Of a stretch of 64,000 bases of DNA, positions 1-64,000 are shown piece by piece. Every line of letters begins with the position of its first letter. Positions within the stretch are counted from its first letter, which is position 1. Origin of the DNA: a virus. The translations under genes were made by a program, and so were the position numbers. The notes beneath the pieces are model-generated. The model worked only from the letters and a program-made list of their open reading frames with translations, was not told the origin of the DNA and did not search any database. The stretch covers positions 124,001 to 188,000 of the IMG/VR virus record IMGVR_UViG_3300036766_002181; one strand, given 5' to 3'.

Positions 1-118
1 CGAAGAGATTTTCAATAGGCTCGCTTGAAAGAGATGCCTTGGTGTGTCTTATATCCAAGGGAGGCCTTTTCTTAGATTGCCTTTTCTTTTTCTTTGAAGA
101 TTTCACAAGGGTTGTCAT
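1..118 (-). CDS. Hypothetical basic protein, truncated by window edge
   Basis: Reading leftward, an ATG at 118 opens a frame that stays open to the window edge (39 codons). The visible N-terminus is rich in Lys, Arg and Ser (a KKKKR stretch near residue 10) and I do not recognise it. A GGAG Shine-Dalgarno motif overlaps the stop codon of the upstream gene about 15 bases before the ATG, which supports this start and co-transcription. The rest of the gene lies outside the window. Confidence 0.55.
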   Translation of the reverse strand, partial: MTTLVKSSKKKKRQSKKRPPLDIRHTKASLSSEPIENLF

Positions 119-135
119 AATGCGTGTATGCTCTC

Positions 136-336
136 CTAGTAGGACATTAGTCTTGAGAAGATTTGAATTCTCTCATTTTCTGAAATATCAGGAATGGTTT
201 CCTGTCTACAAAGTTCCCTTGGAACATCATGCAAAATCTGATTGCAGGATACTCGAATCCAGCCTGGTCCCTTGTCAGGAGAGGGATCATTTAAGACATT
301 AACAGGAAACCAACCATTTCTAAATTTTACAAACAT
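136..336 (-). CDS. Small hypothetical protein
   Basis: This is a 66-residue protein starting at the ATG at 336, one base after the stop codon of the upstream gene. The frame can be extended upstream, but that part runs over the neighbouring gene out of frame, so I chose the internal ATG. The sequence has aromatic and proline-rich segments (NGWFPVNVL, GPGWIRV) and looks like a small folded domain. No family is recognised. Tight spacing on both sides implies one operon with the genes at 1-118 and 338-610. Confidence 0.55.
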   Translation of the reverse strand: MFVKFRNGWFPVNVLNDPSPDKGPGWIRVSCNQILHDVPRELCRQETIPDISENERIQIFSRLMSY

Positions 337-337
337 G

Positions 338-610
338 TTATTCAACGACAAATTCTTTCTTTGCTTCCTTGATATGCTGAAGAGTAATATCCAACATTTT
401 CTCTGCCTTGTCAAGGGCATCCTTTTTTGCAGTCTCAATATCTTTGGAAGTGCCCTCTGCTATCCTATTCATTTCTTCGCCATGACCAGGTGTCTCTATA
501 TACCAATATCCGCTTTTTGCAACATACAAATCAAGCGGACCAAAGGTTATTTCCCATTCGTCTTTGCGGCCATAGGCTTTATTCCAGACGTATCTTTTCA
601 CGTTCTCCAT
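338..610 (-). CDS. Small hypothetical protein with long C-terminal helix
   Basis: This 90-residue protein has an N-terminal part rich in aromatics and beta-forming residues (YVWNKAYGRKDEWEITFGPL, then KSGYWYIETPG) followed by an amphipathic helix rich in Ala, Lys and Asp over roughly residues 50-90. The beta-strands-plus-helix layout is reminiscent of small nucleic-acid-binding folds, but no motif confirms that. An AAAGGG motif lies about 7 bases upstream of the ATG. It is probably an accessory gene co-transcribed with the two genes to its left. Confidence 0.6.
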   Translation of the reverse strand: MENVKRYVWNKAYGRKDEWEITFGPLDLYVAKSGYWYIETPGHGEEMNRIAEGTSKDIETAKKDALDKAEKMLDITLQHIKEAKKEFVVE

Positions 611-682
611 ATTATCACCCTTTTCTAAAATGTCAAGAAAATATGACTTGGCCTACTACCTTTCCCTACATGGCATTTGTGG

Positions 683-1198
683 TTATAGATCATAAACGGT
701 GACATCTAGACCGCCCAATGTACGAAGAATAATGGGTTCTATTTGAACCCAGGAGGCACCACCCAAGCCAGTGCCTATTCGGGGCATATGAATGGTTCTG
801 CTTTCGCTAGTCCTTACTATATTGGCCACCTTTGTAAGACACTGTTCTAGGGCCTCATAGCTAAGTGGAGGTTTGGCATTTGGCTCCTTAGAAGAGTAAT
901 GAAGGTTGGTATTGTTTTTTCCATATCCATTCTGTGCCAGCATATTAATGACGTTTAAATTCTGCTCAACTTGAATATTTTGAATATTTCCCAACTGAAA
1001 GGTTCCATAGATTGGATGTTCCTGTACCCTGAACCATTCTCGATAGGCTCTTTCTGGCTCAAACCAACGTGCCGATATGGCCAGCACCACGCCACGACCC
1101 CAACCTCCCCGATTATTGCATACATGAATGATATAATGCTCGCCAGTGCCGTTGGCCTCTGGCCTTGTAACGTCTCCCTGCTTATAGGTTATTGTCAC
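683..1198 (-). CDS. Macro-domain protein (ADP-ribose / Appr-1''-P processing type)
   Basis: This 171-residue, single-domain protein starts MTITYKQGDVTRP, the usual start of macro domains (strand followed by GD). It contains the HVCNNRGGWGRGV ligand loop (around residues 25-37), which corresponds to the N-N-x-G-x-x-G-x-G motif, and the second loop RIGTGLGGASW (around residues 140-150). These loops bind ADP-ribose. Stand-alone phage and yeast Poa1-like members dephosphorylate ADP-ribose-1''-phosphate, a by-product of tRNA splicing or repair. That activity is inferred, but it fits the RNA ligases and kinase elsewhere in the window. The length is normal for the family. Confidence 0.85.
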   Translation of the reverse strand: MTITYKQGDVTRPEANGTGEHYIIHVCNNRGGWGRGVVLAISARWFEPERAYREWFRVQEHPIYGTFQLGNIQNIQVEQNLNVINMLAQNGYGKNNTNLHYSSKEPNAKPPLSYEALEQCLTKVANIVRTSESRTIHMPRIGTGLGGASWVQIEPIILRTLGGLDVTVYDL

Positions 1199-1248
1199 AA
1201 TAAAACAATAATAACATCGTTAAGCAAAAAGATATACCACCATCTTTA

Positions 1249-2580
1249 TTATTTCTTTTTGTTATTGCCATCACCAGAAAAACCTGCCTTAACAGATTTT
1301 ATAAAGGCTCTCTTAAAAGAGTCGGCCGTTGGTCCGCTGATATTAAATGGCGTTTTTTTGGATGCGTCTGCAATGGCATCTGCAATAATATCATCAATAT
1401 TTGCCTCTGCCTGTTCTTCTGTTGCTTCTTCTTTTACTATTACTGCTTCTGGTGGTAATGATGATGGTGGTGGTGGTGGTGGTGGTGGTGGTGGCGTTTG
1501 CCTTTGTTGCTCATTGTCGGCAGAATAAAAAGAAGAGGATGATGAGGATGATGAGGAGGAGGAGGAAGAGGAGGAAGAATTTGGAATATTTACAGCTTTC
1601 TTCTCAAGAGCTGGCAACCCATTTACTATTTCTTTTTCTTCTTCTTCTTCTTCTGTGATTTCTATGTCTACGGCCTCTTCTTGTTGCTGTTGTGCCATGG
1701 GCAGGGGTTTTGCTTTTGATAAAAACTTATTTGCCAATCGATCATTTTCGGCAATCTGCTCCCTTGTCCATGTTGTTGTTTCTGCTACCGAAGAAGGCAC
1801 CTCTTTTGTTTTCTTTGGTAACAACAGGGCTTCCTTAAGAGACATGTTTCCTGCAACAACAAGCATAACCGCAAGGGGATCAAAGACAAAGATTAACATC
1901 ATAATAACCCATCTGATGGTTTGATCCAAGTGTGCCTTGGCTCCCTGCTCTCCATAGACAAGTTCTGCAATATATTTGACAGGACCAACCTCTGCCTCAA
2001 AACCCCTGAGATCCTTTTGTACCTCAAACTTCTTTTCTGATAGGTCATCAATCTTTGTGGTTGCCTCTTTTATTTCGGTTTGAAGATCAACGGTTTCCTG
2101 TTTTTGTTCTGCCCTTTGTTTAAGGGCCCTTGTAACATAGCCTCTTTTAATATATTCATCAGCAGCAGCATCAAAACCCTGAAGAATATGAGAGGCCCTA
2201 TCTATTCTCTTTTGTTGTTGACCAATTTCAAAATCAAGAGATTCTACCTTGGCCTGAACATTGTCGATGGGAGTTGATTTGGCAAGGTGTGCCTTGGAAA
2301 GAAATCCAAAGATTCCCATGCTGGTTATCATCATTAAAACGATAACTGCTATCAACAGATAGGACTTTAAAAGTCTTGGTGCTGTCTTCCAATTATTATA
2401 AAGCCAGGAGGCTGTAACGAGCTTGCCTACTTCAAGCACCCCTCCCATTATGGCAATAGAAATGGCGGCTCCTGAAAACAGGGCCATCAAACCAACAATT
2501 GAATAATAGCCGGCTACACCAGATATACAGAGGGCACAAAAAAGTGTAAAGGCAGCATAAACAATAGAACGCTTATTCAT
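1249..2580 (-). CDS. Multi-pass membrane protein with coiled coil and poly-Ser/poly-Pro tail
   Basis: The 443-residue protein begins with hydrophobic segments near residues 6-28, 32-55 and 73-95. A coiled-coil region rich in Gln, Lys and Glu follows (about residues 105-200), then another membrane segment near 222-246. The C-terminal half is low complexity: an acidic stretch, a run of 16 Ser codons (TCN mixed), and a run of 10 CCA Pro codons, the last being a microsatellite. I know no function for it. A virion or infected-cell inner-membrane role is possible. The low-complexity runs may vary in length between relatives. The start ATG at 2580 immediately precedes the hydrophobic segment. Confidence 0.75.
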   Translation of the reverse strand: MNKRSIVYAAFTLFCALCISGVAGYYSIVGLMALFSGAAISIAIMGGVLEVGKLVTASWLYNNWKTAPRLLKSYLLIAVIVLMMITSMGIFGFLSKAHLAKSTPIDNVQAKVESLDFEIGQQQKRIDRASHILQGFDAAADEYIKRGYVTRALKQRAEQKQETVDLQTEIKEATTKIDDLSEKKFEVQKDLRGFEAEVGPVKYIAELVYGEQGAKAHLDQTIRWVIMMLIFVFDPLAVMLVVAGNMSLKEALLLPKKTKEVPSSVAETTTWTREQIAENDRLANKFLSKAKPLPMAQQQQEEAVDIEITEEEEEEKEIVNGLPALEKKAVNIPNSSSSSSSSSSSSSSSSFYSADNEQQRQTPPPPPPPPPPSSLPPEAVIVKEEATEEQAEANIDDIIADAIADASKKTPFNISGPTADSFKRAFIKSVKAGFSGDGNNKKK

Positions 2581-2638
2581 TGTTTATATAAATATTAATA
2601 AAGCAGATTTTATAAGAAGGCTGTTTTTGTTATTGGAC

Positions 2639-3007
2639 TTAGTAACGAGTTGGACCATTGGCTCTTGGGCGGGCCACTGGACGCTGGGCACGCACAAGTG
2701 CCTCTGAACTTAGTCCTCTTAGCGCCGTCTTAAGGCGAGCATCAAGAAAGGTTTGGGTTGTTAGAATTTCACGAATAGCATCAACTATTCCATGTAGTTT
2801 TTCAGGGCTACTGGTTGCCTGTATGCGCCTATCTGTTGCATTAATCATTTCTGTTGCTCCACCACGATTAAAGGCATCCATCATTCTGCGCTTGGCACGA
2901 ACTGTTGGATCTTCTACGGGCATTTCTTTGAGAGTGGCTGTCTTCTGCTGTTGGGCAAGAACGGATTCTTTAACGAGCTTCTTGAGTTGTTTAAGTGTGA
3001 TTTTCAT
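2639..3007 (-). CDS. Hypothetical protein with MKIT-type N-terminal tag
   Basis: This 122-residue basic protein starts MKITLKQLKKLVKES, the short amphipathic helix shared by many genes in this window. It is followed by a Gln/Ala-rich linker and a helical domain containing ATSSPEKLHGIVDAIREILT. No enzyme motif is visible. The tag suggests, by inference, that the protein is delivered into or processed within the head. It lies in the leftward run downstream of the capsid genes, close to another tagged gene at 3055-4209. Confidence 0.65.
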   Translation of the reverse strand: MKITLKQLKKLVKESVLAQQQKTATLKEMPVEDPTVRAKRRMMDAFNRGGATEMINATDRRIQATSSPEKLHGIVDAIREILTTQTFLDARLKTALRGLSSEALVRAQRPVARPRANGPTRY

Positions 3008-3054
3008 GATTATGTTATTAATTATTCTCTCTTTTTTCTATTTCATCATTATTA

Positions 3055-4209
3055 TTATGAACCAAGTCCCCAGGGAGGTCTGTCTGGGCTTCCATAGGCC
3101 GCATCAACTTCTCCCTTATGCCATTCTTCAGGAGAAAGATTTGGGCGTTCAAAGGTTGGTTTTGGAATTGCTGCCCTTCTTTCTCTTTCCTGCTTAAGAA
3201 GCTCTACGCCAGTGGGTACCGTGTTTGGGTCTAGGATGCCTGCATCAAATTCCTTCTTTGCCATTCTATAGTGAAACTTTATAAAGGGATCTGCTTTGTA
3301 CAAGAGGCCTTCCTCTGTGTCTGCACCAATGCCCAACAAGACTTTCATAATATTGTTATGAACAAGGGCAACATAAGACATATCTTCTTCTTTTTTTGCC
3401 CGCCTCATTTGAAGCTTAATTGAATTAAGATATCTTGCATTGGGCTCAACAATTTCTTCTTTATATAACCTTGGACCATTACCAAACACCTCTTTAAGAG
3501 ATAGCGCAGAAGATCTACCTTTTCTATTATTATATTGTTCCGTGTTGATTACATCCTCGTCGTCTGCATAATTGATTCCAAGATAGTAGTTTCCAAGTTC
3601 CTCAAGTTCCTTAAAAATGTCTGTCAGTCTTCCTGCAAGGCCCTTCTTAACGTGTACCGCATCCTTGGCTGCCTGTTCAAGACTTACAAGTGCCTTTATA
3701 ATATTTGCCATAACCTGGTCTTCCTTGCGTCTTCTGATGAGGGAGTCTTCTTGTGGTGTCATTGTCACAGAAGAAGAGGAGGATGATGCCTCTTTTTTTA
3801 GACCCCCACCGACCGTCGTTCTGCTTTGACCACGATTGCCATGCAAGGGATCATGGCCATAATTGTGGTCTTCTGCATCCTGTCTGTCACCAAGTCTTTG
3901 CATTCTCTCTTCTTCAGATTCGTCTTCATAATCCTGTTCTCTTGTTGAAGCGGGAGAAGTGGTGACTCCTTCATCAAGAATGGCATCCTTAAGATATTCT
4001 TCTATTTCCTGCACTGTCCAAAACTTTAATCTATCTGCATATTTTGATTTTAGATGAATTGCACCCTCTTCAGGATATGCCAAATAGCGATTATTGAGGG
4101 CCTGAGAAAAATGTGATCTCATAAAATCATTCATTTCTCGATAATCTTCTGGACGATAAACCAATTCTTCTTTAATGATTTGCTTAAGTTGGATCTTGGT
4201 GATTTTCAT
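3055..4209 (-). CDS. Hypothetical tagged protein, probable virion component
   Basis: The 384-residue protein starts MKITKIQLKQIIKEEL, the clearest version of the shared tag, with an I-K-E site near residues 12-14. The region around residues 95-150 is charged and low complexity (many Glu, Asp, Ser), and the C-terminal half is mostly helical (residues about 160-340). It is unrecognised. By the tag and by its position beyond the capsid gene I infer a head-associated role. It ends before the next tagged gene at 3007. Confidence 0.65.
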   Translation of the reverse strand: MKITKIQLKQIIKEELVYRPEDYREMNDFMRSHFSQALNNRYLAYPEEGAIHLKSKYADRLKFWTVQEIEEYLKDAILDEGVTTSPASTREQDYEDESEEERMQRLGDRQDAEDHNYGHDPLHGNRGQSRTTVGGGLKKEASSSSSSVTMTPQEDSLIRRRKEDQVMANIIKALVSLEQAAKDAVHVKKGLAGRLTDIFKELEELGNYYLGINYADDEDVINTEQYNNRKGRSSALSLKEVFGNGPRLYKEEIVEPNARYLNSIKLQMRRAKKEEDMSYVALVHNNIMKVLLGIGADTEEGLLYKADPFIKFHYRMAKKEFDAGILDPNTVPTGVELLKQERERRAAIPKPTFERPNLSPEEWHKGEVDAAYGSPDRPPWGLGS

Positions 4210-4217
4210 ATGATTGG

Positions 4218-6263
4218 TTATTTCTTCATATAAATATTATGTCCACAACCATATACACGATAAACTCCGTTTTCTTTTGCCACCTCCTTTTCTGTTTTGT
4301 TATTAGATTTGTCGGCCTTAAACTTAAATCGATTAAACCTTTCTCTTCCGTTGGTCCACCAAAAACCAGGAGAAGGAGTTTCTCCAACAAGATCAAATCC
4401 ATTATTAAGATAAACTTTGCCTTCTCCAAATCTTCGATCACAATAGGATAAAAGCGATTTAAAGCCTTCTTCTCTTGCCCGATCCTCTGCCACCTTCAAT
4501 AGTCTTGAGAAGCCTCCTGGAACCGTATAGAAGGGTTTGCAGGCAAATCTGGCAATCTCTAGAACAAACTCTTTTTCATACTTTTCCTTATGAAATGGTT
4601 TTCTAAGAGACATGGCAGCAACAATTTTGTCTTCATAAATCAACCCATAACAAAGGTTTGATCTAACGTGGCCTGAAATATGGGATTCTTCAAAAAAATC
4701 TTTTGCCTCTTTTGGAGATAGTTCTCTCAGTATTTCACATTTTCTGGCAAATACCTTGTTTGGGCTTTTGCCAAGTCTTGAACAAATCATGGATTTAATA
4801 AGATCTTTTTTGTTGGCCCATTCATCAGAAAATATATGAATAAGAGATATTTGTTTTTCTTGTTCTAAACACCTTTTTGTTTTGGTAGAATGAAGAAGCC
4901 TTCTGTTATTGTTGTTGTCGTCGTCATTTTCTCTGGCATGCCAATATAGACCATTATATTCAATTGCTATATTGGCTTCGGGTATCAATATATCAAGCTC
5001 CAAGGGAGGGATAATATCCCTTCTATTAAGATCAATTTGTTGAATTCCCAGGCCTGTCCTTAGATAATCGGCAATTTCTTCCTTTCCGCTACTATAAATT
5101 TTGGCATTCCCAGAAACAAGAAGGCTTTGTTGATAAAGCCTCATATCTGTTTCCTTTGTTTTGCCCTTGTTCCAGGTTTCTTTTACCCTGCCACCAATCT
5201 GTCCACCAAGAGACATTGCCTCCTTTGAATGTTCCTTGCAGGTCTTGATAAAAGAAAAAGAAGAATATCTTGTTTCTTTGTTGCATCCTTCCTTTTGGCA
5301 GATTGGTCTTTTGCCTTCTAGACAAAGATGTTTTATCGTATAATCTTCTGATTTAAGTTTATGAACGATCTGGAGGTGAGAGGCAAGGGATCTTAGGTTT
5401 TTAATATTCCCAATTCCACAAACCCTGCAATTAAAAAGAGACTCTTCCTTGGCTTCTTGTTTATTTCCTATATTTTCTTTATAACAAAAAACCAGGCCAC
5501 CGCCCGCCGTGGAACGCTTTCCTTTACAGACTGCCAAAACCTGAAGATAACTCTTTATACTGTTCTTTTCGGCCGCTTCTGTTAAAGACTCATATTCTTC
5601 TATAACCTGGTTTGTCTTTGGATCAAGCTTATAGATTACTCTTCTGCCATGACCACCATGTTGTCCTTGTTTTCTTGTAAAGAAGGCCGCTCTTTCTGGC
5701 TCTGCAAACTCCCATCTATAGCCGCCATAGGTTATAAGCCTACCCTTGCAACAGTTGGCAATGCAACTCTCTGAGTTTAGGCCTAATCCACTTGCGGCAG
5801 AAACAATGCTTTTCCACTCTCTAATAACAGAGTCATCTGATATGTTAATTTGCTTAACAGGAATTTGATTAAGAGAAGTGTCTGGTTTGTCTGCCACCTT
5901 TGCTATATTATAACAATCTTCTTGGCCAACGCTTTTATCAAGATATTCTTGTTCTATTTTAAGAAGTTCTTCTTCCGAAGAGTTGTCAGGTATAATTCTT
6001 TCAACAACAAAATCAAAGCTATCTTTTCCGTTCTTATTCCAGGCTCGTTGTAGATGAAGATTATGATGAATTCCTAGTCTGAGTGCTTTTTTGTGACTCC
6101 ACCATCTTTTGGCTATTTTTATAGAACTTCCTACATAAAACTTGCCATTTTCCTTATTGACAATTTTATAAATACCCTTTTTGTTATAAAGCCTGGTTTG
6201 TAGATAGGATCGGGCTGGTTGTTGTGGTAGGGGAGTTTGTTGTATTAGTGATTGGTTTTCCAT
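4218..6263 (-). CDS. Multi-domain homing endonuclease (GIY-YIG + NUMOD + Vsr/PD-(D/E)XK-like)
   Basis: Numbering from the upstream in-frame start at 6272, residue 33 begins a GIY-YIG nuclease (GIYKIVN, then KFYVGSS). Two NUMOD/IENR-like DNA-binding repeats follow at about 137-192 and 212-265. A CxxC...HxxxH zinc-finger-like segment lies at 282-304. A restriction-fold segment with ELDILIPE (425-432) and EYNGLYWH (438-445) comes next. A C-terminal domain (about 490-684) seen in phage endonucleases ends with CDRRFGEGKVYLNNGF and FWWTNG motifs. The protein thus carries two potential catalytic domains. It sits free-standing between the capsid gene and a tagged gene. I prefer the ATG at 6263 because a good promoter overlaps the upstream start. 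Confidence 0.85.
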   Translation of the reverse strand: MENQSLIQQTPLPQQPARSYLQTRLYNKKGIYKIVNKENGKFYVGSSIKIAKRWWSHKKALRLGIHHNLHLQRAWNKNGKDSFDFVVERIIPDNSSEEELLKIEQEYLDKSVGQEDCYNIAKVADKPDTSLNQIPVKQINISDDSVIREWKSIVSAASGLGLNSESCIANCCKGRLITYGGYRWEFAEPERAAFFTRKQGQHGGHGRRVIYKLDPKTNQVIEEYESLTEAAEKNSIKSYLQVLAVCKGKRSTAGGGLVFCYKENIGNKQEAKEESLFNCRVCGIGNIKNLRSLASHLQIVHKLKSEDYTIKHLCLEGKRPICQKEGCNKETRYSSFSFIKTCKEHSKEAMSLGGQIGGRVKETWNKGKTKETDMRLYQQSLLVSGNAKIYSSGKEEIADYLRTGLGIQQIDLNRRDIIPPLELDILIPEANIAIEYNGLYWHARENDDDNNNNRRLLHSTKTKRCLEQEKQISLIHIFSDEWANKKDLIKSMICSRLGKSPNKVFARKCEILRELSPKEAKDFFEESHISGHVRSNLCYGLIYEDKIVAAMSLRKPFHKEKYEKEFVLEIARFACKPFYTVPGGFSRLLKVAEDRAREEGFKSLLSYCDRRFGEGKVYLNNGFDLVGETPSPGFWWTNGRERFNRFKFKADKSNNKTEKEVAKENGVYRVYGCGHNIYMKK

Positions 6264-6272
6264 ATACAACAT

Positions 6273-6301
6273 AGTATAGCAGGTTGCCAGACCAATGTAA
6301 A
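6273..6301 (-). promoter_or_regulatory. Promoter for the homing endonuclease gene
   Basis: On the minus strand TTTACA (6301-6296) and TATACT (6278-6273) are separated by 17 bases, close to the sigma-70 consensus. The predicted transcription start would fall about three bases before the ATG at 6263, so the message would be nearly leaderless. Confidence 0.55.
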
Positions 6302-6370
6302 CTACTTTGCAACTATTTATAATGAGTTAGAATGGTTTTAAACAGCCGGTTGAAATACCCTTGAACAAAC

Positions 6371-6399
6371 AAAAAAGGCGAACTCTTTCGAATTCGCCT
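6371..6399 (-). terminator. Rho-independent terminator after the major capsid gene
   Basis: The arms AGGCGAA and TTCGCCT (7 bp) enclose a 10-base loop. On the minus strand they are followed by a run of six T (plus-strand A run 6371-6376). The hairpin lies about 28 bases past the capsid stop codon and separates the capsid operon from the endonuclease promoter. Confidence 0.85.
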
Positions 6400-6426
6400 C
6401 CTTCGCTAAGTATCTGAAAAGACTAT

Positions 6427-8340
6427 CTATATTAGGGATAAATCTAATACTGTGATGGTGCTGTAGAAATCTGAACGAACCATCTTTTTGCCGTACCTTG
6501 TCATTATGCCTTTTCTTGGCGTGAAATCTTCCTGTGCATAAATAACAGGTGTCAAGATTAGTGGCACATATGGAGCATAGATATAACCGCTCTCAAGGAA
6601 GGTTTTTCCTTTAAGACCGACTAGGATCTTGTTGCTTGGGAAGTAAGGATCCTTGTAAACCTCATAGCGGTTATTAATGGTTCCCATGGCCTCTGCACCG
6701 ATCGAAAGACCGTCTGTAACCTGGCCGTCTGCATCAACCTTGTAGGCTGGCTTGTAGGCAACTAGGTGCTCTAGGATCGTTGAGACTTCTGGTGAAGTCA
6801 CAATGAAGTTACCAGAACCACGTAGGGTCTTTTTGTGAATTGTGTTGGCCGCATCTGTAATCGTCTCAAGAAGGGTTTGGTACCATTCCTGAACGTTTGC
6901 AAACACCATTGGGCCTGGAGCAAGTGTTGAGCTATGTAGAGCCTCGGCACCCGTGTACTTGTTAACAATCTTACCCGGAGCACGACTCCAGTATAGGTTT
7001 GCTGCATTACCCTGTGTCAATAGGTCATTAAGAATTTCTCTGTCAATGTCAAGGGTGATCATTTGTGAGAGAATATTCGTTAATTCTACTTCAACGTCGA
7101 TGCTATAGAAGGCAGTAAGGTCTTGCGCCATTTCTGGTGACCACTTTGCTCGTAGCTTTCTTGTTACCGCCGTTACAGAGGTTGATTCAATACGAATGTC
7201 AACTTCTGGAATGCGGGGGCTTGAATCAAAGTTAAAGTCTGATTCAAATGAAGGAATGGTTAGGGTTGAACCGTCTGAGTTAACGCTAAGAGCATCCGAG
7301 ATTGCTGCTGATCCTGTAACCGGATCACCATCTGTATCAGGTGGCGTTCCTGCATTTGCAACGGCCACGACAAACTGAACGTGGTTTCCGTTAAGTGGAT
7401 CAGGTGTAAACAAACCTGTCACATAATCGAAATTACCACGCTTGTTTAGCTTACGAAGGTTTAGAACTCCACGACCACCCTGGTACTTTTCGCCCCAGGC
7501 AACTGCCGAGTTACCATCCTCACCAAAGCCTGTAAGAGCAACTTGGTCAACATTCGTTAGATCTGCGCCGCCAATATTATCGGTGATTTCTGAAGCGGAA
7601 ATGTGAACGAACACATAGTCCAGCACGTTGGCAGCGAGATCTCGCTCAACCTGTGGATCATATGAAGCGAAACGAGCATTATAACCAACGAAGTCATTGT
7701 CATTGACTACCGATAGGTCTGGTGTCCAGGTTGAACCTGAAAGCCATGAACCAATTGAATTGTCGCCAAGTACGATGGCAGTTGTCTGCTTGTGAACCTT
7801 TGAATAGCCTGAACCAACCAGGTCATACTGACCTCCGGTTGCAAGAGAACCTGAACGAATACCTGCTCCACGAGGATTGTTATAAGTCGAATCCTGGCTG
7901 GTGTAGGTGCTTGGATCAGTAACGGCAGTTGTTGAGAACTTGTTGGCCGAGGTTGATGCATCTCCACCGACGCTTGAACCGTAGGTATAATCAAGATAGA
8001 ACAATAGACCCGATGGAAGGCTCATTGGTTGAACCGACACGATCTCATTTGCGATAAGACCTGCGAAAACCTTACGAACGATGGGGAATGCCACGTTTGT
8101 AAAGCCGGTGACCTTACCACTTGAGGTAAGACCTGCCCCGCCTGTTGACAGAGTGTTTGATTCTCTTAGAAGCTCGGCAGCCTGGTTCTCAAGAAGTCTG
8201 GCCATGGTGTCTCTACGGACGCCGCCAAAACCCTCAAGCAGACCTAGATCGCCCCATTTCTTAAGAAGACGTGGTGCGTCAGCCCCGAGGCTGCGTCTGT
8301 GTGTACCTTCTGCGAGTTGTGCTAGAGTAAGTTCTTTCAT
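6427..8340 (-). CDS. 23: Major capsid protein, T4 gp23-like
   Basis: The 637-residue protein matches the gp23 family in several blocks: VSVQPMSLPSG (about 110-120), the LRAKWSPEMAQDLTAFYSID helix region, GNFIVTSPEVSTILE, and the C-terminal IYAPYVPLILTPVIY and GIMTRYGKK. It is longer than T4 gp23 (521 residues), mainly through an insertion of surface-type sequence around residues 130-370. The N-terminal pro-region ends at LLRES with L-R-E at residues 58-60, a good candidate for prohead-protease cleavage, as T4 gp23 is cut after Glu65. The gene has a strong AAAGGA ribosome site and its own terminator downstream. Confidence 0.95.
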   Translation of the reverse strand: MKELTLAQLAEGTHRRSLGADAPRLLKKWGDLGLLEGFGGVRRDTMARLLENQAAELLRESNTLSTGGAGLTSSGKVTGFTNVAFPIVRKVFAGLIANEIVSVQPMSLPSGLLFYLDYTYGSSVGGDASTSANKFSTTAVTDPSTYTSQDSTYNNPRGAGIRSGSLATGGQYDLVGSGYSKVHKQTTAIVLGDNSIGSWLSGSTWTPDLSVVNDNDFVGYNARFASYDPQVERDLAANVLDYVFVHISASEITDNIGGADLTNVDQVALTGFGEDGNSAVAWGEKYQGGRGVLNLRKLNKRGNFDYVTGLFTPDPLNGNHVQFVVAVANAGTPPDTDGDPVTGSAAISDALSVNSDGSTLTIPSFESDFNFDSSPRIPEVDIRIESTSVTAVTRKLRAKWSPEMAQDLTAFYSIDVEVELTNILSQMITLDIDREILNDLLTQGNAANLYWSRAPGKIVNKYTGAEALHSSTLAPGPMVFANVQEWYQTLLETITDAANTIHKKTLRGSGNFIVTSPEVSTILEHLVAYKPAYKVDADGQVTDGLSIGAEAMGTINNRYEVYKDPYFPSNKILVGLKGKTFLESGYIYAPYVPLILTPVIYAQEDFTPRKGIMTRYGKKMVRSDFYSTITVLDLSLI

Positions 8341-8428
8341 GATATTTCCTTTTATTTCCTTGTAGTAATTTTTAACAGGTGATATTAATTATTGTGCTTA
8401 ATTCAAATTTCCTATAAATTTATTTGAA

Positions 8429-11023
8429 TTATTGTACCTTTGATGGTTTGATGCCAGCGAGTTGCTGCCAACGTTCAACCGTTGAAACAACAGGACTGTC
8501 ACTATCTTGCGCACTATTCTGTCTGTTGATACTTTCTTTAAGTGATTCAGCAGACTGACTTCCTGACTTGGTAGACCCAGAGGCCGAACCAGTCAATTGT
8601 TTGGAAGAGGCCTTGTTGGCAGACTCGGCTAGTTTAGCTTTGATTTTGCCATAAATAGACTTGGCTTCTGAGACAGTGCCTGCACTGTCAAGATAGTCCA
8701 CAATCTTTCCAAGGTTTTTCTTTGAGAGATCGCCTCTCTGCAAGAATTTTGTAAAATATACGTTCTTTGCCAAGAACAGATTTGCATCCTTAAGGTTCTG
8801 CTTAAGGGATTCATTTTCATTGCGTGATTCACGCAGGGCACGATGAAGTTTAACGGCATGTTCTTTCTTAACATCATCATTCTTTTTATCGCTCTTTTTA
8901 ACAAACTTGCCGTTTTTATCTTTCTTGGGCATGGTCTTCTTGCTCTTTTTGGCTTCTTCAAGACCATCTTCTTCGCCCTCTTTCTTGCCGTGCCAACCTG
9001 GTGGTGGCCAGCCGCCTTTATAGGCCTCTGACTCCAGTTCCTTGCCTTCTTCGTCCTCATCATTGGCGGCGGCGCTTTCAAGATCCTCGGCAGCCTCGTC
9101 GTGCTCTTCGGCAGCACCCTCTAGATCTTCTTCTGCTTCTTCGTGTTCCTCGTCTGAGGGAACTCCGCCAAACGAATCCTCTTCATTTTCATCATGACCT
9201 GCGCCAAGATTAACATCCACAAGCGAAACATCGATATCCTCTAGTGCTGAAATATCAACACCAGCAAGGGCATCTTCTACTTCGTCTGGTAGATCGATAT
9301 TAAGAACCAAGTCTCCTTCTGCTTCTACTTCATCTTCACTATCATCATGGAACATTTCATCGTCATCGGCAGATGGCGGCGACATGGCGTCATCTACAAC
9401 ATCATGATCATTTGCTGCCACTTCAAAATCTTCACCATCATCAGCAGCCTCTTTTAGCTTTTTATGAGAAGGATCTGCGCCAGCCTCGGGCTCTGCCTCT
9501 TCCCAGGCCTCTTCTGAGGCCTCAACCTTGGGCTCGCCCTTTTGGACTTTTGCCTTTTTGGCTTCTAGACGTAGTGCTGTAACCTTTTTACGAACATTTT
9601 CTTTACGAATTTCACGAATGGCTTCCATAAGCTCATTATCATCAATTTCAAACTCAACAGAGGGTTCCTCTGAAGTGTCTCCGAAACCGGCAGAACCCTT
9701 GGCCTCAACCTCTTCTTCAAGAGAGTCCAGAGCCTCTTCGATTACCTTGTCTTGATTCTTTTCATCAAGGCCCGGCTCACCATCTGCCCATTGCTCTTCT
9801 GATTTGTGATCAGGATCAGTACCGGGAAGTGCATCAGCATCAACGCTGCCGGCTGTACCAGGGAGCATTTCCTCTTTAACCACAACATCCTTGTCGCCAT
9901 CTGCTGCTTTAAGAGCCTCTGGACCATCTCCAACTTCTGGACTTACCCCAGAAACCTTTGCGGCGTGCTTTGCCGAGGCAGTTGTTGGTTCATTGGTCTT
10001 GTCTTCATTGCCCTTACCGGCAAAGGTGCTAGACTCTTCTTCAAAAAGTTTTGCGGCGAATTCTTTTAAGCTTGTCATACTGGTTTTAGTTTCCTTCGTA
10101 TTTGTAATATAACTATTTGCTACCTTGGCCTCTTTCAGCTTTAAAAACAAAAATTCAAGTTTATGTTCGTTGATTTTTGCCCTTTTGGCATCGATAGAGC
10201 CTTTTTCTCTAAGGTAGTCTAATTTCTCAATAAGATTAAATAGTTGATTTTTAAGAGATTCGTGAACAACCTCATTAACTGAAGTCTTAAAATAGACTCG
10301 ATCCACTCTTTCAGAAACTTCATACAGAGACTTTTCAAAAGAATCATAAGAAACTGATTCTGGATGCAGAGAAGCGGCAGATGGCTGCATTTCATTCTCT
10401 TCCTCTGTTGGCATAGTGGGCGTCATTTCAAGACTTGAGGATGATGGCGTTGCCGGAGGAACAGTATCGGCTGGTGCCCCTGGTGTGGCTCCTGTTGAAA
10501 GGCCTGAAGCATCTCCTAAATCTGACAATGCCGATGGAGATGCTGTGTCTTCTGCTTCTGGAGATAGATCCTCAACTCCCTTAAACAGATCTTCAAAATC
10601 TACGGTGATTTTTCCATCTTCACCTGGCATTGAAGCATTTAATCCTGAACCTTCCTCTCCATCATTCTGTTGCTTTCCCGGAGACAATGGAGCCGATTCA
10701 GCTCCAGCGGCAGTTTGTGGAACCTTGGCAGGAATAGGAGTAGGGGCTAATGCCGATGATTTATTGGCGGCATCTAAAGGTGGCGATGCTACTGGCTGGG
10801 TTTGTTGATCCTCTGGTTGACTGGCATCTGTATCTTGTTCAAAAAAGAATCCATCATCATCATCACTACCTGCTGCTCCCTCTGTCAAAGAGCCAATTCT
10901 TTCTGAAATTGCTTTCTTGATTAGAGGGGAAATTTCTTTTACAATGTTTCTTGTTGCATCTTCTTCGGCCAATTGCCTAAGAGCCTTTGCCTCGATTAGA
11001 GCCTCTTTATATAGATCTGACAT
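8429..11023 (-). CDS. 22: Prohead core scaffold protein, gp22-like, greatly enlarged
   Basis: This 864-residue, extremely acidic protein lies directly upstream of the capsid gene, the position of T4 gene 22. The C-terminal 170 residues carry the recognisable part: a long helix (ENESLKQNLKDANLFLAKN) followed by KFLQRGDLSKKNLGKIVDYL and SAGTVSEAKSIYGKI, typical of scaffold proteins of T4-like marine phages. The first 650 residues are low-complexity Glu/Asp/Ala/Pro/Ser sequence, probably disordered. The N-terminus (LYKEALIEA) has an L-I-E site. T4 gp22 has 269 residues, so this is about three times the usual length. Confidence 0.75.
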   Translation of the reverse strand: MSDLYKEALIEAKALRQLAEEDATRNIVKEISPLIKKAISERIGSLTEGAAGSDDDDGFFFEQDTDASQPEDQQTQPVASPPLDAANKSSALAPTPIPAKVPQTAAGAESAPLSPGKQQNDGEEGSGLNASMPGEDGKITVDFEDLFKGVEDLSPEAEDTASPSALSDLGDASGLSTGATPGAPADTVPPATPSSSSLEMTPTMPTEEENEMQPSAASLHPESVSYDSFEKSLYEVSERVDRVYFKTSVNEVVHESLKNQLFNLIEKLDYLREKGSIDAKRAKINEHKLEFLFLKLKEAKVANSYITNTKETKTSMTSLKEFAAKLFEEESSTFAGKGNEDKTNEPTTASAKHAAKVSGVSPEVGDGPEALKAADGDKDVVVKEEMLPGTAGSVDADALPGTDPDHKSEEQWADGEPGLDEKNQDKVIEEALDSLEEEVEAKGSAGFGDTSEEPSVEFEIDDNELMEAIREIRKENVRKKVTALRLEAKKAKVQKGEPKVEASEEAWEEAEPEAGADPSHKKLKEAADDGEDFEVAANDHDVVDDAMSPPSADDDEMFHDDSEDEVEAEGDLVLNIDLPDEVEDALAGVDISALEDIDVSLVDVNLGAGHDENEEDSFGGVPSDEEHEEAEEDLEGAAEEHDEAAEDLESAAANDEDEEGKELESEAYKGGWPPPGWHGKKEGEEDGLEEAKKSKKTMPKKDKNGKFVKKSDKKNDDVKKEHAVKLHRALRESRNENESLKQNLKDANLFLAKNVYFTKFLQRGDLSKKNLGKIVDYLDSAGTVSEAKSIYGKIKAKLAESANKASSKQLTGSASGSTKSGSQSAESLKESINRQNSAQDSDSPVVSTVERWQQLAGIKPSKVQ

Positions 11024-11054
11024 GATTATTGTTTTTTAATTCTTTCTTATTATA

Positions 11055-11534
11055 TTATTTTCTTGATTCAGATGAGCCAAAGATAAGAGAGCCCAATTTT
11101 TGACCAGCAATCTTTTTTGTTGTTTTTGCCGGAGAGGCAAGACCATCACCTGGGAATGGAGATCCTGAGCCTCTGGCATTTTCCGTGGCAGCAGCACCCT
11201 CGACTGGAATATCCTTTGGATTCATTCCTTCTGGAGGAGCAGCAATATTTGGGGCATAGGGAGAGCCCGGCAGGCCACCGCCGCCTGTTTCTACATCTGC
11301 CAGATTTGGGGCCTCTGGATAGTCTCTATCAAACTCTCCAAAGGTATGGCCACCATCATTAACAATTCCGTCAACAAGAAGCTCTTGTCCCATTTTACGA
11401 ACAACATCATCGGTTAATTCGCCTGTATATATTGGCGAACCCGGAAAGATTGTTTTTAGATTCTTTGTATCAGCAGAGCCGTTTCCTCTTGTGGTTGGTG
11501 GAACCTCTACGGTCAATTGTCTGTGTGATGGCAT
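11055..11534 (-). CDS. Hypothetical head-cluster protein, Gly/Pro-rich
   Basis: This 159-residue protein is rich in Gly, Pro and Ala (for example VETGGGGLPGSPYAPNIAAPP) with no recognised domain. It lacks the usual tag and starts MPSHRQLTVEVPP. The location between the scaffold gene and a set of tagged small genes suggests a head-assembly or internal virion role, which is inference only. Confidence 0.6.
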   Translation of the reverse strand: MPSHRQLTVEVPPTTRGNGSADTKNLKTIFPGSPIYTGELTDDVVRKMGQELLVDGIVNDGGHTFGEFDRDYPEAPNLADVETGGGGLPGSPYAPNIAAPPEGMNPKDIPVEGAAATENARGSGSPFPGDGLASPAKTTKKIAGQKLGSLIFGSSESRK

Positions 11535-11615
11535 ATTTCTCTTTCTATTTTCTCTAACTTAAATATGCTATAAAAAGAGAAAAAGAATATTAATAAATGC
11601 CGGAGATAGACTGTC

Positions 11616-12125
11616 CTATCTTTTGCTGGTAGCTAGGGCGATCTTGGCCCATCTGCCAAGATCTCCATCAACAGCCAAGGCTTTTAGTTCTTGCTGCTCC
11701 TGTGCGAGGATCTCAGGCGAGGCATTTCCTGTTCCGCCCTCTGCCAGGGACATTCCTGAAGGGCCTCCCAGTTGATTCTGGAGGGTTGTAAGGGCCGTAT
11801 CTTCAAGGGCCCTTCTAATCAAATCACTATTAGAAGAAGATCCCTGAGATAATTGCCTTGTTATTAAATCAACGCTTTCTCTTAGGCTGGGATTGTTAAT
11901 TCTAGAAGAAGAAGACAAGTTATTGTCGTTATTATCCTCGGCAATTGGCCTATTGGCAGTTGTGGTATTGGTGGTAGGAATTTCTTTTATTAAGTTGCCA
12001 TTAACCTTTTTACGAGTCACTTGGCTCCTTCCTTCAGAAACCACCAGCATTGCCGGATTTTCCTGGAATATCTCAATAAGACATTCCTTAAGAATTTTCT
12101 TTAGGTCTGTTTTGGTCAATTTCAT
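11616..12125 (-). CDS. Tagged hypothetical protein in the head operon
   Basis: The 169-residue protein starts MKLTKTDLKKILKECL, a variant of the shared tag with an L-K-E site near residues 12-14. The remainder is Asn/Ser/Thr-rich up to about residue 85, then helical with QGSSSNSDLIRRALED and ending LGRWAKIALATSKR. No family is recognised. It lies in the leftward capsid operon between gp21- and gp22-like genes, where T4 has no genes. Confidence 0.65.
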   Translation of the reverse strand: MKLTKTDLKKILKECLIEIFQENPAMLVVSEGRSQVTRKKVNGNLIKEIPTTNTTTANRPIAEDNNDNNLSSSSRINNPSLRESVDLITRQLSQGSSSNSDLIRRALEDTALTTLQNQLGGPSGMSLAEGGTGNASPEILAQEQQELKALAVDGDLGRWAKIALATSKR

Positions 12126-12146
12126 AAATTAATGCTTTATAATAGA

Positions 12147-12473
12147 TTAACGAAGATTATTTCTTGGACGTGGTGGAACTCTTGGTCTTACTGTGCGGGC
12201 AGGAGAAGTGGTAGGAGCAGGACGAGCATGAAAATCTTCATCGGTCAGTCCGCCAATTCTCATACCACAGGCAGCCAAAAATCTGATTTCATCAAATTTG
12301 GGATTTGTATTTGCCAGTCTGGCAGCAAAATCATTTACAATAGTTTCCCAGTTACCATGATCCTTATTCGCCCTTAGTACATCGGCAATAAGCTGAAAGG
12401 TTTGTCGAGTTAGGTTTTCTTTAATAACCTCTTCTTTGATAACGGCTTTTAATTGTTCTTTTGAAATCTTCAT
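12147..12473 (-). CDS. Tagged small hypothetical protein in the head operon
   Basis: This 108-residue protein starts MKISKEQLKAVIKEEV, with I-K-E near residues 12-14. A short helical core (TRQTFQLIADVLRANKDHG) and a Pro/Arg-rich C-terminus follow. Its start overlaps the stop of the upstream tagged gene by four bases (ATGA type), so the two are translationally coupled. Its function is unknown. Confidence 0.65.
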   Translation of the reverse strand: MKISKEQLKAVIKEEVIKENLTRQTFQLIADVLRANKDHGNWETIVNDFAARLANTNPKFDEIRFLAACGMRIGGLTDEDFHARPAPTTSPARTVRPRVPPRPRNNLR

Positions 12474-12832
12474 TTGTTTCCCTTTAATTCTGGTGTATAT
12501 TTTGGTTCATAGCCCAGTTCTGATATGACGCTTTTAAACATATTTTTTATATAAACTCTTTGATCCAATAATGGCCTAGTTTCAACGGCCGGCAAAACAA
12601 ATGACTTATAGGTTCTATCATAGGTTGCCCCGGTTTGTTTTTCTAAAGTATTTAAGTCCCTTTCAAAAAGGGGAGAAACAAAGATAGACCAAGACTTCTT
12701 TCCGTCCTCATCCTGTCCAAGGGTAATAGAGAGATTTATAATCTTTCTTTTATTGTTGGTGACCTGATTTAAATCTTCTTTTTGGATCTCTTCTTTAATA
12801 AGAGTCGTAAGCTGCTTAAGGGTAATTCTCAT
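12470..12832 (-). CDS. Tagged small hypothetical protein in the head operon
   Basis: The 120-residue protein starts MRITLKQLTTLIKEEI, with I-K-E near residues 12-14. It continues into a compact alpha/beta-like domain (KSWSIFVSPLFERDLNTLEK, then TYKSFVLPAVE). No family is recognised. It overlaps both neighbours by four bases, and its start overlaps the prohead protease stop, so it is translated with the protease that I propose processes it. Confidence 0.65.
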   Translation of the reverse strand: MRITLKQLTTLIKEEIQKEDLNQVTNNKRKIINLSITLGQDEDGKKSWSIFVSPLFERDLNTLEKQTGATYDRTYKSFVLPAVETRPLLDQRVYIKNMFKSVISELGYEPKYTPELKGNK

Positions 12833-14556
12833 TTCTTTATCTTTTTATTCAAATTTAGAAGTTCTGATACTGCCCTGTTAACCCTGTCCTGTCTTGAGAA
12901 GATCTTCTTAAGATCCTCCTGGGAATATTCTCTTCCCTCTGTCATGGTCATCCATGCGCCGTTAGTTGAAGGCTCACTCACCATATCGAAGCAAACAAGA
13001 TGAAGATCGTCCTGAACAATATCCGCATCTCTTCCTGAGTCTCTTGAAACAGACCCAAGGGCTCTGCTTGAAATTCCAACTCTGATATTTGCCTTAAACA
13101 AATTCTTTAAGATTTGTCCCATTGGAAGATCCTCAAGAACCTCAACTTTTCCCTTAACGGTTCCATCAGATTCCATCCAAATCTCTGTTATAACATGTGA
13201 GGCATTCTTAAGATTTACAACCGCAGAATCAGAATTTCCAGTCCAATATGGTCTGCCTTTGTCTCTTGCAAGAAAGTTGCCATTTTTTGTTGATACGCAA
13301 TAAAGTCTACCAGAATATTGAACTGGTTCCATTTTAACAAAACAACATCTCATATGAGAATTTGTAATGTTTTCTGCCGTTGTAAACAGCGTATTAAGAT
13401 TTTCTTTTTTAACAACTCTATTTTGAATCTTAATATCCTTTGTCGCATATAATCTTTTTATAAAGGAACCTGCTCCTAATTTGAAAAGAATCTCGGTGGT
13501 ATCCTCTGACAGTTGTTGAGATATTGTTGAATATTCTTTAATAAGTCTTCCAGACTTTTTATCTCTTCTGTTTCTTCCGTCACCCATGAGCATCCAATCG
13601 AACATCATAGACAAAGTTTCTTTATCCCAGTCTCTTAAAAACTCTCTTGGTATAAATTTGGTTTTGCTATTTCCAAATTGCTTAAAATAAGCATGTATAT
13701 CTTTACCAGATATTTTCCAATCATGAGTTATTCCTCCGTATACCTGATCTGTTCTTGTGGATTCTCTCCACGGTATATTTGTTTTGGATAACAGCTCATT
13801 AATTTTCTTAACCATAAATTCTTTTTTCTGGGTTATTCCAACGCTGTATCCCTTACCTTTGCTACCACGACTACCACTAACATGCCCTTCTGCTGTCCAA
13901 ATTCCAAACAAGGCTGCCCAAACATCCAATGGCATAGAATATTGTGTTCCTGGTATTGTAAAATTTTCCTCTTTTTGTTTTTTAGCTTTCCAAACTCCAG
14001 AATTTCTCAAATAGGAATGAGAAAGCTTAGAGTCGTTGTTTTTCCACAAATCATATAATTCTATAGCAGTTACCTTGTACGGCCTGTGATATCTGTCCCA
14101 CATTAAAACTTTGTGATTGGGAGACACTAGCATGTCCATGGTTTTGCCGTTCGTTATATGAAACATCAATTTCGAATGAGATTTTGTGTCAATTTTTTTC
14201 TTAATTTGTTCTATTTCAATTTCATCGGTTTCCGTATTAAGAGTATAAACCTCTTCTTTATCGGATATATCTTTAAGATATTTCCAACCGTGATTGGCTG
14301 TTAATATTTGGGCATTTTCGCTTAGGCAATGGTCCAATTCTCCGATTGCCCTTCTTTCCTTAACCAAAAGTTTATAGCTATCTAATTGCGCCTCAAGAAT
14401 ATCTCTTGGGTAGATTCTTCCATTTTGATTAAGGGCATCTGCTCTTTGAAGCACTCCCTGAACAATAAGAGGCTTGTCTTTGTTATCATCTGCCAGAGAC
14501 TTTTTAACCTCTTCGTGATCATAGGAAAAATCCTGTAGTTCTTTTAATAGTTTCAT
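12829..14556 (-). CDS. 21: Prohead core protease, gp21-like, intein-containing
   Basis: The 575-residue precursor contains a 365-residue intein (residues 77-441). The spliced protein would have 210 residues, almost exactly the size of T4 gp21 (212). Motifs of the T4-type prohead serine protease are present: GRIYPRDI, GELDH with the catalytic His76, GISSRALGSV with the catalytic Ser, and FDMVSEPS. The intein interrupts directly after the catalytic His, so protease activity should depend on splicing. The N-terminus LLKELQ has an L-K-E site, consistent with self-processing. The protease degrades the core and trims capsid proteins at (I/L)-x-E sites. It starts two bases after the upstream gene ends. 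Confidence 0.93.
   Translation of the reverse strand: MKLLKELQDFSYDHEEVKKSLADDNKDKPLIVQGVLQRADALNQNGRIYPRDILEAQLDSYKLLVKERRAIGELDHCLSENAQILTANHGWKYLKDISDKEEVYTLNTETDEIEIEQIKKKIDTKSHSKLMFHITNGKTMDMLVSPNHKVLMWDRYHRPYKVTAIELYDLWKNNDSKLSHSYLRNSGVWKAKKQKEENFTIPGTQYSMPLDVWAALFGIWTAEGHVSGSRGSKGKGYSVGITQKKEFMVKKINELLSKTNIPWRESTRTDQVYGGITHDWKISGKDIHAYFKQFGNSKTKFIPREFLRDWDKETLSMMFDWMLMGDGRNRRDKKSGRLIKEYSTISQQLSEDTTEILFKLGAGSFIKRLYATKDIKIQNRVVKKENLNTLFTTAENITNSHMRCCFVKMEPVQYSGRLYCVSTKNGNFLARDKGRPYWTGNSDSAVVNLKNASHVITEIWMESDGTVKGKVEVLEDLPMGQILKNLFKANIRVGISSRALGSVSRDSGRDADIVQDDLHLVCFDMVSEPSTNGAWMTMTEGREYSQEDLKKIFSRQDRVNRAVSELLNLNKKIKK
13234..14328 (-). other. Intein with LAGLIDADG endonuclease in the prohead protease
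   Basis: The intein runs from Cys77 (CLSENAQI) to Asn441 (RPYWTGN), with Ser as the +1 residue. The C-terminus ends Gly-Asn and not His-Asn, a form common in phage inteins (WTGNS). Block B (LVSPNHKVLM) is present. A LAGLIDADG-type endonuclease is indicated by LFGIWTAEGHVSG and FDWMLMGDGRN, both with acidic residues in place, so the endonuclease may be active. Confidence 0.9.
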
Positions 14557-14557
14557 A

Positions 14558-15601
14558 TTATTTTGTCGCTATCGCCTCTCTATCGCCCACATTGTTTCCA
14601 ACGTTTTCCTTGCTTTTAAGCTCTTCATTTAGTTTGGCCACGGCCATATAAAAGACAATTGCCTCGTCATCAAGGACGGCAACTGCCGTTGGTTTACCAA
14701 ATAGGTTTCCCTTTTCTTCAAGCATGGTCTTTGTTTCTGTTAACTTCTTAATTTGCTGAATTGCCGTTGAAGAAGACGAATTGCTGTTCTTTTGTTTTCT
14801 GGCAAGCTCGTCTGAAACAAGCTCAATGGTTTCTCTGTTAAGGTTCTTAAGATAACTTGACAAATAGGGAAGATCCTTGCCAAAGACATATCTTTGAACA
14901 ATGTCCTTTTGGCTTTCTGTAAGCACCCTTGAAAACTTCTTATTAAGTTTTTCTCTCATAAGCCTAACAACAAGTCCATCAACCTCTGCCTCTTTTAGGT
15001 TAAGAGCAGCCCCGGCAGAATTTAATTGTTGCGATTGAACCGCTGCCGTCTTCTTGTCAGTTGTTGTTGTCGTCGTCATCATTAGCTTTAAAACCCTGTC
15101 TTCAAGTTCTGCAACGGCAGGATTAAGAATATTCTCTAAAAGAGCAGGACTTCCACTATTGCCATTTGAAGAATTTGATTTATCAAGATAATTGTTAATC
15201 AAAATTTGTACGGTTGCCAAATTTTTATAATCAGGAATATCTCTATCAAAAAATTTATTGTTTTGATTAAGACCAAGGGAACCTAGTTCTCGGATCAGAC
15301 TTGTCTTTTCTTGTTCTAAAATCTCTTGATTAATAAGTTTTTTGCTAACCAGGTTATCCCTAATTGTTTCCCTGAGAAAACTCCAGGCAACCTCCCTGCT
15401 TTCAAAGCTTCTGTTTTGAATTGCAGAAAAAATGGCAAGCTCTTTGCGAAGCTCTGTGCCTTTTTTGGTATATTTGTTCCAGAGATCCTTAGAGGCAGAA
15501 ACCCTGTCATGTCTTTTTAGGATAATAGATTCTGCTATAAAGGCCGAGAAGAATTCGGCCAGCATTCCTGAATTCCTCTTTTTGTTGTGTTTTAAAATCA
15601 T
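14558..15601 (-). CDS. Probable prohead core/assembly protein (gp67/68 position)
   Basis: The 347-residue, mostly helical protein lies between the portal and prohead protease genes, where T4 has the small core genes 67 and 68. The N-terminus MLAEFFSAFIAESIIL contains an I-A-E site and resembles the start of T4 head-core and internal proteins. A Thr run (MTTTTTTD, near residue 175) and Ser/Asn linkers separate helical segments. No enzymatic motif is visible. The assignment rests on gene order and helicity, not on clear sequence similarity. Confidence 0.55.
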   Translation of the reverse strand: MILKHNKKRNSGMLAEFFSAFIAESIILKRHDRVSASKDLWNKYTKKGTELRKELAIFSAIQNRSFESREVAWSFLRETIRDNLVSKKLINQEILEQEKTSLIRELGSLGLNQNNKFFDRDIPDYKNLATVQILINNYLDKSNSSNGNSGSPALLENILNPAVAELEDRVLKLMMTTTTTTDKKTAAVQSQQLNSAGAALNLKEAEVDGLVVRLMREKLNKKFSRVLTESQKDIVQRYVFGKDLPYLSSYLKNLNRETIELVSDELARKQKNSNSSSSTAIQQIKKLTETKTMLEEKGNLFGKPTAVAVLDDEAIVFYMAVAKLNEELKSKENVGNNVGDREAIATK

Positions 15602-15628
15602 GATTCAAATAGCAATATGTCATAAATA

Positions 15629-18600
15629 TTAGGAATCTTTATTAAAAACATCTTTTAGGGTTTTTTCTTCAATTCCAGCAAGTTCCTCTTCATTAATTGC
15701 CTGCTCTTCTGATTTTACTACCAACTCCTGAATAATATCTTCAGGATTAACAAGACTCTCTTCTATTGTCATTTGATGATTGGGATGGCTTGCCTCTGTT
15801 AAAAGAAGATCAAGGGTTTCCATTGTTTCTTTTTCTGCTTCTTCTGGCCTCTCTTCTGCCATAATCTCAATTTCTATATCTTCTTCTTCTAACAAGGGCA
15901 AATTGCCTTTTTTGTTTCGTTCTTCCTGTTCTGTAAGAAGTCCGCCAGAGGTTTTCTTTCTCGTTGCACCAAAGTCCTGTTTAGAAGATTTTTCCATATT
16001 CTTGAATACAGATCTAATTTCCTTGTTTAGACGTGGAGTTGTTGATATTCCCTTAAGAAGGTCGTCATCTATGTTTTTATTATTTCCTTCTGGCTGCCCT
16101 TCTGTTTCTTGAATTTCCATCAAGAGGGAGGCCTTGAGAGAGGACAGGTCTAGGGCCTCTGTTCTCTGGCCGTGGATATCCCTGGTATACTTGTTTCTTG
16201 GGCTCAGCATGGCTCTCTGGTCTGGCATTGCCATATTGCTTCGGCCCTTACCAACACCCAATCTTCTAATTCTATTTCTTTTATGTTTTGTCAGGAATGG
16301 GGTTGCCTTAATTGGCATTTTCCTTTCTCTATCTTCATCTGTTTCTGGGTAGGTTGATGCCGTGCTTGTATCGAAAGAAGCTACTGCCACCACTTCTGCA
16401 TTATCACTATCTTGTTCTAGGGTTGCTCCAAATGGCTTTGGAGGCTGGTCCTTGCCAAACAATTCATAGTTGGTTGTATCAAAGGGATTAACCGTTTTTG
16501 ATGGCTGTGGCGGTTCCTCTGGATCCTTGAGTTCCATGGCCTCGGCAGAAAGCTCTCTAACCTTGTCTGTAACCAATCCTTTTTCAATAAGATCGATATC
16601 TCCATCTGTTAATTCAAGGATATTCTTTTTAACCCACTTTTCATCAACAAGCTTGGTTTCCTTGGCCGTACCTGCAATATCAAACTTAACTGCCCAGAGT
16701 TCAAGTTTTTGTTGGGCTGCAACAGAGCTTGGATTTGATAACTTTAGTTCAAAGTCCAATAAATCTTCTCCGTCAAAGCCCTTGGCAAAGAGGTGAATCA
16801 TTGCCAGCTTGTTTAGTTCTGCAATCATAATCTTTTGTAGGCCCTGAATTGTTCTTGAGAATCTAACATCCATTTGGGCAAGGGAGGCCTTGGCTCCCAG
16901 GGTTTCCATGAAGTTCAGATAGGGCTTTGGAACCTTCAGGGAGGCAAACAGCTTGTTTTGAAGATATTCAACATCCTCAATGGCAGTTGTATTCTGGCCG
17001 CCAGATAGAGTATCAATCTTTGTTCCCTGGGCATTGCCACGTACGGGGATAAAGTAGTCGTCTAACGGAGAATTGGTAATGATTACGCCGCCTTGCACAG
17101 CATTTCTAGAAGCTTTCGAGTTTAATTTTTGGGTTGTAACCGTAGCAAAATTATGACGGTCGTTCTCGCCATTTGGCCCTTCTACGGTCATGCAATAAAC
17201 ATCACATTCTTCATCAACAAACTTCACAGACTTAACCTTATGATTTTTTTTGGCCCTGTTTAAATTTTCTTCTTTATTGGCAAATCTGGAAGTCAATTTA
17301 ACATAATTCTCTCCCATGACTTCCTGCTTCAGAGAATTTAAGCCATCCTCATAACCGTGTCTCTTTAAGATCTCCTTAAGACCACCCTCGCTGAATTTGT
17401 TAATATTTCTTCTTTCGAGATTGCTTTCCTTGAAAAGATTGAAGAACCTCTCGTTTGCCATCAAAGACTTTTGAAGTTTTCTTCTTCCCAACTCAGGGTG
17501 TTGTGAAACCATCTCCTTGACAATCTCAAGACACTCCTCTGGAAAGGACCACTGCATGGCCTTTGATCTATTTGTTTTATTCTCTTGCCACGATTTTAAT
17601 TGGGCAACCTTTCTTATTTCGTTATGTTCCTTATGAAGGGCGGTTCCATTATAATTGGCAGCAAGTTTCTTTCCCAAACCAAGCTTTATATTATTGTCTG
17701 CAACTCTTTTTCTGTTTTCGGGAGTTTTTACATATTCCATCAGTTTTTCAAAACCTGATTTATTAAGTGCAGCATGTAACTTGCTGTGATCGACATTTCC
17801 CATCCACTCAAGATTGTCTGGTGCATTGTTTTGTTTATTAAAGTCTTTGTGGTGAACAATCAAATAATGATTCTCTCCATGGACTGCATTTAGTTTTGTT
17901 TCTGTCAGAAGCTCTTTTTGTTCTTTCCATACATCATTTGCAATAAACTTATGAGCATACTCATATTCCTCGGTTCTTGGATTATAAACCATTGGATATT
18001 TGTTGAGCTTGTTTTTGCCATATATTGTCGATGACAAGGTTCTATAAAACGGCATAAGAGACATGTTCTCTTCTAGCTTGTCTGCCCTGATCTGTTTTCC
18101 ATCTCTTAGAATAAAGGGATGCTCAGGAGCAGTTCTTATTGTGCTTCCATCATCAAGTTCAACATGGACCATTTTTTGGGCTGTATAGTTCTTTCCACAC
18201 CAAACAACCTTGCCGGGAACAAGATCATGAGTTTTATCATTGATTGAAAAGACCCAATTATTCTTGTTTTTCCTATTGTTATTGTTTTCTTCAAACTCTT
18301 CTGCCAGTTGTTTAATTGGAATATTTCTTCCATCAAGCAGCGGAATAATTGTATCATGGGCAATTGGCATTGCTCCGTATCTCTGATCCTCTCGGCCTGT
18401 TTCCCTATCCATCACACCCCTTGAACGCAGGGTTGCCTTGGCTGCCTCCATATAATTTGGAACATCATTTGGTGGAATGTTTCCAACGTCAATATAGAAG
18501 ACTCTCCTTTCGGGGCTATTGTGAACTACCATGCCGTTTGCATAGAAGTTATGATTTTCATCCTCTACACTTATATCATAAACATCTTCATACTCATTAG

Positions 18601-21600
18601 TCGGCTTAACCTCTGATATCGTTTCTGATGTAATAAATCTTTCTTTTGCCAGGCTTGCAACTGCCCGACTATCCTCGACCATCATTCCTTGTAGACCGAT
18701 CAAGACTTCATGCTTGCTTGGAATAAGTTTTTCTGTGCTTACATAAAAGGCTTCAAAGCCCTTGCTATCTCTGTCTCTTACAAGAATGGGATGATTGAAG
18801 TTTGTTTTTAACGTTCTTCCTGTGGAAGTTTTAATTTCCCAGATTTGTTGCTTTCCATTGTTTACCCAGCCTGTAACTTTAGACAGAGTTGATCCCATGG
18901 TTTTTGTATCAAAAGAATAAACCTCGTCACCAACCTTTACATCCTTTATCTTTACCTCGCCACCCTTTGTATAGATCTTGCTATCTCCCTGCAAACAACG
19001 CACAATTCTATAGGTAAGCATTGCGTCTTCCATGTTGGTATTATGGGAAACAATGCCGTTTGCAACAAAGTTATGGATTGGGTGGTCTACTTCGATATCG
19101 TAGGTTTCGCCTGTTGTATGTAAGTCTTCTACGTGAGTAACTGCCTCACAAACATGATCCTCTTTGCTTTCTTGCAATAACTCTGGATTAATAAGAAAGT
19201 TTTTGTCTATATAGAGTCTATAAACGTTTTGGGTTGTAACGGTTTTATTAAAAAACTTAGAAAATTTTGTGTCGCCCAAGGAATTCAACTTAACCTCTCC
19301 AGAAACAGGAACTCCTGCCATTTGACATAAAATCTTTACATCTTCCAATAAGTTTTTACCTGATAGACAAATTGTTCCCGTATTGTTGTTATATCCGGCC
19401 CCTTCATGCAGACCCAGAATCAAGTCTTTTTGATAGTTCTGTGGCATGCTATAAACCCAACCTGGTATCCTTTTGTTTGCAAACCCGGAAATAAATCCGG
19501 CCTTTTCAAACAAAGAAATTAATTCCATAGAAGAACAGTTGGTCTGTCCGCTTGAATATTTCTTACCAACGTTTTTAGAATCTCTTAAAGACTTATTAAA
19601 AAGGATTTTAAATAGATTTTTGTAATAGTTGTTTTGTTTTTCATCAGGCCCTAGAGCAAATCCAATACGATCAACTTTTCTATAAACCCAGCCGTTTCCC
19701 AGCATAAAACCAAAAAGCCTCATAAAATCCTTGGTGACTGTGAAGGTTCTGTCTGGTCCCAAGAAAGATTTTTTGTGAGATTTTCTCATATAAAAATCAT
19801 AAGAATATTTTTTAAATTCAGGATTTGTTTTTAACAAGATTTCAAAATTGGAAAAAGATAAGCCTTTCTTTCCTTGAATAAACTTGTATATGTTTGTCCT
19901 ATCTTTATGAATTTTTTTATATTTCGTTAAAGACTCTCTATCAAGTTTTATCTTCTGGCCTTTTTTAAGCATAACCCTGTAGTCTTTTTCATTTAACTTT
20001 ATTTGGTGTACTCTTTCAGAATTTAATCGGGCAGTATTTGGCAAAATAAGTTTATCTGCATTTCTATGTGTCTGTCCGACGACACCTCTTGACTCAACTA
20101 TATCAGAGGCTTTTTTGTAAAGAAGTTTTCCATCCTTATTCTGAACGAGAAGGTCATGATTTGGTGTTACATCTATGGTTCGATGATTGGTTTTAACTCT
20201 TACAAGTTTTTGCTCTCCTTGTTTTGTTAAACTTTTAACCTTCGCCTTAACAAGATTTTTAGTTGTGTAATCAAATGAATAAATTACATCGTCCTTTTGT
20301 ACCTCTTCAACCTTTTTCCAGCCATCCCCTTCTACCCAAATTTGCGTAGCAGAACTAACACAAAGTTGTCTCCAAACTCTACGAGAAGACTCCAAAACTG
20401 AATTATGAACCACTGTGCCGTTTGCATAGAAGTTATGATCAGGATGGTCGATCCAGATATCATAGGTTTCTTTTTCTCCAACCGAATCAATTGATAAAAT
20501 TGATTCTATTAAAATATTTTTGTTTTGAAGAATTTTATCATTTTTGTTAAGAACAGATTTTTCTTGTTTAAGTTGTGTTTTGTAAAAATATAAAACATAT
20601 GAAGAGTTGTTTTTACTTACCAATTCCACACCTGCAATTTTATCAGTAAATCTTGTTCGTTTTTTTATTTTTCCAGATTTCCATCCTAAACTTTGGATAA
20701 CAATTTTAAGATCTTTTAATAATTCTTCATTACATATTTCTATAGAATATCTTTCGCAATTCCACCTATCTGTGTTAAGGCATCCATCGGCATCTACAAA
20801 TCCTTCAATAAAAGCTTTTTTAATTTTATTAGATGCAGAAAAAATCCAACTTGGCACTCTTTTTGTATGAGCCGTTCCAACAAACCCTAGTCTTTGTAAA
20901 ATTGTTGCCAACATTGCGGAGTGAAACATTGCTGTTCTGCTGCCAAAGGCATACTGCTTGGATCCGTATTTGTATATTTTTGCTTTTCGACCAGAAAAAT
21001 TTTCTAATAAATTAATATATTTTTGATTGTCTTCGTCGTGAACACCCATTGAAAAACCAACACAGTTTAATCTTCCTCTAACTCTTTGATAATGACCATC
21101 GCCCAGTAAAAACCCAATTAGCTTTGCCATATCCTCATTTACATAATCAGGAATTAAGGCTATATTCTTCCAAATAAATTTTGCCTTTATTCTATCTTTT
21201 GGTATTTTTTTATTTATTTTCTTTCTTTTGCTTGTCTTGTGATGATGACCTAAGACCATCAAATCTCCAGACTTAAGATCTCCTATTTGCTTATAGATAA
21301 AATCATATTTGTTTTTGTCATAAAGCATAATGCGATGTTCTTTACTGGCGTCGATGAAATTATGTTGAGTTGACACCCTAAAACATTCTTTCTTTCCAGA
21401 TGCAACAACGTCTAAGACTTTTGTTGATACTTGTTTCCTTGTTTTCTGATCCAGAGTTAGCACCATGTCTCCTGGTTTTACATGCTGAATTTCTTTTTGT
21501 CCATTTGAAAAAGCTATGTAATTTCCAGCACTTAGACAATGACCATAGGGGAGGAATAAGTCATCTCCAAGAATTCTAAAATGGATGATTTGCCAGTTCT

Positions 21601-22714
21601 CAAGATATTTGTTTCCTCGGGTTAACCATTTAAATCTAATGGCAGCCGGATCCTCAGAATCAAATCCTTCTTCTCTTTCAATTTCGTTGACGGCAATGGG
21701 GGTTACATTGACAATTCCAATGTCAGGATAAACTTCACAATACAAGAACATATCCCCAAACTTACATACATTACGAGCCCAGAGTTTAAGATTAAACTCT
21801 ACGTTGACCGTATCATAAAACAAGTCATCAAGAGCAGCCTTGACTTCTGCATTCTCAGAAAAGATATGAAAACATTTTCCCCTATCATCACCACCAACAA
21901 TTTCTTCTGAGAATGTATCAATTGCTGCTGCAATTTCAGGCATGGTACACATTTCACTGAACTCGGAATTATGAATTATTCCGCAAGGCCTTAAATTTAT
22001 CGGATCTATTACAGCAAAATTATGAGTTCCTTCAATTGTTAAATCATAAACCTTTTCTGTTTTACCTGTAAAGATTACTTTTGTAACCTTATTATTTTCA
22101 TAATTGGTAATAAAGTCATATTTTTTTCTATAAAAAGGCATAATGGCGTCATCGGCCTTTAAGTCTTGGGCCTGCCTATAACTGCCATCTCTCAGCATTA
22201 TTCTGTGATCTTTTGTACATTTTAAAATTGCCTCATTATCAAAGTGAACTTCAACAACTTCATCTTCTTTTGTATAAAAGGCATTTAAAATTTTTCTTAA
22301 AACAAGCTTATTAGATTCAGGATCAAAAGAGAAGGTATAAAAAACTTCTTGATCTTCTAGTTTTTTGTTTTTATTTTTCTCATATATTTCAGAAAGCTCT
22401 TGTATGCTGGTATGCCCCTCTTTTTTGTTAGTAGCTACCAACATATCTCCTGTAATACAATAACGGCTTATTCTGTCCAGCAGACCATAGGATCCAAGCA
22501 CAGAAAATGGAGAATTTTCTCTTCCAAATCCAAATGGAGCAGAAGCCTTATAGCCATAGTTGTTTTGAATTACCTGAGAGTCATAATAGGCCTTTGGATC
22601 ATGGCCCTTAACTCTTCTTTGAATTGCAGGGCCCGAACGAAAGATTGTTGTTAATCTTTTAAAAAATTTGTTTATGTTTGAGGGGCCATAAGCCGATTTT
22701 CTATTTGAAGGCAT
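15629..22714 (-). CDS. 20: Portal vertex protein, gp20-like, with five inteins
   Basis: The 2361-residue precursor reads as six portal segments separated by five inteins: residues 1-85, 250-392, 772-784, 1226-1239, 1400-1451 and 1882-2361, giving 787 spliced residues (T4 gp20 has 524). Joined, the segments reproduce gp20 hallmarks: SEMCTMPEIAAAID, LWARNVCKFGDMFLY, SVLESSRRVWRQL, NMEDAMLTYRIVR, SPERRVFYIDVGNIP, LDDYFIPVRG and GTKIDTLSGGQN. The C-terminal extension (about 250 residues) is acidic and probably disordered. The portal forms the dodecameric ring that nucleates the prohead and docks terminase. All five splices must succeed for a portal to form. It is the first gene of the leftward head operon. 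Confidence 0.95.
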   Translation of the reverse strand: MPSNRKSAYGPSNINKFFKRLTTIFRSGPAIQRRVKGHDPKAYYDSQVIQNNYGYKASAPFGFGRENSPFSVLGSYGLLDRISRYCITGDMLVATNKKEGHTSIQELSEIYEKNKNKKLEDQEVFYTFSFDPESNKLVLRKILNAFYTKEDEVVEVHFDNEAILKCTKDHRIMLRDGSYRQAQDLKADDAIMPFYRKKYDFITNYENNKVTKVIFTGKTEKVYDLTIEGTHNFAVIDPINLRPCGIIHNSEFSEMCTMPEIAAAIDTFSEEIVGGDDRGKCFHIFSENAEVKAALDDLFYDTVNVEFNLKLWARNVCKFGDMFLYCEVYPDIGIVNVTPIAVNEIEREEGFDSEDPAAIRFKWLTRGNKYLENWQIIHFRILGDDLFLPYGHCLSAGNYIAFSNGQKEIQHVKPGDMVLTLDQKTRKQVSTKVLDVVASGKKECFRVSTQHNFIDASKEHRIMLYDKNKYDFIYKQIGDLKSGDLMVLGHHHKTSKRKKINKKIPKDRIKAKFIWKNIALIPDYVNEDMAKLIGFLLGDGHYQRVRGRLNCVGFSMGVHDEDNQKYINLLENFSGRKAKIYKYGSKQYAFGSRTAMFHSAMLATILQRLGFVGTAHTKRVPSWIFSASNKIKKAFIEGFVDADGCLNTDRWNCERYSIEICNEELLKDLKIVIQSLGWKSGKIKKRTRFTDKIAGVELVSKNNSSYVLYFYKTQLKQEKSVLNKNDKILQNKNILIESILSIDSVGEKETYDIWIDHPDHNFYANGTVVHNSVLESSRRVWRQLCVSSATQIWVEGDGWKKVEEVQKDDVIYSFDYTTKNLVKAKVKSLTKQGEQKLVRVKTNHRTIDVTPNHDLLVQNKDGKLLYKKASDIVESRGVVGQTHRNADKLILPNTARLNSERVHQIKLNEKDYRVMLKKGQKIKLDRESLTKYKKIHKDRTNIYKFIQGKKGLSFSNFEILLKTNPEFKKYSYDFYMRKSHKKSFLGPDRTFTVTKDFMRLFGFMLGNGWVYRKVDRIGFALGPDEKQNNYYKNLFKILFNKSLRDSKNVGKKYSSGQTNCSSMELISLFEKAGFISGFANKRIPGWVYSMPQNYQKDLILGLHEGAGYNNNTGTICLSGKNLLEDVKILCQMAGVPVSGEVKLNSLGDTKFSKFFNKTVTTQNVYRLYIDKNFLINPELLQESKEDHVCEAVTHVEDLHTTGETYDIEVDHPIHNFVANGIVSHNTNMEDAMLTYRIVRCLQGDSKIYTKGGEVKIKDVKVGDEVYSFDTKTMGSTLSKVTGWVNNGKQQIWEIKTSTGRTLKTNFNHPILVRDRDSKGFEAFYVSTEKLIPSKHEVLIGLQGMMVEDSRAVASLAKERFITSETISEVKPTNEYEDVYDISVEDENHNFYANGMVVHNSPERRVFYIDVGNIPPNDVPNYMEAAKATLRSRGVMDRETGREDQRYGAMPIAHDTIIPLLDGRNIPIKQLAEEFEENNNNRKNKNNWVFSINDKTHDLVPGKVVWCGKNYTAQKMVHVELDDGSTIRTAPEHPFILRDGKQIRADKLEENMSLMPFYRTLSSTIYGKNKLNKYPMVYNPRTEEYEYAHKFIANDVWKEQKELLTETKLNAVHGENHYLIVHHKDFNKQNNAPDNLEWMGNVDHSKLHAALNKSGFEKLMEYVKTPENRKRVADNNIKLGLGKKLAANYNGTALHKEHNEIRKVAQLKSWQENKTNRSKAMQWSFPEECLEIVKEMVSQHPELGRRKLQKSLMANERFFNLFKESNLERRNINKFSEGGLKEILKRHGYEDGLNSLKQEVMGENYVKLTSRFANKEENLNRAKKNHKVKSVKFVDEECDVYCMTVEGPNGENDRHNFATVTTQKLNSKASRNAVQGGVIITNSPLDDYFIPVRGNAQGTKIDTLSGGQNTTAIEDVEYLQNKLFASLKVPKPYLNFMETLGAKASLAQMDVRFSRTIQGLQKIMIAELNKLAMIHLFAKGFDGEDLLDFELKLSNPSSVAAQQKLELWAVKFDIAGTAKETKLVDEKWVKKNILELTDGDIDLIEKGLVTDKVRELSAEAMELKDPEEPPQPSKTVNPFDTTNYELFGKDQPPKPFGATLEQDSDNAEVVAVASFDTSTASTYPETDEDRERKMPIKATPFLTKHKRNRIRRLGVGKGRSNMAMPDQRAMLSPRNKYTRDIHGQRTEALDLSSLKASLLMEIQETEGQPEGNNKNIDDDLLKGISTTPRLNKEIRSVFKNMEKSSKQDFGATRKKTSGGLLTEQEERNKKGNLPLLEEEDIEIEIMAEERPEEAEKETMETLDLLLTEASHPNHQMTIEESLVNPEDIIQELVVKSEEQAINEEELAGIEEKTLKDVFNKDS
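17072..18361 (-). other. Portal intein 5: unusual Ala1 intein with HNH endonuclease
   Basis: Residues 1452-1881 (430 residues). The first residue appears to be Ala (AHDTIIPLLDGRNIP) where a Cys or Ser is usual, and the end is Thr-Asn (VIITN) instead of His-Asn, +1 Ser. Block B is RTAPEHPFILRDG. An HNH endonuclease is visible as VHHKDFNKQNNAPDNLEW...DHSKLH (about 1620-1648). Boundaries were set by restoring a portal-like junction, YGAMPI/SPLDDYF. Confidence 0.82.
18518..18997 (-). other. Portal intein 4: mini-intein
   Basis: Residues 1240-1399 (160 residues), Cys1240 (CLQGDSKIY) to HN at 1398-1399, +1 Ser. Blocks B (LKTNFNHPILV) and F (VYDISVEDENHNFYANG) are clear and there is no endonuclease domain. 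Confidence 0.93.
19040..20362 (-). other. Portal intein 3: LAGLIDADG intein with decayed catalytic residues
   Basis: Residues 785-1225 (441 residues), Cys785 (CVSSATQIWV) to HN at 1224-1225, +1 Thr. Splicing blocks look intact. The two LAGLIDADG motifs read LFGFMLGNG and LGLHEGAG: the catalytic acidic positions are Asn and Ala, so cleavage activity is probably lost while splicing is kept. Confidence 0.9.
20402..21538 (-). other. Portal intein 2: LAGLIDADG intein
   Basis: Residues 393-771 (379 residues), Cys393 (CLSAGNYIAF) to HN at 770-771, +1 Ser. Two LAGLIDADG motifs, LIGFLLGDG (532-540) and FIEGFVDADG (635-644), keep their acidic residues, so the homing endonuclease looks intact. Block F is YDIWIDHPDHNFYANG. 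Confidence 0.93.
21968..22459 (-). other. Portal intein 1: mini-intein
   Basis: Residues 86-249 (164 residues), from Cys86 (CITGDMLVATN) to His248-Asn249 (CGIIHN), +1 Ser. Splicing blocks are present (LKCTKDHRIML for block B, KVYDLTIEGTHNFAV for block F). The length leaves no room for an endonuclease, so it is an immobile mini-intein. Confidence 0.93.
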
Positions 22715-22755
22715 TTTTGAATTTATGATTTAAAGTTTAAAGAGACAAGAAGAGA

Positions 22756-22784
22756 AGTATGGTTTCCGTGTTTCTAATTATCAA
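22756..22784 (-). promoter_or_regulatory. Promoter of the leftward head operon
   Basis: On the minus strand TTGATA (22784-22779) and CATACT (22761-22756) are separated by 17 bases, giving a leader of about 35 bases to the portal ATG at 22714. It lies in the only intergenic gap between the divergent portal and nuclease-like genes. Confidence 0.5.
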
Positions 22785-22821
22785 ATAAAACCGCAACTTA
22801 GTACAATGAATTCACAATATA

Positions 22822-24192
22822 ATGAATTTACCAAACAATAATGGTTTCGATCTAAATCTCAAAAGGGTATATTTCCCAGACAATAGTTTAAAGCAAAAAC
22901 AGCAGTCCAAACCTAAACAACGACAACAGCACTCCCCCCTAGGCATCGGAGATAAATCAATCTTAAACCTTATGGAAAATGCAATAGACGGTGCAATAGA
23001 TAATTCTATAAAAAAACCAACCATGCTCACAGAAGAAGCCATCTCCTCTTCTGGTAACCCGGCCATTATTCTACCAGGCAAAATTGCCTCCCTGAGAGGT
23101 CATGAGTATGAACGAAAAATTATATCAGAGCTAATGCAGGCCAAGGCAGCAGGGAACATCAGAAAGCCTGGAGGCTCCAGGAAGAGCGCCCCAGATGCAG
23201 ATATCAATGTTTTTGGTAAGATTTTCAATGTTGAGATAAAGTTAAATCCAGAAGCCCAAATGGGAGGCTCCTCGGTACATTATGTAAAAGAAACCGGCAA
23301 TTTTTCTTTTGCCACAAAATTTGATGCAGATACACAAGAGCTGCTTAAAAAAACAATTGAAAAAAAGAAGGAAGAACTTGATAAATTATTGGAGTTCTTG
23401 TCAAAGCAAGAACCAACAAATATCAATGAAAGGGCAATTAAGTTTCCCTTTACCTGCACAAAAGAGGCCTGGATTGCCGCAAGAGAAAATGGCTTATTGA
23501 TAAATACAGAGGTTTCTGTTCCAATTGATTTTGTTGCAAATCATTATGCAAAAAAGAATGTTTATTATATTCAAATTGGGGGGGCAGGTCTTTTTTGGTT
23601 AAAAGAAAATCCGGCAAATCTTCCTGTGCCAAGGCTTCAGGGAAACATGGTTGTAGAAATTAGATCTGCCAGATCAGGAACAAGAAAGCTTATTGAGTCT
23701 GGAAGCTCTGTTGTTTCTCTTGGATTAAGGGCTCAGGGACGTTTAAAAACTCTAAGGCTTTCGCCCTATTCCCTTGATAATTCAAATAGCATAAAGCTCA
23801 TGCTTGAGGCCATAAGATCTGGGAAAAGTCTAGATTCTTCTGTGAGGATTTTGCCCCCAATTATTGAGATTGGTGGTAGTAGGGAAAACAACAACAACAA
23901 CAAGACCAAACAAAACAATAATAGTCTATTTGAAGGAATTAAACCATATTATGGTATGGAAGACAAAAAAGAAAAAGAAGAAGAAAAAGTAATACAAAAA
24001 GAAGAAGAAACAACCTTTGTTTCTGCCAGATCAACAAAACAGGTATCTGAAGAGTTTTCTTCTCAACTGGAGGATAGAGAAAAGAACTTAAAATATTTCT
24101 TTTTTTCTGAAGAAGAAAAAGAAAAGAACCAAAAGAAAAAAGAAGAAAAAATCAATTTAGAACAATTGCAGTTATCAGACTTTCTGGACTAG
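22822..24192 (+). CDS. PD-(D/E)XK nuclease-like protein
   Basis: In this 456-residue protein, residues about 93-145 contain a restriction-fold signature: GHEYERKII helix, then P124-D125, a strand, and V137-E138-I139-K140, matching P-D...E-x-K with normal spacing. Downstream, NVYYIQIGGAGLFWL and GNMVVEIRSARS look like further core strands. The C-terminal 100 residues are Lys/Glu/Asn-rich low complexity. A nuclease role in phage DNA processing or recombination is inferred from the motif; the substrate is unknown. It is divergent from the portal gene and followed by a terminator-like hairpin and a long non-coding region. Confidence 0.7.
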   Translation: MNLPNNNGFDLNLKRVYFPDNSLKQKQQSKPKQRQQHSPLGIGDKSILNLMENAIDGAIDNSIKKPTMLTEEAISSSGNPAIILPGKIASLRGHEYERKIISELMQAKAAGNIRKPGGSRKSAPDADINVFGKIFNVEIKLNPEAQMGGSSVHYVKETGNFSFATKFDADTQELLKKTIEKKKEELDKLLEFLSKQEPTNINERAIKFPFTCTKEAWIAARENGLLINTEVSVPIDFVANHYAKKNVYYIQIGGAGLFWLKENPANLPVPRLQGNMVVEIRSARSGTRKLIESGSSVVSLGLRAQGRLKTLRLSPYSLDNSNSIKLMLEAIRSGKSLDSSVRILPPIIEIGGSRENNNNNKTKQNNNSLFEGIKPYYGMEDKKEKEEEKVIQKEEETTFVSARSTKQVSEEFSSQLEDREKNLKYFFFSEEEKEKNQKKKEEKINLEQLQLSDFLD

Positions 24193-24244
24193 TGTTCTTT
24201 TATTATTTATAATCATTAAATTTAATAGGTTTAAAGATTCCTTT

Positions 24245-24261
24245 AAAGCTTACGCTTTTTT
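24245..24261 (+). terminator. Short terminator-like hairpin
   Basis: AAAGC and GCTTT pair around a 4-base loop and run into a T-rich tract (24056-type T stretch at 24256-24261), about 50 bases past the stop of the nuclease-like gene. The stem is only 5 bp, so it is weak. Confidence 0.45.
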
Positions 24262-24361
24262 GGATAGTATGCTATTATTTTATTCTCTTTTAATCTCTTG
24301 TTTTCATAAGAGATTCTCTTATATAATATGAGACATATTGATAGTGTGCCTAGATAGATTT

Positions 24362-24384
24362 TTGTTGTCATGAAATGACAACAA
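24362..24384. repeat. Perfect inverted repeat, 10-base arms
   Basis: TTGTTGTCAT, then GAA, then ATGACAACAA. The hairpin has no T-run after it on either strand, so it reads more like a protein-binding site or structural element than a terminator. Confidence 0.6.
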
Positions 24385-24670
24385 GTTTTCTATCAAATTT
24401 CTATCTCATGCCATGTCTCTAGCTCGATATAAATTACTCTTCTCTTGTGTATTATAAGAAATTTAATTTCTTATTGTTTATATTAATATAACTTATTCTA
24501 TTTTTAATATATTTTATTAATATAACTTATTCTAAATTTCTTAAGAATTCTATTATCTAAAAAGATTTATTTTCTTTTCTTTATACATTTCTTAAAAAAT
24601 ATTGTATTTTTCTTCTCTTATTCTTATCTTATTCTTATCTTATCTTATTCTTATCTTATCTTATTCTTAT

Positions 24671-24784
24671 CTTCTCTTATTCTTATCTTATTCTTATCTT
24701 CTCTTATTCTTATCTTATTCTTATCTTCTCTTATTCTTATCTTATTCTTATCTTCTCTTATTCTTATCTTATTCTTATCTTCTC
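24671..24784. repeat. 27-base tandem repeat array, four full copies
   Basis: A 27-base unit beginning CTTCTCTTATTCTTATC repeats exactly at 24671, 24698, 24725 and 24752, with a partial copy at 24779. It is itself built from TTATTC and TTATC sub-units, which continue less regularly upstream from about 24610. One strand is almost entirely pyrimidine plus A. A 74-codon open frame across it is just translated repeat. Confidence 0.9.
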
Positions 24785-24931
24785 TTTCTTAATATAATAC
24801 TCTTATATAATATTATATGTTCTTAAATACTCTTAGAAGAGATTACTCTTCTCTTATGTTATATTCTTATATAATATATTCTTAAGAGATATATTCTTTC
24901 TTTGGTACTTTCTTTCTTAAACAAAATCAAA

Positions 24932-25384
24932 ATGGAAAAATTACTAGAAACACAAACCGAGGCTGTCTGGCCGGGAGAAGAAAAGCAATTTTTATTTCCT
25001 GAAGAAATAAAAGATCTCTTGGATTATGCATTTGATTACATCGGGACTTCGACCAGGGATTGGTTCCTGATCAAAAAACAACTTGTTAATTTGTTCCCGC
25101 CAAAACACAGATCTTTATTTTCCCGAAGACACTTCAGCACAAAAAAACATATTTTAAATTTGTTCGATAAAGCAGTAATTAACTACTGGGAAGAGAAAAC
25201 CGGGCAAAAGCTTGAAATCAATCCAGACAAGCTACATCAGGAAAACAGGAAAAACCCAAGGCAAAACCGGAAACAAAAAGATATTGAGCTTGAAAATGAC
25301 CGAAAACTTAAAAAACAAAAACTTGAAGAAGGCTTTTTCCAACAGCAATCTTGTGTTAAAAGAAACAATTCAAACGATTGTTGA
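24932..25384 (+). CDS. Hypothetical basic protein
   Basis: This 150-residue protein starts at the ATG at 24932 (MEKLLETQTEAVWPG); an upstream TTG in frame is less likely. The N-terminal 100 residues look folded and helical (EEIKDLLDYAFDYIG, KHRSLFSRRHFSTKKHILNLFDKAV), and the C-terminus is Lys/Asn/Gln-rich. No family is recognised. Its last 89 bases overlap the next gene in another frame, an unusually long overlap here. Confidence 0.55.
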   Translation: MEKLLETQTEAVWPGEEKQFLFPEEIKDLLDYAFDYIGTSTRDWFLIKKQLVNLFPPKHRSLFSRRHFSTKKHILNLFDKAVINYWEEKTGQKLEINPDKLHQENRKNPRQNRKQKDIELENDRKLKKQKLEEGFFQQQSCVKRNNSNDC

Positions 25385-26486
25385 AGAGGAATTTGTTTCT
25401 CAAGATTTGATTTTGCTTAAAGAATCAGATGTTTTGGCCAGGGTTTTTATCGAGCCATTTACCGATGTTCTTAAAACTGCAAAGTACGGGCTTGAGAAAA
25501 ACATATCAAATATTTTTGGAAATATAAGAAAAGTTGCAAGGCAGGCAGCCTATGCCGCAATGTTCTGGGTTGCATCCGAGGAGGTTACTCGGGTTGGAAA
25601 AGAAGAAAACAAAAAAATTGAAGAAAAGCTTAATTCCCTAAATTCGAAATATGCAGATGTTTTAAAAAGAAATTGGGATACCCTGCGCACGAGGGACGTT
25701 GCCGGTTTGGCTTTGATGTTTAATCCGGCCCTCACGATCGGGGCCCATGTTGCCCTGAAGTCTCCTGCCCTGGCTCTTGGCCTGCTGGAAATTCTTTCCG
25801 GGGGAAATCCAAAGGTTGCGGCCCTGAGACAAAAAGCAGAAGAACTTAGCAAGAAAGTTATGCCCCCAGGAGCAGATTCGGTTTCCTATGGCCAGGATTT
25901 TGCCAACGATGACTACGGTTGGGGCGGCGGTGGCGGATTTGACATTGGCGGTTACGGGGAATCAAAACAATATAAAAATAAAAAGCCTATTTTTGAAGCA
26001 CAACCTGCACCGGCAACAGCACCAAATACTGCTGCCACAGGGTTTACAAGACAACAACTTGATCAGAAAGTTTATGATCTAATTCAAAAACTTCTAAAAC
26101 AACCGGATGTTCTTGAATCCCTGCAAAACAGTCCAATCGTAAAAGCCTTAAAAACTGCCGGAATAGATTCTGCCGTGGACAGAGCCAGGGAAATTTCTAG
26201 GCTAAACACTCTTGATCAATTTAAAAAAGAGCTTGGTTCAGGCTTTGAACAGTTTAGACAAAACAGCATTGAACGAAAACTTCCGAAGAATATGACACCT
26301 GAAAAGAAAAAAGAGCTTGACCAAGATCTTGCACAAGAGCTAAAAGGGGTTTATAGGGATTTTTATATCAAGCATATTCAAGAAATCTCAAGAACAACTC
26401 CTGGAATTGAAAAAGAAGCCCAGGCAGCAGTTGCAGAAATAAACAAATTGTTAACACCAAAAATTAATCAAATAACAAAAAGTTAA
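25296..26486 (+). CDS. Probable virion-associated helical protein
   Basis: This protein of about 396 residues is mainly helical. The N-terminal part contains LVLKETIQTIVEEEF, similar to the shared tag with L-K-E and I-V-E sites. The next 150 residues have a helical, partly hydrophobic stretch (AAYAAMFWVASEEVTRV, DVAGLALMFNPALTIGAHVALKSPALALGLLEIL presented here as two parts). A Gly-rich linker (WGGGGGFDIGGYG) precedes a charged helical C-terminus. A GTG at 25353 placing the tag-like sequence right at the N-terminus is an alternative start. The function is unknown; an internal head or ejection protein is a guess. Confidence 0.55.
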   Translation: MTENLKNKNLKKAFSNSNLVLKETIQTIVEEEFVSQDLILLKESDVLARVFIEPFTDVLKTAKYGLEKNISNIFGNIRKVARQAAYAAMFWVASEEVTRVGKEENKKIEEKLNSLNSKYADVLKRNWDTLRTRDVAGLALMFNPALTIGAHVALKSPALALGLLEILSGGNPKVAALRQKAEELSKKVMPPGADSVSYGQDFANDDYGWGGGGGFDIGGYGESKQYKNKKPIFEAQPAPATAPNTAATGFTRQQLDQKVYDLIQKLLKQPDVLESLQNSPIVKALKTAGIDSAVDRAREISRLNTLDQFKKELGSGFEQFRQNSIERKLPKNMTPEKKKELDQDLAQELKGVYRDFYIKHIQEISRTTPGIEKEAQAAVAEINKLLTPKINQITKS

Positions 26487-26796
26487 TTTCTGATATTCAG
26501 AATTATTTAAAAGCGTTTTAAGGCGTTCAAAGACTGACCCATAGTCAGCTAGCCCCAAGCAATTTGGCGACCTCTCAGAGGCGCACAGGTGCCCTAGCGT
26601 TGAAATTTGAGGGGTGCTCTCGATCGCACTTTGCAGATGGATTATGAGAAATTAAAACAATTGTTGTTAAAAGAAAAAGGCATTTGATAATTTGATAAGC
26701 CGTTTAAACATACAACCAAAAAAATGTATATTCAAGTTCATCGGCAACGCCACCACCACCACCACCACACATCGCATCTAGGAGATTTAAAACATT
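26487..26796 (+). other. Non-coding region with a GC-rich, possibly structured segment
   Basis: No convincing gene lies in these 310 bases. A weak hairpin (TTCTGA / TCAGAA, 26488-26502) follows the upstream stop. From about 26520 to 26640 the base composition becomes clearly more GC-rich than its surroundings, with possible short stems CTGAC/GTCAG, CCAA/TTGG, CCTC/GAGG and GTGC/GCAC. It does not fold as a tRNA on either strand in my hands. It could be a small RNA or a 5' leader of the GapR-like gene. Confidence 0.35.
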
Positions 26797-27090
26797 ATGC
26801 CCTCACCAACAACAAATACAACATCAGAACAATCAGGACTAAGAATGCCTACGGAGTTAGGGGAACTCAAAAAGGTTGTTAACAGTTTCATGGAACGCTT
26901 TGACAATATCGAAAATGAAATCGAAACTCTCAAAACAGATCAGAAAGAGTTAATCCTGGAATTCCAGGATAAACTTGACATGAAGACTTTGAAGCAGGCA
27001 ATAAGAACCGTAAAAATTAAAAAGAAGGTAACCCAGCTTGATGCCTATGAAAGTTTTGTTGATATTCTCGATGACCGAGAAAGTCTATAA
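26797..27090 (+). CDS. GapR/DUF2312-like DNA-binding protein
   Basis: The 97-residue protein has an N-terminal disordered stretch of about 20 residues, then a continuous helix (LKKVVNSFMERFDNIENEIE, LKTDQKELILEFQDKL) leading to MKTLKQAIRTVKIKKK and a final helix. This order and the MDxKxLKxxIRxxKxxKK-type segment resemble GapR (DUF2312), a nucleoid protein of Alphaproteobacteria that clamps over-twisted DNA and also occurs in phages. I judged similarity by eye. A role in DNA replication or topology sensing follows if the match holds. Confidence 0.5.
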   Translation: MPSPTTNTTSEQSGLRMPTELGELKKVVNSFMERFDNIENEIETLKTDQKELILEFQDKLDMKTLKQAIRTVKIKKKVTQLDAYESFVDILDDRESL

Positions 27091-27141
27091 AACAAAACTT
27101 GATTCATCCAAATAACAAAAAAGATATTAAGATAAAATATC

Positions 27142-27624
27142 ATGTCAGAACAACCAAAAACCCCCGTACAACCGAAGGTTCCAATCATTCTTTATGAGTC
27201 TGATGAATCAGGAAAAACTAATCTTATCCCGTTTATTCAAATTAATAAAGACGAGGAAATGCCCTATGTTTTGTTTATTTCAGAATATAAAGAAACAGGG
27301 GAATTTGAAGTAGAAACGCAACACGGATCTGTTCCAATTGTTGATATGATGATTCATCAGTTTGTTTCCATGACAAAATTAAAAGATAGGCTTGATCCAA
27401 AAACCTTTGACAAGGTTAGAACTGCCCTTGGACTTATGCCTCTTAAAAAGGCTCAAAAACTTGGAAACAATATTCTTGAAAAGGCTACCAGTGGAGCCAA
27501 CAAAAATCTAGAGGCTCTCATGGGCAGCACGGCCATTGCCAAAGGTGAGTGGGGCAAACAACATCAGGAAAGTAATACGATCGAAAGACTTAGAGAAGAA
27601 GAAAAGGAAACCAAACAATCATGA
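27142..27624 (+). CDS. Hypothetical protein
   Basis: The 160-residue protein has a beta-rich N-terminal half (VPIILYESDESGKTNLIPFI, MPYVLFISEYKETGEFEV) and a helical C-terminus (KKAQKLGNNILEKATSGANK). It is unrecognised. It overlaps the next gene by four bases, and belongs to the rightward set leading to the chaperonin gene. Confidence 0.6.
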   Translation: MSEQPKTPVQPKVPIILYESDESGKTNLIPFIQINKDEEMPYVLFISEYKETGEFEVETQHGSVPIVDMMIHQFVSMTKLKDRLDPKTFDKVRTALGLMPLKKAQKLGNNILEKATSGANKNLEALMGSTAIAKGEWGKQHQESNTIERLREEEKETKQS

Positions 27625-27818
27625 AACTGCATCCCTCTGTAATTGAAAAACTTATTAATGTTTATACGAATTTTGGTGGGTTCTCAAACGAGCGAAAGCT
27701 TAGAGAACAACTAGAAAGAGTTGATCTGACACCCTATGAGAAAAAGACTTCAAATCAAGGCGAGATCATTCTTGTTTTGACAGAAGACTATCTTAAAAAT
27801 GTTCAGGGCACCAAATAA
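27621..27818 (+). CDS. Small hypothetical protein
   Basis: The 65-residue protein starts with an ATGA overlap with the upstream gene. The sequence (MKLHPSVIEKLINVYTNFGGF) suggests a small helical domain with a C-terminal strand (EIILVLTEDYLKNV). Its function is unknown. Confidence 0.6.
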   Translation: MKLHPSVIEKLINVYTNFGGFSNERKLREQLERVDLTPYEKKTSNQGEIILVLTEDYLKNVQGTK

Positions 27819-27851
27819 TAAACAAAAAGGATAATAACCTTCTTTGTGACT

Positions 27852-28541
27852 ATGCCTATGTCAAATAAGCCTGAATACTATATTGGACAAATTGTTTATA
27901 TTTTGTCTAGCAAGACTCAGGTAATTTTGCCGGCAAGAATTGTAGAACAGGTTACGGTTCAAACATTAAATGAAAAGTCAACAAATTGGAAAATTGCCGT
28001 AGGCAAGGAAGGGGATCCAAAACAAAAGATTTTTGACTTTGGTAAAATCAATGGAGAGGTATATACAGATCTTAATGAGATCAAAAGCATTTTAACAAAA
28101 CGTCTTCAATCCTTTATTGAAAATTTGGTAAAAACGGCATCACAGAGAGAAGAGATTTGGTATGGCAAATCAACAAAAACAGTACCGACAGTCCTGCCCT
28201 TGGTTGCAGGACCATCCACCACAGAGATTTCAACAAAAGAAGAAGAAGAAAAAGAAAATACGGGAGAATTGACTCTTGAAGATTCTGTCTCATTTGATCC
28301 AGAAGCAATCTTACAACAATTAGATTCTACCTTGCCAAGCAATGGCATATTTCACCAGCCCTCGACAACAAATCCCAACTTGTTTTCAGCAGCCTCCTCT
28401 CCTCCAAGTCTGGACGAATTAAGAAACAGACTTAAAAGCGATTTAGAAGATAGTGAAACAATAGAAGGCGAAAAGCATCAAACCACAACAATCCGTGGAC
28501 CTGATGGAGAAAGATATAAAGTTAGATTGGATACACTATGA
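27852..28541 (+). CDS. Hypothetical protein, SH3-like N-terminus
   Basis: About 229 residues. I chose the ATG at 27852, with 27858 also possible. The N-terminal 80 residues (EYYIGQIVYILSSKTQVILP, ARIVEQVTVQT) look like a small beta barrel of the kind found in many phage proteins. A helix (SFIENLVKTASQREEIWYG) and an acidic, Ser/Thr-rich C-terminal region follow, with a final beta segment (RGPDGERYKVRLDTL). Its stop overlaps the chaperonin start, so the two are probably translationally coupled. Confidence 0.6.
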   Translation: MPMSNKPEYYIGQIVYILSSKTQVILPARIVEQVTVQTLNEKSTNWKIAVGKEGDPKQKIFDFGKINGEVYTDLNEIKSILTKRLQSFIENLVKTASQREEIWYGKSTKTVPTVLPLVAGPSTTEISTKEEEEKENTGELTLEDSVSFDPEAILQQLDSTLPSNGIFHQPSTTNPNLFSAASSPPSLDELRNRLKSDLEDSETIEGEKHQTTTIRGPDGERYKVRLDTL

Positions 28542-30433
28542 GTAATAGTAACAACAAGCAGGTTATCTTTTCTGAAGAGGCTCGTGAAAAAATTCTAGAA
28601 GGAGCCACAATTCTGGCTAGAGCCGTAGGAAGCACAATTGGTCCTGGCGGGCATGGTGTTATAATCGAACATGCTGCATTGGACGAGGCAAAGCGGCAGG
28701 GCATAGGAGCCTTCTCCTCTTCTCCTTCTTTTGCAGCACCATTAATCACAAAAGATGGAGTGACCGTGGCCCGATCTATTCGATTAAAAGATAAACTTGC
28801 TTCAATAGGTGCAGAACTTCTAAAAGAGGTTGCCAACAAAACAAATGATCAGGCAGGAGACGGAACAAGCACGGCAACGGTTCTTGCCCATGCTCTTCTT
28901 CAAGAAGGAACCAAAATTGTTACCTCTGGATATTCTTCGGTTTTTGTAAAAAGAGGAATGGAGTCTGCTCTAGAGATTGTTTTAGATTATCTTAATGATA
29001 ATAAAATATTAATGACCTCTGAACAAGAACTTATAAGCGTGGCTACAATAGCCGCAAATGGAGATAGAGAGATAGGGAGACTTATAGCAAGCGCCATAAG
29101 TCAGGTGGGTATAGACGGGCTCATTACAATCGAGCCAGCAAAAAGCATTAAAACAAATTTAAGACTTGCAGAGGGCATTCGGTTGGAAGCGGGATTTGTT
29201 TCTCCATTCTTTGTTACAAACAATGATAAACAACTTTGTGAACTAGAAAATCCATATGTGTTAATCACGACCGGAAAGATTTCTAGCCTGTCTGAAATTT
29301 TGCCTGTTCTTGAACAGATAGATCAAACAAAAAAATCATTGTTGATCGTGGCCGAAGATGTAGAAGGCGAAGCCTTACATACTCTGGTTGTTAACAAGGT
29401 AAAGGGAGTAATAAAGGTTTGTGCCGTGAAGTCTCCAAGTTATGGAGAAAATCGGGCAGACCTCCTGGCCGATCTCGGGATTGTTGTTGGAACGCAAACG
29501 GTTTTAGGGGCAACCAGCGAATTATCAATTAAGAAAATTAAACTCGAACATCTTGGACAATGCAAGAAGGCAATAATTGGTAGAAATTTTTGTACGATTA
29601 TTGTTGATGAAAAAAACGATAAAGTTAGAACAGATATTAAAAATCGGGCAGACTCCATAAGAAATTCATTAACAAGTGAAACTTCGGTTTTAGACCCGCT
29701 CAGACAAGACAAATATAGACAAAGACTTGCCAAGCTTTCTGGTGGAATTGCCATTATTCAGGTTGGTGGTTCCACAGAGGTAGAAATTTTTGAAAAGAAG
29801 GACAGAGTAGAAGATGCTGTTAACGCCACACAGGCAGCGGCACAGGAAGGAATTGTTCCTGGCGGTGGAACTGCACTTTTTTATGCTGCACAACATTTAA
29901 AAAGCATGATAAAAACCGGGATCATTAAAACAAAAACCGGGTCGGTTAGACTACCAGTAACTTTGTCCTCAAGCCCGATAGATGATTTTTTTGAAGAACA
30001 ACTTTCGCAAGAAGAGGTTGCAGGGCTACAACTTGTTGCAAATGCCTGTGAGGCTCCATTCAGAATCATTATCGAAAATTCTGGCGAATCAGCAGAGGTA
30101 GTGGCAAATAAACTAATTCAACATCAATCTGGTTTTAAGGGATTTGTTTTAGACACAGAACTTATTGATAGTGAAAACATCAATGAAATTATTAAAGAGA
30201 TCCAACAAAAATCAAAGGATCAAAAAGACGAAAAGGTTATTGAGGCCAAAAAATGTTTTGGCTATAACGTGGCAACCAAGAAGTATGGAAATCTTATCGA
30301 GGCAGGAATTATAGATCCTTGCAAGGTAACAAAGCATGCTCTTGAGAATGCGGTTTCTGTTGTTAGCCTAATGCTGGCCTGTGATGCCGTGGTATTGGCT
30401 TATGATGAAAGCGACAATAACTCAAAACAATAA
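28538..30433 (+). CDS. GroEL/Cpn60-type chaperonin
   Basis: The 631-residue protein (GroEL has 548) matches group I chaperonins: ILARAVGSTIGPGGHGV near the N-terminus, ITKDGVTVARS, NDQAGDGTSTATVLA (around residue 108), KKDRVEDAVNATQAAAQEG, IVPGGGTALFYAA and FGYNVATKKYGNLIEAGIIDP. The Asp residues equivalent to the ATPase residues Asp52, Asp87 and Asp398 of GroEL are present, so it should hydrolyse ATP. The C-terminus lacks the GGM repeats of GroEL. Some jumbo phages encode chaperonins that work without GroES; no GroES is visible here either. It likely folds capsid or other phage proteins. Confidence 0.95.
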   Translation: MSNSNNKQVIFSEEAREKILEGATILARAVGSTIGPGGHGVIIEHAALDEAKRQGIGAFSSSPSFAAPLITKDGVTVARSIRLKDKLASIGAELLKEVANKTNDQAGDGTSTATVLAHALLQEGTKIVTSGYSSVFVKRGMESALEIVLDYLNDNKILMTSEQELISVATIAANGDREIGRLIASAISQVGIDGLITIEPAKSIKTNLRLAEGIRLEAGFVSPFFVTNNDKQLCELENPYVLITTGKISSLSEILPVLEQIDQTKKSLLIVAEDVEGEALHTLVVNKVKGVIKVCAVKSPSYGENRADLLADLGIVVGTQTVLGATSELSIKKIKLEHLGQCKKAIIGRNFCTIIVDEKNDKVRTDIKNRADSIRNSLTSETSVLDPLRQDKYRQRLAKLSGGIAIIQVGGSTEVEIFEKKDRVEDAVNATQAAAQEGIVPGGGTALFYAAQHLKSMIKTGIIKTKTGSVRLPVTLSSSPIDDFFEEQLSQEEVAGLQLVANACEAPFRIIIENSGESAEVVANKLIQHQSGFKGFVLDTELIDSENINEIIKEIQQKSKDQKDEKVIEAKKCFGYNVATKKYGNLIEAGIIDPCKVTKHALENAVSVVSLMLACDAVVLAYDESDNNSKQ

Positions 30434-30439
30434 CATCAA

Positions 30440-30631
30440 ATGGAACATTCCTTATTAGAATTATTAGAGGCTGCCTTTGGTGAAAAAAGAACCAAAGAGA
30501 TTGTTGATAAAGTAAACGTTTTTAAGAAAAAGAATCCAAACAGATCTTTTGATTTTATATTTGATGAGAACGGCAATTTTGATGCCGTCCCAAGAAAAGA
30601 AGAGAATAGTAATAGAAAGATAATATTATGA
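30440..30631 (+). CDS. Small hypothetical protein
   Basis: The 63-residue charged protein (MEHSLLELLEAAFGEKRTKE) begins six bases after the chaperonin stop codon and overlaps the next gene by four bases. The helical N-terminus is followed by SFDFIFDENGNFDAV. Its function is unknown; linkage to the chaperonin may be meaningful but is untested. Confidence 0.55.
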   Translation: MEHSLLELLEAAFGEKRTKEIVDKVNVFKKKNPNRSFDFIFDENGNFDAVPRKEENSNRKIIL

Positions 30632-30987
30632 TTAATGATAGAATTACAGTTGGTAACCGATATCTCTGGGTTGAAACAAAAAAGGCCGATGGAACCTATG
30701 AAATGGTTATGGTATATTCACCTCTTCTAAAGGAAGATGGAAGTCAACAATATACTCCTGATGGCAGCGTCATCGTACAACGTCAGGGAGGGGTTCTGGT
30801 TGGCTCTACAGGAGTTATTAAGGGAGATCCTATTACGGTGCATGCAAGTTACCTACACGACTACCAGGGCCCCACGGCCTATGGAGGCAATGATCTGGTA
30901 AAACTTGTGCCTATCTTTTTAGACAAATATCAAAAGCTTGGCTGGTTCCCTGTTGACAATATTCGAATTTATAGTGGGTCCAAGTAG
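30628..30987 (+). CDS. Hypothetical beta-rich protein
   Basis: The 119-residue protein begins ITVGNRYLWVETKKADG and continues with a series of short strands and turns (VQRQGGVLVGSTGVIKGDPI, LGWFPVDNIRIYSG), typical of a compact beta barrel. It is close in size to a GroES-like protein but I see no GroES mobile-loop or signature motif. It is coupled to the preceding gene by ATGA overlap. Confidence 0.55.
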   Translation: MINDRITVGNRYLWVETKKADGTYEMVMVYSPLLKEDGSQQYTPDGSVIVQRQGGVLVGSTGVIKGDPITVHASYLHDYQGPTAYGGNDLVKLVPIFLDKYQKLGWFPVDNIRIYSGSK

Positions 30988-31011
30988 AAATAAGATATAA
31001 TTAACCTTACC

Positions 31012-31467
31012 ATGGTTTTTCAATATCCCTCTTCTGGCCCAAATAATGCAATTGAATATTTGGCATCAGGACTTCCCTGGTCAAAGCATTTTGGCGTAGA
31101 GGCAGAACCCTCTGCCAGCAGAGTTGACTTTCCTTTTTTAACAAGTGAAATTTATGTTAAAAATCATGGATCAGGATCCTTGGCTGTAGGCTGGACAGAA
31201 GAAGGGGTTCTTAGCGATAACAAATATGTTCTTGAGTCACAAGATCAGGTTACTTTTAGAATTAGAGTAAAAACAATATATCTAACTTCGCCTGATGTAA
31301 ATACCACGGCAAGTCTTACGGTCGCCCTAACGATGATTCCGCAAAAAACCTTTTATACACTATCCAGTTCAGGTATGAATCCAGAAACCGGAGCACCGGC
31401 CTTTATTACAGGATCTAATCAATATGGAGATCCCTTCGAGCCAGTTTTCGGTTACGACGGAATCTAA
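31012..31467 (+). CDS. Hypothetical beta-rich, possibly surface or decoration protein
   Basis: The 151-residue protein has alternating hydrophobic strands (EIYVKNHGSGSLAVGW, QVTFRIRVKTIYLTS, TASLTVALTMIP) that suggest a beta sandwich. Phage head-decoration and fibre domains often look like this, but no motif is specific. It ends at 31467 and overlaps the stop of the convergent gene by four bases, leaving no room for a separate terminator. Confidence 0.55.
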   Translation: MVFQYPSSGPNNAIEYLASGLPWSKHFGVEAEPSASRVDFPFLTSEIYVKNHGSGSLAVGWTEEGVLSDNKYVLESQDQVTFRIRVKTIYLTSPDVNTTASLTVALTMIPQKTFYTLSSSGMNPETGAPAFITGSNQYGDPFEPVFGYDGI

Positions 31468-32069
31468 GAAGAAGTGTTTTCTTTTTCCTTTTGCACAATT
31501 GATCTAAGAATTTCCTGAAGTTTAATTTCTGCTGTCTTGGCAACCTGACAGAATCCATAAATCTCTCTAAGATGATTTAAGAGAGTTTGATTTTTTCGAT
31601 AAGGGACGACCTGCTGTTTCTTTGTCGTCGAGACATCTTCGTCTTCTTTGGTCTGCCGTTGCTGCTGCTTGGTTTTATCAAAATGATGGGCGTTCACAAT
31701 AACAAGTCTTAGGAGTCCGTCTACCCAGGCCCCGACAAGAGGCAGCATGTCTTTATAGGCAACCGGGGTATTCTTTACCATATCAAAACTTGTTTTAAGA
31801 TATGGTCCGATATGAAAAAGATTATCTTTATTATTTTCGTTAACCTGCTGTGAAAACAGGGCAAGCCCGGTTGTCAGAGTGCTTTTGGACAAATCCCCTG
31901 ATTCAAAATCAACATACAAAATTTTGCCTAACTCTTCAAGGGAAAGATTAATAAGTTTTAGCTCAGATAAAAGAGAAACAACATGTTCCTTGTTTAATGC
32001 GGTTGGGATCAAGGAAATAAGCGAGGGTGGCACGTCTGGCGGAAGGTTGCTATTATCGTTCATTGTCAA
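31464..32069 (-). CDS. Hypothetical helical protein
   Basis: The 201-residue protein is mostly helical, with hydrophobic stretches (LLRLVIVNAHHF, SLLSELKLINLSLEELGKIL) and a Gln/Lys/Thr-rich linker around residue 140. It is unrecognised. It is the last gene of a short leftward operon (32880 to 31464), and its start overlaps the preceding gene by 17 bases. Confidence 0.55.
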   Translation of the reverse strand: MTMNDNSNLPPDVPPSLISLIPTALNKEHVVSLLSELKLINLSLEELGKILYVDFESGDLSKSTLTTGLALFSQQVNENNKDNLFHIGPYLKTSFDMVKNTPVAYKDMLPLVGAWVDGLLRLVIVNAHHFDKTKQQQRQTKEDEDVSTTKKQQVVPYRKNQTLLNHLREIYGFCQVAKTAEIKLQEILRSIVQKEKENTSS

Positions 32070-32253
32070 TTAAATCTCTTTCAATCTCTTTCTTCCAAGA
32101 CTTCCTGTTTTTGCGTTTCTTTCTTTTGTCACGCATAATACCAGCAGAGGTACGCAGAATGGCAGCAAGGGCAGCCTGATTTCTAACAAGTCGTAGCTTG
32201 CGAAGCTTTTTCTGTTTGTTGCTGCTATTCTTATTTTTATTAGAAGAAGACAT
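32053..32253 (-). CDS. Small, highly basic protein
   Basis: The 66-residue protein is dominated by Lys, Arg, Ser and Asn (for example KQKKLRKLRLVRNQAALAAI, MRDKRKKRKNRKSWKKE). The composition suggests nucleic-acid binding. No fold can be named. It is part of the leftward accessory operon. Confidence 0.5.
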   Translation of the reverse strand: MSSSNKNKNSSNKQKKLRKLRLVRNQAALAAILRTSAGIMRDKRKKRKNRKSWKKEIERDLIDNER

Positions 32254-32260
32254 ATTAAAT

Positions 32261-32668
32261 TTAAATAGTTTTTTGATTATGGTTCTTTAAAAATTCTACA
32301 TCATAATGTGAAAGCCAAACAAGACATTTCCCTTCCAATGACCAAAAATTATATCCTTGAATTTCTTTTGTTTGTTTTAGTTCTTCTTTGGCTTGTTTAT
32401 AAATTTTGTCTACGGTTGTCCAACCATCTGGGTCCGCACCCGGCGCGTCCGCCACCGCCACCGCCGCCGCCGCCACCGCCGTAACCACCGCCGCCGCCGC
32501 CGTAGCCTGCGCCCCCACCACCAAAGCCACCGCCCGCGCCGCCGCCGCAGTAATTGGCATTTCATGCACACAAAGAAGATAACTCTTTTTACAGTATTGC
32601 CAAGAATTCAAATTCGCAGCGAGTAGCGAGCAATCAAAAGGAAGTTCTATAATATCGCCAGGTTTCAT
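32261..32668 (-). CDS. Hypothetical protein with a GC-rich low-complexity insertion
   Basis: The 135-residue protein has ordinary AT-rich coding sequence at both ends (MKPGDIIELPFDCSLLAANL; the C-terminus ends in WSLEGKCLVWLSHYDVEFL). Between them lie about 40 codons (32431-32550) of almost pure GC triplets read as Ala/Val. The same DNA read two bases over on this strand gives a Gly-rich frame with spaced Phe and Tyr, which looks like an ordinary Gly-rich domain out of frame. The insert may be recent or frameshifted. Function unknown. Confidence 0.5.
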   Translation of the reverse strand: MKPGDIIELPFDCSLLAANLNSWQYCKKSYLLCVHEMPITAAAARAVALVVGAQATAAAAVVTAVAAAAVAVADAPGADPDGWTTVDKIYKQAKEELKQTKEIQGYNFWSLEGKCLVWLSHYDVEFLKNHNQKTI

Positions 32669-32670
32669 TG

Positions 32671-32880
32671 TTACTTTTTCTTTTTACAAAAGAAAATCTT
32701 AACGCTCGGCGTGTCGCTTTCATAATAGCAGTCGCTATGGTCAATTTCTGTAAGAATATGGGTTGCTCCTTTGGGAATTTCAATAATCTCGTCGCCCCCA
32801 TAGGAATAAACAGAATCTTCCCTTATAACCTCAAAGTCCTTTTCGACCTTTTCCAGGAGCCTATCTACATATCTTTTCAC
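32671..32880 (-). CDS. Small hypothetical protein
   Basis: The 69-residue protein begins at a GTG (32880) with a helix (KRYVDRLLEKVEKDFEVI) followed by short strands (EIIEIPKGATHILTEI) and a basic tail. Its function is unknown. A sigma-70-like promoter lies so close upstream that the GTG falls at the predicted transcription start. It is the first gene of the leftward operon ending at 31464. Confidence 0.55.
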   Translation of the reverse strand: MKRYVDRLLEKVEKDFEVIREDSVYSYGGDEIIEIPKGATHILTEIDHSDCYYESDTPSVKIFFCKKKK

Positions 32881-32886
32881 GCCTAA

Positions 32887-32915
32887 AGATTAACAGATTC
32901 AAAAGGTTTTGTCAA
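32887..32915 (-). promoter_or_regulatory. Promoter for the leftward 32.9-31.4 kb operon
   Basis: On the minus strand TTGACA (32915-32910), 17 bases, TAATCT (32892-32887). The expected start site is at about 32880, coinciding with the GTG start codon of the first gene, which suggests a leaderless message. Confidence 0.55.
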
Positions 32916-33216
32916 TTAATTTTATAATCTTATTTTCAGTAACCAATAGGTTTCGCCCACCCAGGGATCCTCCCCAAAGAACCGTATACATTACCGTATG
33001 CCAGCTTACACAGAAATATCCCACAACCATTCCTATTGTATCTTTCTTGATACGAACGTTATCCTGTGGATATATCGTTCTTTCTGGATTTTCTAGGCAT
33101 TTCTTAGGAAGGCCGTAGGTATCTGCTTGGGCCCTTACCAAATCTCCGAGTCTATGTGCAGGTTCAAAAATTTTTTCATTATTGTAAGAAACAGAACTTG
33201 ACTTTTCTTCCTTCAT
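32899..33216 (-). CDS. Hypothetical SH3-like protein
   Basis: The 105-residue protein has a beta-rich core (LGDLVRAQADTYG, VRIKKDTIGMVVGYFCVSW, VMYTVLWGGSLGGRNLLVT) compatible with a small SH3/KOW-type barrel, common among phage accessory proteins. No specific function is suggested. Its 3' end overlaps the promoter of the next operon, and its first bases overlap the rightward promoter at 33198-33226. Confidence 0.55.
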   Translation of the reverse strand: MKEEKSSSVSYNNEKIFEPAHRLGDLVRAQADTYGLPKKCLENPERTIYPQDNVRIKKDTIGMVVGYFCVSWHTVMYTVLWGGSLGGRNLLVTENKIIKLIDKTF

Positions 33217-33226
33217 GGGTTATAAA
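33198..33226 (+). promoter_or_regulatory. Rightward promoter upstream of a candidate small RNA
   Basis: TTGACT (33198-33203), 17 bases, TATAAA (33221-33226). No credible gene follows before two terminator-like structures, so its product is probably an RNA. Confidence 0.6.
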
Positions 33227-33232
33227 TAGGTC

Positions 33233-33410
33233 TATTGAAAACGACACGAAGTATATAAGAGCCGACAATCAACAAGCCATGGGAGGCGTACTTGAAAAGT
33301 ATGGAATGTGTCGATAGTGTTTGGACGTGGTAGGTATGTTTGATGGGTGGTGCCTATTATACGTCATTTCTAAGACCATCCGGCATTCGCTAAGGAAAGC
33401 CGTATTTTTT
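33233..33410 (+). ncRNA. Candidate structured small RNA of about 180 nt
   Basis: Bounded by the promoter at 33198-33226 and a terminator-like hairpin at 33381-33410 (CGGC/GCCG with inner TTC/GAA pairs, then six T). Inside, CGACAC (33242-33247) pairs with GTGTCG (33308-33313), enclosing a TACTT/AAGTA hairpin (33289-33301). A second hairpin joins GACGT (33324-33328) to ACGTC (33361-33365), continued by six more pairs (33331-33336 with 33351-33356). The only open frame in it is about 12 codons. I do not recognise the RNA, and the call is structural inference. Confidence 0.5.
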
Positions 33411-33444
33411 ATTATGTATTATAAATTGTATATTGTAGATTGAA

Positions 33445-33482
33445 AAGAAAGCCGGGTCAGCAATTGCTGACCCGGCTTTCTT
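33445..33482. terminator. 38-base perfect palindrome, probable bidirectional terminator
   Basis: The arms AAGAAAGCCGGGTCAGCAA and their exact complement meet at the centre AATT. As RNA it forms a stem of 14 or more pairs, with T-rich sequence after it on both strands. It lies just upstream of the strong promoter at 33533, so it could insulate that gene from read-through. A protein-binding or recombination site is an alternative. Confidence 0.7.
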
Positions 33483-33532
33483 GTTTAAAAACAGCCACTT
33501 ATAATTTTCTTCAAAAAACTTGAATTTAATCG

Positions 33533-33561
33533 TTGACATTTGATTAACTAAATGCTAAATT
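33533..33561 (+). promoter_or_regulatory. Strong sigma-70-like promoter
   Basis: TTGACA (33533-33538), 17 bases, TAAATT (33556-33561). It would give a leader of about 92 bases before the ATG at 33660, with an AGAGGT motif near 33639. Confidence 0.7.
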
Positions 33562-33659
33562 GATATCTGTAATTGAGAAAGAACGAAAGCAAAACAAAAT
33601 CATTCACTCAAAGAAACTTAACTTAACATTTTTTACAAAAGAGGTAAATCAAAAACATC

Positions 33660-34181
33660 ATGAATAAGAATCAGCTACGAACAATCATCTCAGAGCAACT
33701 TGTTGCAGGCCAGACCATTCAGGTCACGCTTCGAAATCTTGATGGCGACTTCACGGTTGTCAACAAGCGTTGCGGCCGAGGCAAGGGTGGGTCATGGTTA
33801 GCCGACCTACAGCATATCGGAACAAGCGAGGAAGTTACAATCGGTACTCCTCGTCATAACGAGGTTCTCAACATCACGGTTGGCGGAACCTTCTATGGCT
33901 CAAATGATTTCGAAGGGCTTCCGCCTTCGTATGAACCAGATGCGGTTCGTGCAGCCGAACTAAAGACACAGACCCGAGGTCTTGTCGAGGCAGTTGGCAC
34001 CAGGGTTCGCATTACCGCTCCTACGGCTCCTGAAGTCGATGGTGTATTTACCGTTACAGGCGGTCGCACGCTTCGTGGTCGTGGTGGCCAGGTTGTGCTT
34101 GCTCTCGACGGCGCAAACGGTCGTACGAGCTTCTGGTCACACAGACACAGCGGCGTAGTCACGGCATTCGAGATTCTATAA
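33660..34181 (+). CDS. Tagged two-repeat protein, probably highly expressed
   Basis: The 173-residue protein starts MNKNQLRTIISEQL, a variant of the shared tag with an I-S-E site. Two related beta-rich repeats follow: residues about 18-80 (GQTIQVTLRNLDGDFTVVNK) and about 110-172 (GTRVRITAPTAPEVDGVFTV), each ending in an Arg/Gly-rich turn, Trp or Phe, and a final strand. Codon use differs from its neighbours (more CGT, GGC, GTC, ATC), which together with its own promoter, upstream palindrome and downstream terminator suggests an abundant product. An internal virion or DNA-associated protein is my inference; no family is recognised. Confidence 0.7.
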   Translation: MNKNQLRTIISEQLVAGQTIQVTLRNLDGDFTVVNKRCGRGKGGSWLADLQHIGTSEEVTIGTPRHNEVLNITVGGTFYGSNDFEGLPPSYEPDAVRAAELKTQTRGLVEAVGTRVRITAPTAPEVDGVFTVTGGRTLRGRGGQVVLALDGANGRTSFWSHRHSGVVTAFEIL

Positions 34182-34409
34182 AAAAGAATCTTCTACATAA
34201 GATTTTGGGGAACAGAGGCCTTCCTCTCTTAGTTAAATTGGTCGTGTCTCCTAACCCAAGAAATTTTCCGCTTAACGAACGGTTCGTTGAGTTTGGTGGT
34301 CTGAGTTTTTTTGAATAAAAAAACCTTGCTGCCAGGAAACCACGATCAGGATCAACCCTGTGGGTCGCTATTAAAAACAGTCTCTTGCTTGTGTTGATCT
34401 TCGTTTTCT
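34182..34409 (+). other. Non-coding 3' region, possibly structured
   Basis: The 228 bases between the insulated gene and its terminator have no gene. Possible hairpins are AATCTT/AAGATT (about 34188-34205), AGAGG/CCTCT (about 34216-34229) and AACGA/TCGTT (about 34275-34289), then a GTTTTTTT/AAAAAAAC pair around GAAT. It is long for a plain 3' untranslated region, so a processed RNA is possible. Confidence 0.35.
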
Positions 34410-34452
34410 GAACATGGCTGGCCGATGACGCCAGCCATGTTCTTCATTTTTT
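34410..34452 (+). terminator. Strong rho-independent terminator
   Basis: A perfect 13-bp stem, GAACATGGCTGGC (34410-34422) with its complement (34430-34442), closes a 7-base loop and is followed by TTCATTTTTT. It ends the transcript of the insulated gene. Confidence 0.9.
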
Positions 34453-34468
34453 GTGAGATACAAAGAAC

Positions 34469-34753
34469 ATGGCATCCTTGAAAGTGTTTTTAGACGATGA
34501 AAGAATGGCCCCGCCAGGATGGATTCGTATAGCCTCTGCGGAAAGTGCAGCAGATATTTTAAGGAACAACGCCGTTGAAAGCCTTTCCCTGGATCACGAT
34601 CTTGGTGAGGGAAAGCCAACAGGATATGATCTTGTTAAGATTATGGCTGAAGAAGGTCTTTGGCCCAAGAATAAACCAATGGTTCATTCTGCCAATCCGG
34701 CCGGGGCAGAAAGTATGCAAAAAACAATTGACAGATATGGTCCATATGAATAA
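34469..34753 (+). CDS. cREC-type (cyclic-phosphate-processing receiver) domain protein
   Basis: The 94-residue protein has LKVFLDDERMAPPGWIRIAS at the N-terminus, then SLSLDHDLGEGKPTGYDLVK, and a short C-terminal part. The LDDER...PGW and LDHDLG...GYD signatures are those of the receiver-like cREC family, predicted by comparative genomics to act on cyclic phosphates in RNA repair. The receiver acidic pocket (DD) is retained. No DNA-binding domain is present. It fits the RNA-repair theme of the window. Confidence 0.75.
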   Translation: MASLKVFLDDERMAPPGWIRIASAESAADILRNNAVESLSLDHDLGEGKPTGYDLVKIMAEEGLWPKNKPMVHSANPAGAESMQKTIDRYGPYE

Positions 34754-34832
34754 GCGAATTAGATATTATGATTTTTTAGATTCAGCCTATCTACCAGACT
34801 ATCTACTAGACTATTGCCTCTATTTCTTTTGA
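34746..34832 (+). CDS. Possible 28-residue peptide
   Basis: An ATG overlapping the upstream stop (ATGAATAA) opens a 28-codon frame rich in Tyr, Asp and Leu (MNKRIRYYDFLDSAYLPDYL). The overlap geometry matches a real coupling seen elsewhere in this genome, but the peptide is very short and may be chance. The rest of the gap to 34948 holds nothing I can identify. Confidence 0.25.
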   Translation: MNKRIRYYDFLDSAYLPDYLLDYCLYFF

Positions 34833-34948
34833 CTGGTCTTTTATGGATCACAATTATTTGTCTAATTTGATTATTGACTTTAAAACAAAAGCATCTTAAG
34901 ATACAAGAATAGAAACAACGTTAATAACACGGAGAACAAAATAACATT

Positions 34949-35221
34949 ATGCAAAATTACAGCAACACCAGAGAAGGAACGGTTCTTGTAGACAACTACA
35001 CAAAGATTAAGTCTGCATATTTTACAAGTTCTTCCTTGATTTCACGAGCAGACTATGATCCTTTGCTTGAAAGTCTGAAAGTCTACTTTAAAGGCGGCGA
35101 GGTATATGAATACTGTGGCGTCCCAGAAAGTGTGCTTAAGGGTATTCAAGAGGCAGAATCTGCCGGCAAGTTCTTTAGCACGAATATCAAGGACAAGTAC
35201 GAATATATCAAAATGCTATGA
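34949..35221 (+). CDS. KTSC-domain protein
   Basis: The 90-residue protein matches the KTSC domain (named from lysyl-tRNA synthetase C-termini): IKSAYFTSSSLISRADYDP, then LKVYFKGGEVYEYCGVPESV and a C-terminal AGKFFSTNIKDKYEYI. The conserved pattern is strand-FxxGxxYxYxxVP-helix-SxGxFFxxxIKxxY. Such small proteins are common in phages; the function is thought to involve RNA or nucleotide binding but is not established. It overlaps the start of the Fe-S carrier gene by four bases. Confidence 0.85.
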   Translation: MQNYSNTREGTVLVDNYTKIKSAYFTSSSLISRADYDPLLESLKVYFKGGEVYEYCGVPESVLKGIQEAESAGKFFSTNIKDKYEYIKML

Positions 35222-35574
35222 ACGCCCAAGAGCGTTCAGGCATATCTCTTACAGAAGAAGCGGCCCTTCAAATAAGAAAGCTTGTTGAAGAGGAAGGCTG
35301 CTCAAATCTTTATGTAAGATTTGAGGTTAAGGGTGCCGGGTGTTCGGGCCTGGCCTACAATCTATTTCTTGATGATAAAGAAGTTCAAGAGACAGATAAT
35401 GTTTTTGAATCAAATGGAATCAAAATTGTGACCAATGAAATTTGTCTTCCATATCTTGATGGAACAGAAATTGGTTATAAAAAGGGCTTAACTGGTGCAG
35501 GGTTTTTGTTTGACAATCCCCGAGGTCATAATAAGTGTGGCTGCGGAAATTCCTTCTCACCCTTGTCAGAATAG
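35218..35574 (+). CDS. A-type iron-sulfur cluster carrier (HesB/IscA/ErpA family)
   Basis: The 118-residue protein of normal family length starts with SLTEEAALQIRKLV. The three cluster-ligating Cys residues are at 42 (GAGCSGL), 107 and 109 (NKCGCGNSF), exactly the A-type pattern. Such proteins deliver Fe-S clusters to apo-enzymes, and phage copies are known in cyanophages. It overlaps the KTSC gene and is followed closely by the Ntn-hydrolase gene, making a three-gene cluster. The recipient phage protein is not evident in this window. Confidence 0.93.
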   Translation: MNAQERSGISLTEEAALQIRKLVEEEGCSNLYVRFEVKGAGCSGLAYNLFLDDKEVQETDNVFESNGIKIVTNEICLPYLDGTEIGYKKGLTGAGFLFDNPRGHNKCGCGNSFSPLSE

Positions 35575-35636
35575 AGTTTAAAGCAAACCAGTCTTCAGTC
35601 ATTATTGATCTTGCACATAGGAGATCAATAGAAAAT

Positions 35637-36206
35637 ATGACCTGTATAGTTGGATTAATTGAGACGAACAAAGAAACTGGTGGAACAGAAATTTTTGTTG
35701 GTGGAGACTCTGCGGCAGTAGGATCCTCTCATTGGATCGATGCCAGAAAGGGCCCAAAAGTTTTTGTAAAAGACAATTTTATTTATGGCTTTACCAGTTC
35801 CTTCAGAATGGGAGACATTTTACAATATTCATTCGTAGAACCCTTAAGAGATCCAAAGGCTTCCATTGATTCTTATTTGAGAAACGAATATGTCGATGCC
35901 CTAAGACAGCATTTTAAAGACAAGGGTTTTATTACCGTTGACAAACAAAGCGAGCACGGCGGAACCTTTATTCTTGGTTATTCCGGCAGACTCTTTACTG
36001 TTGAATCAGATTTCCAAATAGGCGAAAGTATTAGATCTTATGTGGCTGTAGGATCTGGCAATTCTCATGCCCAGGGATCCCTGTATTCTACGGAAGGCAT
36101 GAACATTCCTGCCAGGGATCGCATTGTTCTGGCTCTTGAGGCAGCCGAAAATCATGTTACCTCGGTTAGAAGCCCATTTGTTGTGGAGAGCTTAGTTTTT
36201 CTGTGA
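35637..36206 (+). CDS. Proteasome/HslV-like Ntn-hydrolase
   Basis: I chose the ATG at 35637, preceded by an AGGAG site, which gives a 189-residue protein MTCIVGLIE. Removal of Met would expose Thr as the N-terminal nucleophile, as in HslV. IFVGGDSAAVG corresponds to the conserved GDS/GDG strand-turn and FIYGFTSSFRMGD to the Lys/Gly region of the fold. A proteolytic role in the cell or in virion maturation is inferred. No HslU-like ATPase is visible here. A longer upstream in-frame extension overlaps the Fe-S gene and would bury the Thr, so I rejected it. Confidence 0.75.
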   Translation: MTCIVGLIETNKETGGTEIFVGGDSAAVGSSHWIDARKGPKVFVKDNFIYGFTSSFRMGDILQYSFVEPLRDPKASIDSYLRNEYVDALRQHFKDKGFITVDKQSEHGGTFILGYSGRLFTVESDFQIGESIRSYVAVGSGNSHAQGSLYSTEGMNIPARDRIVLALEAAENHVTSVRSPFVVESLVFL

Positions 36207-36237
36207 TATACTTATGTACTGAAAAACATACAAGAAT

Positions 36238-36540
36238 ATGTCCCTCCTCGTTAGTTCACCCCGCCCGCTTAAAATGAGAGTCTATAAAACTCATGTTGCA
36301 AAAACATTAAATTGGTATCAGGAAGAATTAACCAAAAAATTTGGTTCTCTGATTTTATCAGAGGCATATAAGGAAATCATTAGAAGAGATTTCGAAACAT
36401 TTCATAAAATGATCATGAATCGGGAAAAAACCAATTCCTGGCAAATTCCCCTCAAGGTAGACTTTAAAGAAGATGGTACTTATCAAGTAAACATAGTTGA
36501 TGAAAATCGATTATTATATTTGGATATGCCATCTCACTAA
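36238..36540 (+). CDS. Hypothetical protein
   Basis: The 100-residue protein has a helical middle (NWYQEELTKKFGSLILSEAY, EIIRRDFETFHKMIMNREKT) and a beta-forming C-terminus (DGTYQVNIVDENRLLYLDMP). It is unrecognised. Its stop overlaps the ATG of the transglycosylase gene, implying translational coupling. Confidence 0.6.
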   Translation: MSLLVSSPRPLKMRVYKTHVAKTLNWYQEELTKKFGSLILSEAYKEIIRRDFETFHKMIMNREKTNSWQIPLKVDFKEDGTYQVNIVDENRLLYLDMPSH

Positions 36541-37208
36541 TGTTAAAACAGAAAGTCTTAATATTCGTTTTCCTTTGTCTTTCCTGCTGGGCATTGGCCG
36601 GTTCTTCCCTTGCCCAAGAGAATTTATATACAATAGATTTTGTTGAGCTATCAACAAAACAACAAATGGTAGATTCTATTATAAAAAGTCTATCAATCTG
36701 TAGATCTAAAAGCACAAAAGAGTTTTTTGTTAGGGAAAGCTGTCGAAAGGCAATCGGTGGTTGCGACCAGAGAATATCCTTGATTGTTGATTATATTTTA
36801 ATTGCCGCCGAAAAGAATAATCTAAATCCATGGCTTCTTGCTTCGGTTGCCTATAACGAATCCAGATTCAATCCCTTTGTTAAGGGCCAATGTGGGGAAT
36901 ACGGAATATTTCAGCTTAACCCAAAATCAAAAAGAGGAAAGCTTTCTCGATTTGTTCAAGATGCCAGATATAGAAGATTATGCAGGCAGGAACAAGGAAA
37001 TTGTCAACAAGAGATTGTTGATTTTGCAGCAGACCAACTTAGATCCTCTATTGATAAGTGCAATGGAAGTCTAGTGGGTGGATTAAGCATGTATAACGGA
37101 GGCACCTGTAAACCTACTCGAAAGAAATACGTTTATAATACAAAGAAAATATGGAAAACTTTGCTTAACCAACAAGAGGCTATAGACAAATCTATTCCTT
37201 GGTGTTAA
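36540..37208 (+). CDS. Exported lytic transglycosylase (SLT fold)
   Basis: The 222-residue protein has a signal peptide (residues 1-26, KQKVLIFVFLCLSCWALAG, cut near LAQ/EN). The lysozyme-like SLT core follows: LNPWLLASVAYNESRFNP with the catalytic Glu107, and GEYGIFQLNP (119-128). Many Cys residues (about 10) suggest disulfides, fitting action in the periplasm. It cleaves peptidoglycan glycan strands with formation of 1,6-anhydro ends. It probably serves lysis or entry. A spanin/holin-like set of membrane proteins lies at 44.7-46.0 kb. Confidence 0.88.
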   Translation: MLKQKVLIFVFLCLSCWALAGSSLAQENLYTIDFVELSTKQQMVDSIIKSLSICRSKSTKEFFVRESCRKAIGGCDQRISLIVDYILIAAEKNNLNPWLLASVAYNESRFNPFVKGQCGEYGIFQLNPKSKRGKLSRFVQDARYRRLCRQEQGNCQQEIVDFAADQLRSSIDKCNGSLVGGLSMYNGGTCKPTRKKYVYNTKKIWKTLLNQQEAIDKSIPWC

Positions 37209-37220
37209 GTACAAGTTATA

Positions 37221-40200
37221 ATGAACGGCATTATTCTACAGCCTAAAAAATTCGTAGGGCTTCATTCGCATTCGACTTTCTCGATTGGGGACGCAATTGG
37301 TAGACCAGAAGACCATATAGAGTTTGCCATAAAAAATGGCATGGATGCCCTGGCCCTAACAGACCACGGCAACATGAATGGTCTTTCTCACCAGTATCTT
37401 TATTGGGAAAACAAACTTAAAAAGTCTGGCTCAGCTTTTCGCCCACTCTATGGCAATGAGACATATTTTGTTTCAAGTCTAAAGGACTGGCAAACTCTAT
37501 ATGATTCTGAGCAGCAGAAAAAGTCTCTAGAAAGAGAAGAGAAAAAAAAGAAACAGTTCCAAGAAAAGGTTCAGGGTCTTATGGATCCCTTTGCCTCTAC
37601 TAAGGAAGATCTTGTCATACTAACAGATACAAACAAACTAGACGAAAATCTTCAGGGAGATACAGGTGTTGAAAATGAAAGCGAATCAAAATCCAATAGA
37701 TGGAAAAATCCCCTCTATCAAAGAAATCACCTTGTCCTGTTACCCAAGAATAGCGAAGGTCTAAAGGCACTCTTTGCCTGCACTTCCTATTCTTTTATTG
37801 ATGGATATTATAGATATCCAAGAATGGATTTTGAAATTCTTGAGAAACATGCCAAGGGAAATCTTATCGCCCTAAGCGCATGCGTCGGCGGATTTTTAGC
37901 CAAAATTGTCTTTGACAATCAAGAGACAATAACAGATTGGGAACAGTTTAAACCCAATGATGAAAACTTTGAAAAAATTCAAAAAGAACTATCAGAGACG
38001 GTATCAAGATTTCAACACGTTCTTGGAAAAGAGAATTTTTATATTGAATTGCAGCAAAATAGTTTGTCTGCACAACATCTTGTAAACTATCACCTAATCG
38101 AATGTTCAAAAAGAACAGGTGCCCAACTTGTTACGACAGTGGATGCTCATTATTCGCATCCTGATCATTGGAGAGAAAGAGAAATCTACCGAGCAATGGC
38201 TCGTCTTCAATTTAATAAAAAACAAGAAGTGGGCAGCAAAGAAAAAACTGGTATGGAAGTAGAAATTCCAAAGTCTATTGATGAACTTAAATGTGAACTT
38301 TATCCAAAAAATGCAGAACAGGTATGGGAATCCTTTTTGCGATATTCAAAAGAATATGACTTTTATGATCATAAATTGGTTGCCGAATCTATAGAGCGTA
38401 CCCATGATATTGCTCATAATCAAATCGACAAAAATATTCAAATAGATAAAAGAATTAAACTTCCCTCGGTCAAGACTCTTGTTGATAAGGATGCCCTTCA
38501 GAGGCTCTGTGAGACTCTAGGAGACGATCCAGGCGAGGACGCCATGGCCTTTGCCCAGCTAAAAAAACTGGTCCTGGAAGGGGCCAGGTGGAGGCAGGTT
38601 GATCAAAGGGACGAATATATTCAAAGATTAAAAACAGAATTAACCGTTATTAAACACTTGAATTTCTCAAAATATTTTTTGACATATTATAAGGTAATAG
38701 AGTTAATAAGCAAGAAATGCTTAATCGGAATTGGTCGAGGTAGTGCCGGTTCTTCGGCAGTAGCTTTTGTACTAGGGATAACAAATATAGATCCGATTAA
38801 GCACAACCTGTTGTTTTCTAGATTTTTAACTCCGAATAAAAAGGGAAATCCAGACATAGACATTGATGTGTCTGATAGAGATGTCGCTTTAAAATTAATT
38901 TCTGAATTTTTTGGCGAAGACAACGTTATTGCTGTTTCTAACTTTAATCAACTTCAAATGAGATCTCTGATTAAGGATGCCTGCCGAGTTAATGGAGTTA
39001 CCTTCGAAGAGGCCAATGAAATAACCCAACAGATTGAAGCAGAAACAAAGGCTGCTGCCCGACAGGAGCCTGGCTTTGATGCTACTCAATGGTTCTTAAC
39101 CTATGAAGCCGCTGAAAATGATTCTGTTACATTTAGAAATATGATTGCAAAGTATCCTGAGCTTGAAAAAACAATTAAGGTTCTTTTTAAGAATAATCGA
39201 AACCTTTCAAGACATGCTGGTGGCGTTATCATAACAGAAAATGCCAGAGAGAATATGCCGATTGTTAAATCTGGCGGTGTGTTGCAAACTCCCTGGACAG
39301 AGGGAACCAATTACAGACATTTAGAGGCATTTGGATTTCTTAAGTTTGATATCCTTGGTCTGGGCACTCTTAGAATGTTTGAGTCCTGTATTAAGAGAAT
39401 TATAAAAAACAAACAAGGAATTAAATATCCTACCTTCGAACACGTTAAAACCTTTTATCAAAAAAATCTTATTGAAAACAGTCTAGATGATATAAAGGTT
39501 TATAAGCATGTTTATTGGAAGAAAAACTTTGCAGGCATATTTCAATTTGTAAGGCCACAGGTACAAGAGATGGTTTCAAAAATCAAGCCAACCTGTATTG
39601 GCGATTTGTCGGCCATTACATCACTTTTTCGGCCTGGGCCACTTTGTTTATCGGGCGATTCAGATATTTTAATAAAAGTGAGTAAATGGGGGCAGCCTGG
39701 GGTAAAAAAACAAGTTTGCCAATATAAAACTATTGAACAGCTTTATAGAGAATTTAATTTTCCTCTTCCGCACGGAAGATACAAATATGATATTTGTTCT
39801 ATTGACGAAAAAAGTAAGAAAATTATTTCAAATAAAATAGTAGGAGTATGTAGGTCTGGAAAAAAAGAAGTTTATGAAATTGAAGTTAGAGCAAGGTTAA
39901 CCACCTATAATGCTGCTACTAATCGTCGTTCTAGAGGGCCTAGATTTTTAAAAATTAAATCTACTTTGGATCATCGATTTTTAACGATTGATGGTTGGAA
40001 AAGACTAAAAGACATTGTACCTGGAGAATATTTGTTGTTTATGAATCGTAGTTCGAGCGTAAGGTCACGAAGAAAAGGAATTCTCGGAGAACGAAATTTT
40101 AATAATATTGCGTTTAAACATTACAGACACAAATGCATTTTTTGTAATTGGCAAAATGGAAGCTTAGATGTAAATCACGTCAACGGCAACAGATATATAA

Positions 40201-41792
40201 ATAATTCAGCAAATAATCTGTGCTTTGTTTGCCCCAATCACCATCGAGAAATAACAGAAGGAACCATTACTGAAAAAGAAGTTCGAATAGGCATGAAAAA
40301 ACACGAACTGCCCATGACAAGGGATATAAGAGCAATAAAATATTTGGACAAGAGACTGGTCGGTGTTCAAGAAACCTATGATATCGAAGTTGGGGGGCCT
40401 AATCACAATTTTATTGCAGGTGGTTTTGTGGTTCATAATAGCATTGGCGCCGAAAAGATTTATTTAAGAAATAGAAAAAATTCTACTGAGATCGAGTATA
40501 GGCATCCTCTTCTTAAAGAGGTACTTGAAGAAACTTCAGGAATTATTCTATATCAAGAGCAGTTACAACAAATTTATCATAAACTAGCAGGCGTTCCGCT
40601 TGACGAAACAGACGATATTAGAAAGGCCTTTACAAAGAAGGAAATTGCAAATAGAGAGGAATCTGAAAAAGAAAGAAGGAGATTGTGCGAAGAATTTGTT
40701 GTGCGCTGTAAAAAGGTTAATGATATCCCAGAGCATGTCTCTACAGAGATATTTGAAGAGATGGAAAAGTATACAAAATATTCCTTTAACAAATCTCACA
40801 GCTTTTCATACTCAATTATCAGCTATTTTTGTTCCTGGCTTCTTACCTACTATCCAGAGGAATGGATTGCAACCTATGTTGACTACTGTATTGAAGATAA
40901 AGGTAAGGTCGCCGGCTATGACGATCCCAAGGCAGTCGCCCTTGGAGAAGTAAGGGCTCTTGGCTACAACCTGACAAAGGCAGATATTAATCTATCTGAC
41001 AAAGAATTTGCTGTAAAGGACCAAACCAAAGAACTAATACCAAGCTTTGGTTCAATTAAGGGAATAGGTTCTGCTGCACAAAAAGAAATTTATCAATACA
41101 GACCCTACAACTCCATAGAAGATCTTCTATGGAATTCTGACGCCCTTACATGGAGACACAGTAAGTTTAATAAAAAGGCCATGTCTTCCCTGATAAAACT
41201 AGAAGCTCTGGATAGTATGGGTCTGGTTGGCACCGATAAACCATTTCAGAACTATAGGCAGTTACATCATGTTGTAGTGGATAGTGCAGAGACATTAAAG
41301 CGGGCAATTTCAAGAAAGAAAAATAAAAACCATAAAGAGGTTCTAGAGTCACTTATTAGTGAGGCAAAAACAATAACAGATTGGTCCTCTTCGGAAAAGA
41401 TGGAATTTGCAAAGGAACTTCTGGGTTCCATAGAAACAGGAATGATTGTTACGCCTGAAGTAAGGCAATTTTTCGAAGAATCTGATATTAAATCAATTGA
41501 TGATATTGAAAACCAAAAAACTATATATTGGGCCATTGCTCAAGAATGTAAGTTTGCCACAACCAAAACAGGTAAGAAGTATTGTAGGTTAAAGCTCCTG
41601 GGAGATTCGGGGGTTTCCTATCTCTGTTTTGTATGGAACTTTATACCCGGAAAAGATGTTCCATTTCCTGATAATTCTCTTATTGTGGGCAGCTTTAAAA
41701 AGTCTGATTTTGGTCTATCTGCCTCTTTTGGCAAATTAAGTTTATTAAATCACGTTTCTCCTGAAGGCGAATTAAATCAAAAGGACAATTAA
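37221..41792 (+). CDS. dnaE: DNA polymerase III alpha subunit (C-family), intein-containing
   Basis: The 1523-residue precursor has a 265-residue intein and splices to 1258 residues (E. coli PolIII alpha has 1160). An N-terminal PHP domain is seen (HSHS at 15-18, LTDHGNMNG). The polymerase core has GRGSAGSSAVAFVLGITNID (about 505), PDIDIDVSD (catalytic Asp545 and Asp547) and LKFDILGLG (Asp710, the third catalytic Asp). The SRHAGGVIIT and YQEQL motifs are also present. The intein splits RPGPL from SIGAEK. The family replicates bacterial chromosomes. Finding it with a T4-type head is unusual, because T4-like phages normally carry a B-family polymerase. No proofreading exonuclease is adjacent. 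Confidence 0.95.
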   Translation: MNGIILQPKKFVGLHSHSTFSIGDAIGRPEDHIEFAIKNGMDALALTDHGNMNGLSHQYLYWENKLKKSGSAFRPLYGNETYFVSSLKDWQTLYDSEQQKKSLEREEKKKKQFQEKVQGLMDPFASTKEDLVILTDTNKLDENLQGDTGVENESESKSNRWKNPLYQRNHLVLLPKNSEGLKALFACTSYSFIDGYYRYPRMDFEILEKHAKGNLIALSACVGGFLAKIVFDNQETITDWEQFKPNDENFEKIQKELSETVSRFQHVLGKENFYIELQQNSLSAQHLVNYHLIECSKRTGAQLVTTVDAHYSHPDHWREREIYRAMARLQFNKKQEVGSKEKTGMEVEIPKSIDELKCELYPKNAEQVWESFLRYSKEYDFYDHKLVAESIERTHDIAHNQIDKNIQIDKRIKLPSVKTLVDKDALQRLCETLGDDPGEDAMAFAQLKKLVLEGARWRQVDQRDEYIQRLKTELTVIKHLNFSKYFLTYYKVIELISKKCLIGIGRGSAGSSAVAFVLGITNIDPIKHNLLFSRFLTPNKKGNPDIDIDVSDRDVALKLISEFFGEDNVIAVSNFNQLQMRSLIKDACRVNGVTFEEANEITQQIEAETKAAARQEPGFDATQWFLTYEAAENDSVTFRNMIAKYPELEKTIKVLFKNNRNLSRHAGGVIITENARENMPIVKSGGVLQTPWTEGTNYRHLEAFGFLKFDILGLGTLRMFESCIKRIIKNKQGIKYPTFEHVKTFYQKNLIENSLDDIKVYKHVYWKKNFAGIFQFVRPQVQEMVSKIKPTCIGDLSAITSLFRPGPLCLSGDSDILIKVSKWGQPGVKKQVCQYKTIEQLYREFNFPLPHGRYKYDICSIDEKSKKIISNKIVGVCRSGKKEVYEIEVRARLTTYNAATNRRSRGPRFLKIKSTLDHRFLTIDGWKRLKDIVPGEYLLFMNRSSSVRSRRKGILGERNFNNIAFKHYRHKCIFCNWQNGSLDVNHVNGNRYINNSANNLCFVCPNHHREITEGTITEKEVRIGMKKHELPMTRDIRAIKYLDKRLVGVQETYDIEVGGPNHNFIAGGFVVHNSIGAEKIYLRNRKNSTEIEYRHPLLKEVLEETSGIILYQEQLQQIYHKLAGVPLDETDDIRKAFTKKEIANREESEKERRRLCEEFVVRCKKVNDIPEHVSTEIFEEMEKYTKYSFNKSHSFSYSIISYFCSWLLTYYPEEWIATYVDYCIEDKGKVAGYDDPKAVALGEVRALGYNLTKADINLSDKEFAVKDQTKELIPSFGSIKGIGSAAQKEIYQYRPYNSIEDLLWNSDALTWRHSKFNKKAMSSLIKLEALDSMGLVGTDKPFQNYRQLHHVVVDSAETLKRAISRKKNKNHKEVLESLISEAKTITDWSSSEKMEFAKELLGSIETGMIVTPEVRQFFEESDIKSIDDIENQKTIYWAIAQECKFATTKTGKKYCRLKLLGDSGVSYLCFVWNFIPGKDVPFPDNSLIVGSFKKSDFGLSASFGKLSLLNHVSPEGELNQKDN
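39645..40439 (+). other. Intein with HNH endonuclease in the DNA polymerase
   Basis: Residues 809-1073 (265 residues), Cys809 (CLSGDSDILIKV) to HN at 1072-1073, +1 Ser. Block B (STLDHRFLTIDGW) and block F (YDIEVGGPNHNFIAGG) are present. A zinc-finger HNH nuclease is seen as KCIFCNWQNGSLDVNHVNGN with CPNHHRE about 25 residues on. It interrupts the conserved RPGPL motif of the fingers or palm region. Confidence 0.92.
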
Positions 41793-41829
41793 TTTTCTAA
41801 ATGTTTTTGACTATTTATGATAAACAATT

Positions 41830-42708
41830 ATGAAAAATTCTAACCATTCTCTAGAAGCGGCCCTTGGAAACCTAATAAAGGAAAAGGTTGAAGAAAGCCT
41901 TGACAAGAACGGGGTCGTTGCGGCAACAAGATCAAAAAGGGTCACAATTAAAGAAAGTGCTATTCCGACAGGCAACGCAGACAAATTAAACGAGGCGCTT
42001 GTTATTACACCAAGGGGCTTTGTTTTAAAGACCGAAAATCTTTCAAAACATACCAAAGAATCTCATGAGGCTCTATATCGCAAATATACAGATACCTTTA
42101 ACAGAGTAAGCTCTGAGCTTGATGGATCTAATAAATTTTCTGCCGACAGCTTCTCATCTTTATATAGGGCCTTTAAACTTGATGAATGTACCAATCTAAA
42201 TGCCATAAAGCTTCATGAGCTTTATTTTGGCAATATTTCTGATCTTGTTTCTGAGATTGGTCTTGATTCCTTGCCCTATATGAAGCTGGCAAGAGACTAT
42301 GGCTCTTTTGATAATTGGCAATTTGATTTTATGGCATGTGCAATGTCTTCAAGAGAGGGCTGGGCAATTACTGTTTATGAGCCATATAAGAATTGTTATA
42401 TGAATGTTTGTATAGACGGTCACGGAGAAGGAGTTCCTGTTGGGGCAGTTCCGGTTGCTGTAATGGACATGTGGAGTCACGCCTTCTTCAGAGATTATAA
42501 TATTGATAAAAAAGCCTATCTTGTAGCAATGATGAGAGAGTTTAATTGGGATGTTATAGAGGCAAGAATGATAGTTGCTGAAAGATCTGAACTTAATACT
42601 CTTTATAAGATTCTACCAACATACAAGGACGAGGCACAAAAACTTTTGAATCAGGCACAACAACCTCTGCCATCAAATGCACCAATCGAGAATTTAACAG
42701 GATTATAA
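41830..42708 (+). CDS. Fe/Mn superoxide-dismutase-fold protein with N-terminal tag
   Basis: The 292-residue protein matches the Fe/Mn SOD family in its C-terminal two-thirds. Equivalents of all four metal ligands are present: His74 (LSKHTKESHE), His129 (LHELYFGN), Asp213 and His217 (DMWSHAFFRDY). MREFNWDVIEARM matches the usual family end. It has about 60 extra N-terminal residues, including LGNLIKEKVEES with an I-K-E site like the tags of other proteins here, and an extra C-terminal tail. Dismutase activity is plausible but not proved. The tag suggests possible packaging in the virion, which is inference. Confidence 0.78.
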   Translation: MKNSNHSLEAALGNLIKEKVEESLDKNGVVAATRSKRVTIKESAIPTGNADKLNEALVITPRGFVLKTENLSKHTKESHEALYRKYTDTFNRVSSELDGSNKFSADSFSSLYRAFKLDECTNLNAIKLHELYFGNISDLVSEIGLDSLPYMKLARDYGSFDNWQFDFMACAMSSREGWAITVYEPYKNCYMNVCIDGHGEGVPVGAVPVAVMDMWSHAFFRDYNIDKKAYLVAMMREFNWDVIEARMIVAERSELNTLYKILPTYKDEAQKLLNQAQQPLPSNAPIENLTGL

Positions 42709-42713
42709 AAAAC

Positions 42714-43454
42714 ATGAAAATCACAAAAGAACAACTCGGAGATCTTATAAGAGAGGCTCTTTATGAAGTAGAAAAAAAGAATACAGAATCTCCTTCTTTC
42801 GAAGAGGAGGAAGAAGATGACTCAGACAAACCAAAGGTTATTAGTGTCACAAAATCAGTTATGACAGAGGGAGGTTTTAATGGAACTCTAGAAGAGTTTT
42901 ATAATGCCAGTGTATCAGAAATCATGCCTGGAACAAAAGAACTTTCTGTAGAAGAGCTTGTTTCCTATATTAATAAATTTTATGGCGTTTCCATAGCAGA
43001 TGGTCTAGAAGAAGATCCAACAATAGAGGATGTTGAAATGGCCGCTGGCAGAAAAAATATAGGCCAAAGAGAAAACACCTATAACTCTAGCTGGTGGGGT
43101 CCGACTTGTGTCTATCAGACTCTTGGTCCTGCAACAGAGGATCCTAATAGACCAGGGGTTGTGATTGTAAGCAAGCATATGGGTGGCGATGTTAGAAGCA
43201 ACTATGCAATGCCAGAAGCATTTTTATTAGACTCGGTAGCAGAAGAGGCTCCCTGGTATAGTTCTCAATTAATGATCGATATTAATACCGATCAAGGAGA
43301 TATTACCTTAGACAGTGAAGGAACCGAGTCTTCTCATTTTTATGTTTATGAAGGATTTGAGCTTCTTGGGGTTAGAGAGGGCAGCACTGTAACGTCAGAC
43401 GAGGTTGAAAAAGAACTAGATTGGTCTGAAAGCAAAGAAAATGGCATTTGGTAA
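42714..43454 (+). CDS. Tagged hypothetical protein
   Basis: The 246-residue protein starts MKITKEQLGDLIREAL, the shared tag with an I-R-E site near residue 13. An acidic linker (residues about 25-40) is followed by mixed alpha/beta sequence with NTYNSSWWGPTCVYQTLGPA and a beta-rich part to the end. No family is recognised. It begins five bases after the SOD-like gene, so the two tagged genes form an operon. Confidence 0.65.
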   Translation: MKITKEQLGDLIREALYEVEKKNTESPSFEEEEEDDSDKPKVISVTKSVMTEGGFNGTLEEFYNASVSEIMPGTKELSVEELVSYINKFYGVSIADGLEEDPTIEDVEMAAGRKNIGQRENTYNSSWWGPTCVYQTLGPATEDPNRPGVVIVSKHMGGDVRSNYAMPEAFLLDSVAEEAPWYSSQLMIDINTDQGDITLDSEGTESSHFYVYEGFELLGVREGSTVTSDEVEKELDWSESKENGIW

Positions 43455-43459
43455 CAATA

Positions 43460-43648
43460 GTGCCAAATGAACAAGGAATAGAAAATAATTTAATCGCAGC
43501 AGAGCATTATGCTCGAAAATCTATTGAATTTCTTAAGCATATACAAGTCCTACTTAATCCGGCAACGGAAGCAACAAAAATTAATGATATTGAAGATGTC
43601 CTTTTAAAATTTGAAAAAATAAGAAAAAGAATAAAAGAATACCTTTGA
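43460..43648 (+). CDS. Small hypothetical protein
   Basis: About 62 residues, from a GTG at 43460 (a TTG at 43448 is the alternative). The protein is helical (LIAAEHYARKSIEFLKHIQV, DIEDVLLKFEKIRKRIKEYL), like a small helical hairpin. Its function is unknown. It lies between two tagged genes and overlaps or abuts the first. Confidence 0.5.
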   Translation: MPNEQGIENNLIAAEHYARKSIEFLKHIQVLLNPATEATKINDIEDVLLKFEKIRKRIKEYL

Positions 43649-43672
43649 TTGGGGATCCCTATTTATCATATT

Positions 43673-44398
43673 ATGAAGCAGAAGAATAATTTAAAAGCCT
43701 TTCTAGACGATCTTCTCAAGGAAGACAACCCAGCACCACCCCCTGCCTCTGCTGCCGACATAGCACCTGTGGAGACGCCTAAAGACCTATCCATGGATCA
43801 GGTCATAGATCGTTATTTCATTCGTTATGAAAAAGAATCAATCCCAAATGCTGGTGATTATGAAAAAGAGATGGCTTCACAGGCCCCGCTTGTTCAAAAG
43901 CAACAGCCGGCTGTTGCTCCACAAATTCAACAGAATTTGGAATCGGCAAATAGTCGTATTCCGCATTATGGACAAGTGGTCGCAGAGGCATTAAGAGTAA
44001 TAACCGAAGCAGACGACGAAGAAGACCCCGGATTGGACGTTGCAGGCGGCGGCGGCGGGGATGAAGATACATCAAAAGAAGAGCCGTCTCCTTCTTCTCC
44101 TGCTGGAAATGATCAAAATCAGCCGGTTATTAATACTCCGCAAATCAATCTAAATAATTTTGCTGCCAGTATAGCAAGGCTAGTAAACAACTTTAATGAG
44201 TTAATGAATCCAAAAGATATTATTCTTAATCGTGTAGAATCTTATATAACGACAAACTATGATCCAAGAACCGCAAAAGAATTAATGGATATTCTTGATA
44301 CCAACTTTAGTCTAAGAACCCAAAATGCCCAGGATCACAGGGAAGTAGAAACGACCATGGCAACTCCATATGCCCAGGGCGCACTAAGCAAAGAGTAA
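43673..44398 (+). CDS. Tagged Pro/Gln-rich hypothetical protein
   Basis: The 241-residue protein starts at the ATG 43673, MKQKNNLKAFLDDLLKED, a tag variant with an L-K-E site. Pro/Ala-rich and acidic, Gly-rich (DVAGGGGGDEDT) linkers make up the middle. The C-terminal 90 residues are helical (INLNNFAASIARLVNNFNEL, PRTAKELMDILDTNF) and end with a short tail. It is unrecognised; a head-associated protein is inferred from the tag. Confidence 0.6.
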   Translation: MKQKNNLKAFLDDLLKEDNPAPPPASAADIAPVETPKDLSMDQVIDRYFIRYEKESIPNAGDYEKEMASQAPLVQKQQPAVAPQIQQNLESANSRIPHYGQVVAEALRVITEADDEEDPGLDVAGGGGGDEDTSKEEPSPSSPAGNDQNQPVINTPQINLNNFAASIARLVNNFNELMNPKDIILNRVESYITTNYDPRTAKELMDILDTNFSLRTQNAQDHREVETTMATPYAQGALSKE

Positions 44399-44419
44399 CA
44401 AAGCCTTTATTCTATTATT

Positions 44420-44704
44420 GTGCCCCTGGAAAGAAAATCAATTCTTTTAAGTTTCTCTGGGACAAAGCTTAAGGAGTTAAGAAAGGTTTTGTTTGAATCT
44501 GGTCTTAGTCCGCAAGAGTTTTTTTCCTTTATTGTGGACAAACTATCAACAAGAGAGACTGATATAGAGGGTCTAGTTAAACAAGCCGCCGATGAAAAAA
44601 GAGAAAAAATAAAGGCAGGAAATGTCGCCTCCAAACTACTTGATGAGGATTCAATATATTATGCAATTGAACAAGAAAACAAACAAACGAAGAAAGAAGA
44701 ATAA
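44420..44704 (+). CDS. Small hypothetical protein, possibly ribbon-helix-helix-like
   Basis: The 94-residue protein starts at GTG 44420 (MPLERKSILLSFSGTKLKEL). The segment SGLSPQEFFSFIVDKLSTRE resembles the first helix and turn of ribbon-helix-helix repressors, preceded by a short strand, and the C-terminus is a charged helix. The DNA-binding assignment is tentative. Confidence 0.5.
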   Translation: MPLERKSILLSFSGTKLKELRKVLFESGLSPQEFFSFIVDKLSTRETDIEGLVKQAADEKREKIKAGNVASKLLDEDSIYYAIEQENKQTKKEE

Positions 44705-44717
44705 ACTGTTCTTAGAT

Positions 44718-45131
44718 ATGAATTCCTTTGTTAGGTGGATTAAGACAAATTGGCTTGCAGTTGCCCTTGTTGCCCTTATTGTATTGGCGGCTTTTTTTGC
44801 CTGGAAATGGTATAATGCCTCTACTGTTTATGATAAATTAATGGAACAATACACGGCTCAGGCAAAATCCTTTAAAGAAGATATTGTTAAGCTAGAGAAA
44901 ATAAACGAAGAGGAAAAAAAGAAAAATTCAGCTCTAGAAGAATCTTACAAAAAAGATTTAACAAAAATAGAAAATGACTATCAAAACAAGATAAATGATT
45001 TATCTAAAAAAAGTGTAACAAATAGAAAAAAGATTGTTGTGGATGCAAAGAAAGACCCAACAAGCCTGACGGCAAAAGTAACACAGGTCTTTGGTATACC
45101 AACCTATGTCATTGAAGGAAAGAGTAAATAA
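44718..45131 (+). CDS. Inner-membrane coiled-coil protein, i-spanin-like
   Basis: I chose the ATG at 44718 (MNSFVRWIKTNWLAVALVAL), giving 137 residues: one N-terminal transmembrane helix (about 10-28), then a long charged coiled coil (LMEQYTAQAKSFKEDIVKLE and on) and a small C-terminal part (TQVFGIPTYVIEG). This is the topology of an Rz-type inner-membrane spanin, which disrupts the outer membrane in the last step of lysis. The family is diverse, so the call rests on topology and neighbours. It overlaps the next gene by one base. Confidence 0.5.
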   Translation: MNSFVRWIKTNWLAVALVALIVLAAFFAWKWYNASTVYDKLMEQYTAQAKSFKEDIVKLEKINEEEKKKNSALEESYKKDLTKIENDYQNKINDLSKKSVTNRKKIVVDAKKDPTSLTAKVTQVFGIPTYVIEGKSK

Positions 45132-45664
45132 TGAAAAAGACAATTGTTTATTTTGGCATGTTTGTTTTATTACTTTCACTTACGACCACTACCACGGCTC
45201 TTGCACAGCAAGACAGGCAATATAAACTTGAAGATATGCCAAAGGTTGAATCATATACCCCGAAATTGGAATTATCAGAAAACGAATATCAGTTATGGCT
45301 TAATAAAGAAAATACTGCTCCCTATGATGGCATTCTTTTAAGCCCAGAAGCAATTGCCCATATTCTTGTAGACTATCTTGATCAACAAGAAAGAGGAAAA
45401 ATTGTTTTAGAAAAACAAAGAGAATTAGATTTAAGCCTGCTTAATCTCGAAACCGGAAAGCTTCAAGTTACTGCCCAATCTGAACAAAAAAAAAATAACG
45501 TCAGATTTGATAGCCAAGAAAAAGAAATTGAACGACTTCAATCCATTAATAAGGATATACGAGAACATAACTCTAGTTTTTGGAGAGATGCACTTCTTGT
45601 TGGGGGAGGTATTGGTATTGGAGCTTTAGCCGGTATAATCGTAGGATTGGTTGCGGCAAATTAA
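45131..45664 (+). CDS. Secreted or membrane-anchored coiled-coil protein
   Basis: The 177-residue protein has a signal peptide (residues 1-26, KKTIVYFGMFVLLLSLTTTT, ALAQQ cut site). A periplasmic middle with a coiled coil follows (about 95-150), then a C-terminal transmembrane helix (ALLVGGGIGIGALAGIIVGL). It is not a classical lipoprotein o-spanin because no lipobox Cys is seen. Its position between spanin- and holin-like proteins suggests a lysis or envelope role. Confidence 0.5.
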   Translation: MKKTIVYFGMFVLLLSLTTTTTALAQQDRQYKLEDMPKVESYTPKLELSENEYQLWLNKENTAPYDGILLSPEAIAHILVDYLDQQERGKIVLEKQRELDLSLLNLETGKLQVTAQSEQKKNNVRFDSQEKEIERLQSINKDIREHNSSFWRDALLVGGGIGIGALAGIIVGLVAAN

Positions 45665-45694
45665 TAGCATTTCAAATATAGGAGAAACATTATC

Positions 45695-45961
45695 ATGGAT
45701 TTAAATCGATTTTGGGTGAAAAATACAAACGGGGAGCCTTCGGCTTCTCTTACCTTGGTGTTGGTTGCTTTTTCAGTTGTTATACTTCATATGACGGCGG
45801 CAGTTTTTGTTAATCCGTTTGGGCTAGCAATTGCTCCATTTGTTGCATCCGATGCAATGATGGTCTTAACGCCACTTCTCGGCCTATACTTTGGTCGTAG
45901 ATATACTGATAAAGATGTTCCATCAACAGCAACGGTATCTTCGCCAAAGCGCAGAAGATAG
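45695..45961 (+). CDS. Small two-helix membrane protein, holin-like
   Basis: The 88-residue protein has two hydrophobic segments (SASLTLVLVAFSVVILHMTA at about 17-38, and MMVLTPLLGLYFGRRYT at about 55-68) and a positively charged C-terminal tail (KRRR). Size, topology and tail are those of many holins, and an AGGAGA ribosome site precedes it. Sequence similarity alone does not prove a holin. Confidence 0.5.
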   Translation: MDLNRFWVKNTNGEPSASLTLVLVAFSVVILHMTAAVFVNPFGLAIAPFVASDAMMVLTPLLGLYFGRRYTDKDVPSTATVSSPKRRR

Positions 45962-45962
45962 T

Positions 45963-45991
45963 AATAAGCTAAAAACAACTTATAGCTTATT
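45963..45991 (+). terminator. Weak terminator-like hairpin
   Basis: AATAAGCT and AGCTTATT (8 bp) pair around a 13-base loop just after the holin-like gene. The following sequence is only moderately T-rich. A new promoter starts 10 bases later. Confidence 0.4.
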
Positions 45992-45998
45992 CTGATTT

Positions 45999-46030
45999 CA
46001 CTTGACAACAAGTGGAATTCTTTGTACTAT
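45999..46030 (+). promoter_or_regulatory. Promoter with a palindromic operator-like site over the -35 box
   Basis: TTGACA (46002-46007), 17 bases, TACTAT (46025-46030). The -35 box sits inside an inverted repeat CACTTG-ACAA-CAAGTG (45999-46014), which could bind a repressor. It drives the gene at 46054 with a leader of about 17 bases. Confidence 0.6.
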
Positions 46031-46053
46031 TGTCAATAGGCGGTACAAAGAAT

Positions 46054-46953
46054 ATGAACACAATAGAAGAAAATGATTCTCTAGATATTTCATTGACGAG
46101 GATTCGATTGCTGAAGTCTAACAAAAAAATGTTAGACTTCATTAATCCTATATTTCAAACCATATCAGATAAAAAATCCTTTATTGCCTGGGTTTTAAAT
46201 CAATATTTTGATCCTCAAAAGAACCAGGCTTCTGCCTGGTATAAAGGCAGTATTGATGAAAATACAGTTTTGGGCTACGTCGGAAATTCGGCAAATAGAT
46301 TTCCATTAACGCCAATTGAATTGGTTGACTTCTGGAATACAATATCAAGCTTTAAGCAAAAGAAGATGGCTGGTAAAGGCCCCGACAAAAGATCTTCTCT
46401 TTCTTCATCTGATTTGTTTTTAGATAGTTTCTTTTCAAAAGAAGCAACAGGAAATGAGCCTGTTGCCAAATATCAAATGGGCGAAACAACCCTAAAAAAG
46501 ATAGGTCTTTCCTTGGGAGGATTAAGTCCTATGATGGTTTGCAAACTTACAACCAGCGGAATCGAAAAAATAAAGTCTTTAACAGGTGGAGTTTTATTTG
46601 AAAATTTAGATGAAGAGGCCATTAGGAATATAGACTTAAAGATATTGAAAATGAGGCTAGAGGCGGCAAGAGAACTTGCCTTTGACTTGAAAAAGTATAC
46701 AAATAATATTGAAGGATTTTTGGCTCTGCTCGTAGAGAAAAGAATCATAACAAAAAACGATATCAAGATAATGGAGAAGAAAGAGTTTGAACAACTTACT
46801 GCATTGTCAAACAAGGAAAATCAAAAAGATATCGTTAATGCTCTCTTGGAAGACATTGGTAAATCAAATAATTTGTTTAAAATCTTTCAATCTATAGTAA
46901 GCAAAAAGGTCTTTCCCGAAAAAAGAAGAGGCCGCCCAAGAAAGTTCGAATAA
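46054..46953 (+). CDS. Hypothetical protein with C-terminal AT-hook
   Basis: About 299 residues from the ATG at 46054; an upstream TTG would lie inside the promoter. The body is mixed alpha/beta and helical (MLDFINPIFQTISDKKSF, LKKIGLSLGGLSPMMVCKL). The C-terminus EKRRGRPRKFE is a classic AT-hook (RGRP core flanked by Lys and Arg), which binds the minor groove of AT-rich DNA. A DNA-binding role is therefore likely, but the main domain is unrecognised. It is the first gene after a clear promoter. Confidence 0.6.
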   Translation: MNTIEENDSLDISLTRIRLLKSNKKMLDFINPIFQTISDKKSFIAWVLNQYFDPQKNQASAWYKGSIDENTVLGYVGNSANRFPLTPIELVDFWNTISSFKQKKMAGKGPDKRSSLSSSDLFLDSFFSKEATGNEPVAKYQMGETTLKKIGLSLGGLSPMMVCKLTTSGIEKIKSLTGGVLFENLDEEAIRNIDLKILKMRLEAARELAFDLKKYTNNIEGFLALLVEKRIITKNDIKIMEKKEFEQLTALSNKENQKDIVNALLEDIGKSNNLFKIFQSIVSKKVFPEKRRGRPRKFE

Positions 46954-46955
46954 TA

Positions 46956-47492
46956 ATGAAAACACCAGAAGAAAAAAAGTCACCAAGGATTCAGGCCAAG
47001 GACGGTGAAACCTTTATTGTTAGTGAAGAGGTCAACCTAGAGGATATTGACTTGGAAAATCTTACAAACAAGAAAAAGGAAAGGCAAACAAATAAAAAAC
47101 AAAAAAACAAGCCTTTAATCTCTTTTTCTATTTTTAAATCAAAAGATAGAGATGCTGTCTTTTCAGAAAAGACAGTCAAAGAGATTCTTAATTCAATAGA
47201 GCCAGAAGAAACCAGATATTCAGGCTTCCTGAAAAGAGCATCTATAGATCCGGTTACTGGTATAAAAACCTATGCGGTTGTTCTGGATTGCCAAAAGGCA
47301 ATCCAGATTAATGATATTGTTTCATCTAGCCGAAAGGTATTTATAACAAATATAGAATTTAGCCAAAATCAAAAGGCCCTTTCTGTAAAAGAGGACACAA
47401 GATATACGATTAGTTTCTTTCAAATAGAGAAAATATTGCTTAATGGCGACGCCTGCTGTAATCTGGTGTTCAATCAAAGTGAAGACCAATAA
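46956..47492 (+). CDS. Hypothetical protein
   Basis: The 178-residue protein begins three bases after the AT-hook gene. The N-terminal 60 residues are charged and probably disordered (Lys/Gln/Asn-rich). The remainder is beta-rich (GIKTYAVVLDCQKAIQINDI, KVFITNIEFSQ, RYTISFFQIEKILLNGDAC). Its function is unknown. Confidence 0.6.
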   Translation: MKTPEEKKSPRIQAKDGETFIVSEEVNLEDIDLENLTNKKKERQTNKKQKNKPLISFSIFKSKDRDAVFSEKTVKEILNSIEPEETRYSGFLKRASIDPVTGIKTYAVVLDCQKAIQINDIVSSSRKVFITNIEFSQNQKALSVKEDTRYTISFFQIEKILLNGDACCNLVFNQSEDQ

Positions 47493-47530
47493 CAGCATTT
47501 GTCTTGTGACTCCATATTTATGTTAATAAT

Positions 47531-48043
47531 ATGTCTATTCAAGACGAAAAAAGAAAGCGTTTTTTAGAGAATCTAATCCAGGAAGCCGTTATAAACGTTC
47601 TTGCAGAGCAAGAACAAGATGGCCAACAGCAACAGCAGGCCGTTCCGCCATCTTCTGTTCCTCCTGCCCCTGAAACCAATCAACCAGAAGTTCAAACTCC
47701 TGTTGATCAACAACCAGAAAATCAACAGACGGAATTTACTGTGGACGATGTAATCAAAAAGCTTAATGTGCTTCGTGGCGGAAAATCATTAACAGATCCT
47801 GAAATTTATGGAAGATTAACTACCTTTTTTAAGGATCTGGATGAATCAAAAAGAGAAAGTTTAAATTTCTTGCTCACAGAACTTGGCAAAGTCGTAATCG
47901 GAGCAGAAGAAGAAACTGCCGGACTACAACACGGGCAGGATCAACAACAACAAAATGTCGCTCCCTCTAGACAGGTTCAGCAATCTCCGCCCGCCAATGC
48001 ACAAACGCAGCAGGCTCCAGTCGCCCCCATAGCAACTCCATAA
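47531..48043 (+). CDS. Gln/Pro-rich tagged protein
   Basis: The 170-residue protein's N-terminus MSIQDEKRKRFLENLIQEAV contains the helical tag pattern with an I-Q-E site. A Gln/Pro-rich linker of about 50 residues, a helical domain (about residues 75-135, FTVDDVIKKLNVLRGGKSL, KRESLNFLLTELGKV) and a second Gln/Pro-rich tail follow. The layout matches other putative internal head proteins here. Confidence 0.6.
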   Translation: MSIQDEKRKRFLENLIQEAVINVLAEQEQDGQQQQQAVPPSSVPPAPETNQPEVQTPVDQQPENQQTEFTVDDVIKKLNVLRGGKSLTDPEIYGRLTTFFKDLDESKRESLNFLLTELGKVVIGAEEETAGLQHGQDQQQQNVAPSRQVQQSPPANAQTQQAPVAPIATP

Positions 48044-48079
48044 AACATATAACTAAATTTAAGTTATATTGTTAACAAC

Positions 48080-48397
48080 ATGGCAGGCAACAATTATGGC
48101 TTTGCACAGGGAGAGCTTTATCAAATAAAAAAGGATATGAGCACCTCGGGTATTTTGCACCACATATTAACAAATACTCGAATTGATCGAACAAGAAATC
48201 TTATAGACATAAAGCCAGAACAATACTTTATATTCGTTGGTACCATAATTCACGAAGAAAATGTTTTTTCTAAAATTCTCCTTGACAATCAGATCATAAT
48301 AACCTATAATCCATATCACCTATCAAAGGTATCGGAAAAGGTACCGCCAGAGAAAAGGAAAGATTTTGTTTGTCCTCCATTGGAGCACCTGTCGTAA
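48080..48397 (+). CDS. GELY-family small protein
   Basis: The 105-residue protein begins NNYGFAQGELYQIKKD and HHILTNTRIDR, matching the N-terminal G-E/Q-L-Y-x-I motif and following H-K/H-I segment of a paralogous family also found at 57349-58131 and 62197-63100. The C-terminal half is beta-rich. Function unknown. Its 3' end overlaps the RNA ligase start by 28 bases. Confidence 0.6.
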   Translation: MAGNNYGFAQGELYQIKKDMSTSGILHHILTNTRIDRTRNLIDIKPEQYFIFVGTIIHEENVFSKILLDNQIIITYNPYHLSKVSEKVPPEKRKDFVCPPLEHLS

Positions 48398-49587
48398 GGC
48401 TTGAGATTGTAAAGCACCCCAAGGGGGACTTTATAGAAATTGCCAAGATCGCAGGCTATCAATCAATTGTTCAAAAGGGAGATTTTAAAACTGGAGATCT
48501 TGCTGTCTATCTGCCCGAACAGGTTGTTCTTCCTGTATGGCTTATTGAGAAACTTGGCCTCGTTGATAGGCTGGCCGGCGCAGGAAAAAATCGGATTAAG
48601 GCCATAAAGCTAAGAGGCACCCTTAGTCAGGGAATTGTCTGTCCCATCAAGTTTGTCCCAACTTCAAAAAATCTTAAAGAAGGCGACAACTGCTTTCAGG
48701 AACTTGGCTTGTCGAAATATGAACCGCCTGTACCAATTGGTATGTCTGGCGATGTTTGGAATGCCGGTCCAAAAAGAACAATCAATTATGATATTGAAAA
48801 CATCAAAAAATATCCTGATGTTTTTGTTGATGGCGAAGAAATTGTTATTTGCGAAAAGCTCCACGGCAGCTTGGCATTATATGGACTTATGCCAATTGAC
48901 ATAAAAAATGTAGAAGAGGGCAGGCTTGTAGTTTCTTCAAAGGGTCGGGCAGCCAGAGGCCTTGCCTACAAGACTCCTGTTCCGGCTTTACCACTTTCTT
49001 TTTTCCAAAGATGCAAAAAGTTATTTTTGCAAACCCTGGCCAAGATTGATCCTGTTCACAAAGACAAGCTTGAGGTAATGGCATACAAGATTAAAAATCA
49101 AGGCATTAATGAAAATAATGTATATTGGAAAGTTTATAGGCAATACGATGTTTTTAAGGAAGTTCCATATTCTTCCTATGGCGAAGCCGTCTATACAAAT
49201 ACTCCTATTTTTATCTTAGGAGAAATCATTGGCGTTCAAGATTTAACCTACGGCTATAACTCGGGAAATCTTGGGTTTCGTGTTTTTGACATTTATCTAG
49301 GAACGCCAGGACAAGGGCGTTATTTGAATGACCTTGAATTGGGCAAGGCCTGTCACGAACTTAAGCTAGAAAGAGTTCCTGTTCTTTATCGTGGCCCCTA
49401 TTCCAAAGAAGTGGTTCTGAAATTCACTTCTGGTAAAGAAACAACCAGCGGACTATCTCTTAATATTAGAGAGGGAGTAGTCGTCCGATCGGCCGTCGAA
49501 CGACAGGACTCTTCTCTTGGGAGAGTCCAACTCAAAAGTGTAAGCGAAGAATACTTGTTAAGAAACCATGGAACGGAATATAACTGA
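48370..49587 (+). CDS. RNA ligase, DRB0094/Rnl5-like
   Basis: The 405-residue protein starts at a TTG. The N-terminal part (VRLEIVKHPKGDFIEIAKIA, QKGDFKTGDLAVYLPE) resembles the N-terminal OB module of Deinococcus DRB0094-type ligases. The nucleotidyltransferase signature CEKLHGSLALYG has Lys163 as the adenylated residue. Later motifs include FILGEIIG and REGVVVRS...VQLKSVSEEYL (motifs IV and V). Such ligases seal nicked RNA with a 3'-OH and 5'-phosphate. It probably repairs RNA damaged by host nucleases, complementing the Rnl1-type ligase at 56122. Confidence 0.85.
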   Translation: MSSIGAPVVRLEIVKHPKGDFIEIAKIAGYQSIVQKGDFKTGDLAVYLPEQVVLPVWLIEKLGLVDRLAGAGKNRIKAIKLRGTLSQGIVCPIKFVPTSKNLKEGDNCFQELGLSKYEPPVPIGMSGDVWNAGPKRTINYDIENIKKYPDVFVDGEEIVICEKLHGSLALYGLMPIDIKNVEEGRLVVSSKGRAARGLAYKTPVPALPLSFFQRCKKLFLQTLAKIDPVHKDKLEVMAYKIKNQGINENNVYWKVYRQYDVFKEVPYSSYGEAVYTNTPIFILGEIIGVQDLTYGYNSGNLGFRVFDIYLGTPGQGRYLNDLELGKACHELKLERVPVLYRGPYSKEVVLKFTSGKETTSGLSLNIREGVVVRSAVERQDSSLGRVQLKSVSEEYLLRNHGTEYN

Positions 49588-49589
49588 TA

Positions 49590-49982
49590 ATGTCATCAAA
49601 TTCAATTATTATAATTAATTCACATAATTTAGACTGGATAAAAAGGCACCCTGAGAGATTCGTGGCATCCGTTGTGAGCCGCATAGAGGGCGAAGAAGAG
49701 GATCCCTATCCTGGTCACGCCAGGTGGTCAGGAGACGCCATGTTGGGCGTACAGGTGGTTCATACGGCCAATGAAACAGACTTAAGGCCTCAATCGATTG
49801 TTATTTTAGTAGACGACAATTCTGGCAAAAAGCTTGTTTCTTTCTTTGATTTTGAAAATCAACAATTAAAATCACAAAGGGGACAAAAGGGAGACAAGGA
49901 GATTATTGCCTTAAAAAAGCTAGCGACCAAGCTTGGATTTGACGTTATTCCAAGACAGAAAAGAGCCAAAAAAAGAAAATAG
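49590..49982 (+). CDS. Hypothetical protein with basic C-terminus
   Basis: The 130-residue protein begins right after the RNA ligase gene. The N-terminal half (IIIINSHNLDWIKRHPERFV, GVQVVHTANETDLRPQSIVI) looks like an alpha/beta fold; the C-terminal 25 residues are strongly basic (PRQKRAKKRK). Its function is unknown. Confidence 0.55.
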   Translation: MSSNSIIIINSHNLDWIKRHPERFVASVVSRIEGEEEDPYPGHARWSGDAMLGVQVVHTANETDLRPQSIVILVDDNSGKKLVSFFDFENQQLKSQRGQKGDKEIIALKKLATKLGFDVIPRQKRAKKRK

Positions 49983-49998
49983 TTGCAATTGAAAGAAA

Positions 49999-50022
49999 GT
50001 CATGATAAGCTTATATCATGAC
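49999..50022 (+). promoter_or_regulatory. Hairpin sequestering a start codon
   Basis: A perfect 9-bp stem, GTCATGATA (49999-50007) with TATCATGAC (50014-50022), closes a 6-base loop. The ATG of the next gene (50018) lies in the right arm. In RNA this could block initiation until opened; as DNA it could be an operator. Confidence 0.5.
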
Positions 50023-50611
50023 ACTAAAACTCACAAGAGATCAGGTAGTAGACTATTATCCGGGAAATCAGTTTGTATTTCTTTGGTGTTATGACAATTG
50101 TCTTGTCTTGAGGGAAGAAAAGGCCTCAAGCAACGGAACGCCTACCTACATCTTTTTTTCAAAGGCAGATGAGTGGTACTATGATTTTATTCTTGCCACA
50201 AAGGATTTTGAATTTGGCAAAGAAATTTCAGATAGATTTTGGTATCCAAAAAAATATGAGCAATTACAAAAGAGAGCCGTAAGCAAAGAGGATTTTGCCA
50301 GACTTGCAGTTGAGCAGATTGACTATGTTCTTAGTTCAAAGATCAATAAGCTTGTCAAGAAAAACAAAGAAATTTTAATTGATCACTTTGATTATAACGA
50401 CTTTGCCTTTGTTTACTTTGCCCAAGATACATGGCATGCCTATTGTCCTTCGCTAAAAATTCTTCAAGAATTTCACCTAACAAAGCAGGCAGAAAAGCAA
50501 AATATTCATTATTTGTCATTTATAACAAATCAAGAGGTTTTTAACAAAAAGGACGAGTGGGATCGAGAGGGAGTCGTAAGGTTGCCAGTTAAAACTGAAA
50601 CCGAACAATAG
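50018..50611 (+). CDS. Hypothetical protein
   Basis: The 197-residue protein is rich in aromatics (YYPGNQFVFLWCYDNCLVLR, DEWYYDFILATKDFEF), suggesting a compact alpha/beta fold. A helical middle (SKEDFARLAVEQIDYVLSSK) and a final strand-rich part follow. No family is recognised. Its start codon is inside a perfect hairpin. Confidence 0.6.
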   Translation: MTLKLTRDQVVDYYPGNQFVFLWCYDNCLVLREEKASSNGTPTYIFFSKADEWYYDFILATKDFEFGKEISDRFWYPKKYEQLQKRAVSKEDFARLAVEQIDYVLSSKINKLVKKNKEILIDHFDYNDFAFVYFAQDTWHAYCPSLKILQEFHLTKQAEKQNIHYLSFITNQEVFNKKDEWDREGVVRLPVKTETEQ

Positions 50612-50632
50612 GAGGAAAACAACAGATAGCCA

Positions 50633-51172
50633 ATGAGAGAATTTTCTATATTTTATTTAATTGACAGAATCTTGCACAGGTTTCTTTGGGCCCTGACAGA
50701 GGCCTTTCCAGGTCGAACCCGAGAAATTAGGGTTGATGGCAAAAAGTATTTAAGGCGATTTTATATAACCCCACGAAGATTAGACGAACAAGGCGAAACA
50801 ACGGGGCATTATAAGGGATTTGGGATTTATTTGCATTATTTTTATCGGGGCGACGAAGACAGAGAACTTCATAATCATCCTTGGAAAAATGCCTTTAGTT
50901 TTATTTTAACAGGAGGATATCAAGAAGAAAGAAAGGCGCATGTCCACGAAGCCGTTATCAATCGCCTAATCCGACGATATACCTTTAATAATATCAAACA
51001 CAATACCTTTCACAGAGTAACAAAGCGCCCAGGAGCCAATCACATTTGGACCATATTCTTTACTGGAAAAAGAGTTCAAGACTGGGGATTTTGGGACAAG
51101 GACGCCAATACCTATATTCCACATGGAGATTTTGTAAATTATCGTGATCAGGGATATAAGACAAAAGATTAA
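50633..51172 (+). CDS. Cupin-like protein
   Basis: The 179-residue protein has metal-ligand-type motifs of cupins: YLHYFYRGDEDRELHNHPW with two His, FILTGGYQEE, and NTFHRV...IWTIFFTGKRVQDWGFW in the second half. This resembles small phage and bacterial cupin proteins ending in a VxxWGFW segment. Cupins range from dioxygenases to sugar isomerases, so no reaction can be named. A GGAGG ribosome site precedes the ATG by about 15 bases. Confidence 0.6.
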   Translation: MREFSIFYLIDRILHRFLWALTEAFPGRTREIRVDGKKYLRRFYITPRRLDEQGETTGHYKGFGIYLHYFYRGDEDRELHNHPWKNAFSFILTGGYQEERKAHVHEAVINRLIRRYTFNNIKHNTFHRVTKRPGANHIWTIFFTGKRVQDWGFWDKDANTYIPHGDFVNYRDQGYKTKD

Positions 51173-51220
51173 TAATAACATATTCTCCAAAAGTTCACAG
51201 TCTTACAAATAGGAGAATCT

Positions 51221-51550
51221 ATGTTTTCAGACGACGACAACAATCTTGGAGCCGAACTTGTTAGTCTTGCCGTTGAAACAATTGCAGAGCCAAAAGCAAG
51301 ACATGAGTTTTATAGAAAACTCATTGGTCTTTTAGAGTCTTATGATTCTTTTGCTCTTGATGATGCTCTTGGCATAGACGATGCCTTTGATGAAGTTTAT
51401 GATGAAGAACATAAAAAACATAAAAAAAGATCAAAAAGAAAAAGTCGTGGACACGAGGACGACGAAGATGAAGAAGGCGAAATTAGAGTCTTGGATGACG
51501 ACAATGATTCTCCTTATGGGTTTAGAAGAGCCCCCGGCGATGAAGAATGA
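51221..51550 (+). CDS. Hypothetical acidic protein
   Basis: The 109-residue protein has a helical N-terminal half (AELVSLAVETIAEPKARHEF, YRKLIGLLESYDSFALDDAL) and a C-terminal half of alternating Lys/Arg and Asp/Glu clusters. An AGGAGA site precedes the ATG. Function unknown. It overlaps the next gene by four bases. Confidence 0.55.
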   Translation: MFSDDDNNLGAELVSLAVETIAEPKARHEFYRKLIGLLESYDSFALDDALGIDDAFDEVYDEEHKKHKKRSKRKSRGHEDDEDEEGEIRVLDDDNDSPYGFRRAPGDEE

Positions 51551-51747
51551 ATGATAATTCTGGATATCGCTCTCACTGGTCTTGCCGATGGTGCCAGGCA
51601 GACAAAAAACAAAGAACCTGTTGCTGTCGTGGGAAAGAATGTGAATTTACCACGTTCTATACCTATAGTATTACAAACATGATGGAGCACTTGCACGAGA
51701 TTCATGGATATGACCTGCCAAAAGGATATAAGACAAAAATTACTTGA
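51547..51747 (+). CDS. Small zinc-finger-like protein
   Basis: The 66-residue protein has Cys/His pairs arranged as CRWCQADKKQRTCCC, CEF and later HLHEIH. The C-x2-C...H-x3-H order is that of a BED or C2H2-type zinc finger. A nucleic-acid-binding role is likely but untested. It is coupled by ATGA overlap to the acidic gene upstream. A promoter for the tRNA region overlaps its stop codon. Confidence 0.6.
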   Translation: MNDNSGYRSHWSCRWCQADKKQRTCCCRGKECEFTTFYTYSITNMMEHLHEIHGYDLPKGYKTKIT

Positions 51748-51772
51748 CAATTTGTTCTGTTTGATGTATAGT
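51744..51772 (+). promoter_or_regulatory. Promoter of the tRNA region
   Basis: TTGACA (51744-51749), 17 bases, TATAGT (51767-51772). The transcript would start near 51779 and run through a structured element and two tRNA genes. Confidence 0.7.
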
Positions 51773-51805
51773 TAAAACAACTAATCGTGGAAAATCAATT
51801 GCAAA

Positions 51806-51872
51806 GTCCGGGTTACTTCAAGCTTTATCCCTGTGGGGATAATAACATTATAGCTTGATAGCCGGCTTTTTT
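51806..51872 (+). ncRNA. Structured leader or stable RNA before the tRNAs
   Basis: Three nested stems can form: CCGG (51808-51811) with CCGG (51862-51865), TCAAGCT (51818-51824) with AGCTTGA (51852-51858), and TATCCC (51826-51831) with GGGATA (51836-51841). A run of six T follows (51867-51872). It could be an attenuator, a terminator, or a stable RNA like the non-tRNA species in the T4 tRNA cluster. The remaining bases to 51923 show nothing further. Confidence 0.5.
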
Positions 51873-51923
51873 GCTGCATAAGTTTCTGATTTGTGCCCGT
51901 TATCAAGCCTTCAAAAAAACATG

Positions 51924-52009
51924 GGAGGTAAATTAGTGGAAGGTATCCACGGGCAGACTGTAAATCTGCTGCCGCTCTGCGGTTGATGGTTCGATTCTAT
52001 CTGCCTCCA
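51924..52009 (+). tRNA. tRNA-Tyr (GTA)
   Basis: The acceptor stem is GGAGGTA/TGCCTCC, the anticodon stem GCAGA/TCTGC with loop CTGTAAA (anticodon GTA), the long variable arm CCGC/GCGG as expected for bacterial tRNA-Tyr, and the T-arm GATGG-TTCGATT-CTATC. The D-arm is atypical (GTGGA/TCCAC around AGGTA). The CCA end is not encoded (ACCT follows). Confidence 0.85.
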
Positions 52010-52020
52010 CCTAAACGATA

Positions 52021-52098
52021 CAGGGTAAGGGCCAGGTAGTAGGCCACTCGGCCTGGAACCGAGAAATCTTGCTGGTGCAACGCCAGCTACCCTGACCA
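52021..52098 (+). tRNA. tRNA-like gene, apparent anticodon TGG (Pro)
   Basis: A full cloverleaf forms: acceptor CAGGGTA/TACCCTG, D-stem GGCC/GGCC with loop AGGTAGTA, anticodon stem CTCGG/CCGAG with loop CCTGGAA, T-stem GCTGG/CCAGC, then discriminator A and encoded CCA. Position 33 is C where T is nearly universal, and the T-loop reads TGCAACG and not TTCRANY. So it is either a degenerate tRNA-Pro or an unusual tRNA. Confidence 0.65.
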
Positions 52099-52104
52099 AT
52101 AAGC

Positions 52105-52145
52105 CAGAGTTATTACTTGACAACTCTGACAAAATGCACTATTAT
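52105..52145 (+). promoter_or_regulatory. Promoter with inverted repeat overlapping the -35 box
   Basis: TTGACA (52117-52122), 17 bases, TATTAT (52140-52145). CAGAGTT (52105-52111) and AACTCTG (52122-52128) form an inverted repeat spanning the -35 box, possibly an operator or a processing hairpin after the tRNAs. The leader before the ATG at 52166 would be about 14 bases. Confidence 0.6.
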
Positions 52146-52165
52146 TTGATGGTAAAGTGAACGCA

Positions 52166-53260
52166 ATGAAGGAAAAGTCAGACAAAGACCCACATACTCT
52201 TATCTTTGTTTATGGAAGCCTAAAACGAGGCTTCCAACGGCACAAGGTTTTGACAAATGGTGGAGCACAATTTGCTGGCGCAGGTATTACCTTTGATACC
52301 AACTATACCATGCATACTCTTGATGCCTTTCCTGCCGTTATCCAGGACGGCAAAGATAATTCAAGATTTGCAATCTGCGGAGAGCTTTATACTGTAAATA
52401 AAAATGTTTTAGATACGATTGATGCTGTCGAAAGCGATGGCTTGCTTTTTTCCAGAAAATTGATAGAGGTCTTCAATCTTAACGATGCAAATAACCAATA
52501 TAAAGTAACAAGGGCATGGATGTACCTCTGGACCCGTACAAACGATTTACCAATGTTTCCTGGCCAGCAGGATGTAAGCATCCGTACCTGGCTTTGTAGA
52601 AACAGAATGACGCAGAGTTGGTCGATGAAGGCAGCAGCCGTGAGCAATGAAACCGTAACTCCTTCTCAAATCATTATACCGATGAAAAGTTCTCAGATTC
52701 TTCTTTTGCCCGAGGATGCAACAAGAATAATTCAAAGCCCGGCAATCCTTACAAAGGAAGAAAAAACAATTATCACGGCCACTCTGCTTCCTGGAAACAA
52801 AGATAGGAATCAAATAAACGAAATGTTTTTTGATGTGGGAAAGGAAGAAATTAAATTAAGCAAAATCGAGCAGGAAGATCGTGACGAGGAAACTTCTCTG
52901 GAAGAGGATTATGACGAGGAGGGACTTATTGAGGCCGAGGGCCTTTCAGAAGAGTCAGACGATGAAATAGAGTGGCTCGACGACGAAGAGGAAGATGATG
53001 ACGAAGAAGATGATGAGGGCTACGGATATAACAAAAATTTAGATGATGCTCTGGACACGGCAGCCTCTATTCTTGATGAAGAAGAGGAAGAAAACGACGA
53101 TAAAGAAACCGTTCAACAACTCCGTCAAGATTACGAAGATTGGTGGGGGGAAAGATATACTCAAAACAAAGTTGTCGCCTCAGAACGAGAAGAGGCAGAA
53201 AAAAAGAAAATTAGAGAAATGCCGATGGACATTCATACCTTTCAAATGAAGGCTAGCTAA
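52166..53260 (+). CDS. Gamma-glutamylcyclotransferase-like domain fused to a long acidic tail
   Basis: About 364 residues from the ATG at 52166; a GTG at 52157 is the alternative. The N-terminal domain (residues about 10-135) has the GGCT/AIG2 signature FVYGSLKRGF, AFPAVIQDG, FAICGELYTV and a catalytic-type Glu (DAVESDGLLF). Family enzymes cleave gamma-glutamyl amides to release 5-oxoproline. A middle segment with beta strands follows, then about 100 residues dominated by Glu and Asp. That acidic extension is unusual for the family and recalls the acidic tails of head proteins in this window. Confidence 0.7.
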   Translation: MKEKSDKDPHTLIFVYGSLKRGFQRHKVLTNGGAQFAGAGITFDTNYTMHTLDAFPAVIQDGKDNSRFAICGELYTVNKNVLDTIDAVESDGLLFSRKLIEVFNLNDANNQYKVTRAWMYLWTRTNDLPMFPGQQDVSIRTWLCRNRMTQSWSMKAAAVSNETVTPSQIIIPMKSSQILLLPEDATRIIQSPAILTKEEKTIITATLLPGNKDRNQINEMFFDVGKEEIKLSKIEQEDRDEETSLEEDYDEEGLIEAEGLSEESDDEIEWLDDEEEDDDEEDDEGYGYNKNLDDALDTAASILDEEEEENDDKETVQQLRQDYEDWWGERYTQNKVVASEREEAEKKKIREMPMDIHTFQMKAS

Positions 53261-53527
53261 ATGCTGTATAAGATTATCGCAAGAAATAAAAAGCATTTTT
53301 ATGAATCAGACCTAACCTTTGAAAGAGGATGGAAACTTCATAGCTCTGGTTCTCTTTATTCTGATGTTGCAGCATTTAAGCTAACAAAGAGAATGAAGTG
53401 GAAAAAGATTCGACTGGCCTTGGTAAACGTTAGAACCAAACGAAGGCTCCCTGAATTTATTCAGGGATCAAATGCCCATATTCTGGATGCCTTTTTATCA
53501 GGAACCCTAGATGCCAAAAGAAAATAA
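53261..53527 (+). CDS. Small basic hypothetical protein
   Basis: The 88-residue protein (MLYKIIARNKKHFYESDLTF) begins immediately after the GGCT-like gene. It is basic with scattered aromatics and a C-terminal helix (QGSNAHILDAFLSGTLDAK). No family is recognised. It overlaps the next gene by 17 bases. Confidence 0.55.
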   Translation: MLYKIIARNKKHFYESDLTFERGWKLHSSGSLYSDVAAFKLTKRMKWKKIRLALVNVRTKRRLPEFIQGSNAHILDAFLSGTLDAKRK

Positions 53528-53717
53528 CAAGTCAAGCGTCAGGGTCAAATCATCTTCGGTGGTTGAGTTATCACCAGGGTTGGTTTATATGCCAAAAAAC
53601 GGTTGCCTTGTTCACAAGGGAGCAATTGTGATAAGAATGATTTATGCAGAAAAGGAACTTGTTAAACTTTTATTGCCTGTAATTAAGGATTATGCCGCCT
53701 CCAAGGAATTATCATAA
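53511..53717 (+). CDS. Small hypothetical protein
   Basis: The 68-residue protein has a beta-forming first half (SSSVVELSPGLVYMPKNGCL) and a helical end (EKELVKLLLPVIKDYAASKE). Function unknown. It abuts the zinc-ribbon gene with no gap. Confidence 0.5.
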   Translation: MPKENNKSSVRVKSSSVVELSPGLVYMPKNGCLVHKGAIVIRMIYAEKELVKLLLPVIKDYAASKELS

Positions 53718-53942
53718 ATGATTTATGAATATTGCTGCAAGGCCTGCAAAAAGCAAATGGAAATAGAGCACTCCATAAAGGATTCTGCCAAAACCGATTG
53801 TCCGGCTTGTAAGGCAATAGATTCTTTGCAACGACTTATTTCAGGAAAAGATATACCCTTTATTTTAAAGGGCGACGGATGGTACAAGGATGGCTATGAA
53901 ACAAAAAATAACAACGCCACTACCAAAGGAAAAGATCAATAA
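53718..53942 (+). CDS. FmdB-type zinc-ribbon protein
   Basis: The 74-residue protein MIYEYCCKACKKQMEIEHSI has two CxxC knuckles (CKAC at about 7-10 and CPAC at about 34-37), then RLISGKDIPFILKGDGWYKDGY, the characteristic FmdB end. These small zinc ribbons are often regulators in bacteria and appear sporadically in phages. The stop overlaps the next start by one base. Confidence 0.85.
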   Translation: MIYEYCCKACKKQMEIEHSIKDSAKTDCPACKAIDSLQRLISGKDIPFILKGDGWYKDGYETKNNNATTKGKDQ

Positions 53943-54283
53943 TGTCTCACTATAAGTTTGCAATTGTTTTTTCAAAGATTAATGACTATGTTCGAATCCC
54001 TGACTTAGTAGCCTTTGAAATTAAGCCAGAGGAATTTGAATACCAGGTAAGCATTGACAAGGTTGCCTATATTGTCGAAGATGTTAATCGGGCAAAAACA
54101 GACAAGGTTATGAGCCTGCTTGAACAAGGGGGCGTTAAAAAAGAAGATATGCGAGTCCTTTCCAGGGCAATGCATAAAGAGTTTGATAGACTACAAAGGA
54201 TTGATATTCCTGTTGTCGAAGAAGAGTATGCTTTAGAAATAACTGCAACAAAGATCGAATCTATGACCTCTGCTTCTCTTTAA
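53942..54283 (+). CDS. Hypothetical protein
   Basis: The 113-residue protein shows alternating strands and helices (YKFAIVFSKINDYVRIPDLV, DKVAYIVEDVNRAKTDKVM, REVIP-type later strands). No family is recognised. Part of a compact rightward operon (53261-56043). Confidence 0.55.
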   Translation: MSHYKFAIVFSKINDYVRIPDLVAFEIKPEEFEYQVSIDKVAYIVEDVNRAKTDKVMSLLEQGGVKKEDMRVLSRAMHKEFDRLQRIDIPVVEEEYALEITATKIESMTSASL

Positions 54284-54289
54284 GAGAAA

Positions 54290-54586
54290 ATGTTAAATCG
54301 CACAAAAAAAGATTGGGAATTCAACTTCTCGGTACAACTACAAGATGGTAGCAGACAAATCCTCAGTCTTAATAAGCAAAATGCCACCATGCTAATGATG
54401 CAGCTTTTAATGAAGCTGGAACAGGAGGAAAAAGAGAAAACAAATCTTTTGCCAAGCGGATTGCAGCCTCTGCAACAGAAGCAGGAAGAAAAGAAATTTA
54501 AGTCTTTTGACGAATTTATGGGCGATGTTAACGAAACAATTCAAATGGCAACAAAGGATATAAAAAAGAAACAAAACAATGACTAA
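54290..54586 (+). CDS. Hypothetical protein
   Basis: The 98-residue protein begins with a short beta hairpin ([20 protein letters not shown]) then long helices rich in Gln, Glu and Lys ([20 protein letters not shown]). Function unknown. It overlaps the IF-1 gene by eight bases. Confidence 0.55.
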
Positions 54587-54830
54587 TAATAAAAATAACA
54601 ATAGTGGCGGTCAACAGCAACAGGATTCTCTTCACGTAGAACAGATTGGGGTTGTCACAAACAGCATTAAGGGAATCATTATGGTTCAGCTTGATTCAGG
54701 AACCCAGGTGCGGGCCCATCTGAGCGGAAAGATCAGACTTCATAAAATTAATATCGTACCAGGGGATCGAGTCAATGTGAAGCTTTCTCCATACGATTTG
54801 TCGATGGGAATTATCACAAAAAGGCTATGA
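54579..54830 (+). CDS. infA: Translation initiation factor IF-1 homologue
   Basis: The 83-residue protein has a disordered N-terminus ([14 protein letters not shown]) followed by a complete S1-type OB fold that aligns with bacterial IF-1: [40 protein letters not shown] and [20 protein letters not shown], including the SGK...GD.V.V.L.PYDLS.G.I signature. IF-1 binds the ribosomal A site with IF-2 and IF-3. A phage copy could bias initiation to phage messages. It overlaps its neighbours and is surely translated in the same operon. Confidence 0.93.
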
Positions 54831-55141
54831 GCGACAACGGCCTTAAGGAATATGTTGAATTGTGTTCGCAATGTTTTCAGGCCTGGCAAAGATGTAATAA
54901 AATTACCTGGTCTTCTTTTGACGTTGCAGAATTGTCCGCCCGACAATTAAAAGAGAATAACAAAACTTTATCTAGAAAAGCACTTAGAAAAGTCTTTTTG
55001 TTTAATGGATTTTATATTAATCCCACACCAGAAGATCTTGCAATGGAGATAGGGGATTGGTCCTTGGATCCAAAAATGACAGCCTATGTTCTTAACGACA
55101 AGGGTATCGCTCAATTGCGTTCCATTAGAGTTAGATTATGA
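54827..55141 (+). CDS. Hypothetical protein downstream of IF-1
   Basis: The 104-residue protein is coupled to IF-1 by ATGA overlap. The sequence ([40 protein letters not shown]) suggests a helical domain with two Cys residues close together. No family is recognised. Confidence 0.55.
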
Positions 55142-55539
55142 GAAAAAGAAAAATTGGAAATATTAAGCTTTATGTTGGAAGAATATTTTCATTAAAAAAT
55201 ATTAAAAGAATGTATGCAGGAGTTTCTTCGAAAGAACTTGGTGAAGCCGGGGTTATGGTTATCGACGAAAGTCAAACTAAGGTTTTGGTAATGGGAGCTT
55301 TAAAAAATCCTGTTTGGATTTCCAAGTTCTATCTTCATAAAGAGCTTACACAGGAAACAAAAGACTCTTTAACAAAAGAAAAATTAAACGAAATGGCATT
55401 AGCGATTTCAAATATTGCATTTGAGCTATTAAATAAAGCCAATGTTTCTTCTTCTAAAGAAGAAGAAACAAAATCTCTTTTAAAAATTGCAAACGAACTT
55501 TGCTTATTAAGCGGGAATGTCAAGGATAAAGTAACTTAA
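55138..55539 (+). CDS. Hypothetical protein, paralogue of the next gene
   Basis: The 133-residue protein shares an ordered set of segments with the gene at 55570: KLYVGRIFSL, a variable stretch, VMVIDESQTKVLVMGA and VWISKFYLHKEL. A helical C-terminus follows. The conserved part is probably a small beta barrel. Tandem duplication is the simplest explanation for the pair. Function unknown. Confidence 0.6.
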   Translation: MRKRKIGNIKLYVGRIFSLKNIKRMYAGVSSKELGEAGVMVIDESQTKVLVMGALKNPVWISKFYLHKELTQETKDSLTKEKLNEMALAISNIAFELLNKANVSSSKEEETKSLLKIANELCLLSGNVKDKVT

Positions 55540-55569
55540 TTTTGCAGCAGATATTTATTTGTTGGCATT

Positions 55570-56043
55570 ATGCCAGCAAAAACAGATATCCCGGCAAAGT
55601 ACAAGTCTTATGTTGGTCGATTATTCTTTTTAAGAAAACACAAGATTATTCCTGCGTCGCTTGATCAAAAGGCAAAAACAAGAAAAGATTATGATCGAAT
55701 AGAAACCTTTGGTGATGCCTGCCTTGTTTTAGACGAAACAAATACAAGAGTAAAAATTGTCGCCGCCGGAAATAAAATTTTATGGATTTCTAAGTTCTAT
55801 CTTCATAAAGAGGTTATAGACAAAGATCTTGAACAACATGATAGTATTACAGCCCTGTTGGAAACATTAATAGGCTTTAAAGATTCCTTTCAAGAACTTT
55901 ATAAAAAATACAAGCCAATCATCAATGGTTCTAAAAAGAAGCAACAGCAACATGAAAAAGAGGGCCCATCAGAAGAGTTTTTTCATGAACTTATCCGACA
56001 GCTTAGAAATTATGCAGACGTGCTAAAAAATCAAGAAAAATAG
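55570..56043 (+). CDS. Hypothetical protein, paralogue of the preceding gene
   Basis: The 157-residue protein repeats the pattern of its neighbour: KSYVGRLFFLRKHKI, CLVLDETNTRVKIVAAGNKI and LWISKFYLHKEV. A longer helical C-terminus with a Gln-rich turn follows. It is the last gene before the promoter of the Rnl1-type RNA ligase. Confidence 0.6.
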   Translation: MPAKTDIPAKYKSYVGRLFFLRKHKIIPASLDQKAKTRKDYDRIETFGDACLVLDETNTRVKIVAAGNKILWISKFYLHKEVIDKDLEQHDSITALLETLIGFKDSFQELYKKYKPIINGSKKKQQQHEKEGPSEEFFHELIRQLRNYADVLKNQEK

Positions 56044-56069
56044 TCAAAATATAATATCCTCTATATTGC

Positions 56070-56098
56070 TTGACTTTATTGTTTTAATTTGCTATAAT
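56070..56098 (+). promoter_or_regulatory. Promoter of the Rnl1-type RNA ligase gene
   Basis: TTGACT (56070-56075), 17 bases, TATAAT (56093-56098). The -10 box is the exact consensus. The predicted leader is about 17 bases and contains an AAAGGG ribosome site. Confidence 0.75.
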
Positions 56099-56121
56099 GG
56101 CAAGACAAAGGGCAGAGCAAT

Positions 56122-57342
56122 ATGTTGGTTCAAGAATATCTTAAAACTCATAGCCTTGAACAGCTTAAAGAAGAGCACGCTGTCAACTATAGAATTCATG
56201 GCCATAAATTTTCCTTAAATTATGACATGATTGAGGCAAGGGACGAAAATCCTATTTGCTGCGAATGTCGAGGTCTGGTGCTTTGTCCTGAAAATGCCAC
56301 AGCCAGCCTTGTTATTGAACCGACAAAAATTGTCGGTTCTACCAAGATTCTTGCTCGTGGGATGAATCGATTTTTCAATTTTGGTCAGGGTGCAGCAGCA
56401 GATGTTAATTTCGAGGCAAAGACTACAAAGTTTTTTAACAAATTGGACGGAAGCTATACAGCCCTGCATTTTGATTATGCTTTAGGAGAATGGTGTGTCT
56501 CTACTCGCTCTGTTCCAGAGGCAGATCTTCCTATTGACGGATTTGGCAATCTAACCTTTCGCAAGTTGTTTGAAAAGGCAGTTTGTGAAACTACCCTTAA
56601 TGAGTCTTTTTCTGATTGGCTAAAGGCTGCCAAGCCAAAGATTGGCTACACCTATATTCTTGAACTCTGTACTCCTGCAAATCGAGTTGTGGTCGAGCAC
56701 AAAGATTTTAAGGTTTATCTGATCGCAATTCGCAACAACCTAACCGGCCAGGAATATGACATTAATAGCCCAGAGGGAAGGCTTGAAGGCATTCCTCTTT
56801 GTGAAAGTTATTCTCTTGGCAGCCTAAAAGAAATGCTGGACTTCGTTGCCAATCGCAGCCCTTCTGAATATGAGGGAATTGTTGCAATGGATTATCAGTT
56901 TAATAGAGTTAAGGTGAAAAATGCCGGTTACCTTGCCCTGTCTCGCATTAAGGAATCGGCCATTCGATCCCCCCGTGCCTTGCTTGAACTTTGCCTTCTG
57001 GAGCGTCTAGACGACGCTCTGCCGCTCTTGCCTGCGCACCTGGTAGCAGAGGCAGGGTTGGTCAAGGAACGTCTAGGATCGTTTATAAATAATTCGAATA
57101 AGCTATATTCAGAATGCTTGGAAACGGCCAAGAATAATTCGCCTGATAAAAAGGATGAAAGGGAATGTCGAAAGCAGATGGCCCTGGCGATTCAGGCAAC
57201 TGCCGGGGCCTGGATGCCATATATGATGGCCCTTTATCTTAGGAGGGTTTCTTCCTTTGAAGAATTCATGAATTCGCATAAAAGCGATCGTGGAGAATAT
57301 AACGATAGCATTCTTGACACTTTAATGAGATTAATTTCATAA
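56122..57342 (+). CDS. rnlA: RNA ligase, T4 Rnl1-like
   Basis: The 406-residue protein has the nucleotidyltransferase motif FFNKLDGSYTALH with Lys107 as the likely adenylated residue (T4 Rnl1 Lys99). YILELCTPANRVV (motif III-IIIa) and SPSEYEGIVAMD...RVKVKNAGYL (motifs IV and V) follow. A C-terminal helical domain (about 285-406) corresponds to the Rnl1 tRNA-recognition domain. In T4 this enzyme works with Pnkp to repair tRNA cut by a host anticodon nuclease. A kinase-type partner lies at 63100-63540. It has its own promoter. Confidence 0.93.
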   Translation: MLVQEYLKTHSLEQLKEEHAVNYRIHGHKFSLNYDMIEARDENPICCECRGLVLCPENATASLVIEPTKIVGSTKILARGMNRFFNFGQGAAADVNFEAKTTKFFNKLDGSYTALHFDYALGEWCVSTRSVPEADLPIDGFGNLTFRKLFEKAVCETTLNESFSDWLKAAKPKIGYTYILELCTPANRVVVEHKDFKVYLIAIRNNLTGQEYDINSPEGRLEGIPLCESYSLGSLKEMLDFVANRSPSEYEGIVAMDYQFNRVKVKNAGYLALSRIKESAIRSPRALLELCLLERLDDALPLLPAHLVAEAGLVKERLGSFINNSNKLYSECLETAKNNSPDKKDERECRKQMALAIQATAGAWMPYMMALYLRRVSSFEEFMNSHKSDRGEYNDSILDTLMRLIS

Positions 57343-57348
57343 ATTTAT

Positions 57349-57603
57349 ATGGGCATTTATATCAGGCTTATTTCTGGAAATCTATATAGGGTTACACTAA
57401 GTCCCGAATTTGATGGCTATGCTGCCTTTCATCAGGTTCTTAATAGAGAACCATTTAGGCTTGGCAAAATGCTTAAAATTTGCGATGGACAAATCGCATT
57501 GTACTTGGAAAGAAACTATTTTCTAATTCACGGGCAAATAGTGATTCCTGCTGTTTTTGTTATGCAAAGTAATCCATTTGTACTAGTGGAAGAAAGTGAT
57601 TGA
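57349..57603 (+). CDS. GELY-family small protein
   Basis: The 84-residue protein has LISGNLYRVTLSPEF, AFHQVLNREPFRLGKML, GQIALYLERNYFLIHGQIVIP, matching the ordered motifs of this phage's small paralogous family: G-x-L-Y-R/K-I, H-x-I/V, G-x-I, and FL-x-G-x-I-x-IP. It is the first of three tandem members after the RNA ligase. The fold is probably a small beta barrel; function unknown. Confidence 0.65.
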   Translation: MGIYIRLISGNLYRVTLSPEFDGYAAFHQVLNREPFRLGKMLKICDGQIALYLERNYFLIHGQIVIPAVFVMQSNPFVLVEESD

Positions 57604-57609
57604 GCCGAT

Positions 57610-57870
57610 ATGGTGCCATCCCATGCCAAGACATTTATAGAAGGACAATTATATAGAATTGTCGATCACGACGCCAGCCGTGCATGGTTCCATAAAATTA
57701 TTTCAAACAAACCATTGAAAACGAAAATGCTAGAAACCCCTTTGCCTGTTGGCTCCATAGCAATGTGCATTAATGCAAGGACGTTTATATTTTTAGTAAA
57801 TGGGATCAGGGCAATTCCTTCAAAGGGTACTTCGGCATCAGGGCTTCTTCTTCCAATAGAAGAGGATTAA
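57610..57870 (+). CDS. GELY-family small protein
   Basis: The 86-residue protein has FIEGQLYRIVDHD, WFHKIISNKPLKTKML, GSIAMCINARTFIFLVNGIR and AIPSKGTSASGLLLPIEED. It is the clearest relative of the following gene (HKIIS[N/D]KPL, IRxIPSxGT, GL[L/I]xPIE), so the two are recent duplicates. Function unknown. Confidence 0.65.
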   Translation: MVPSHAKTFIEGQLYRIVDHDASRAWFHKIISNKPLKTKMLETPLPVGSIAMCINARTFIFLVNGIRAIPSKGTSASGLLLPIEED

Positions 57871-58131
57871 AGGAACAACAGCGTTGGTTTTATTAATGGA
57901 GAACTTTATCGATTGAATTCAAACGAAGATGCCGGGTTTGGCTTTCTTCATAAAATTATTTCAGACAAGCCCCTGAATACCGCAATGTTTAGTTTGGGAA
58001 CGGGAGGAATCCTATTTTGTATTGACTCAAAAAGGCATATATTTTTATATAAAGGGATTAGAGTTATTCCCTCTGTCGGAACCATACAGCGGGGACTTAT
58101 TAATCCAATAGAAAAAGAAGAAGAGAAATAA
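57871..58131 (+). CDS. GELY-family small protein lacking a normal start codon
   Basis: The frame after the preceding stop reads RNNSVGFINGELYRL, the family's N-terminal motif, then HKIISDKPLNTAMF, GGILFCIDSKRHIFLYKGIR and VIPSVGT. The only standard start in frame is a TTG at 57913, which would delete the GELY motif; an AAAGGA site lies 5' of it, near 57870. Either an unusual start (for example ATT at 57892) is used, or the start codon has been lost, or there is a base error. The protein body is intact. Confidence 0.5.
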   Translation, partial: RNNSVGFINGELYRLNSNEDAGFGFLHKIISDKPLNTAMFSLGTGGILFCIDSKRHIFLYKGIRVIPSVGTIQRGLINPIEKEEEK

Positions 58132-58144
58132 AAAGAATCATTCT

Positions 58145-59344
58145 TTACCAGGGAAGATCGTCAGGATCCACGAATCCGCCAATGTCCCGAATTCGGTTAT
58201 TGCCGTCTTCATAATCCTTGTGTCTTTGGAGATCCTTAACAAAGGTTTCGTCCTCAAACCAGTCTGCCGGTATTTCATTTTCATCCTCTAGATCAAAATC
58301 CTTTAGGGCCTCTGCTTCACTCTCTTCATCGCCAGGATAGACTTCTTCTCCCTTGTCTCCTTCTAGCGGGAAATCTTCAATGCCCTCTTCTCCGTCTTCT
58401 TGCGAGGAAGAAACATCACTAGCGTCATCATCAAAAGAAATATCCATACCGGATTCCATTGCCGGATCTTCTTCATATTCAGGACCACCACCAGGCATCT
58501 TAGCCCGAGGCATTTTAACTCTGGCACCAGTACCCTGACGATTAGGGCCCTCGTTTGTTGTGTTGCTCATTTCTTCATTAACTCCTTCTTCTGATTCTTG
58601 GTGTTTTTTTGTTGTTGTTGTTGTTGTTGTGGGAATTTCTTTTATGTCAACTCTTCTTGTTCCATAAATTAGCCATCCACGCAGATCAGAAACCTGATCA
58701 AGAGCGGCCGTTAGGGCATCGTCTTCGCTATAAACATCATCTACTGTAACGGTTTCATTCTTTGGTAGACCAAGCTTTTTTGGATCCTGATGGCCCTCGT
58801 CTGTTTCCGTATCCCACTCAATGCCTCTAAGTGTAACCTTAAATGATTTTCTTTCTTGATTATGTCTTTCGAAGGAAGCCTCTGATTCGGCCGTCCCCAA
58901 TGATGGACTTGTGGCAGGATCAAAATCTTCTTTTACCAAATGATTCTTTCTAAATGTTTTTTCTTGGCCCTGTTGTCTGTCTTTATCATCAAAGTCTTCC
59001 CATTCCTTGTTTAGTTCAGACTTCTCTTTATTTGAGGCATTCTCCATATCCCACTTGGCTATATCAGGCCCACCATGACCTGTCAAGGAGGCTTTTTTGT
59101 CTTTGCCTTCTTTGCTTAGACCGCCTGTCGTTCCAGGAGCCGAGGAAGAACCTGGCTTAACATTCTCTGTTTGCATATCAAACAGCATTTTATCATCGTC
59201 GTCCTTTTTATCATCTTTATCTTTATTGGCATCTGCCTCTTTGCAGGTGCAGGGTTCTGATTCATGAATGGCACAAAAGGCCTTATCTTCTGTCTTCAGG
59301 GCAAAAACTTCTTTTAAAGACAGATTGTTATTCTTTTTTATCAT
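58145..59344 (-). CDS. Large acidic, probably disordered virion-type protein
   Basis: The 399-residue protein is dominated by Asp, Glu, Ser and Lys. The N-terminus IKKNNNLSLKEVFALK has an L-K-E site, similar to other tagged proteins. Two pieces look folded: a CxIHxxEPCTC knot near residue 25 and FKVTLRGIEWDTETDEG to GWLIYGTRRVDI (about 165-245). A Thr run (PTTTTTTTKK) comes from an (ACA) microsatellite. Function unknown. It is the last of three leftward genes starting at 60406. Confidence 0.6.
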   Translation of the reverse strand: MIKKNNNLSLKEVFALKTEDKAFCAIHESEPCTCKEADANKDKDDKKDDDDKMLFDMQTENVKPGSSSAPGTTGGLSKEGKDKKASLTGHGGPDIAKWDMENASNKEKSELNKEWEDFDDKDRQQGQEKTFRKNHLVKEDFDPATSPSLGTAESEASFERHNQERKSFKVTLRGIEWDTETDEGHQDPKKLGLPKNETVTVDDVYSEDDALTAALDQVSDLRGWLIYGTRRVDIKEIPTTTTTTTKKHQESEEGVNEEMSNTTNEGPNRQGTGARVKMPRAKMPGGGPEYEEDPAMESGMDISFDDDASDVSSSQEDGEEGIEDFPLEGDKGEEVYPGDEESEAEALKDFDLEDENEIPADWFEDETFVKDLQRHKDYEDGNNRIRDIGGFVDPDDLPW

Positions 59345-59349
59345 ATTGG

Positions 59350-59658
59350 TTATTTGCTCTTGGTATTTCTTGGCAGGGTAGCAAATCTACCCACGGCATC
59401 AACAACAGACTTTATAATGCCCCTTTTCATTTCCTCGGCAATCTCAAAATATCTCTTTTGAAGGGCCGGCTGAAGCTTATCAGGCTCAACAAGGCCTAGT
59501 GCCTTTGTTATTTCTCGCTCAAATTCCATGCTTGCATGCTGAGCCGAATGAACAATTTGTCTTTTTGCAGAAAAGTCGGTGCTTTCATTAAGAGCCAATT
59601 TTGCCTTAACCGCCTCGTCAATTAACTTTTGAAGTTCTTTTTTTGTTATTTTAACCAT
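59350..59658 (-). CDS. Tagged small helical protein
   Basis: The 102-residue protein starts MVKITKKELQKLIDEAV, the shared tag with an I-D-E site near residue 14. The rest is helical (SAQHASMEFEREITKALG, LQKRYFEIAEEMKRGIIKS) and basic at the end. Function unknown. It lies five bases upstream of the acidic gene. Confidence 0.65.
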   Translation of the reverse strand: MVKITKKELQKLIDEAVKAKLALNESTDFSAKRQIVHSAQHASMEFEREITKALGLVEPDKLQPALQKRYFEIAEEMKRGIIKSVVDAVGRFATLPRNTKSK

Positions 59659-59698
59659 AGTATATTCAATAAATAGACGGGATTTATGTCTTTTTCTT

Positions 59699-60406
59699 TT
59701 ATCTTTCTCTTATAAACAAAAGAAGTTTTCTGGCCACGGTCTTTAATATAGGATTTTCCGTATCCCATAAATATTGAATAATTGGGGCCGCATCCTCTAC
59801 ATTCCCAAAATTCCTTTGGATAGAGGCCTTTACGGCATTTAAGACTACCTGATCATCATTGGTCGTGTCAAGCATGCCAGAGGCCATATCAACCGTAGAC
59901 TGAATCGGGTCGGTAGGCAAGGCAATGTCTTCTGGTTTTTTTGATGATTTTTTTGCGTCATCAGATGAATCTTTTTCTTTTGGTGCCTTATCCTTTTTGT
60001 CACTTCCACCGCCGCCGCCTAGGCCACCACCGCCAAAACTAAAGCCACCGCCGCTGCTTGAGCCTCCACCCAGAGGCTCGGCCTCAGAAGAATCTTTGTC
60101 ATCCCCCGTGTCATCCTTTTCACCACCATCAGAAGGCCCGCCACTACCAAGATCCAGACCTTCGCCCTTGTCGTTGCCGCCATTCTCGGCATCAGATTCT
60201 TTTCCTGACTCATCAGAACCTACCTTGTCTTCTTCTGAGGTATCATCATCTTTTTCTTTTTTGTCGCCACCTTCTCCTCCCCCGTCATCAATCAGGGAAT
60301 CAAGGCCGTCAAGATCTGATGAAGGTTCTGCTTCTGTGAGCAATATAGAGAATTCCTCATTAACGACATTTTCAACAATTCGCTTTAAACTGATTTTTTT
60401 TGTCAT
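59699..60406 (-). CDS. Acidic/Gly-rich tagged protein
   Basis: About 235 residues from the ATG at 60406 (MTKKISLKRIVENVVNEEF), a helical N-terminus with an L-T-E site after it (ILLTEAE). Residues about 30-150 are Asp/Glu/Ser/Gly low complexity, including a FGGGGLGGGGGSD segment. The C-terminal 75 residues look folded and helical (DPIQSTVDMASGMLDTTN, VLNAVKASIQRNF, LWDTENPILKTVARKLLLF). It is unrecognised. It is divergent from 60432, leaving 25 bases between. Confidence 0.6.
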   Translation of the reverse strand: MTKKISLKRIVENVVNEEFSILLTEAEPSSDLDGLDSLIDDGGGEGGDKKEKDDDTSEEDKVGSDESGKESDAENGGNDKGEGLDLGSGGPSDGGEKDDTGDDKDSSEAEPLGGGSSSGGGFSFGGGGLGGGGGSDKKDKAPKEKDSSDDAKKSSKKPEDIALPTDPIQSTVDMASGMLDTTNDDQVVLNAVKASIQRNFGNVEDAAPIIQYLWDTENPILKTVARKLLLFIRER

Positions 60407-60431
60407 ATAATATAAGAAACTAACCTTAAAT

Positions 60432-60680
60432 ATGGAAAACAATATGTTAAAATCCGCTGAAGATCAAAATGATGGTTTAAATACTTTGCTTAAGGCCCTT
60501 GCAGAAAACAGGAAAGAAAGCACAGAACAAAGGATGGCAAAAATAGAACAAAAGATTGATGAAATAGCAAAGATCTTATCAGTCTTATTTAAACCTGCTG
60601 TCGGAATGTCGAAGCCATCAAACAAGAAACGTAGGAGCAAACAAAAAAAGAAAAGGCCCCTTTCTATTCTAAAAGGATGA
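60432..60680 (+). CDS. Small hypothetical protein with coiled coil
   Basis: The 82-residue protein has a helical coiled-coil part (LNTLLKALAENRKESTEQRM, AKIEQKIDEIAKILSVLF) and a very basic C-terminus (KKRRSKQKKKRP). A nucleic-acid-binding tail is likely. It is four bases from the next gene. Confidence 0.5.
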   Translation: MENNMLKSAEDQNDGLNTLLKALAENRKESTEQRMAKIEQKIDEIAKILSVLFKPAVGMSKPSNKKRRSKQKKKRPLSILKG

Positions 60681-60683
60681 ATA

Positions 60684-61109
60684 ATGACTCTTTTGCAATT
60701 TAAAAAATCTTCTTTAGGGCTTGCCTTCTCAGAAGCAAGACTGCAAGAAAGAGAAGAATATCTAAATTTAAAACCATTTAAAAACCAGGTTTATAAAGAT
60801 TTGCATACTGCATATCGAGGAATGGATCTTCCGGGACTTATTTATATGGGTCCAGATCTTGGTACGAACACTTTATATAAAAAACTTGTTTTATTTCATT
60901 TAGAAACCAAGATAATAGGCCATCCAGACTATAGAGTAACGCAAGAAACCTATTATAAGGTTATGGTGTCTGACTTTTCTAACAAATCGAGTTTCAGGTT
61001 TTTTTGGGTAAATGAAAAATCTGTGGAACCATTTAATGGAGTAGTAGATAAGCATAGGGATCTTTGTAAGACGCTACTAAAAAAATATAAAAAACAAAAA
61101 CCAACATGA
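60684..61109 (+). CDS. Hypothetical protein
   Basis: The 141-residue protein is helical at the N-terminus (SSLGLAFSEARLQEREEYLN) and has a beta-rich middle (GLIYMGPDLGTNTLYKKLVL, TYYKVMVSDFSNKSSFRFFW). A basic helical end overlaps the deformylase start by four bases. No family is recognised. Confidence 0.55.
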   Translation: MTLLQFKKSSLGLAFSEARLQEREEYLNLKPFKNQVYKDLHTAYRGMDLPGLIYMGPDLGTNTLYKKLVLFHLETKIIGHPDYRVTQETYYKVMVSDFSNKSSFRFFWVNEKSVEPFNGVVDKHRDLCKTLLKKYKKQKPT

Positions 61110-61705
61110 AAAAATCAGCAAAAAATGTTGACGATATTCTTAAGTTTGATTTTAGAAAAATTCCAGAAGACACAAGGCTTGTTCATGCCATTGACTATAA
61201 ACAAATAAATGGCACGGCCCTTGATGTGGATTTTGTTTCAAATCCCAATGAAGCCTTTGAAGCGATGAAGGCCCTGGCCTGGAAAATGATAAAGACTTGC
61301 GATGTAGACGGCGGGGTTGGATTCGCCCTGCCCCAATATGGAATATCAAAAAAGGCCTTTGTTATGGTTGGCTTTGATGATCCCTTCTATTGGCAATTCA
61401 ATGGATCCTTTACACTTATTATGAATCCAACATTAAAACCAGTGGAGGGAACAGAAATAGTTACAGATATAGAGGGATGCCTCTCTGTTCCCGGAAAACA
61501 GTTGCCAATATCCAGGCCCAGAGAAATTAATGTTTCTTATTTCTCTTTTGATGAAAGTGGCAATGTAAAGAACTATGTAGATAGACTTACAGGTTATCCC
61601 TCAAGGATATTCCAGCACGAAAATCAACATCTTTTTGGAGGCAACATTGTTGATCTTCATGAAAGACAGAATGCTGGAAAAAGACAAAAGAAAAGAACAA
61701 GATAA
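61106..61705 (+). CDS. def: Peptide deformylase
   Basis: The 199-residue protein has all three deformylase motifs: GGVGFALPQYG (about 69-79, the GxGxAAxQ motif with a Leu substitution), EGCLSVPG (123-130, Cys125 metal ligand) and QHENQHLFGG (His171 and His175 ligands, Glu172 catalytic). The enzyme removes the N-formyl group from new proteins. Phage deformylases, first seen in cyanophages, are thought to favour phage or photosystem proteins. The C-terminus is basic (KRQKKRTR). It converges with the Hsp20 gene only four bases away. Confidence 0.93.
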   Translation: MKKSAKNVDDILKFDFRKIPEDTRLVHAIDYKQINGTALDVDFVSNPNEAFEAMKALAWKMIKTCDVDGGVGFALPQYGISKKAFVMVGFDDPFYWQFNGSFTLIMNPTLKPVEGTEIVTDIEGCLSVPGKQLPISRPREINVSYFSFDESGNVKNYVDRLTGYPSRIFQHENQHLFGGNIVDLHERQNAGKRQKKRTR

Positions 61706-61708
61706 GGG

Positions 61709-62134
61709 TTACTTGACTTCTATTTCTGTCACGCTGCTTGGCTGCTCTGCTGGCTTGGCAATTTCTGCCGTTACTGTTAAAATGCCATTTTTGCAGGTTG
61801 CCTCAAGAGAGGTTTCCTCAATTTTATAAGGAACAAAAAGCTTGTAGGAATGTCGTGCGGTTGCCTTTTCGTCTTTTGGTATAACCGCCAGTATCCTACT
61901 TTTTGACCAGTAGCTTACCGACAGGTCTTCTTTTGCATGTCCCGGAACTTCAAAGGTTGCAATCATTCTATTGTCCTTAAGTTCCAATTGCTTTGTGTTT
62001 GATCTAATTTCAGCATATGTCCATTCAAGAGGAGATAGGCGATCCATTGGTGATATTGACACGTTCCAAATCGGTGCAAATAGTCCATCGAAAAAGCCTT
62101 CAAAAAGAGATTGACCATGATTTTTTGATTTCAT
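61709..62134 (-). CDS. Small heat-shock protein Hsp20 / alpha-crystallin
   Basis: The 141-residue protein has an alpha-crystallin core (residues about 48-130): MIATFEVPGHAKEDLSVSYW, RHSYKLFVPYKIEE and LEATCKNGILTVTAEIAK with the conserved GxLxV/GILTV motif. The N-terminal segment (SLFEGFFDGLFAPIWNVSIS) is the usual hydrophobic tail. It would bind unfolding proteins during infection. It has its own promoter-like site upstream (62173-62200). Confidence 0.92.
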   Translation of the reverse strand: MKSKNHGQSLFEGFFDGLFAPIWNVSISPMDRLSPLEWTYAEIRSNTKQLELKDNRMIATFEVPGHAKEDLSVSYWSKSRILAVIPKDEKATARHSYKLFVPYKIEETSLEATCKNGILTVTAEIAKPAEQPSSVTEIEVK

Positions 62135-62172
62135 TGTTATATTTCCTTTATTGTTAAATTAAGAATAAGAAT

Positions 62173-62200
62173 AATTTAAATCTGATATTTTTCTTGTCAA
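62173..62200 (-). promoter_or_regulatory. Promoter for the Hsp20 gene
   Basis: On the minus strand TTGACA (62200-62195), 16 bases, TAAATT (62178-62173). The -10 box matches that of the strong promoter at 33533. An AAAGGA ribosome site precedes the ATG at 62134. Confidence 0.55.
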
Positions 62201-62536
62201 GAGGACATATTAAACGGTTCTAAGGCATTTGAAAAATCTATTGAGGCAATTACAATTTTTCCTCTATATAAAAAAGTACAAACCTTAACATGCATTAGAA
62301 TCTCACCGGCCGGAACAGTGATGAGGTCATTAAAAATTCCTCGCCATGCTCTTCGATGATCACTCGTGGGGCATGGTTGGGACACTATTCTTGTTCCCAA
62401 GGGAAATACGGGTTCAGGGGTCTTTATTATATAGGTTACCTGGCACCAAGTCATAACCAGAAATTCTTTTGAAAAACTCTTCATAAGACTCTTCTAAATC
62501 AAGCCATTGAGAATCTGAAAACTTCTTTTTATTCAT
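62197..62536 (-). pseudogene. GELY-family gene with an apparent frameshift
   Basis: The ATG at 62536 overlaps the upstream stop and opens a frame reading SQWLDLEESYEEFFKRISGY, DLVPGNLYN before a stop, matching the N-terminal half of the paralogue at 62529-62843 (ESYEEYFEKYSSFKLIKGEL). The C-terminal half of the family (VPAGEILMHVKVCTFLYRGK, IVIASI) continues in the next frame, in an open frame from 62484. One extra base near 62430-62440 (in CTATATAATAAAG) would explain it. Decay, programmed +1 shifting or a sequence error are all possible. Confidence 0.6.
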
Positions 62537-62843
62537 AGCACAAGGGTTTTATATTTGGCAATAAACCAATTGATGGGACAGAGATCTTGCCCTGGTATAA
62601 AAATTGAGCATTGCCGATATACATTAAAATTCCACTACTAACAAATCGTATTGTTATTGGTCGAATCTCATTAAGAATATGCAACGCATAATCTTCATCA
62701 TCAACCGCCGCCATTATTTTATATAACTCGCCCTTAATCAATTTAAATGAAGAATACTTCTCAAAGTATTCTTCATAAGATTCTTTCTGTTTGTGCCAAG
62801 ATGAATAGAGAAACGGATTAGCCTGTCTACTGAGCATACTCAT
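62529..62843 (-). CDS. GELY-family small protein
   Basis: The 104-residue protein has an N-terminal extension (SSWHKQKESYEEYFEKYSSF) followed by LIKGELYKIMAAVDDED, HILNEIRP, SGILMYIGNAQFLYQGKISV and PSIG. It contains all ordered motifs of the family. It starts with an ATGA-type overlap with the upstream relative. Function unknown. Confidence 0.65.
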   Translation of the reverse strand: MSMLSRQANPFLYSSWHKQKESYEEYFEKYSSFKLIKGELYKIMAAVDDEDYALHILNEIRPITIRFVSSGILMYIGNAQFLYQGKISVPSIGLLPNIKPLCYE

Positions 62844-63100
62844 GTTACTTTAATCAACTGACTATCGTACTTGTAATTAAAAATAATTCTCTTTCCATCA
62901 TAGAGAAAAACAGGTATGCCAGACTTAATTTGAGGTATTTCAATATATTCTATAAACAAAATTGGCATCATTTGATTTTTCATATTAAAATGATGTAATA
63001 AGCGTGGCCCTTCGCCACTACCAGCAAGAATATTAAATTGTATACCAATTTCAGGAAGGCTTTGAAATTGATAAAGTTCGCCGGGAATAAATTTAATCAT
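62840..63100 (-). CDS. GELY-family small protein, divergent
   Basis: The 86-residue protein begins MIKFIPGELYQFQSLPEIGI, keeps LLHHF and SGIPVFLYDGKRIIF but lacks the IPS segment. It is a more distant family member. It directly follows the kinase gene (TAATG junction), so the family is physically linked to RNA-repair genes here as it is after the Rnl1-type ligase. Confidence 0.6.
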   Translation of the reverse strand: MIKFIPGELYQFQSLPEIGIQFNILAGSGEGPRLLHHFNMKNQMMPILFIEYIEIPQIKSGIPVFLYDGKRIIFNYKYDSQLIKVT

Positions 63101-63540
63101 TATTCTGTTGAAACGATTTGCTCTCCTGGATAGTCGGCAAATCTCTGTTGTATTTTTAATATGTTCTTTAGCGGTACGCCATGAAGATTTCTTGTGGCAG
63201 AAGTTTCAGGCGACACTTGAAGTCGAACAACCTCAACCTCATAATCATTTGCCTGGGCAAGTTGAATATATGGCTGAAATTCTTTTAGCATAGTGTTTGT
63301 GCAATCCACAACAATAAGAGGCTCTTTTGTTTTAATGGCCTGCTCAAATTTTCTTCGACAGGCATTGTGAGCATGGCCAATTAATTCTGGCTTAAACTTA
63401 TATTCGCCAGTTTGCTTGTTAACAAAGAAGTTGTCGGCAGAACAAACAATTGCGTCAGGAAAATGTTTTTGGGTATAGGTTGACTTGCCTGCGCCTGGAA
63501 TCCCACGAAGGATGACAATTCTCTTTTTCTCCTGGTCCAT
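63100..63540 (-). CDS. Polynucleotide-kinase-like P-loop protein
   Basis: The 146-residue protein has the Walker A motif GIPGAGKST at residues 13-21, CSADNFFVNKQTGEYKF (about 33-49), IVVDCTNTM (Walker B-like, about 76-84) and RNLHGVP (lid Arg). This is the Pnkp/N4BP2-type kinase domain without a phosphatase domain. It probably phosphorylates 5'-OH RNA ends for ligation by the ligases at 48370 and 56122. T4 Pnkp has an additional phosphatase half that is missing here, so the 3'/cyclic phosphate must be handled by another protein, possibly the cREC protein. Confidence 0.85.
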   Translation of the reverse strand: MDQEKKRIVILRGIPGAGKSTYTQKHFPDAIVCSADNFFVNKQTGEYKFKPELIGHAHNACRRKFEQAIKTKEPLIVVDCTNTMLKEFQPYIQLAQANDYEVEVVRLQVSPETSATRNLHGVPLKNILKIQQRFADYPGEQIVSTE

Positions 63541-63568
63541 ACAGCCGCCAAATAATCCGGCTAGTTAA

Positions 63569-63786
63569 TCAGGAATGTTCTTCCTGCACAACCTTAAGAA
63601 TATGTTCCTTGAGTCTTGGATGCACAAGCGGAATGTTGGTTGTTGTTTGGCAAAGAGCACCCCATAGCTCAAGGATTCTTTGTTATTGGTTGCTTCCTTG
63701 ATAAAAGTAACAACCTGATCTGCCTCTTCCTGAGAAAGGGTTTGCTTCTTTCCGGCAAGCTCTAGCCATTCTTGATATGTTTTCAT
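63569..63786 (-). pseudogene. Small protein with probable frameshift, T4 internal-protein-like N-terminus
   Basis: From ATG 63786 (AGGAG site upstream) the sequence starts MKTYQEWLELAGKKQTLSQE, ADQVVTFIKEATNNK. The open frame then continues to 63565 with poorly protein-like sequence, while the -1 frame reads RILELWGALCQTTTNIPLVH, PRLKEHILKVVQEEHS and stops at 63569 with typical codon use. A one-base deletion near 63680 is likely. The first 11 residues resemble, from memory, the capsid-targeting start of T4 internal proteins (MKTYQEF). Confidence 0.5.
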
Positions 63787-63825
63787 GTTTTGTTTTATTC
63801 TCCTATTTCATTATTGTTAGTTGTT

Positions 63826-64000
63826 TTAATCAATCCAAGCGTTTACAAGGGCATCTACCATTTGTGGCGGCTCTACCTCTGCAACTTCGCGCATATCGGT
63901 ATAATCCTCAAAATCCAGACCGACAATTGCCACATTGCCATCCTTATTCTTTTCAAACTTATTCTTCAGCTTATGATCTGCGATTAGAGACGTATCCAAC
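63826..64000 (-). CDS. Hypothetical protein, truncated by window edge
   Basis: The last 58 codons of a leftward gene enter from the right edge and end at a TAA at 63826. The visible end reads LIADHKLKNKFEKNKDGNVA, IVGLDFEDYTDMREVAEVEP and a short helix. No family can be named from this piece. About 37 bases separate its stop from the next gene's ATG. Confidence 0.5.
   Translation of the reverse strand, partial: LDTSLIADHKLKNKFEKNKDGNVAIVGLDFEDYTDMREVAEVEPPQMVDALVNAWID

Follow-up and report, generated by a model that had tools for sequence, protein, structure and literature searches.

The ribonucleotide reductase gene of Trichodesmium erythraeum is interrupted by four inteins (Liu, Yang and Meng 2003, as cited by PMC4649490 and by PMC1635734), and the haloarchaeal polB and MCM genes offer three to four intein sites (PMC10643990). 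In phages, inteins have been described in the portal and terminase genes of mycobacteriophages, where the accessible part of the report does not mention multiple inteins per portal and names only class 1 and WCT class 3 members (PMC5050341). The T4-type portal protein gp20 (PDB 3JA7) contains none. A gene with five inteins was not found in the accessible parts of the searchable literature, in which the highest number is four.

The window analyzed here, a stretch of 64,000 nucleotides, covers positions 124,001 to 188,000 of the virus record IMGVR_UViG_3300036766_002181, which comprises 244,715 bases as a whole. Its minus strand includes an uninterrupted open reading frame of 7086 bases, with no internal stops and no N, in which Pfam detects five Intein_splicing stretches (E 2.1e-67 in all) together with Portal_T4 (1.5e-48). 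The Portal_T4 (PF07230) score of 166.1 bits, against a curated cut-off of 22.9, identifies the encoded protein as a T4-type portal. Inteins account for 1576 of its 2361 residues (67%), the two thirds given in the original prediction, and the T4-type portal (gp20) exteins for 785. The features of the gene are as follows.

15629..22714, minus strand: portal (gp20) precursor reading frame, 2361 residues; predicted spliced product of 785 residues.
22460..22714, minus strand: extein 1, residues 1-85.
21968..22459, minus strand: intein 1, residues 86-249 (164 residues), Cys1, ending in HN before S; mini-intein after portal residue 85.
21539..21967, minus strand: extein 2, residues 250-392.
20402..21538, minus strand: intein 2, residues 393-771 (379 residues), Cys1, ending in HN before S; LAGLIDADG endonuclease intact by motif; portal site 228.
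20363..20401, minus strand: extein 3, residues 772-784 (13 residues, SVLESSRRVWRQL).
19040..20362, minus strand: intein 3, residues 785-1225 (441 residues), Cys1, ending in HN before T; LAGLIDADG endonuclease decayed by motif; portal site 241.
18998..19039, minus strand: extein 4, residues 1226-1239 (14 residues, TNMEDAMLTYRIVR).
18518..18997, minus strand: intein 4, residues 1240-1399 (160 residues), Cys1, ending in HN before S; mini-intein; portal site 255.
18368..18517, minus strand: extein 5, residues 1400-1449 (50 residues).
17072..18367, minus strand: intein 5, residues 1450-1881 (432 residues), non-canonical Pro1, ending in TN before S; putative HNH endonuclease; portal site 305.
15632..17071, minus strand: extein 6, residues 1882-2361; Portal_T4 match, then a long C-terminal tail.

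The portal gene resembles the ribonucleotide reductase gene of T. erythraeum in that an essential gene holds several independent inteins; the latter, however, has four, belongs to bacterial nucleotide metabolism and contains group II introns, whereas the window gene has five and encodes a phage head protein. The haloarchaeal MCM and polB genes share with it neighboring, site-specific inteins in mixed endonuclease states (PMC10643990), but these are replication genes with three or four sites, compared to 15 or more in portals. As in the mycobacteriophages, the portal and large terminase (TerL) genes are both occupied. Compared to T4 gp20, the window portal has a longer C-terminal tail.

Boundaries were called with a portal profile built from about 80 other portals, the query excluded, allowing long inserts that end in Asn or Gln before Cys, Ser, or Thr. 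Exactly five inserts were obtained (86-249, 393-771, 785-1225, 1240-1399, and 1450-1881), with the same result at two penalty settings, and the same procedure returned no inserts in 87 intein-free portal frames. Each excised intein scored above the Intein_splicing cut-off of 35.8 bits (46.5, 51.9, 63.4, 59.9, and 46.4 for inteins 1 to 5). The five complete inteins of the original prediction are thereby recovered, as are its boundaries for the first four and its short portal pieces of 13 and 14 residues (exteins 772-784 and 1226-1239). Its start for the fifth, A1452, lies two residues late: against the portal profile, the joined exteins reach 1516 when intein 5 begins at P1450, compared to 1503.5 for A1452, and the sequence of the T4 gp20 structure (3JA7) aligns without gaps over the intein 5 junction when the start is P1450.

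The joined exteins match T4 gp20 (PDB 3JA7) at E 3.7e-23 and show no indels at the junctions relative to the intein-free portals of Microcystis phage Mel-JY01 and Flavobacterium phage immuto, which bears out the claim that they form a convincing gp20. The G+C content of the inteins (0.30-0.385) is below that of the exteins (0.39-0.49). Given that the record stems from a metagenome-derived virus collection and consists of assembled sequence only, the arrangement might reflect an assembly artefact that joined fragments of different phages, or a non-functional pseudogene. Such an origin is hard to reconcile with a frame of 7086 bases free of internal stops and with five in-frame junctions at sites that other phages use. 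In addition, kin inteins occur at each site in independent contigs, and multi-intein portals recur across many contigs, one of them a 484-kb public record. Related inteins filling the same sites in unrelated contigs agree with the earlier statement that signs of misassembly are absent, and an artefact or pseudogene is considered extremely improbable.

Inteins 1 to 4 show the residues of class 1 (Cys or Ser at position 1, block B His, terminal HN, and Cys, Ser, or Thr at +1), in each case with Cys1 and with HN followed by Ser or Thr. From these residues, an ordinary class 1 splicing route starting at Cys1 would be expected. The gene would produce one precursor, from which the five inteins would each cut themselves out to leave the predicted 785-residue T4-type portal subunit.

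The endonuclease regions differ among the five inteins. Intein 2 has two LAGLIDADG motifs with catalytic Asp (GDG and DADG), and its LAGLIDADG_3 score is 29.7 bits against a cut-off of 22.5. Intein 3 keeps the LAGLIDADG domain, but its motifs read GNG and EGAG compared to GDG and DADG in the site orthologs, so that the pair of motifs with catalytic Asp is not preserved. About 270 residues of endonuclease are gone from intein 4 relative to its site orthologs in L173 and L161, and intein 1 is devoid of the HNH region that is still present in its nearest kin, the intein at site 88 of L179. In intein 5, the HNH motif is complete (HH...N...H conserved), with an HNH_3 score of 24.5 bits, just under the cut-off of 24.8. 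Judged by motif, the endonuclease of intein 2 is intact and that of intein 5 appears to be so, that of intein 3 is decayed, and those of inteins 1 and 4 are deleted. Splicing residues are retained in all five, including those in which the endonuclease is dead or missing.

This mix of endonuclease states fits a selfish homing cycle in an essential host gene, with neighboring homing elements persisting at all stages of decay within it. Inteins 2 (LAGLIDADG) and 5 (HNH) could home; inteins 1, 3, and 4 would persist because a loss of splicing would disable the essential portal. In the uninvaded gene, sites 228, 241, and 255 are only 39 and 42 bases apart, and one active endonuclease could therefore move three inteins: repair after a cut by intein 2 could carry inteins 3 and 4 as passengers by co-conversion. 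From the motifs, we infer both homing and co-homing of portal inteins. In haloarchaeal MCM, a comparable case, homing was hampered by neighboring inteins, and signs of co-homing were not found (PMC10643990).

A quickly built tree of 128 splicing domains, in which many forks are weak, was used to assess the kinship of the inteins; it shows 31 changes of site label compared to 86.1 in shuffles. The window inteins fall into five different site groups: intein 1 with the site 88 intein of L179, intein 2 within the site 228 group, intein 3 with the site 241 intein of L174, intein 4 with site 255, and intein 5 with sites 305, 152, and 332. Inteins thus cluster by site rather than by phage, which indicates that the five were acquired independently. 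A tandem duplication inside the gene had been considered as their source and was ruled out by the distribution over five site groups. Sites 228, 241, and 255 as a group, an N-terminal site group, and a C-terminal site group each contain related inteins, which makes older jumps between nearby portal sites likely.

Portals close to that of the window hold different sets. The L174 portal, 62% identical, has inteins at sites 93 and 241, of which only site 241 is in common; the L177 portal, 57% identical, has inteins at 93 and 305; and the L025 portal, 56% identical, has none, suggesting that the intein set turns over fast. Taken together, it is highly probable that the five inteins are selfish homing elements from five site-specific lineages, which entered one precursor-encoding portal gene independently.

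The original prediction proposed that five splicing events couple head assembly to redox, temperature, or time, that is, that the inteins are kept to time or condition assembly of the portal. All five do keep their splicing residues, three of them without a working endonuclease, and Cys-based active sites can be stress-sensitive, as described for mycobacterial DnaB (PMC6195587). Retained splicing residues are, however, equally expected when the portal is essential. Further evidence against the proposal comes from the portals just described, which at 56-62% identity hold no inteins or other subsets; intein-free portals are common, and sites and sets differ between relatives, implying that assembly in this lineage is independent of the inteins. 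Comparisons of relatives, endonucleases, and residues yielded no positive evidence for a regulatory role of the five, and such a role appears very unlikely. The simplest reading is that the portal inteins are selfish elements that have piled up in a conserved, essential gene.

To place the window gene among other portals, IMG/VR was scanned with intein-extein junction patterns and by intein family, and intact portals were sought as well. An IMG/VR search with the whole 2361-residue protein had returned no relatives because inteins break the conserved stretches, whereas junction-based DNA patterns worked. In T4-type portals, inteins were observed after spliced-portal residues 85, 88/89, 92/93, 98, 104, 107/108, 152, 227/228, 240/241, 255, 305, 330, 332, 363/364, 366, and 370, establishing 15 or more recurrent sites. 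Site 228 is the commonest site seen, with inteins at about 50 loci, and sites 228, 241, 255, and 305 are also filled in other phages. Insertion sites showed no more than a trend toward higher conservation relative to the remainder of the portal (p = 0.10 for all sites and 0.14 for the five).

Of the portals tallied, 81 were intein-free, 63 had a single intein, and 23, 16, 2, and 1 had two, three, four, and five inteins, respectively, numbers that should not be read as frequencies given that the searches were directed at junctions and intact portals. Four inteins each are present in the portals of L167 (sites 107, 228, 241, and 370), L168 (sites 152, 228, 240, and 330), and L360 (NVTD01000053.1; sites 93, 108, 152, and 305). 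The L360 contig is filed under a Candidatus Wolfebacteria metagenome-assembled genome and is probably a phage contig or a prophage. The 484-kb public phage LR756508 (L017) has a portal with three inteins, including sites 228 and 241; in LR756508.1, from position 3877 onward, the reading frame directly upstream of this portal also holds an intein. L296, a 5'-truncated frame of 2688 residues on a 10.3-kb contig, contains at least five inteins, at sites 108, 152, 305 (two), and 364.

The window gene is the only complete five-intein gene found in the IMG/VR portal scans. With two to four inteins in other portals and at least five in L296, it tops a continuous range, and the unusually high number that was originally emphasized is real but represents the extreme of this range. 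Portal genes are therefore densely targeted by inteins, which occupy 15 or more sites and can number at least five in a single gene. At site 305 of L296 (minus strand, residues 1066-1910), two inteins abut: the first ends in LLHN and is followed directly by Cys1 of the second, whose last residue is Gln. In this pair, the order of excision would decide whether the portal forms.

Intein 5 lacks the usual first nucleophile, a feature that the original prediction missed and that is more novel than the number of inteins. It begins with PIAHDT and contains Pro1, Trp56-Cys57, block B His83, and a block F motif DVYCM with Cys392; a penultimate His is absent. Its first residue, as placed by the query-excluded profile and the T4 alignment, is Pro instead of the Cys, Ser, or Thr of class 1. 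The predicted structure has the Hint fold (pLDDT 88) and superimposes on NpuDnaE at 1.8 A over 106 columns.

Pro1-type inteins are located at portal sites 152, 305, and 332. Pro1, Trp56-Cys57, His83, and Cys392 are common to 11 of the 11 inteins found before any motif search, and an IMG/VR search with the alignment of these 11 confirmed 224 relatives, of which 80 were kept, all in portal genes. At site 152, inteins were sampled by the C-terminal junction, a criterion independent of residue 1 and block F. This yielded 63 distinct inteins (58 Pro1 and 5 Cys1), with the block F Cys in 63/63; where no motif was called automatically, the sequence was inspected visually. Among the 136 inteins pooled from site 152 and the sites from 305 on, 97/97 distinct Pro1 inteins have Cys at F:4 and the Trp-Cys pair, a block F count that, like the 65/65 of another tally, is partly biased by the DVYCM search pattern, whereas the 11-intein and site-152 sets are free of this bias.

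An intein that starts with Pro and lacks the penultimate His could be defective at its N-junction, so that it only cleaves or remains in the portal. Pro1 and the block F Cys are, however, retained together in every one of the 97 distinct sequences, which occupy three sites in an essential gene, and this renders a defect highly improbable. Conservation and alignment suggest instead that intein 5 probably splices through the block F Cys in a class-3-like manner; this Cys would most likely start the reaction, with different helper residues.

Class 3 inteins are defined by the absence of a nucleophile at position 1 and by Trp at B:12, Cys at F:4, and Thr at G:5 (PMC5050341, PMC7664689). Among about 1700 of them, 4.6% deviate at Thr and 6.1% at Trp (PMC7891396). 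Intein 5 has Pro1 and, with Cys392, the Cys at block F position 4, but Phe at B:12 and Ile at G:5. With no nucleophile at position 1 and Cys at F:4 but without the Trp and Thr, it would be class-3-like by inference and not a member by signature. It could nevertheless descend from a known class 3 lineage as an ordinary member whose WCT signature has drifted: the block B His is also shared, and members with an altered W or T exist, such as AceL NrdHF with MCT (PMC7891396). Against such drift, Trp B:12 occurs in just 2/65 and Thr G:5 in 1/65 Pro1 inteins. Moreover, the nearest solved relatives by profile are the class 1 NrdJ-1 and DnaE inteins, and the family is nested among Cys1 portal inteins in a tree built without canonical class 3 sequences. 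Class 3 descent is thus rather unlikely.

In that tree, built after the columns of the traits themselves had been taken out, the Pro1 inteins cluster with the site-152 Cys1 variants in one group, with weak support of 91/40 (97/88 with three more rows). The site-152 Cys1 variants lie inside the Pro1 group (100/93), which looks like a return of Cys1 with retention of the block F Cys. Cys1 inteins elsewhere have Asp, Asn, or Thr at F:4, the exceptions with Cys being at sites 152 and 305, one at site 364 (L296), and the TerL2 and gp21 inteins of the phage studied here. Cys1 and the block F Cys coexist in L266, L278, L313, and L328 at site 152 and in L191, L222, L296, and L352 at site 305; inteins with both are possible evolutionary intermediates or reversions.

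The Pro1 family has in common with class 3 (MchDnaB1, PMC7664689; AceL NrdHF, PMC7891396) the absent nucleophile at position 1, the F:4 Cys, and the block B His, and it differs in the absence of Trp B:12 and Thr G:5, in its invariant Trp-Cys pair, and in its nesting in class 1 portal inteins. Tentatively, the Pro1 inteins at sites 152, 305, and 332 may have arisen from class 1 portal inteins and may have reached the route through an internal block F Cys independently, the Trp-Cys pair replacing the WCT helpers; this would be a second origin of that route. A portal family with Pro1 and a block F Cys but without the WCT Trp and Thr seems undescribed in openly available papers. A search of an annotated phage collection with intein 5 gave only three matches, all partial, with the one in LR756508 being a Cys1 relative, and a species genome collection contained two, including L360. 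Such scarcity in these collections may explain why the family seems to have escaped description. With this large natural collection of internal-Cys Pro1 inteins and their Cys1 relatives, the origin of non-canonical splicing becomes accessible to direct tests, and Pro1 inteins may yield splicing tools that do not need a Cys at the N-junction.

At least nine inteins are present in the 244.7-kb record: the five of the portal, two in TerL, one in gp21, and one in DnaE. Neither the additional inteins in TerL, gp21, and DnaE nor the status of portals as a general intein hotspot is part of the framing of the original prediction. Those inside the window are the following.

13234..14328, minus strand: gp21 prohead protease intein within the reading frame 12829-14556, 365 residues, Cys1, ending in GN before S.
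39645..40439, plus strand: DnaE intein within the reading frame 37221-41792, 265 residues, Cys1, ending in HN before S.

The gp21 intein is of the LAGLIDADG type and has both Cys1 and the block F Cys. DnaE is a phage-encoded, bacterial-type DNA polymerase III alpha. TerL (1355 residues; L175, G000:C1 at about 15383-17497, minus strand), which lies outside the window, contains inteins of 421 and 357 residues, the second of which interrupts the DDLVM nuclease motif. A free-standing homing endonuclease of 684 residues is encoded close to the major head gene, at positions 4218-6272 (minus strand); its N-terminal part matches a group I intron endonuclease and its C-terminal part a different family of homing endonucleases. 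A phage GroEL of 631 residues, longer than usual, is encoded at 28538-30433 (plus strand).
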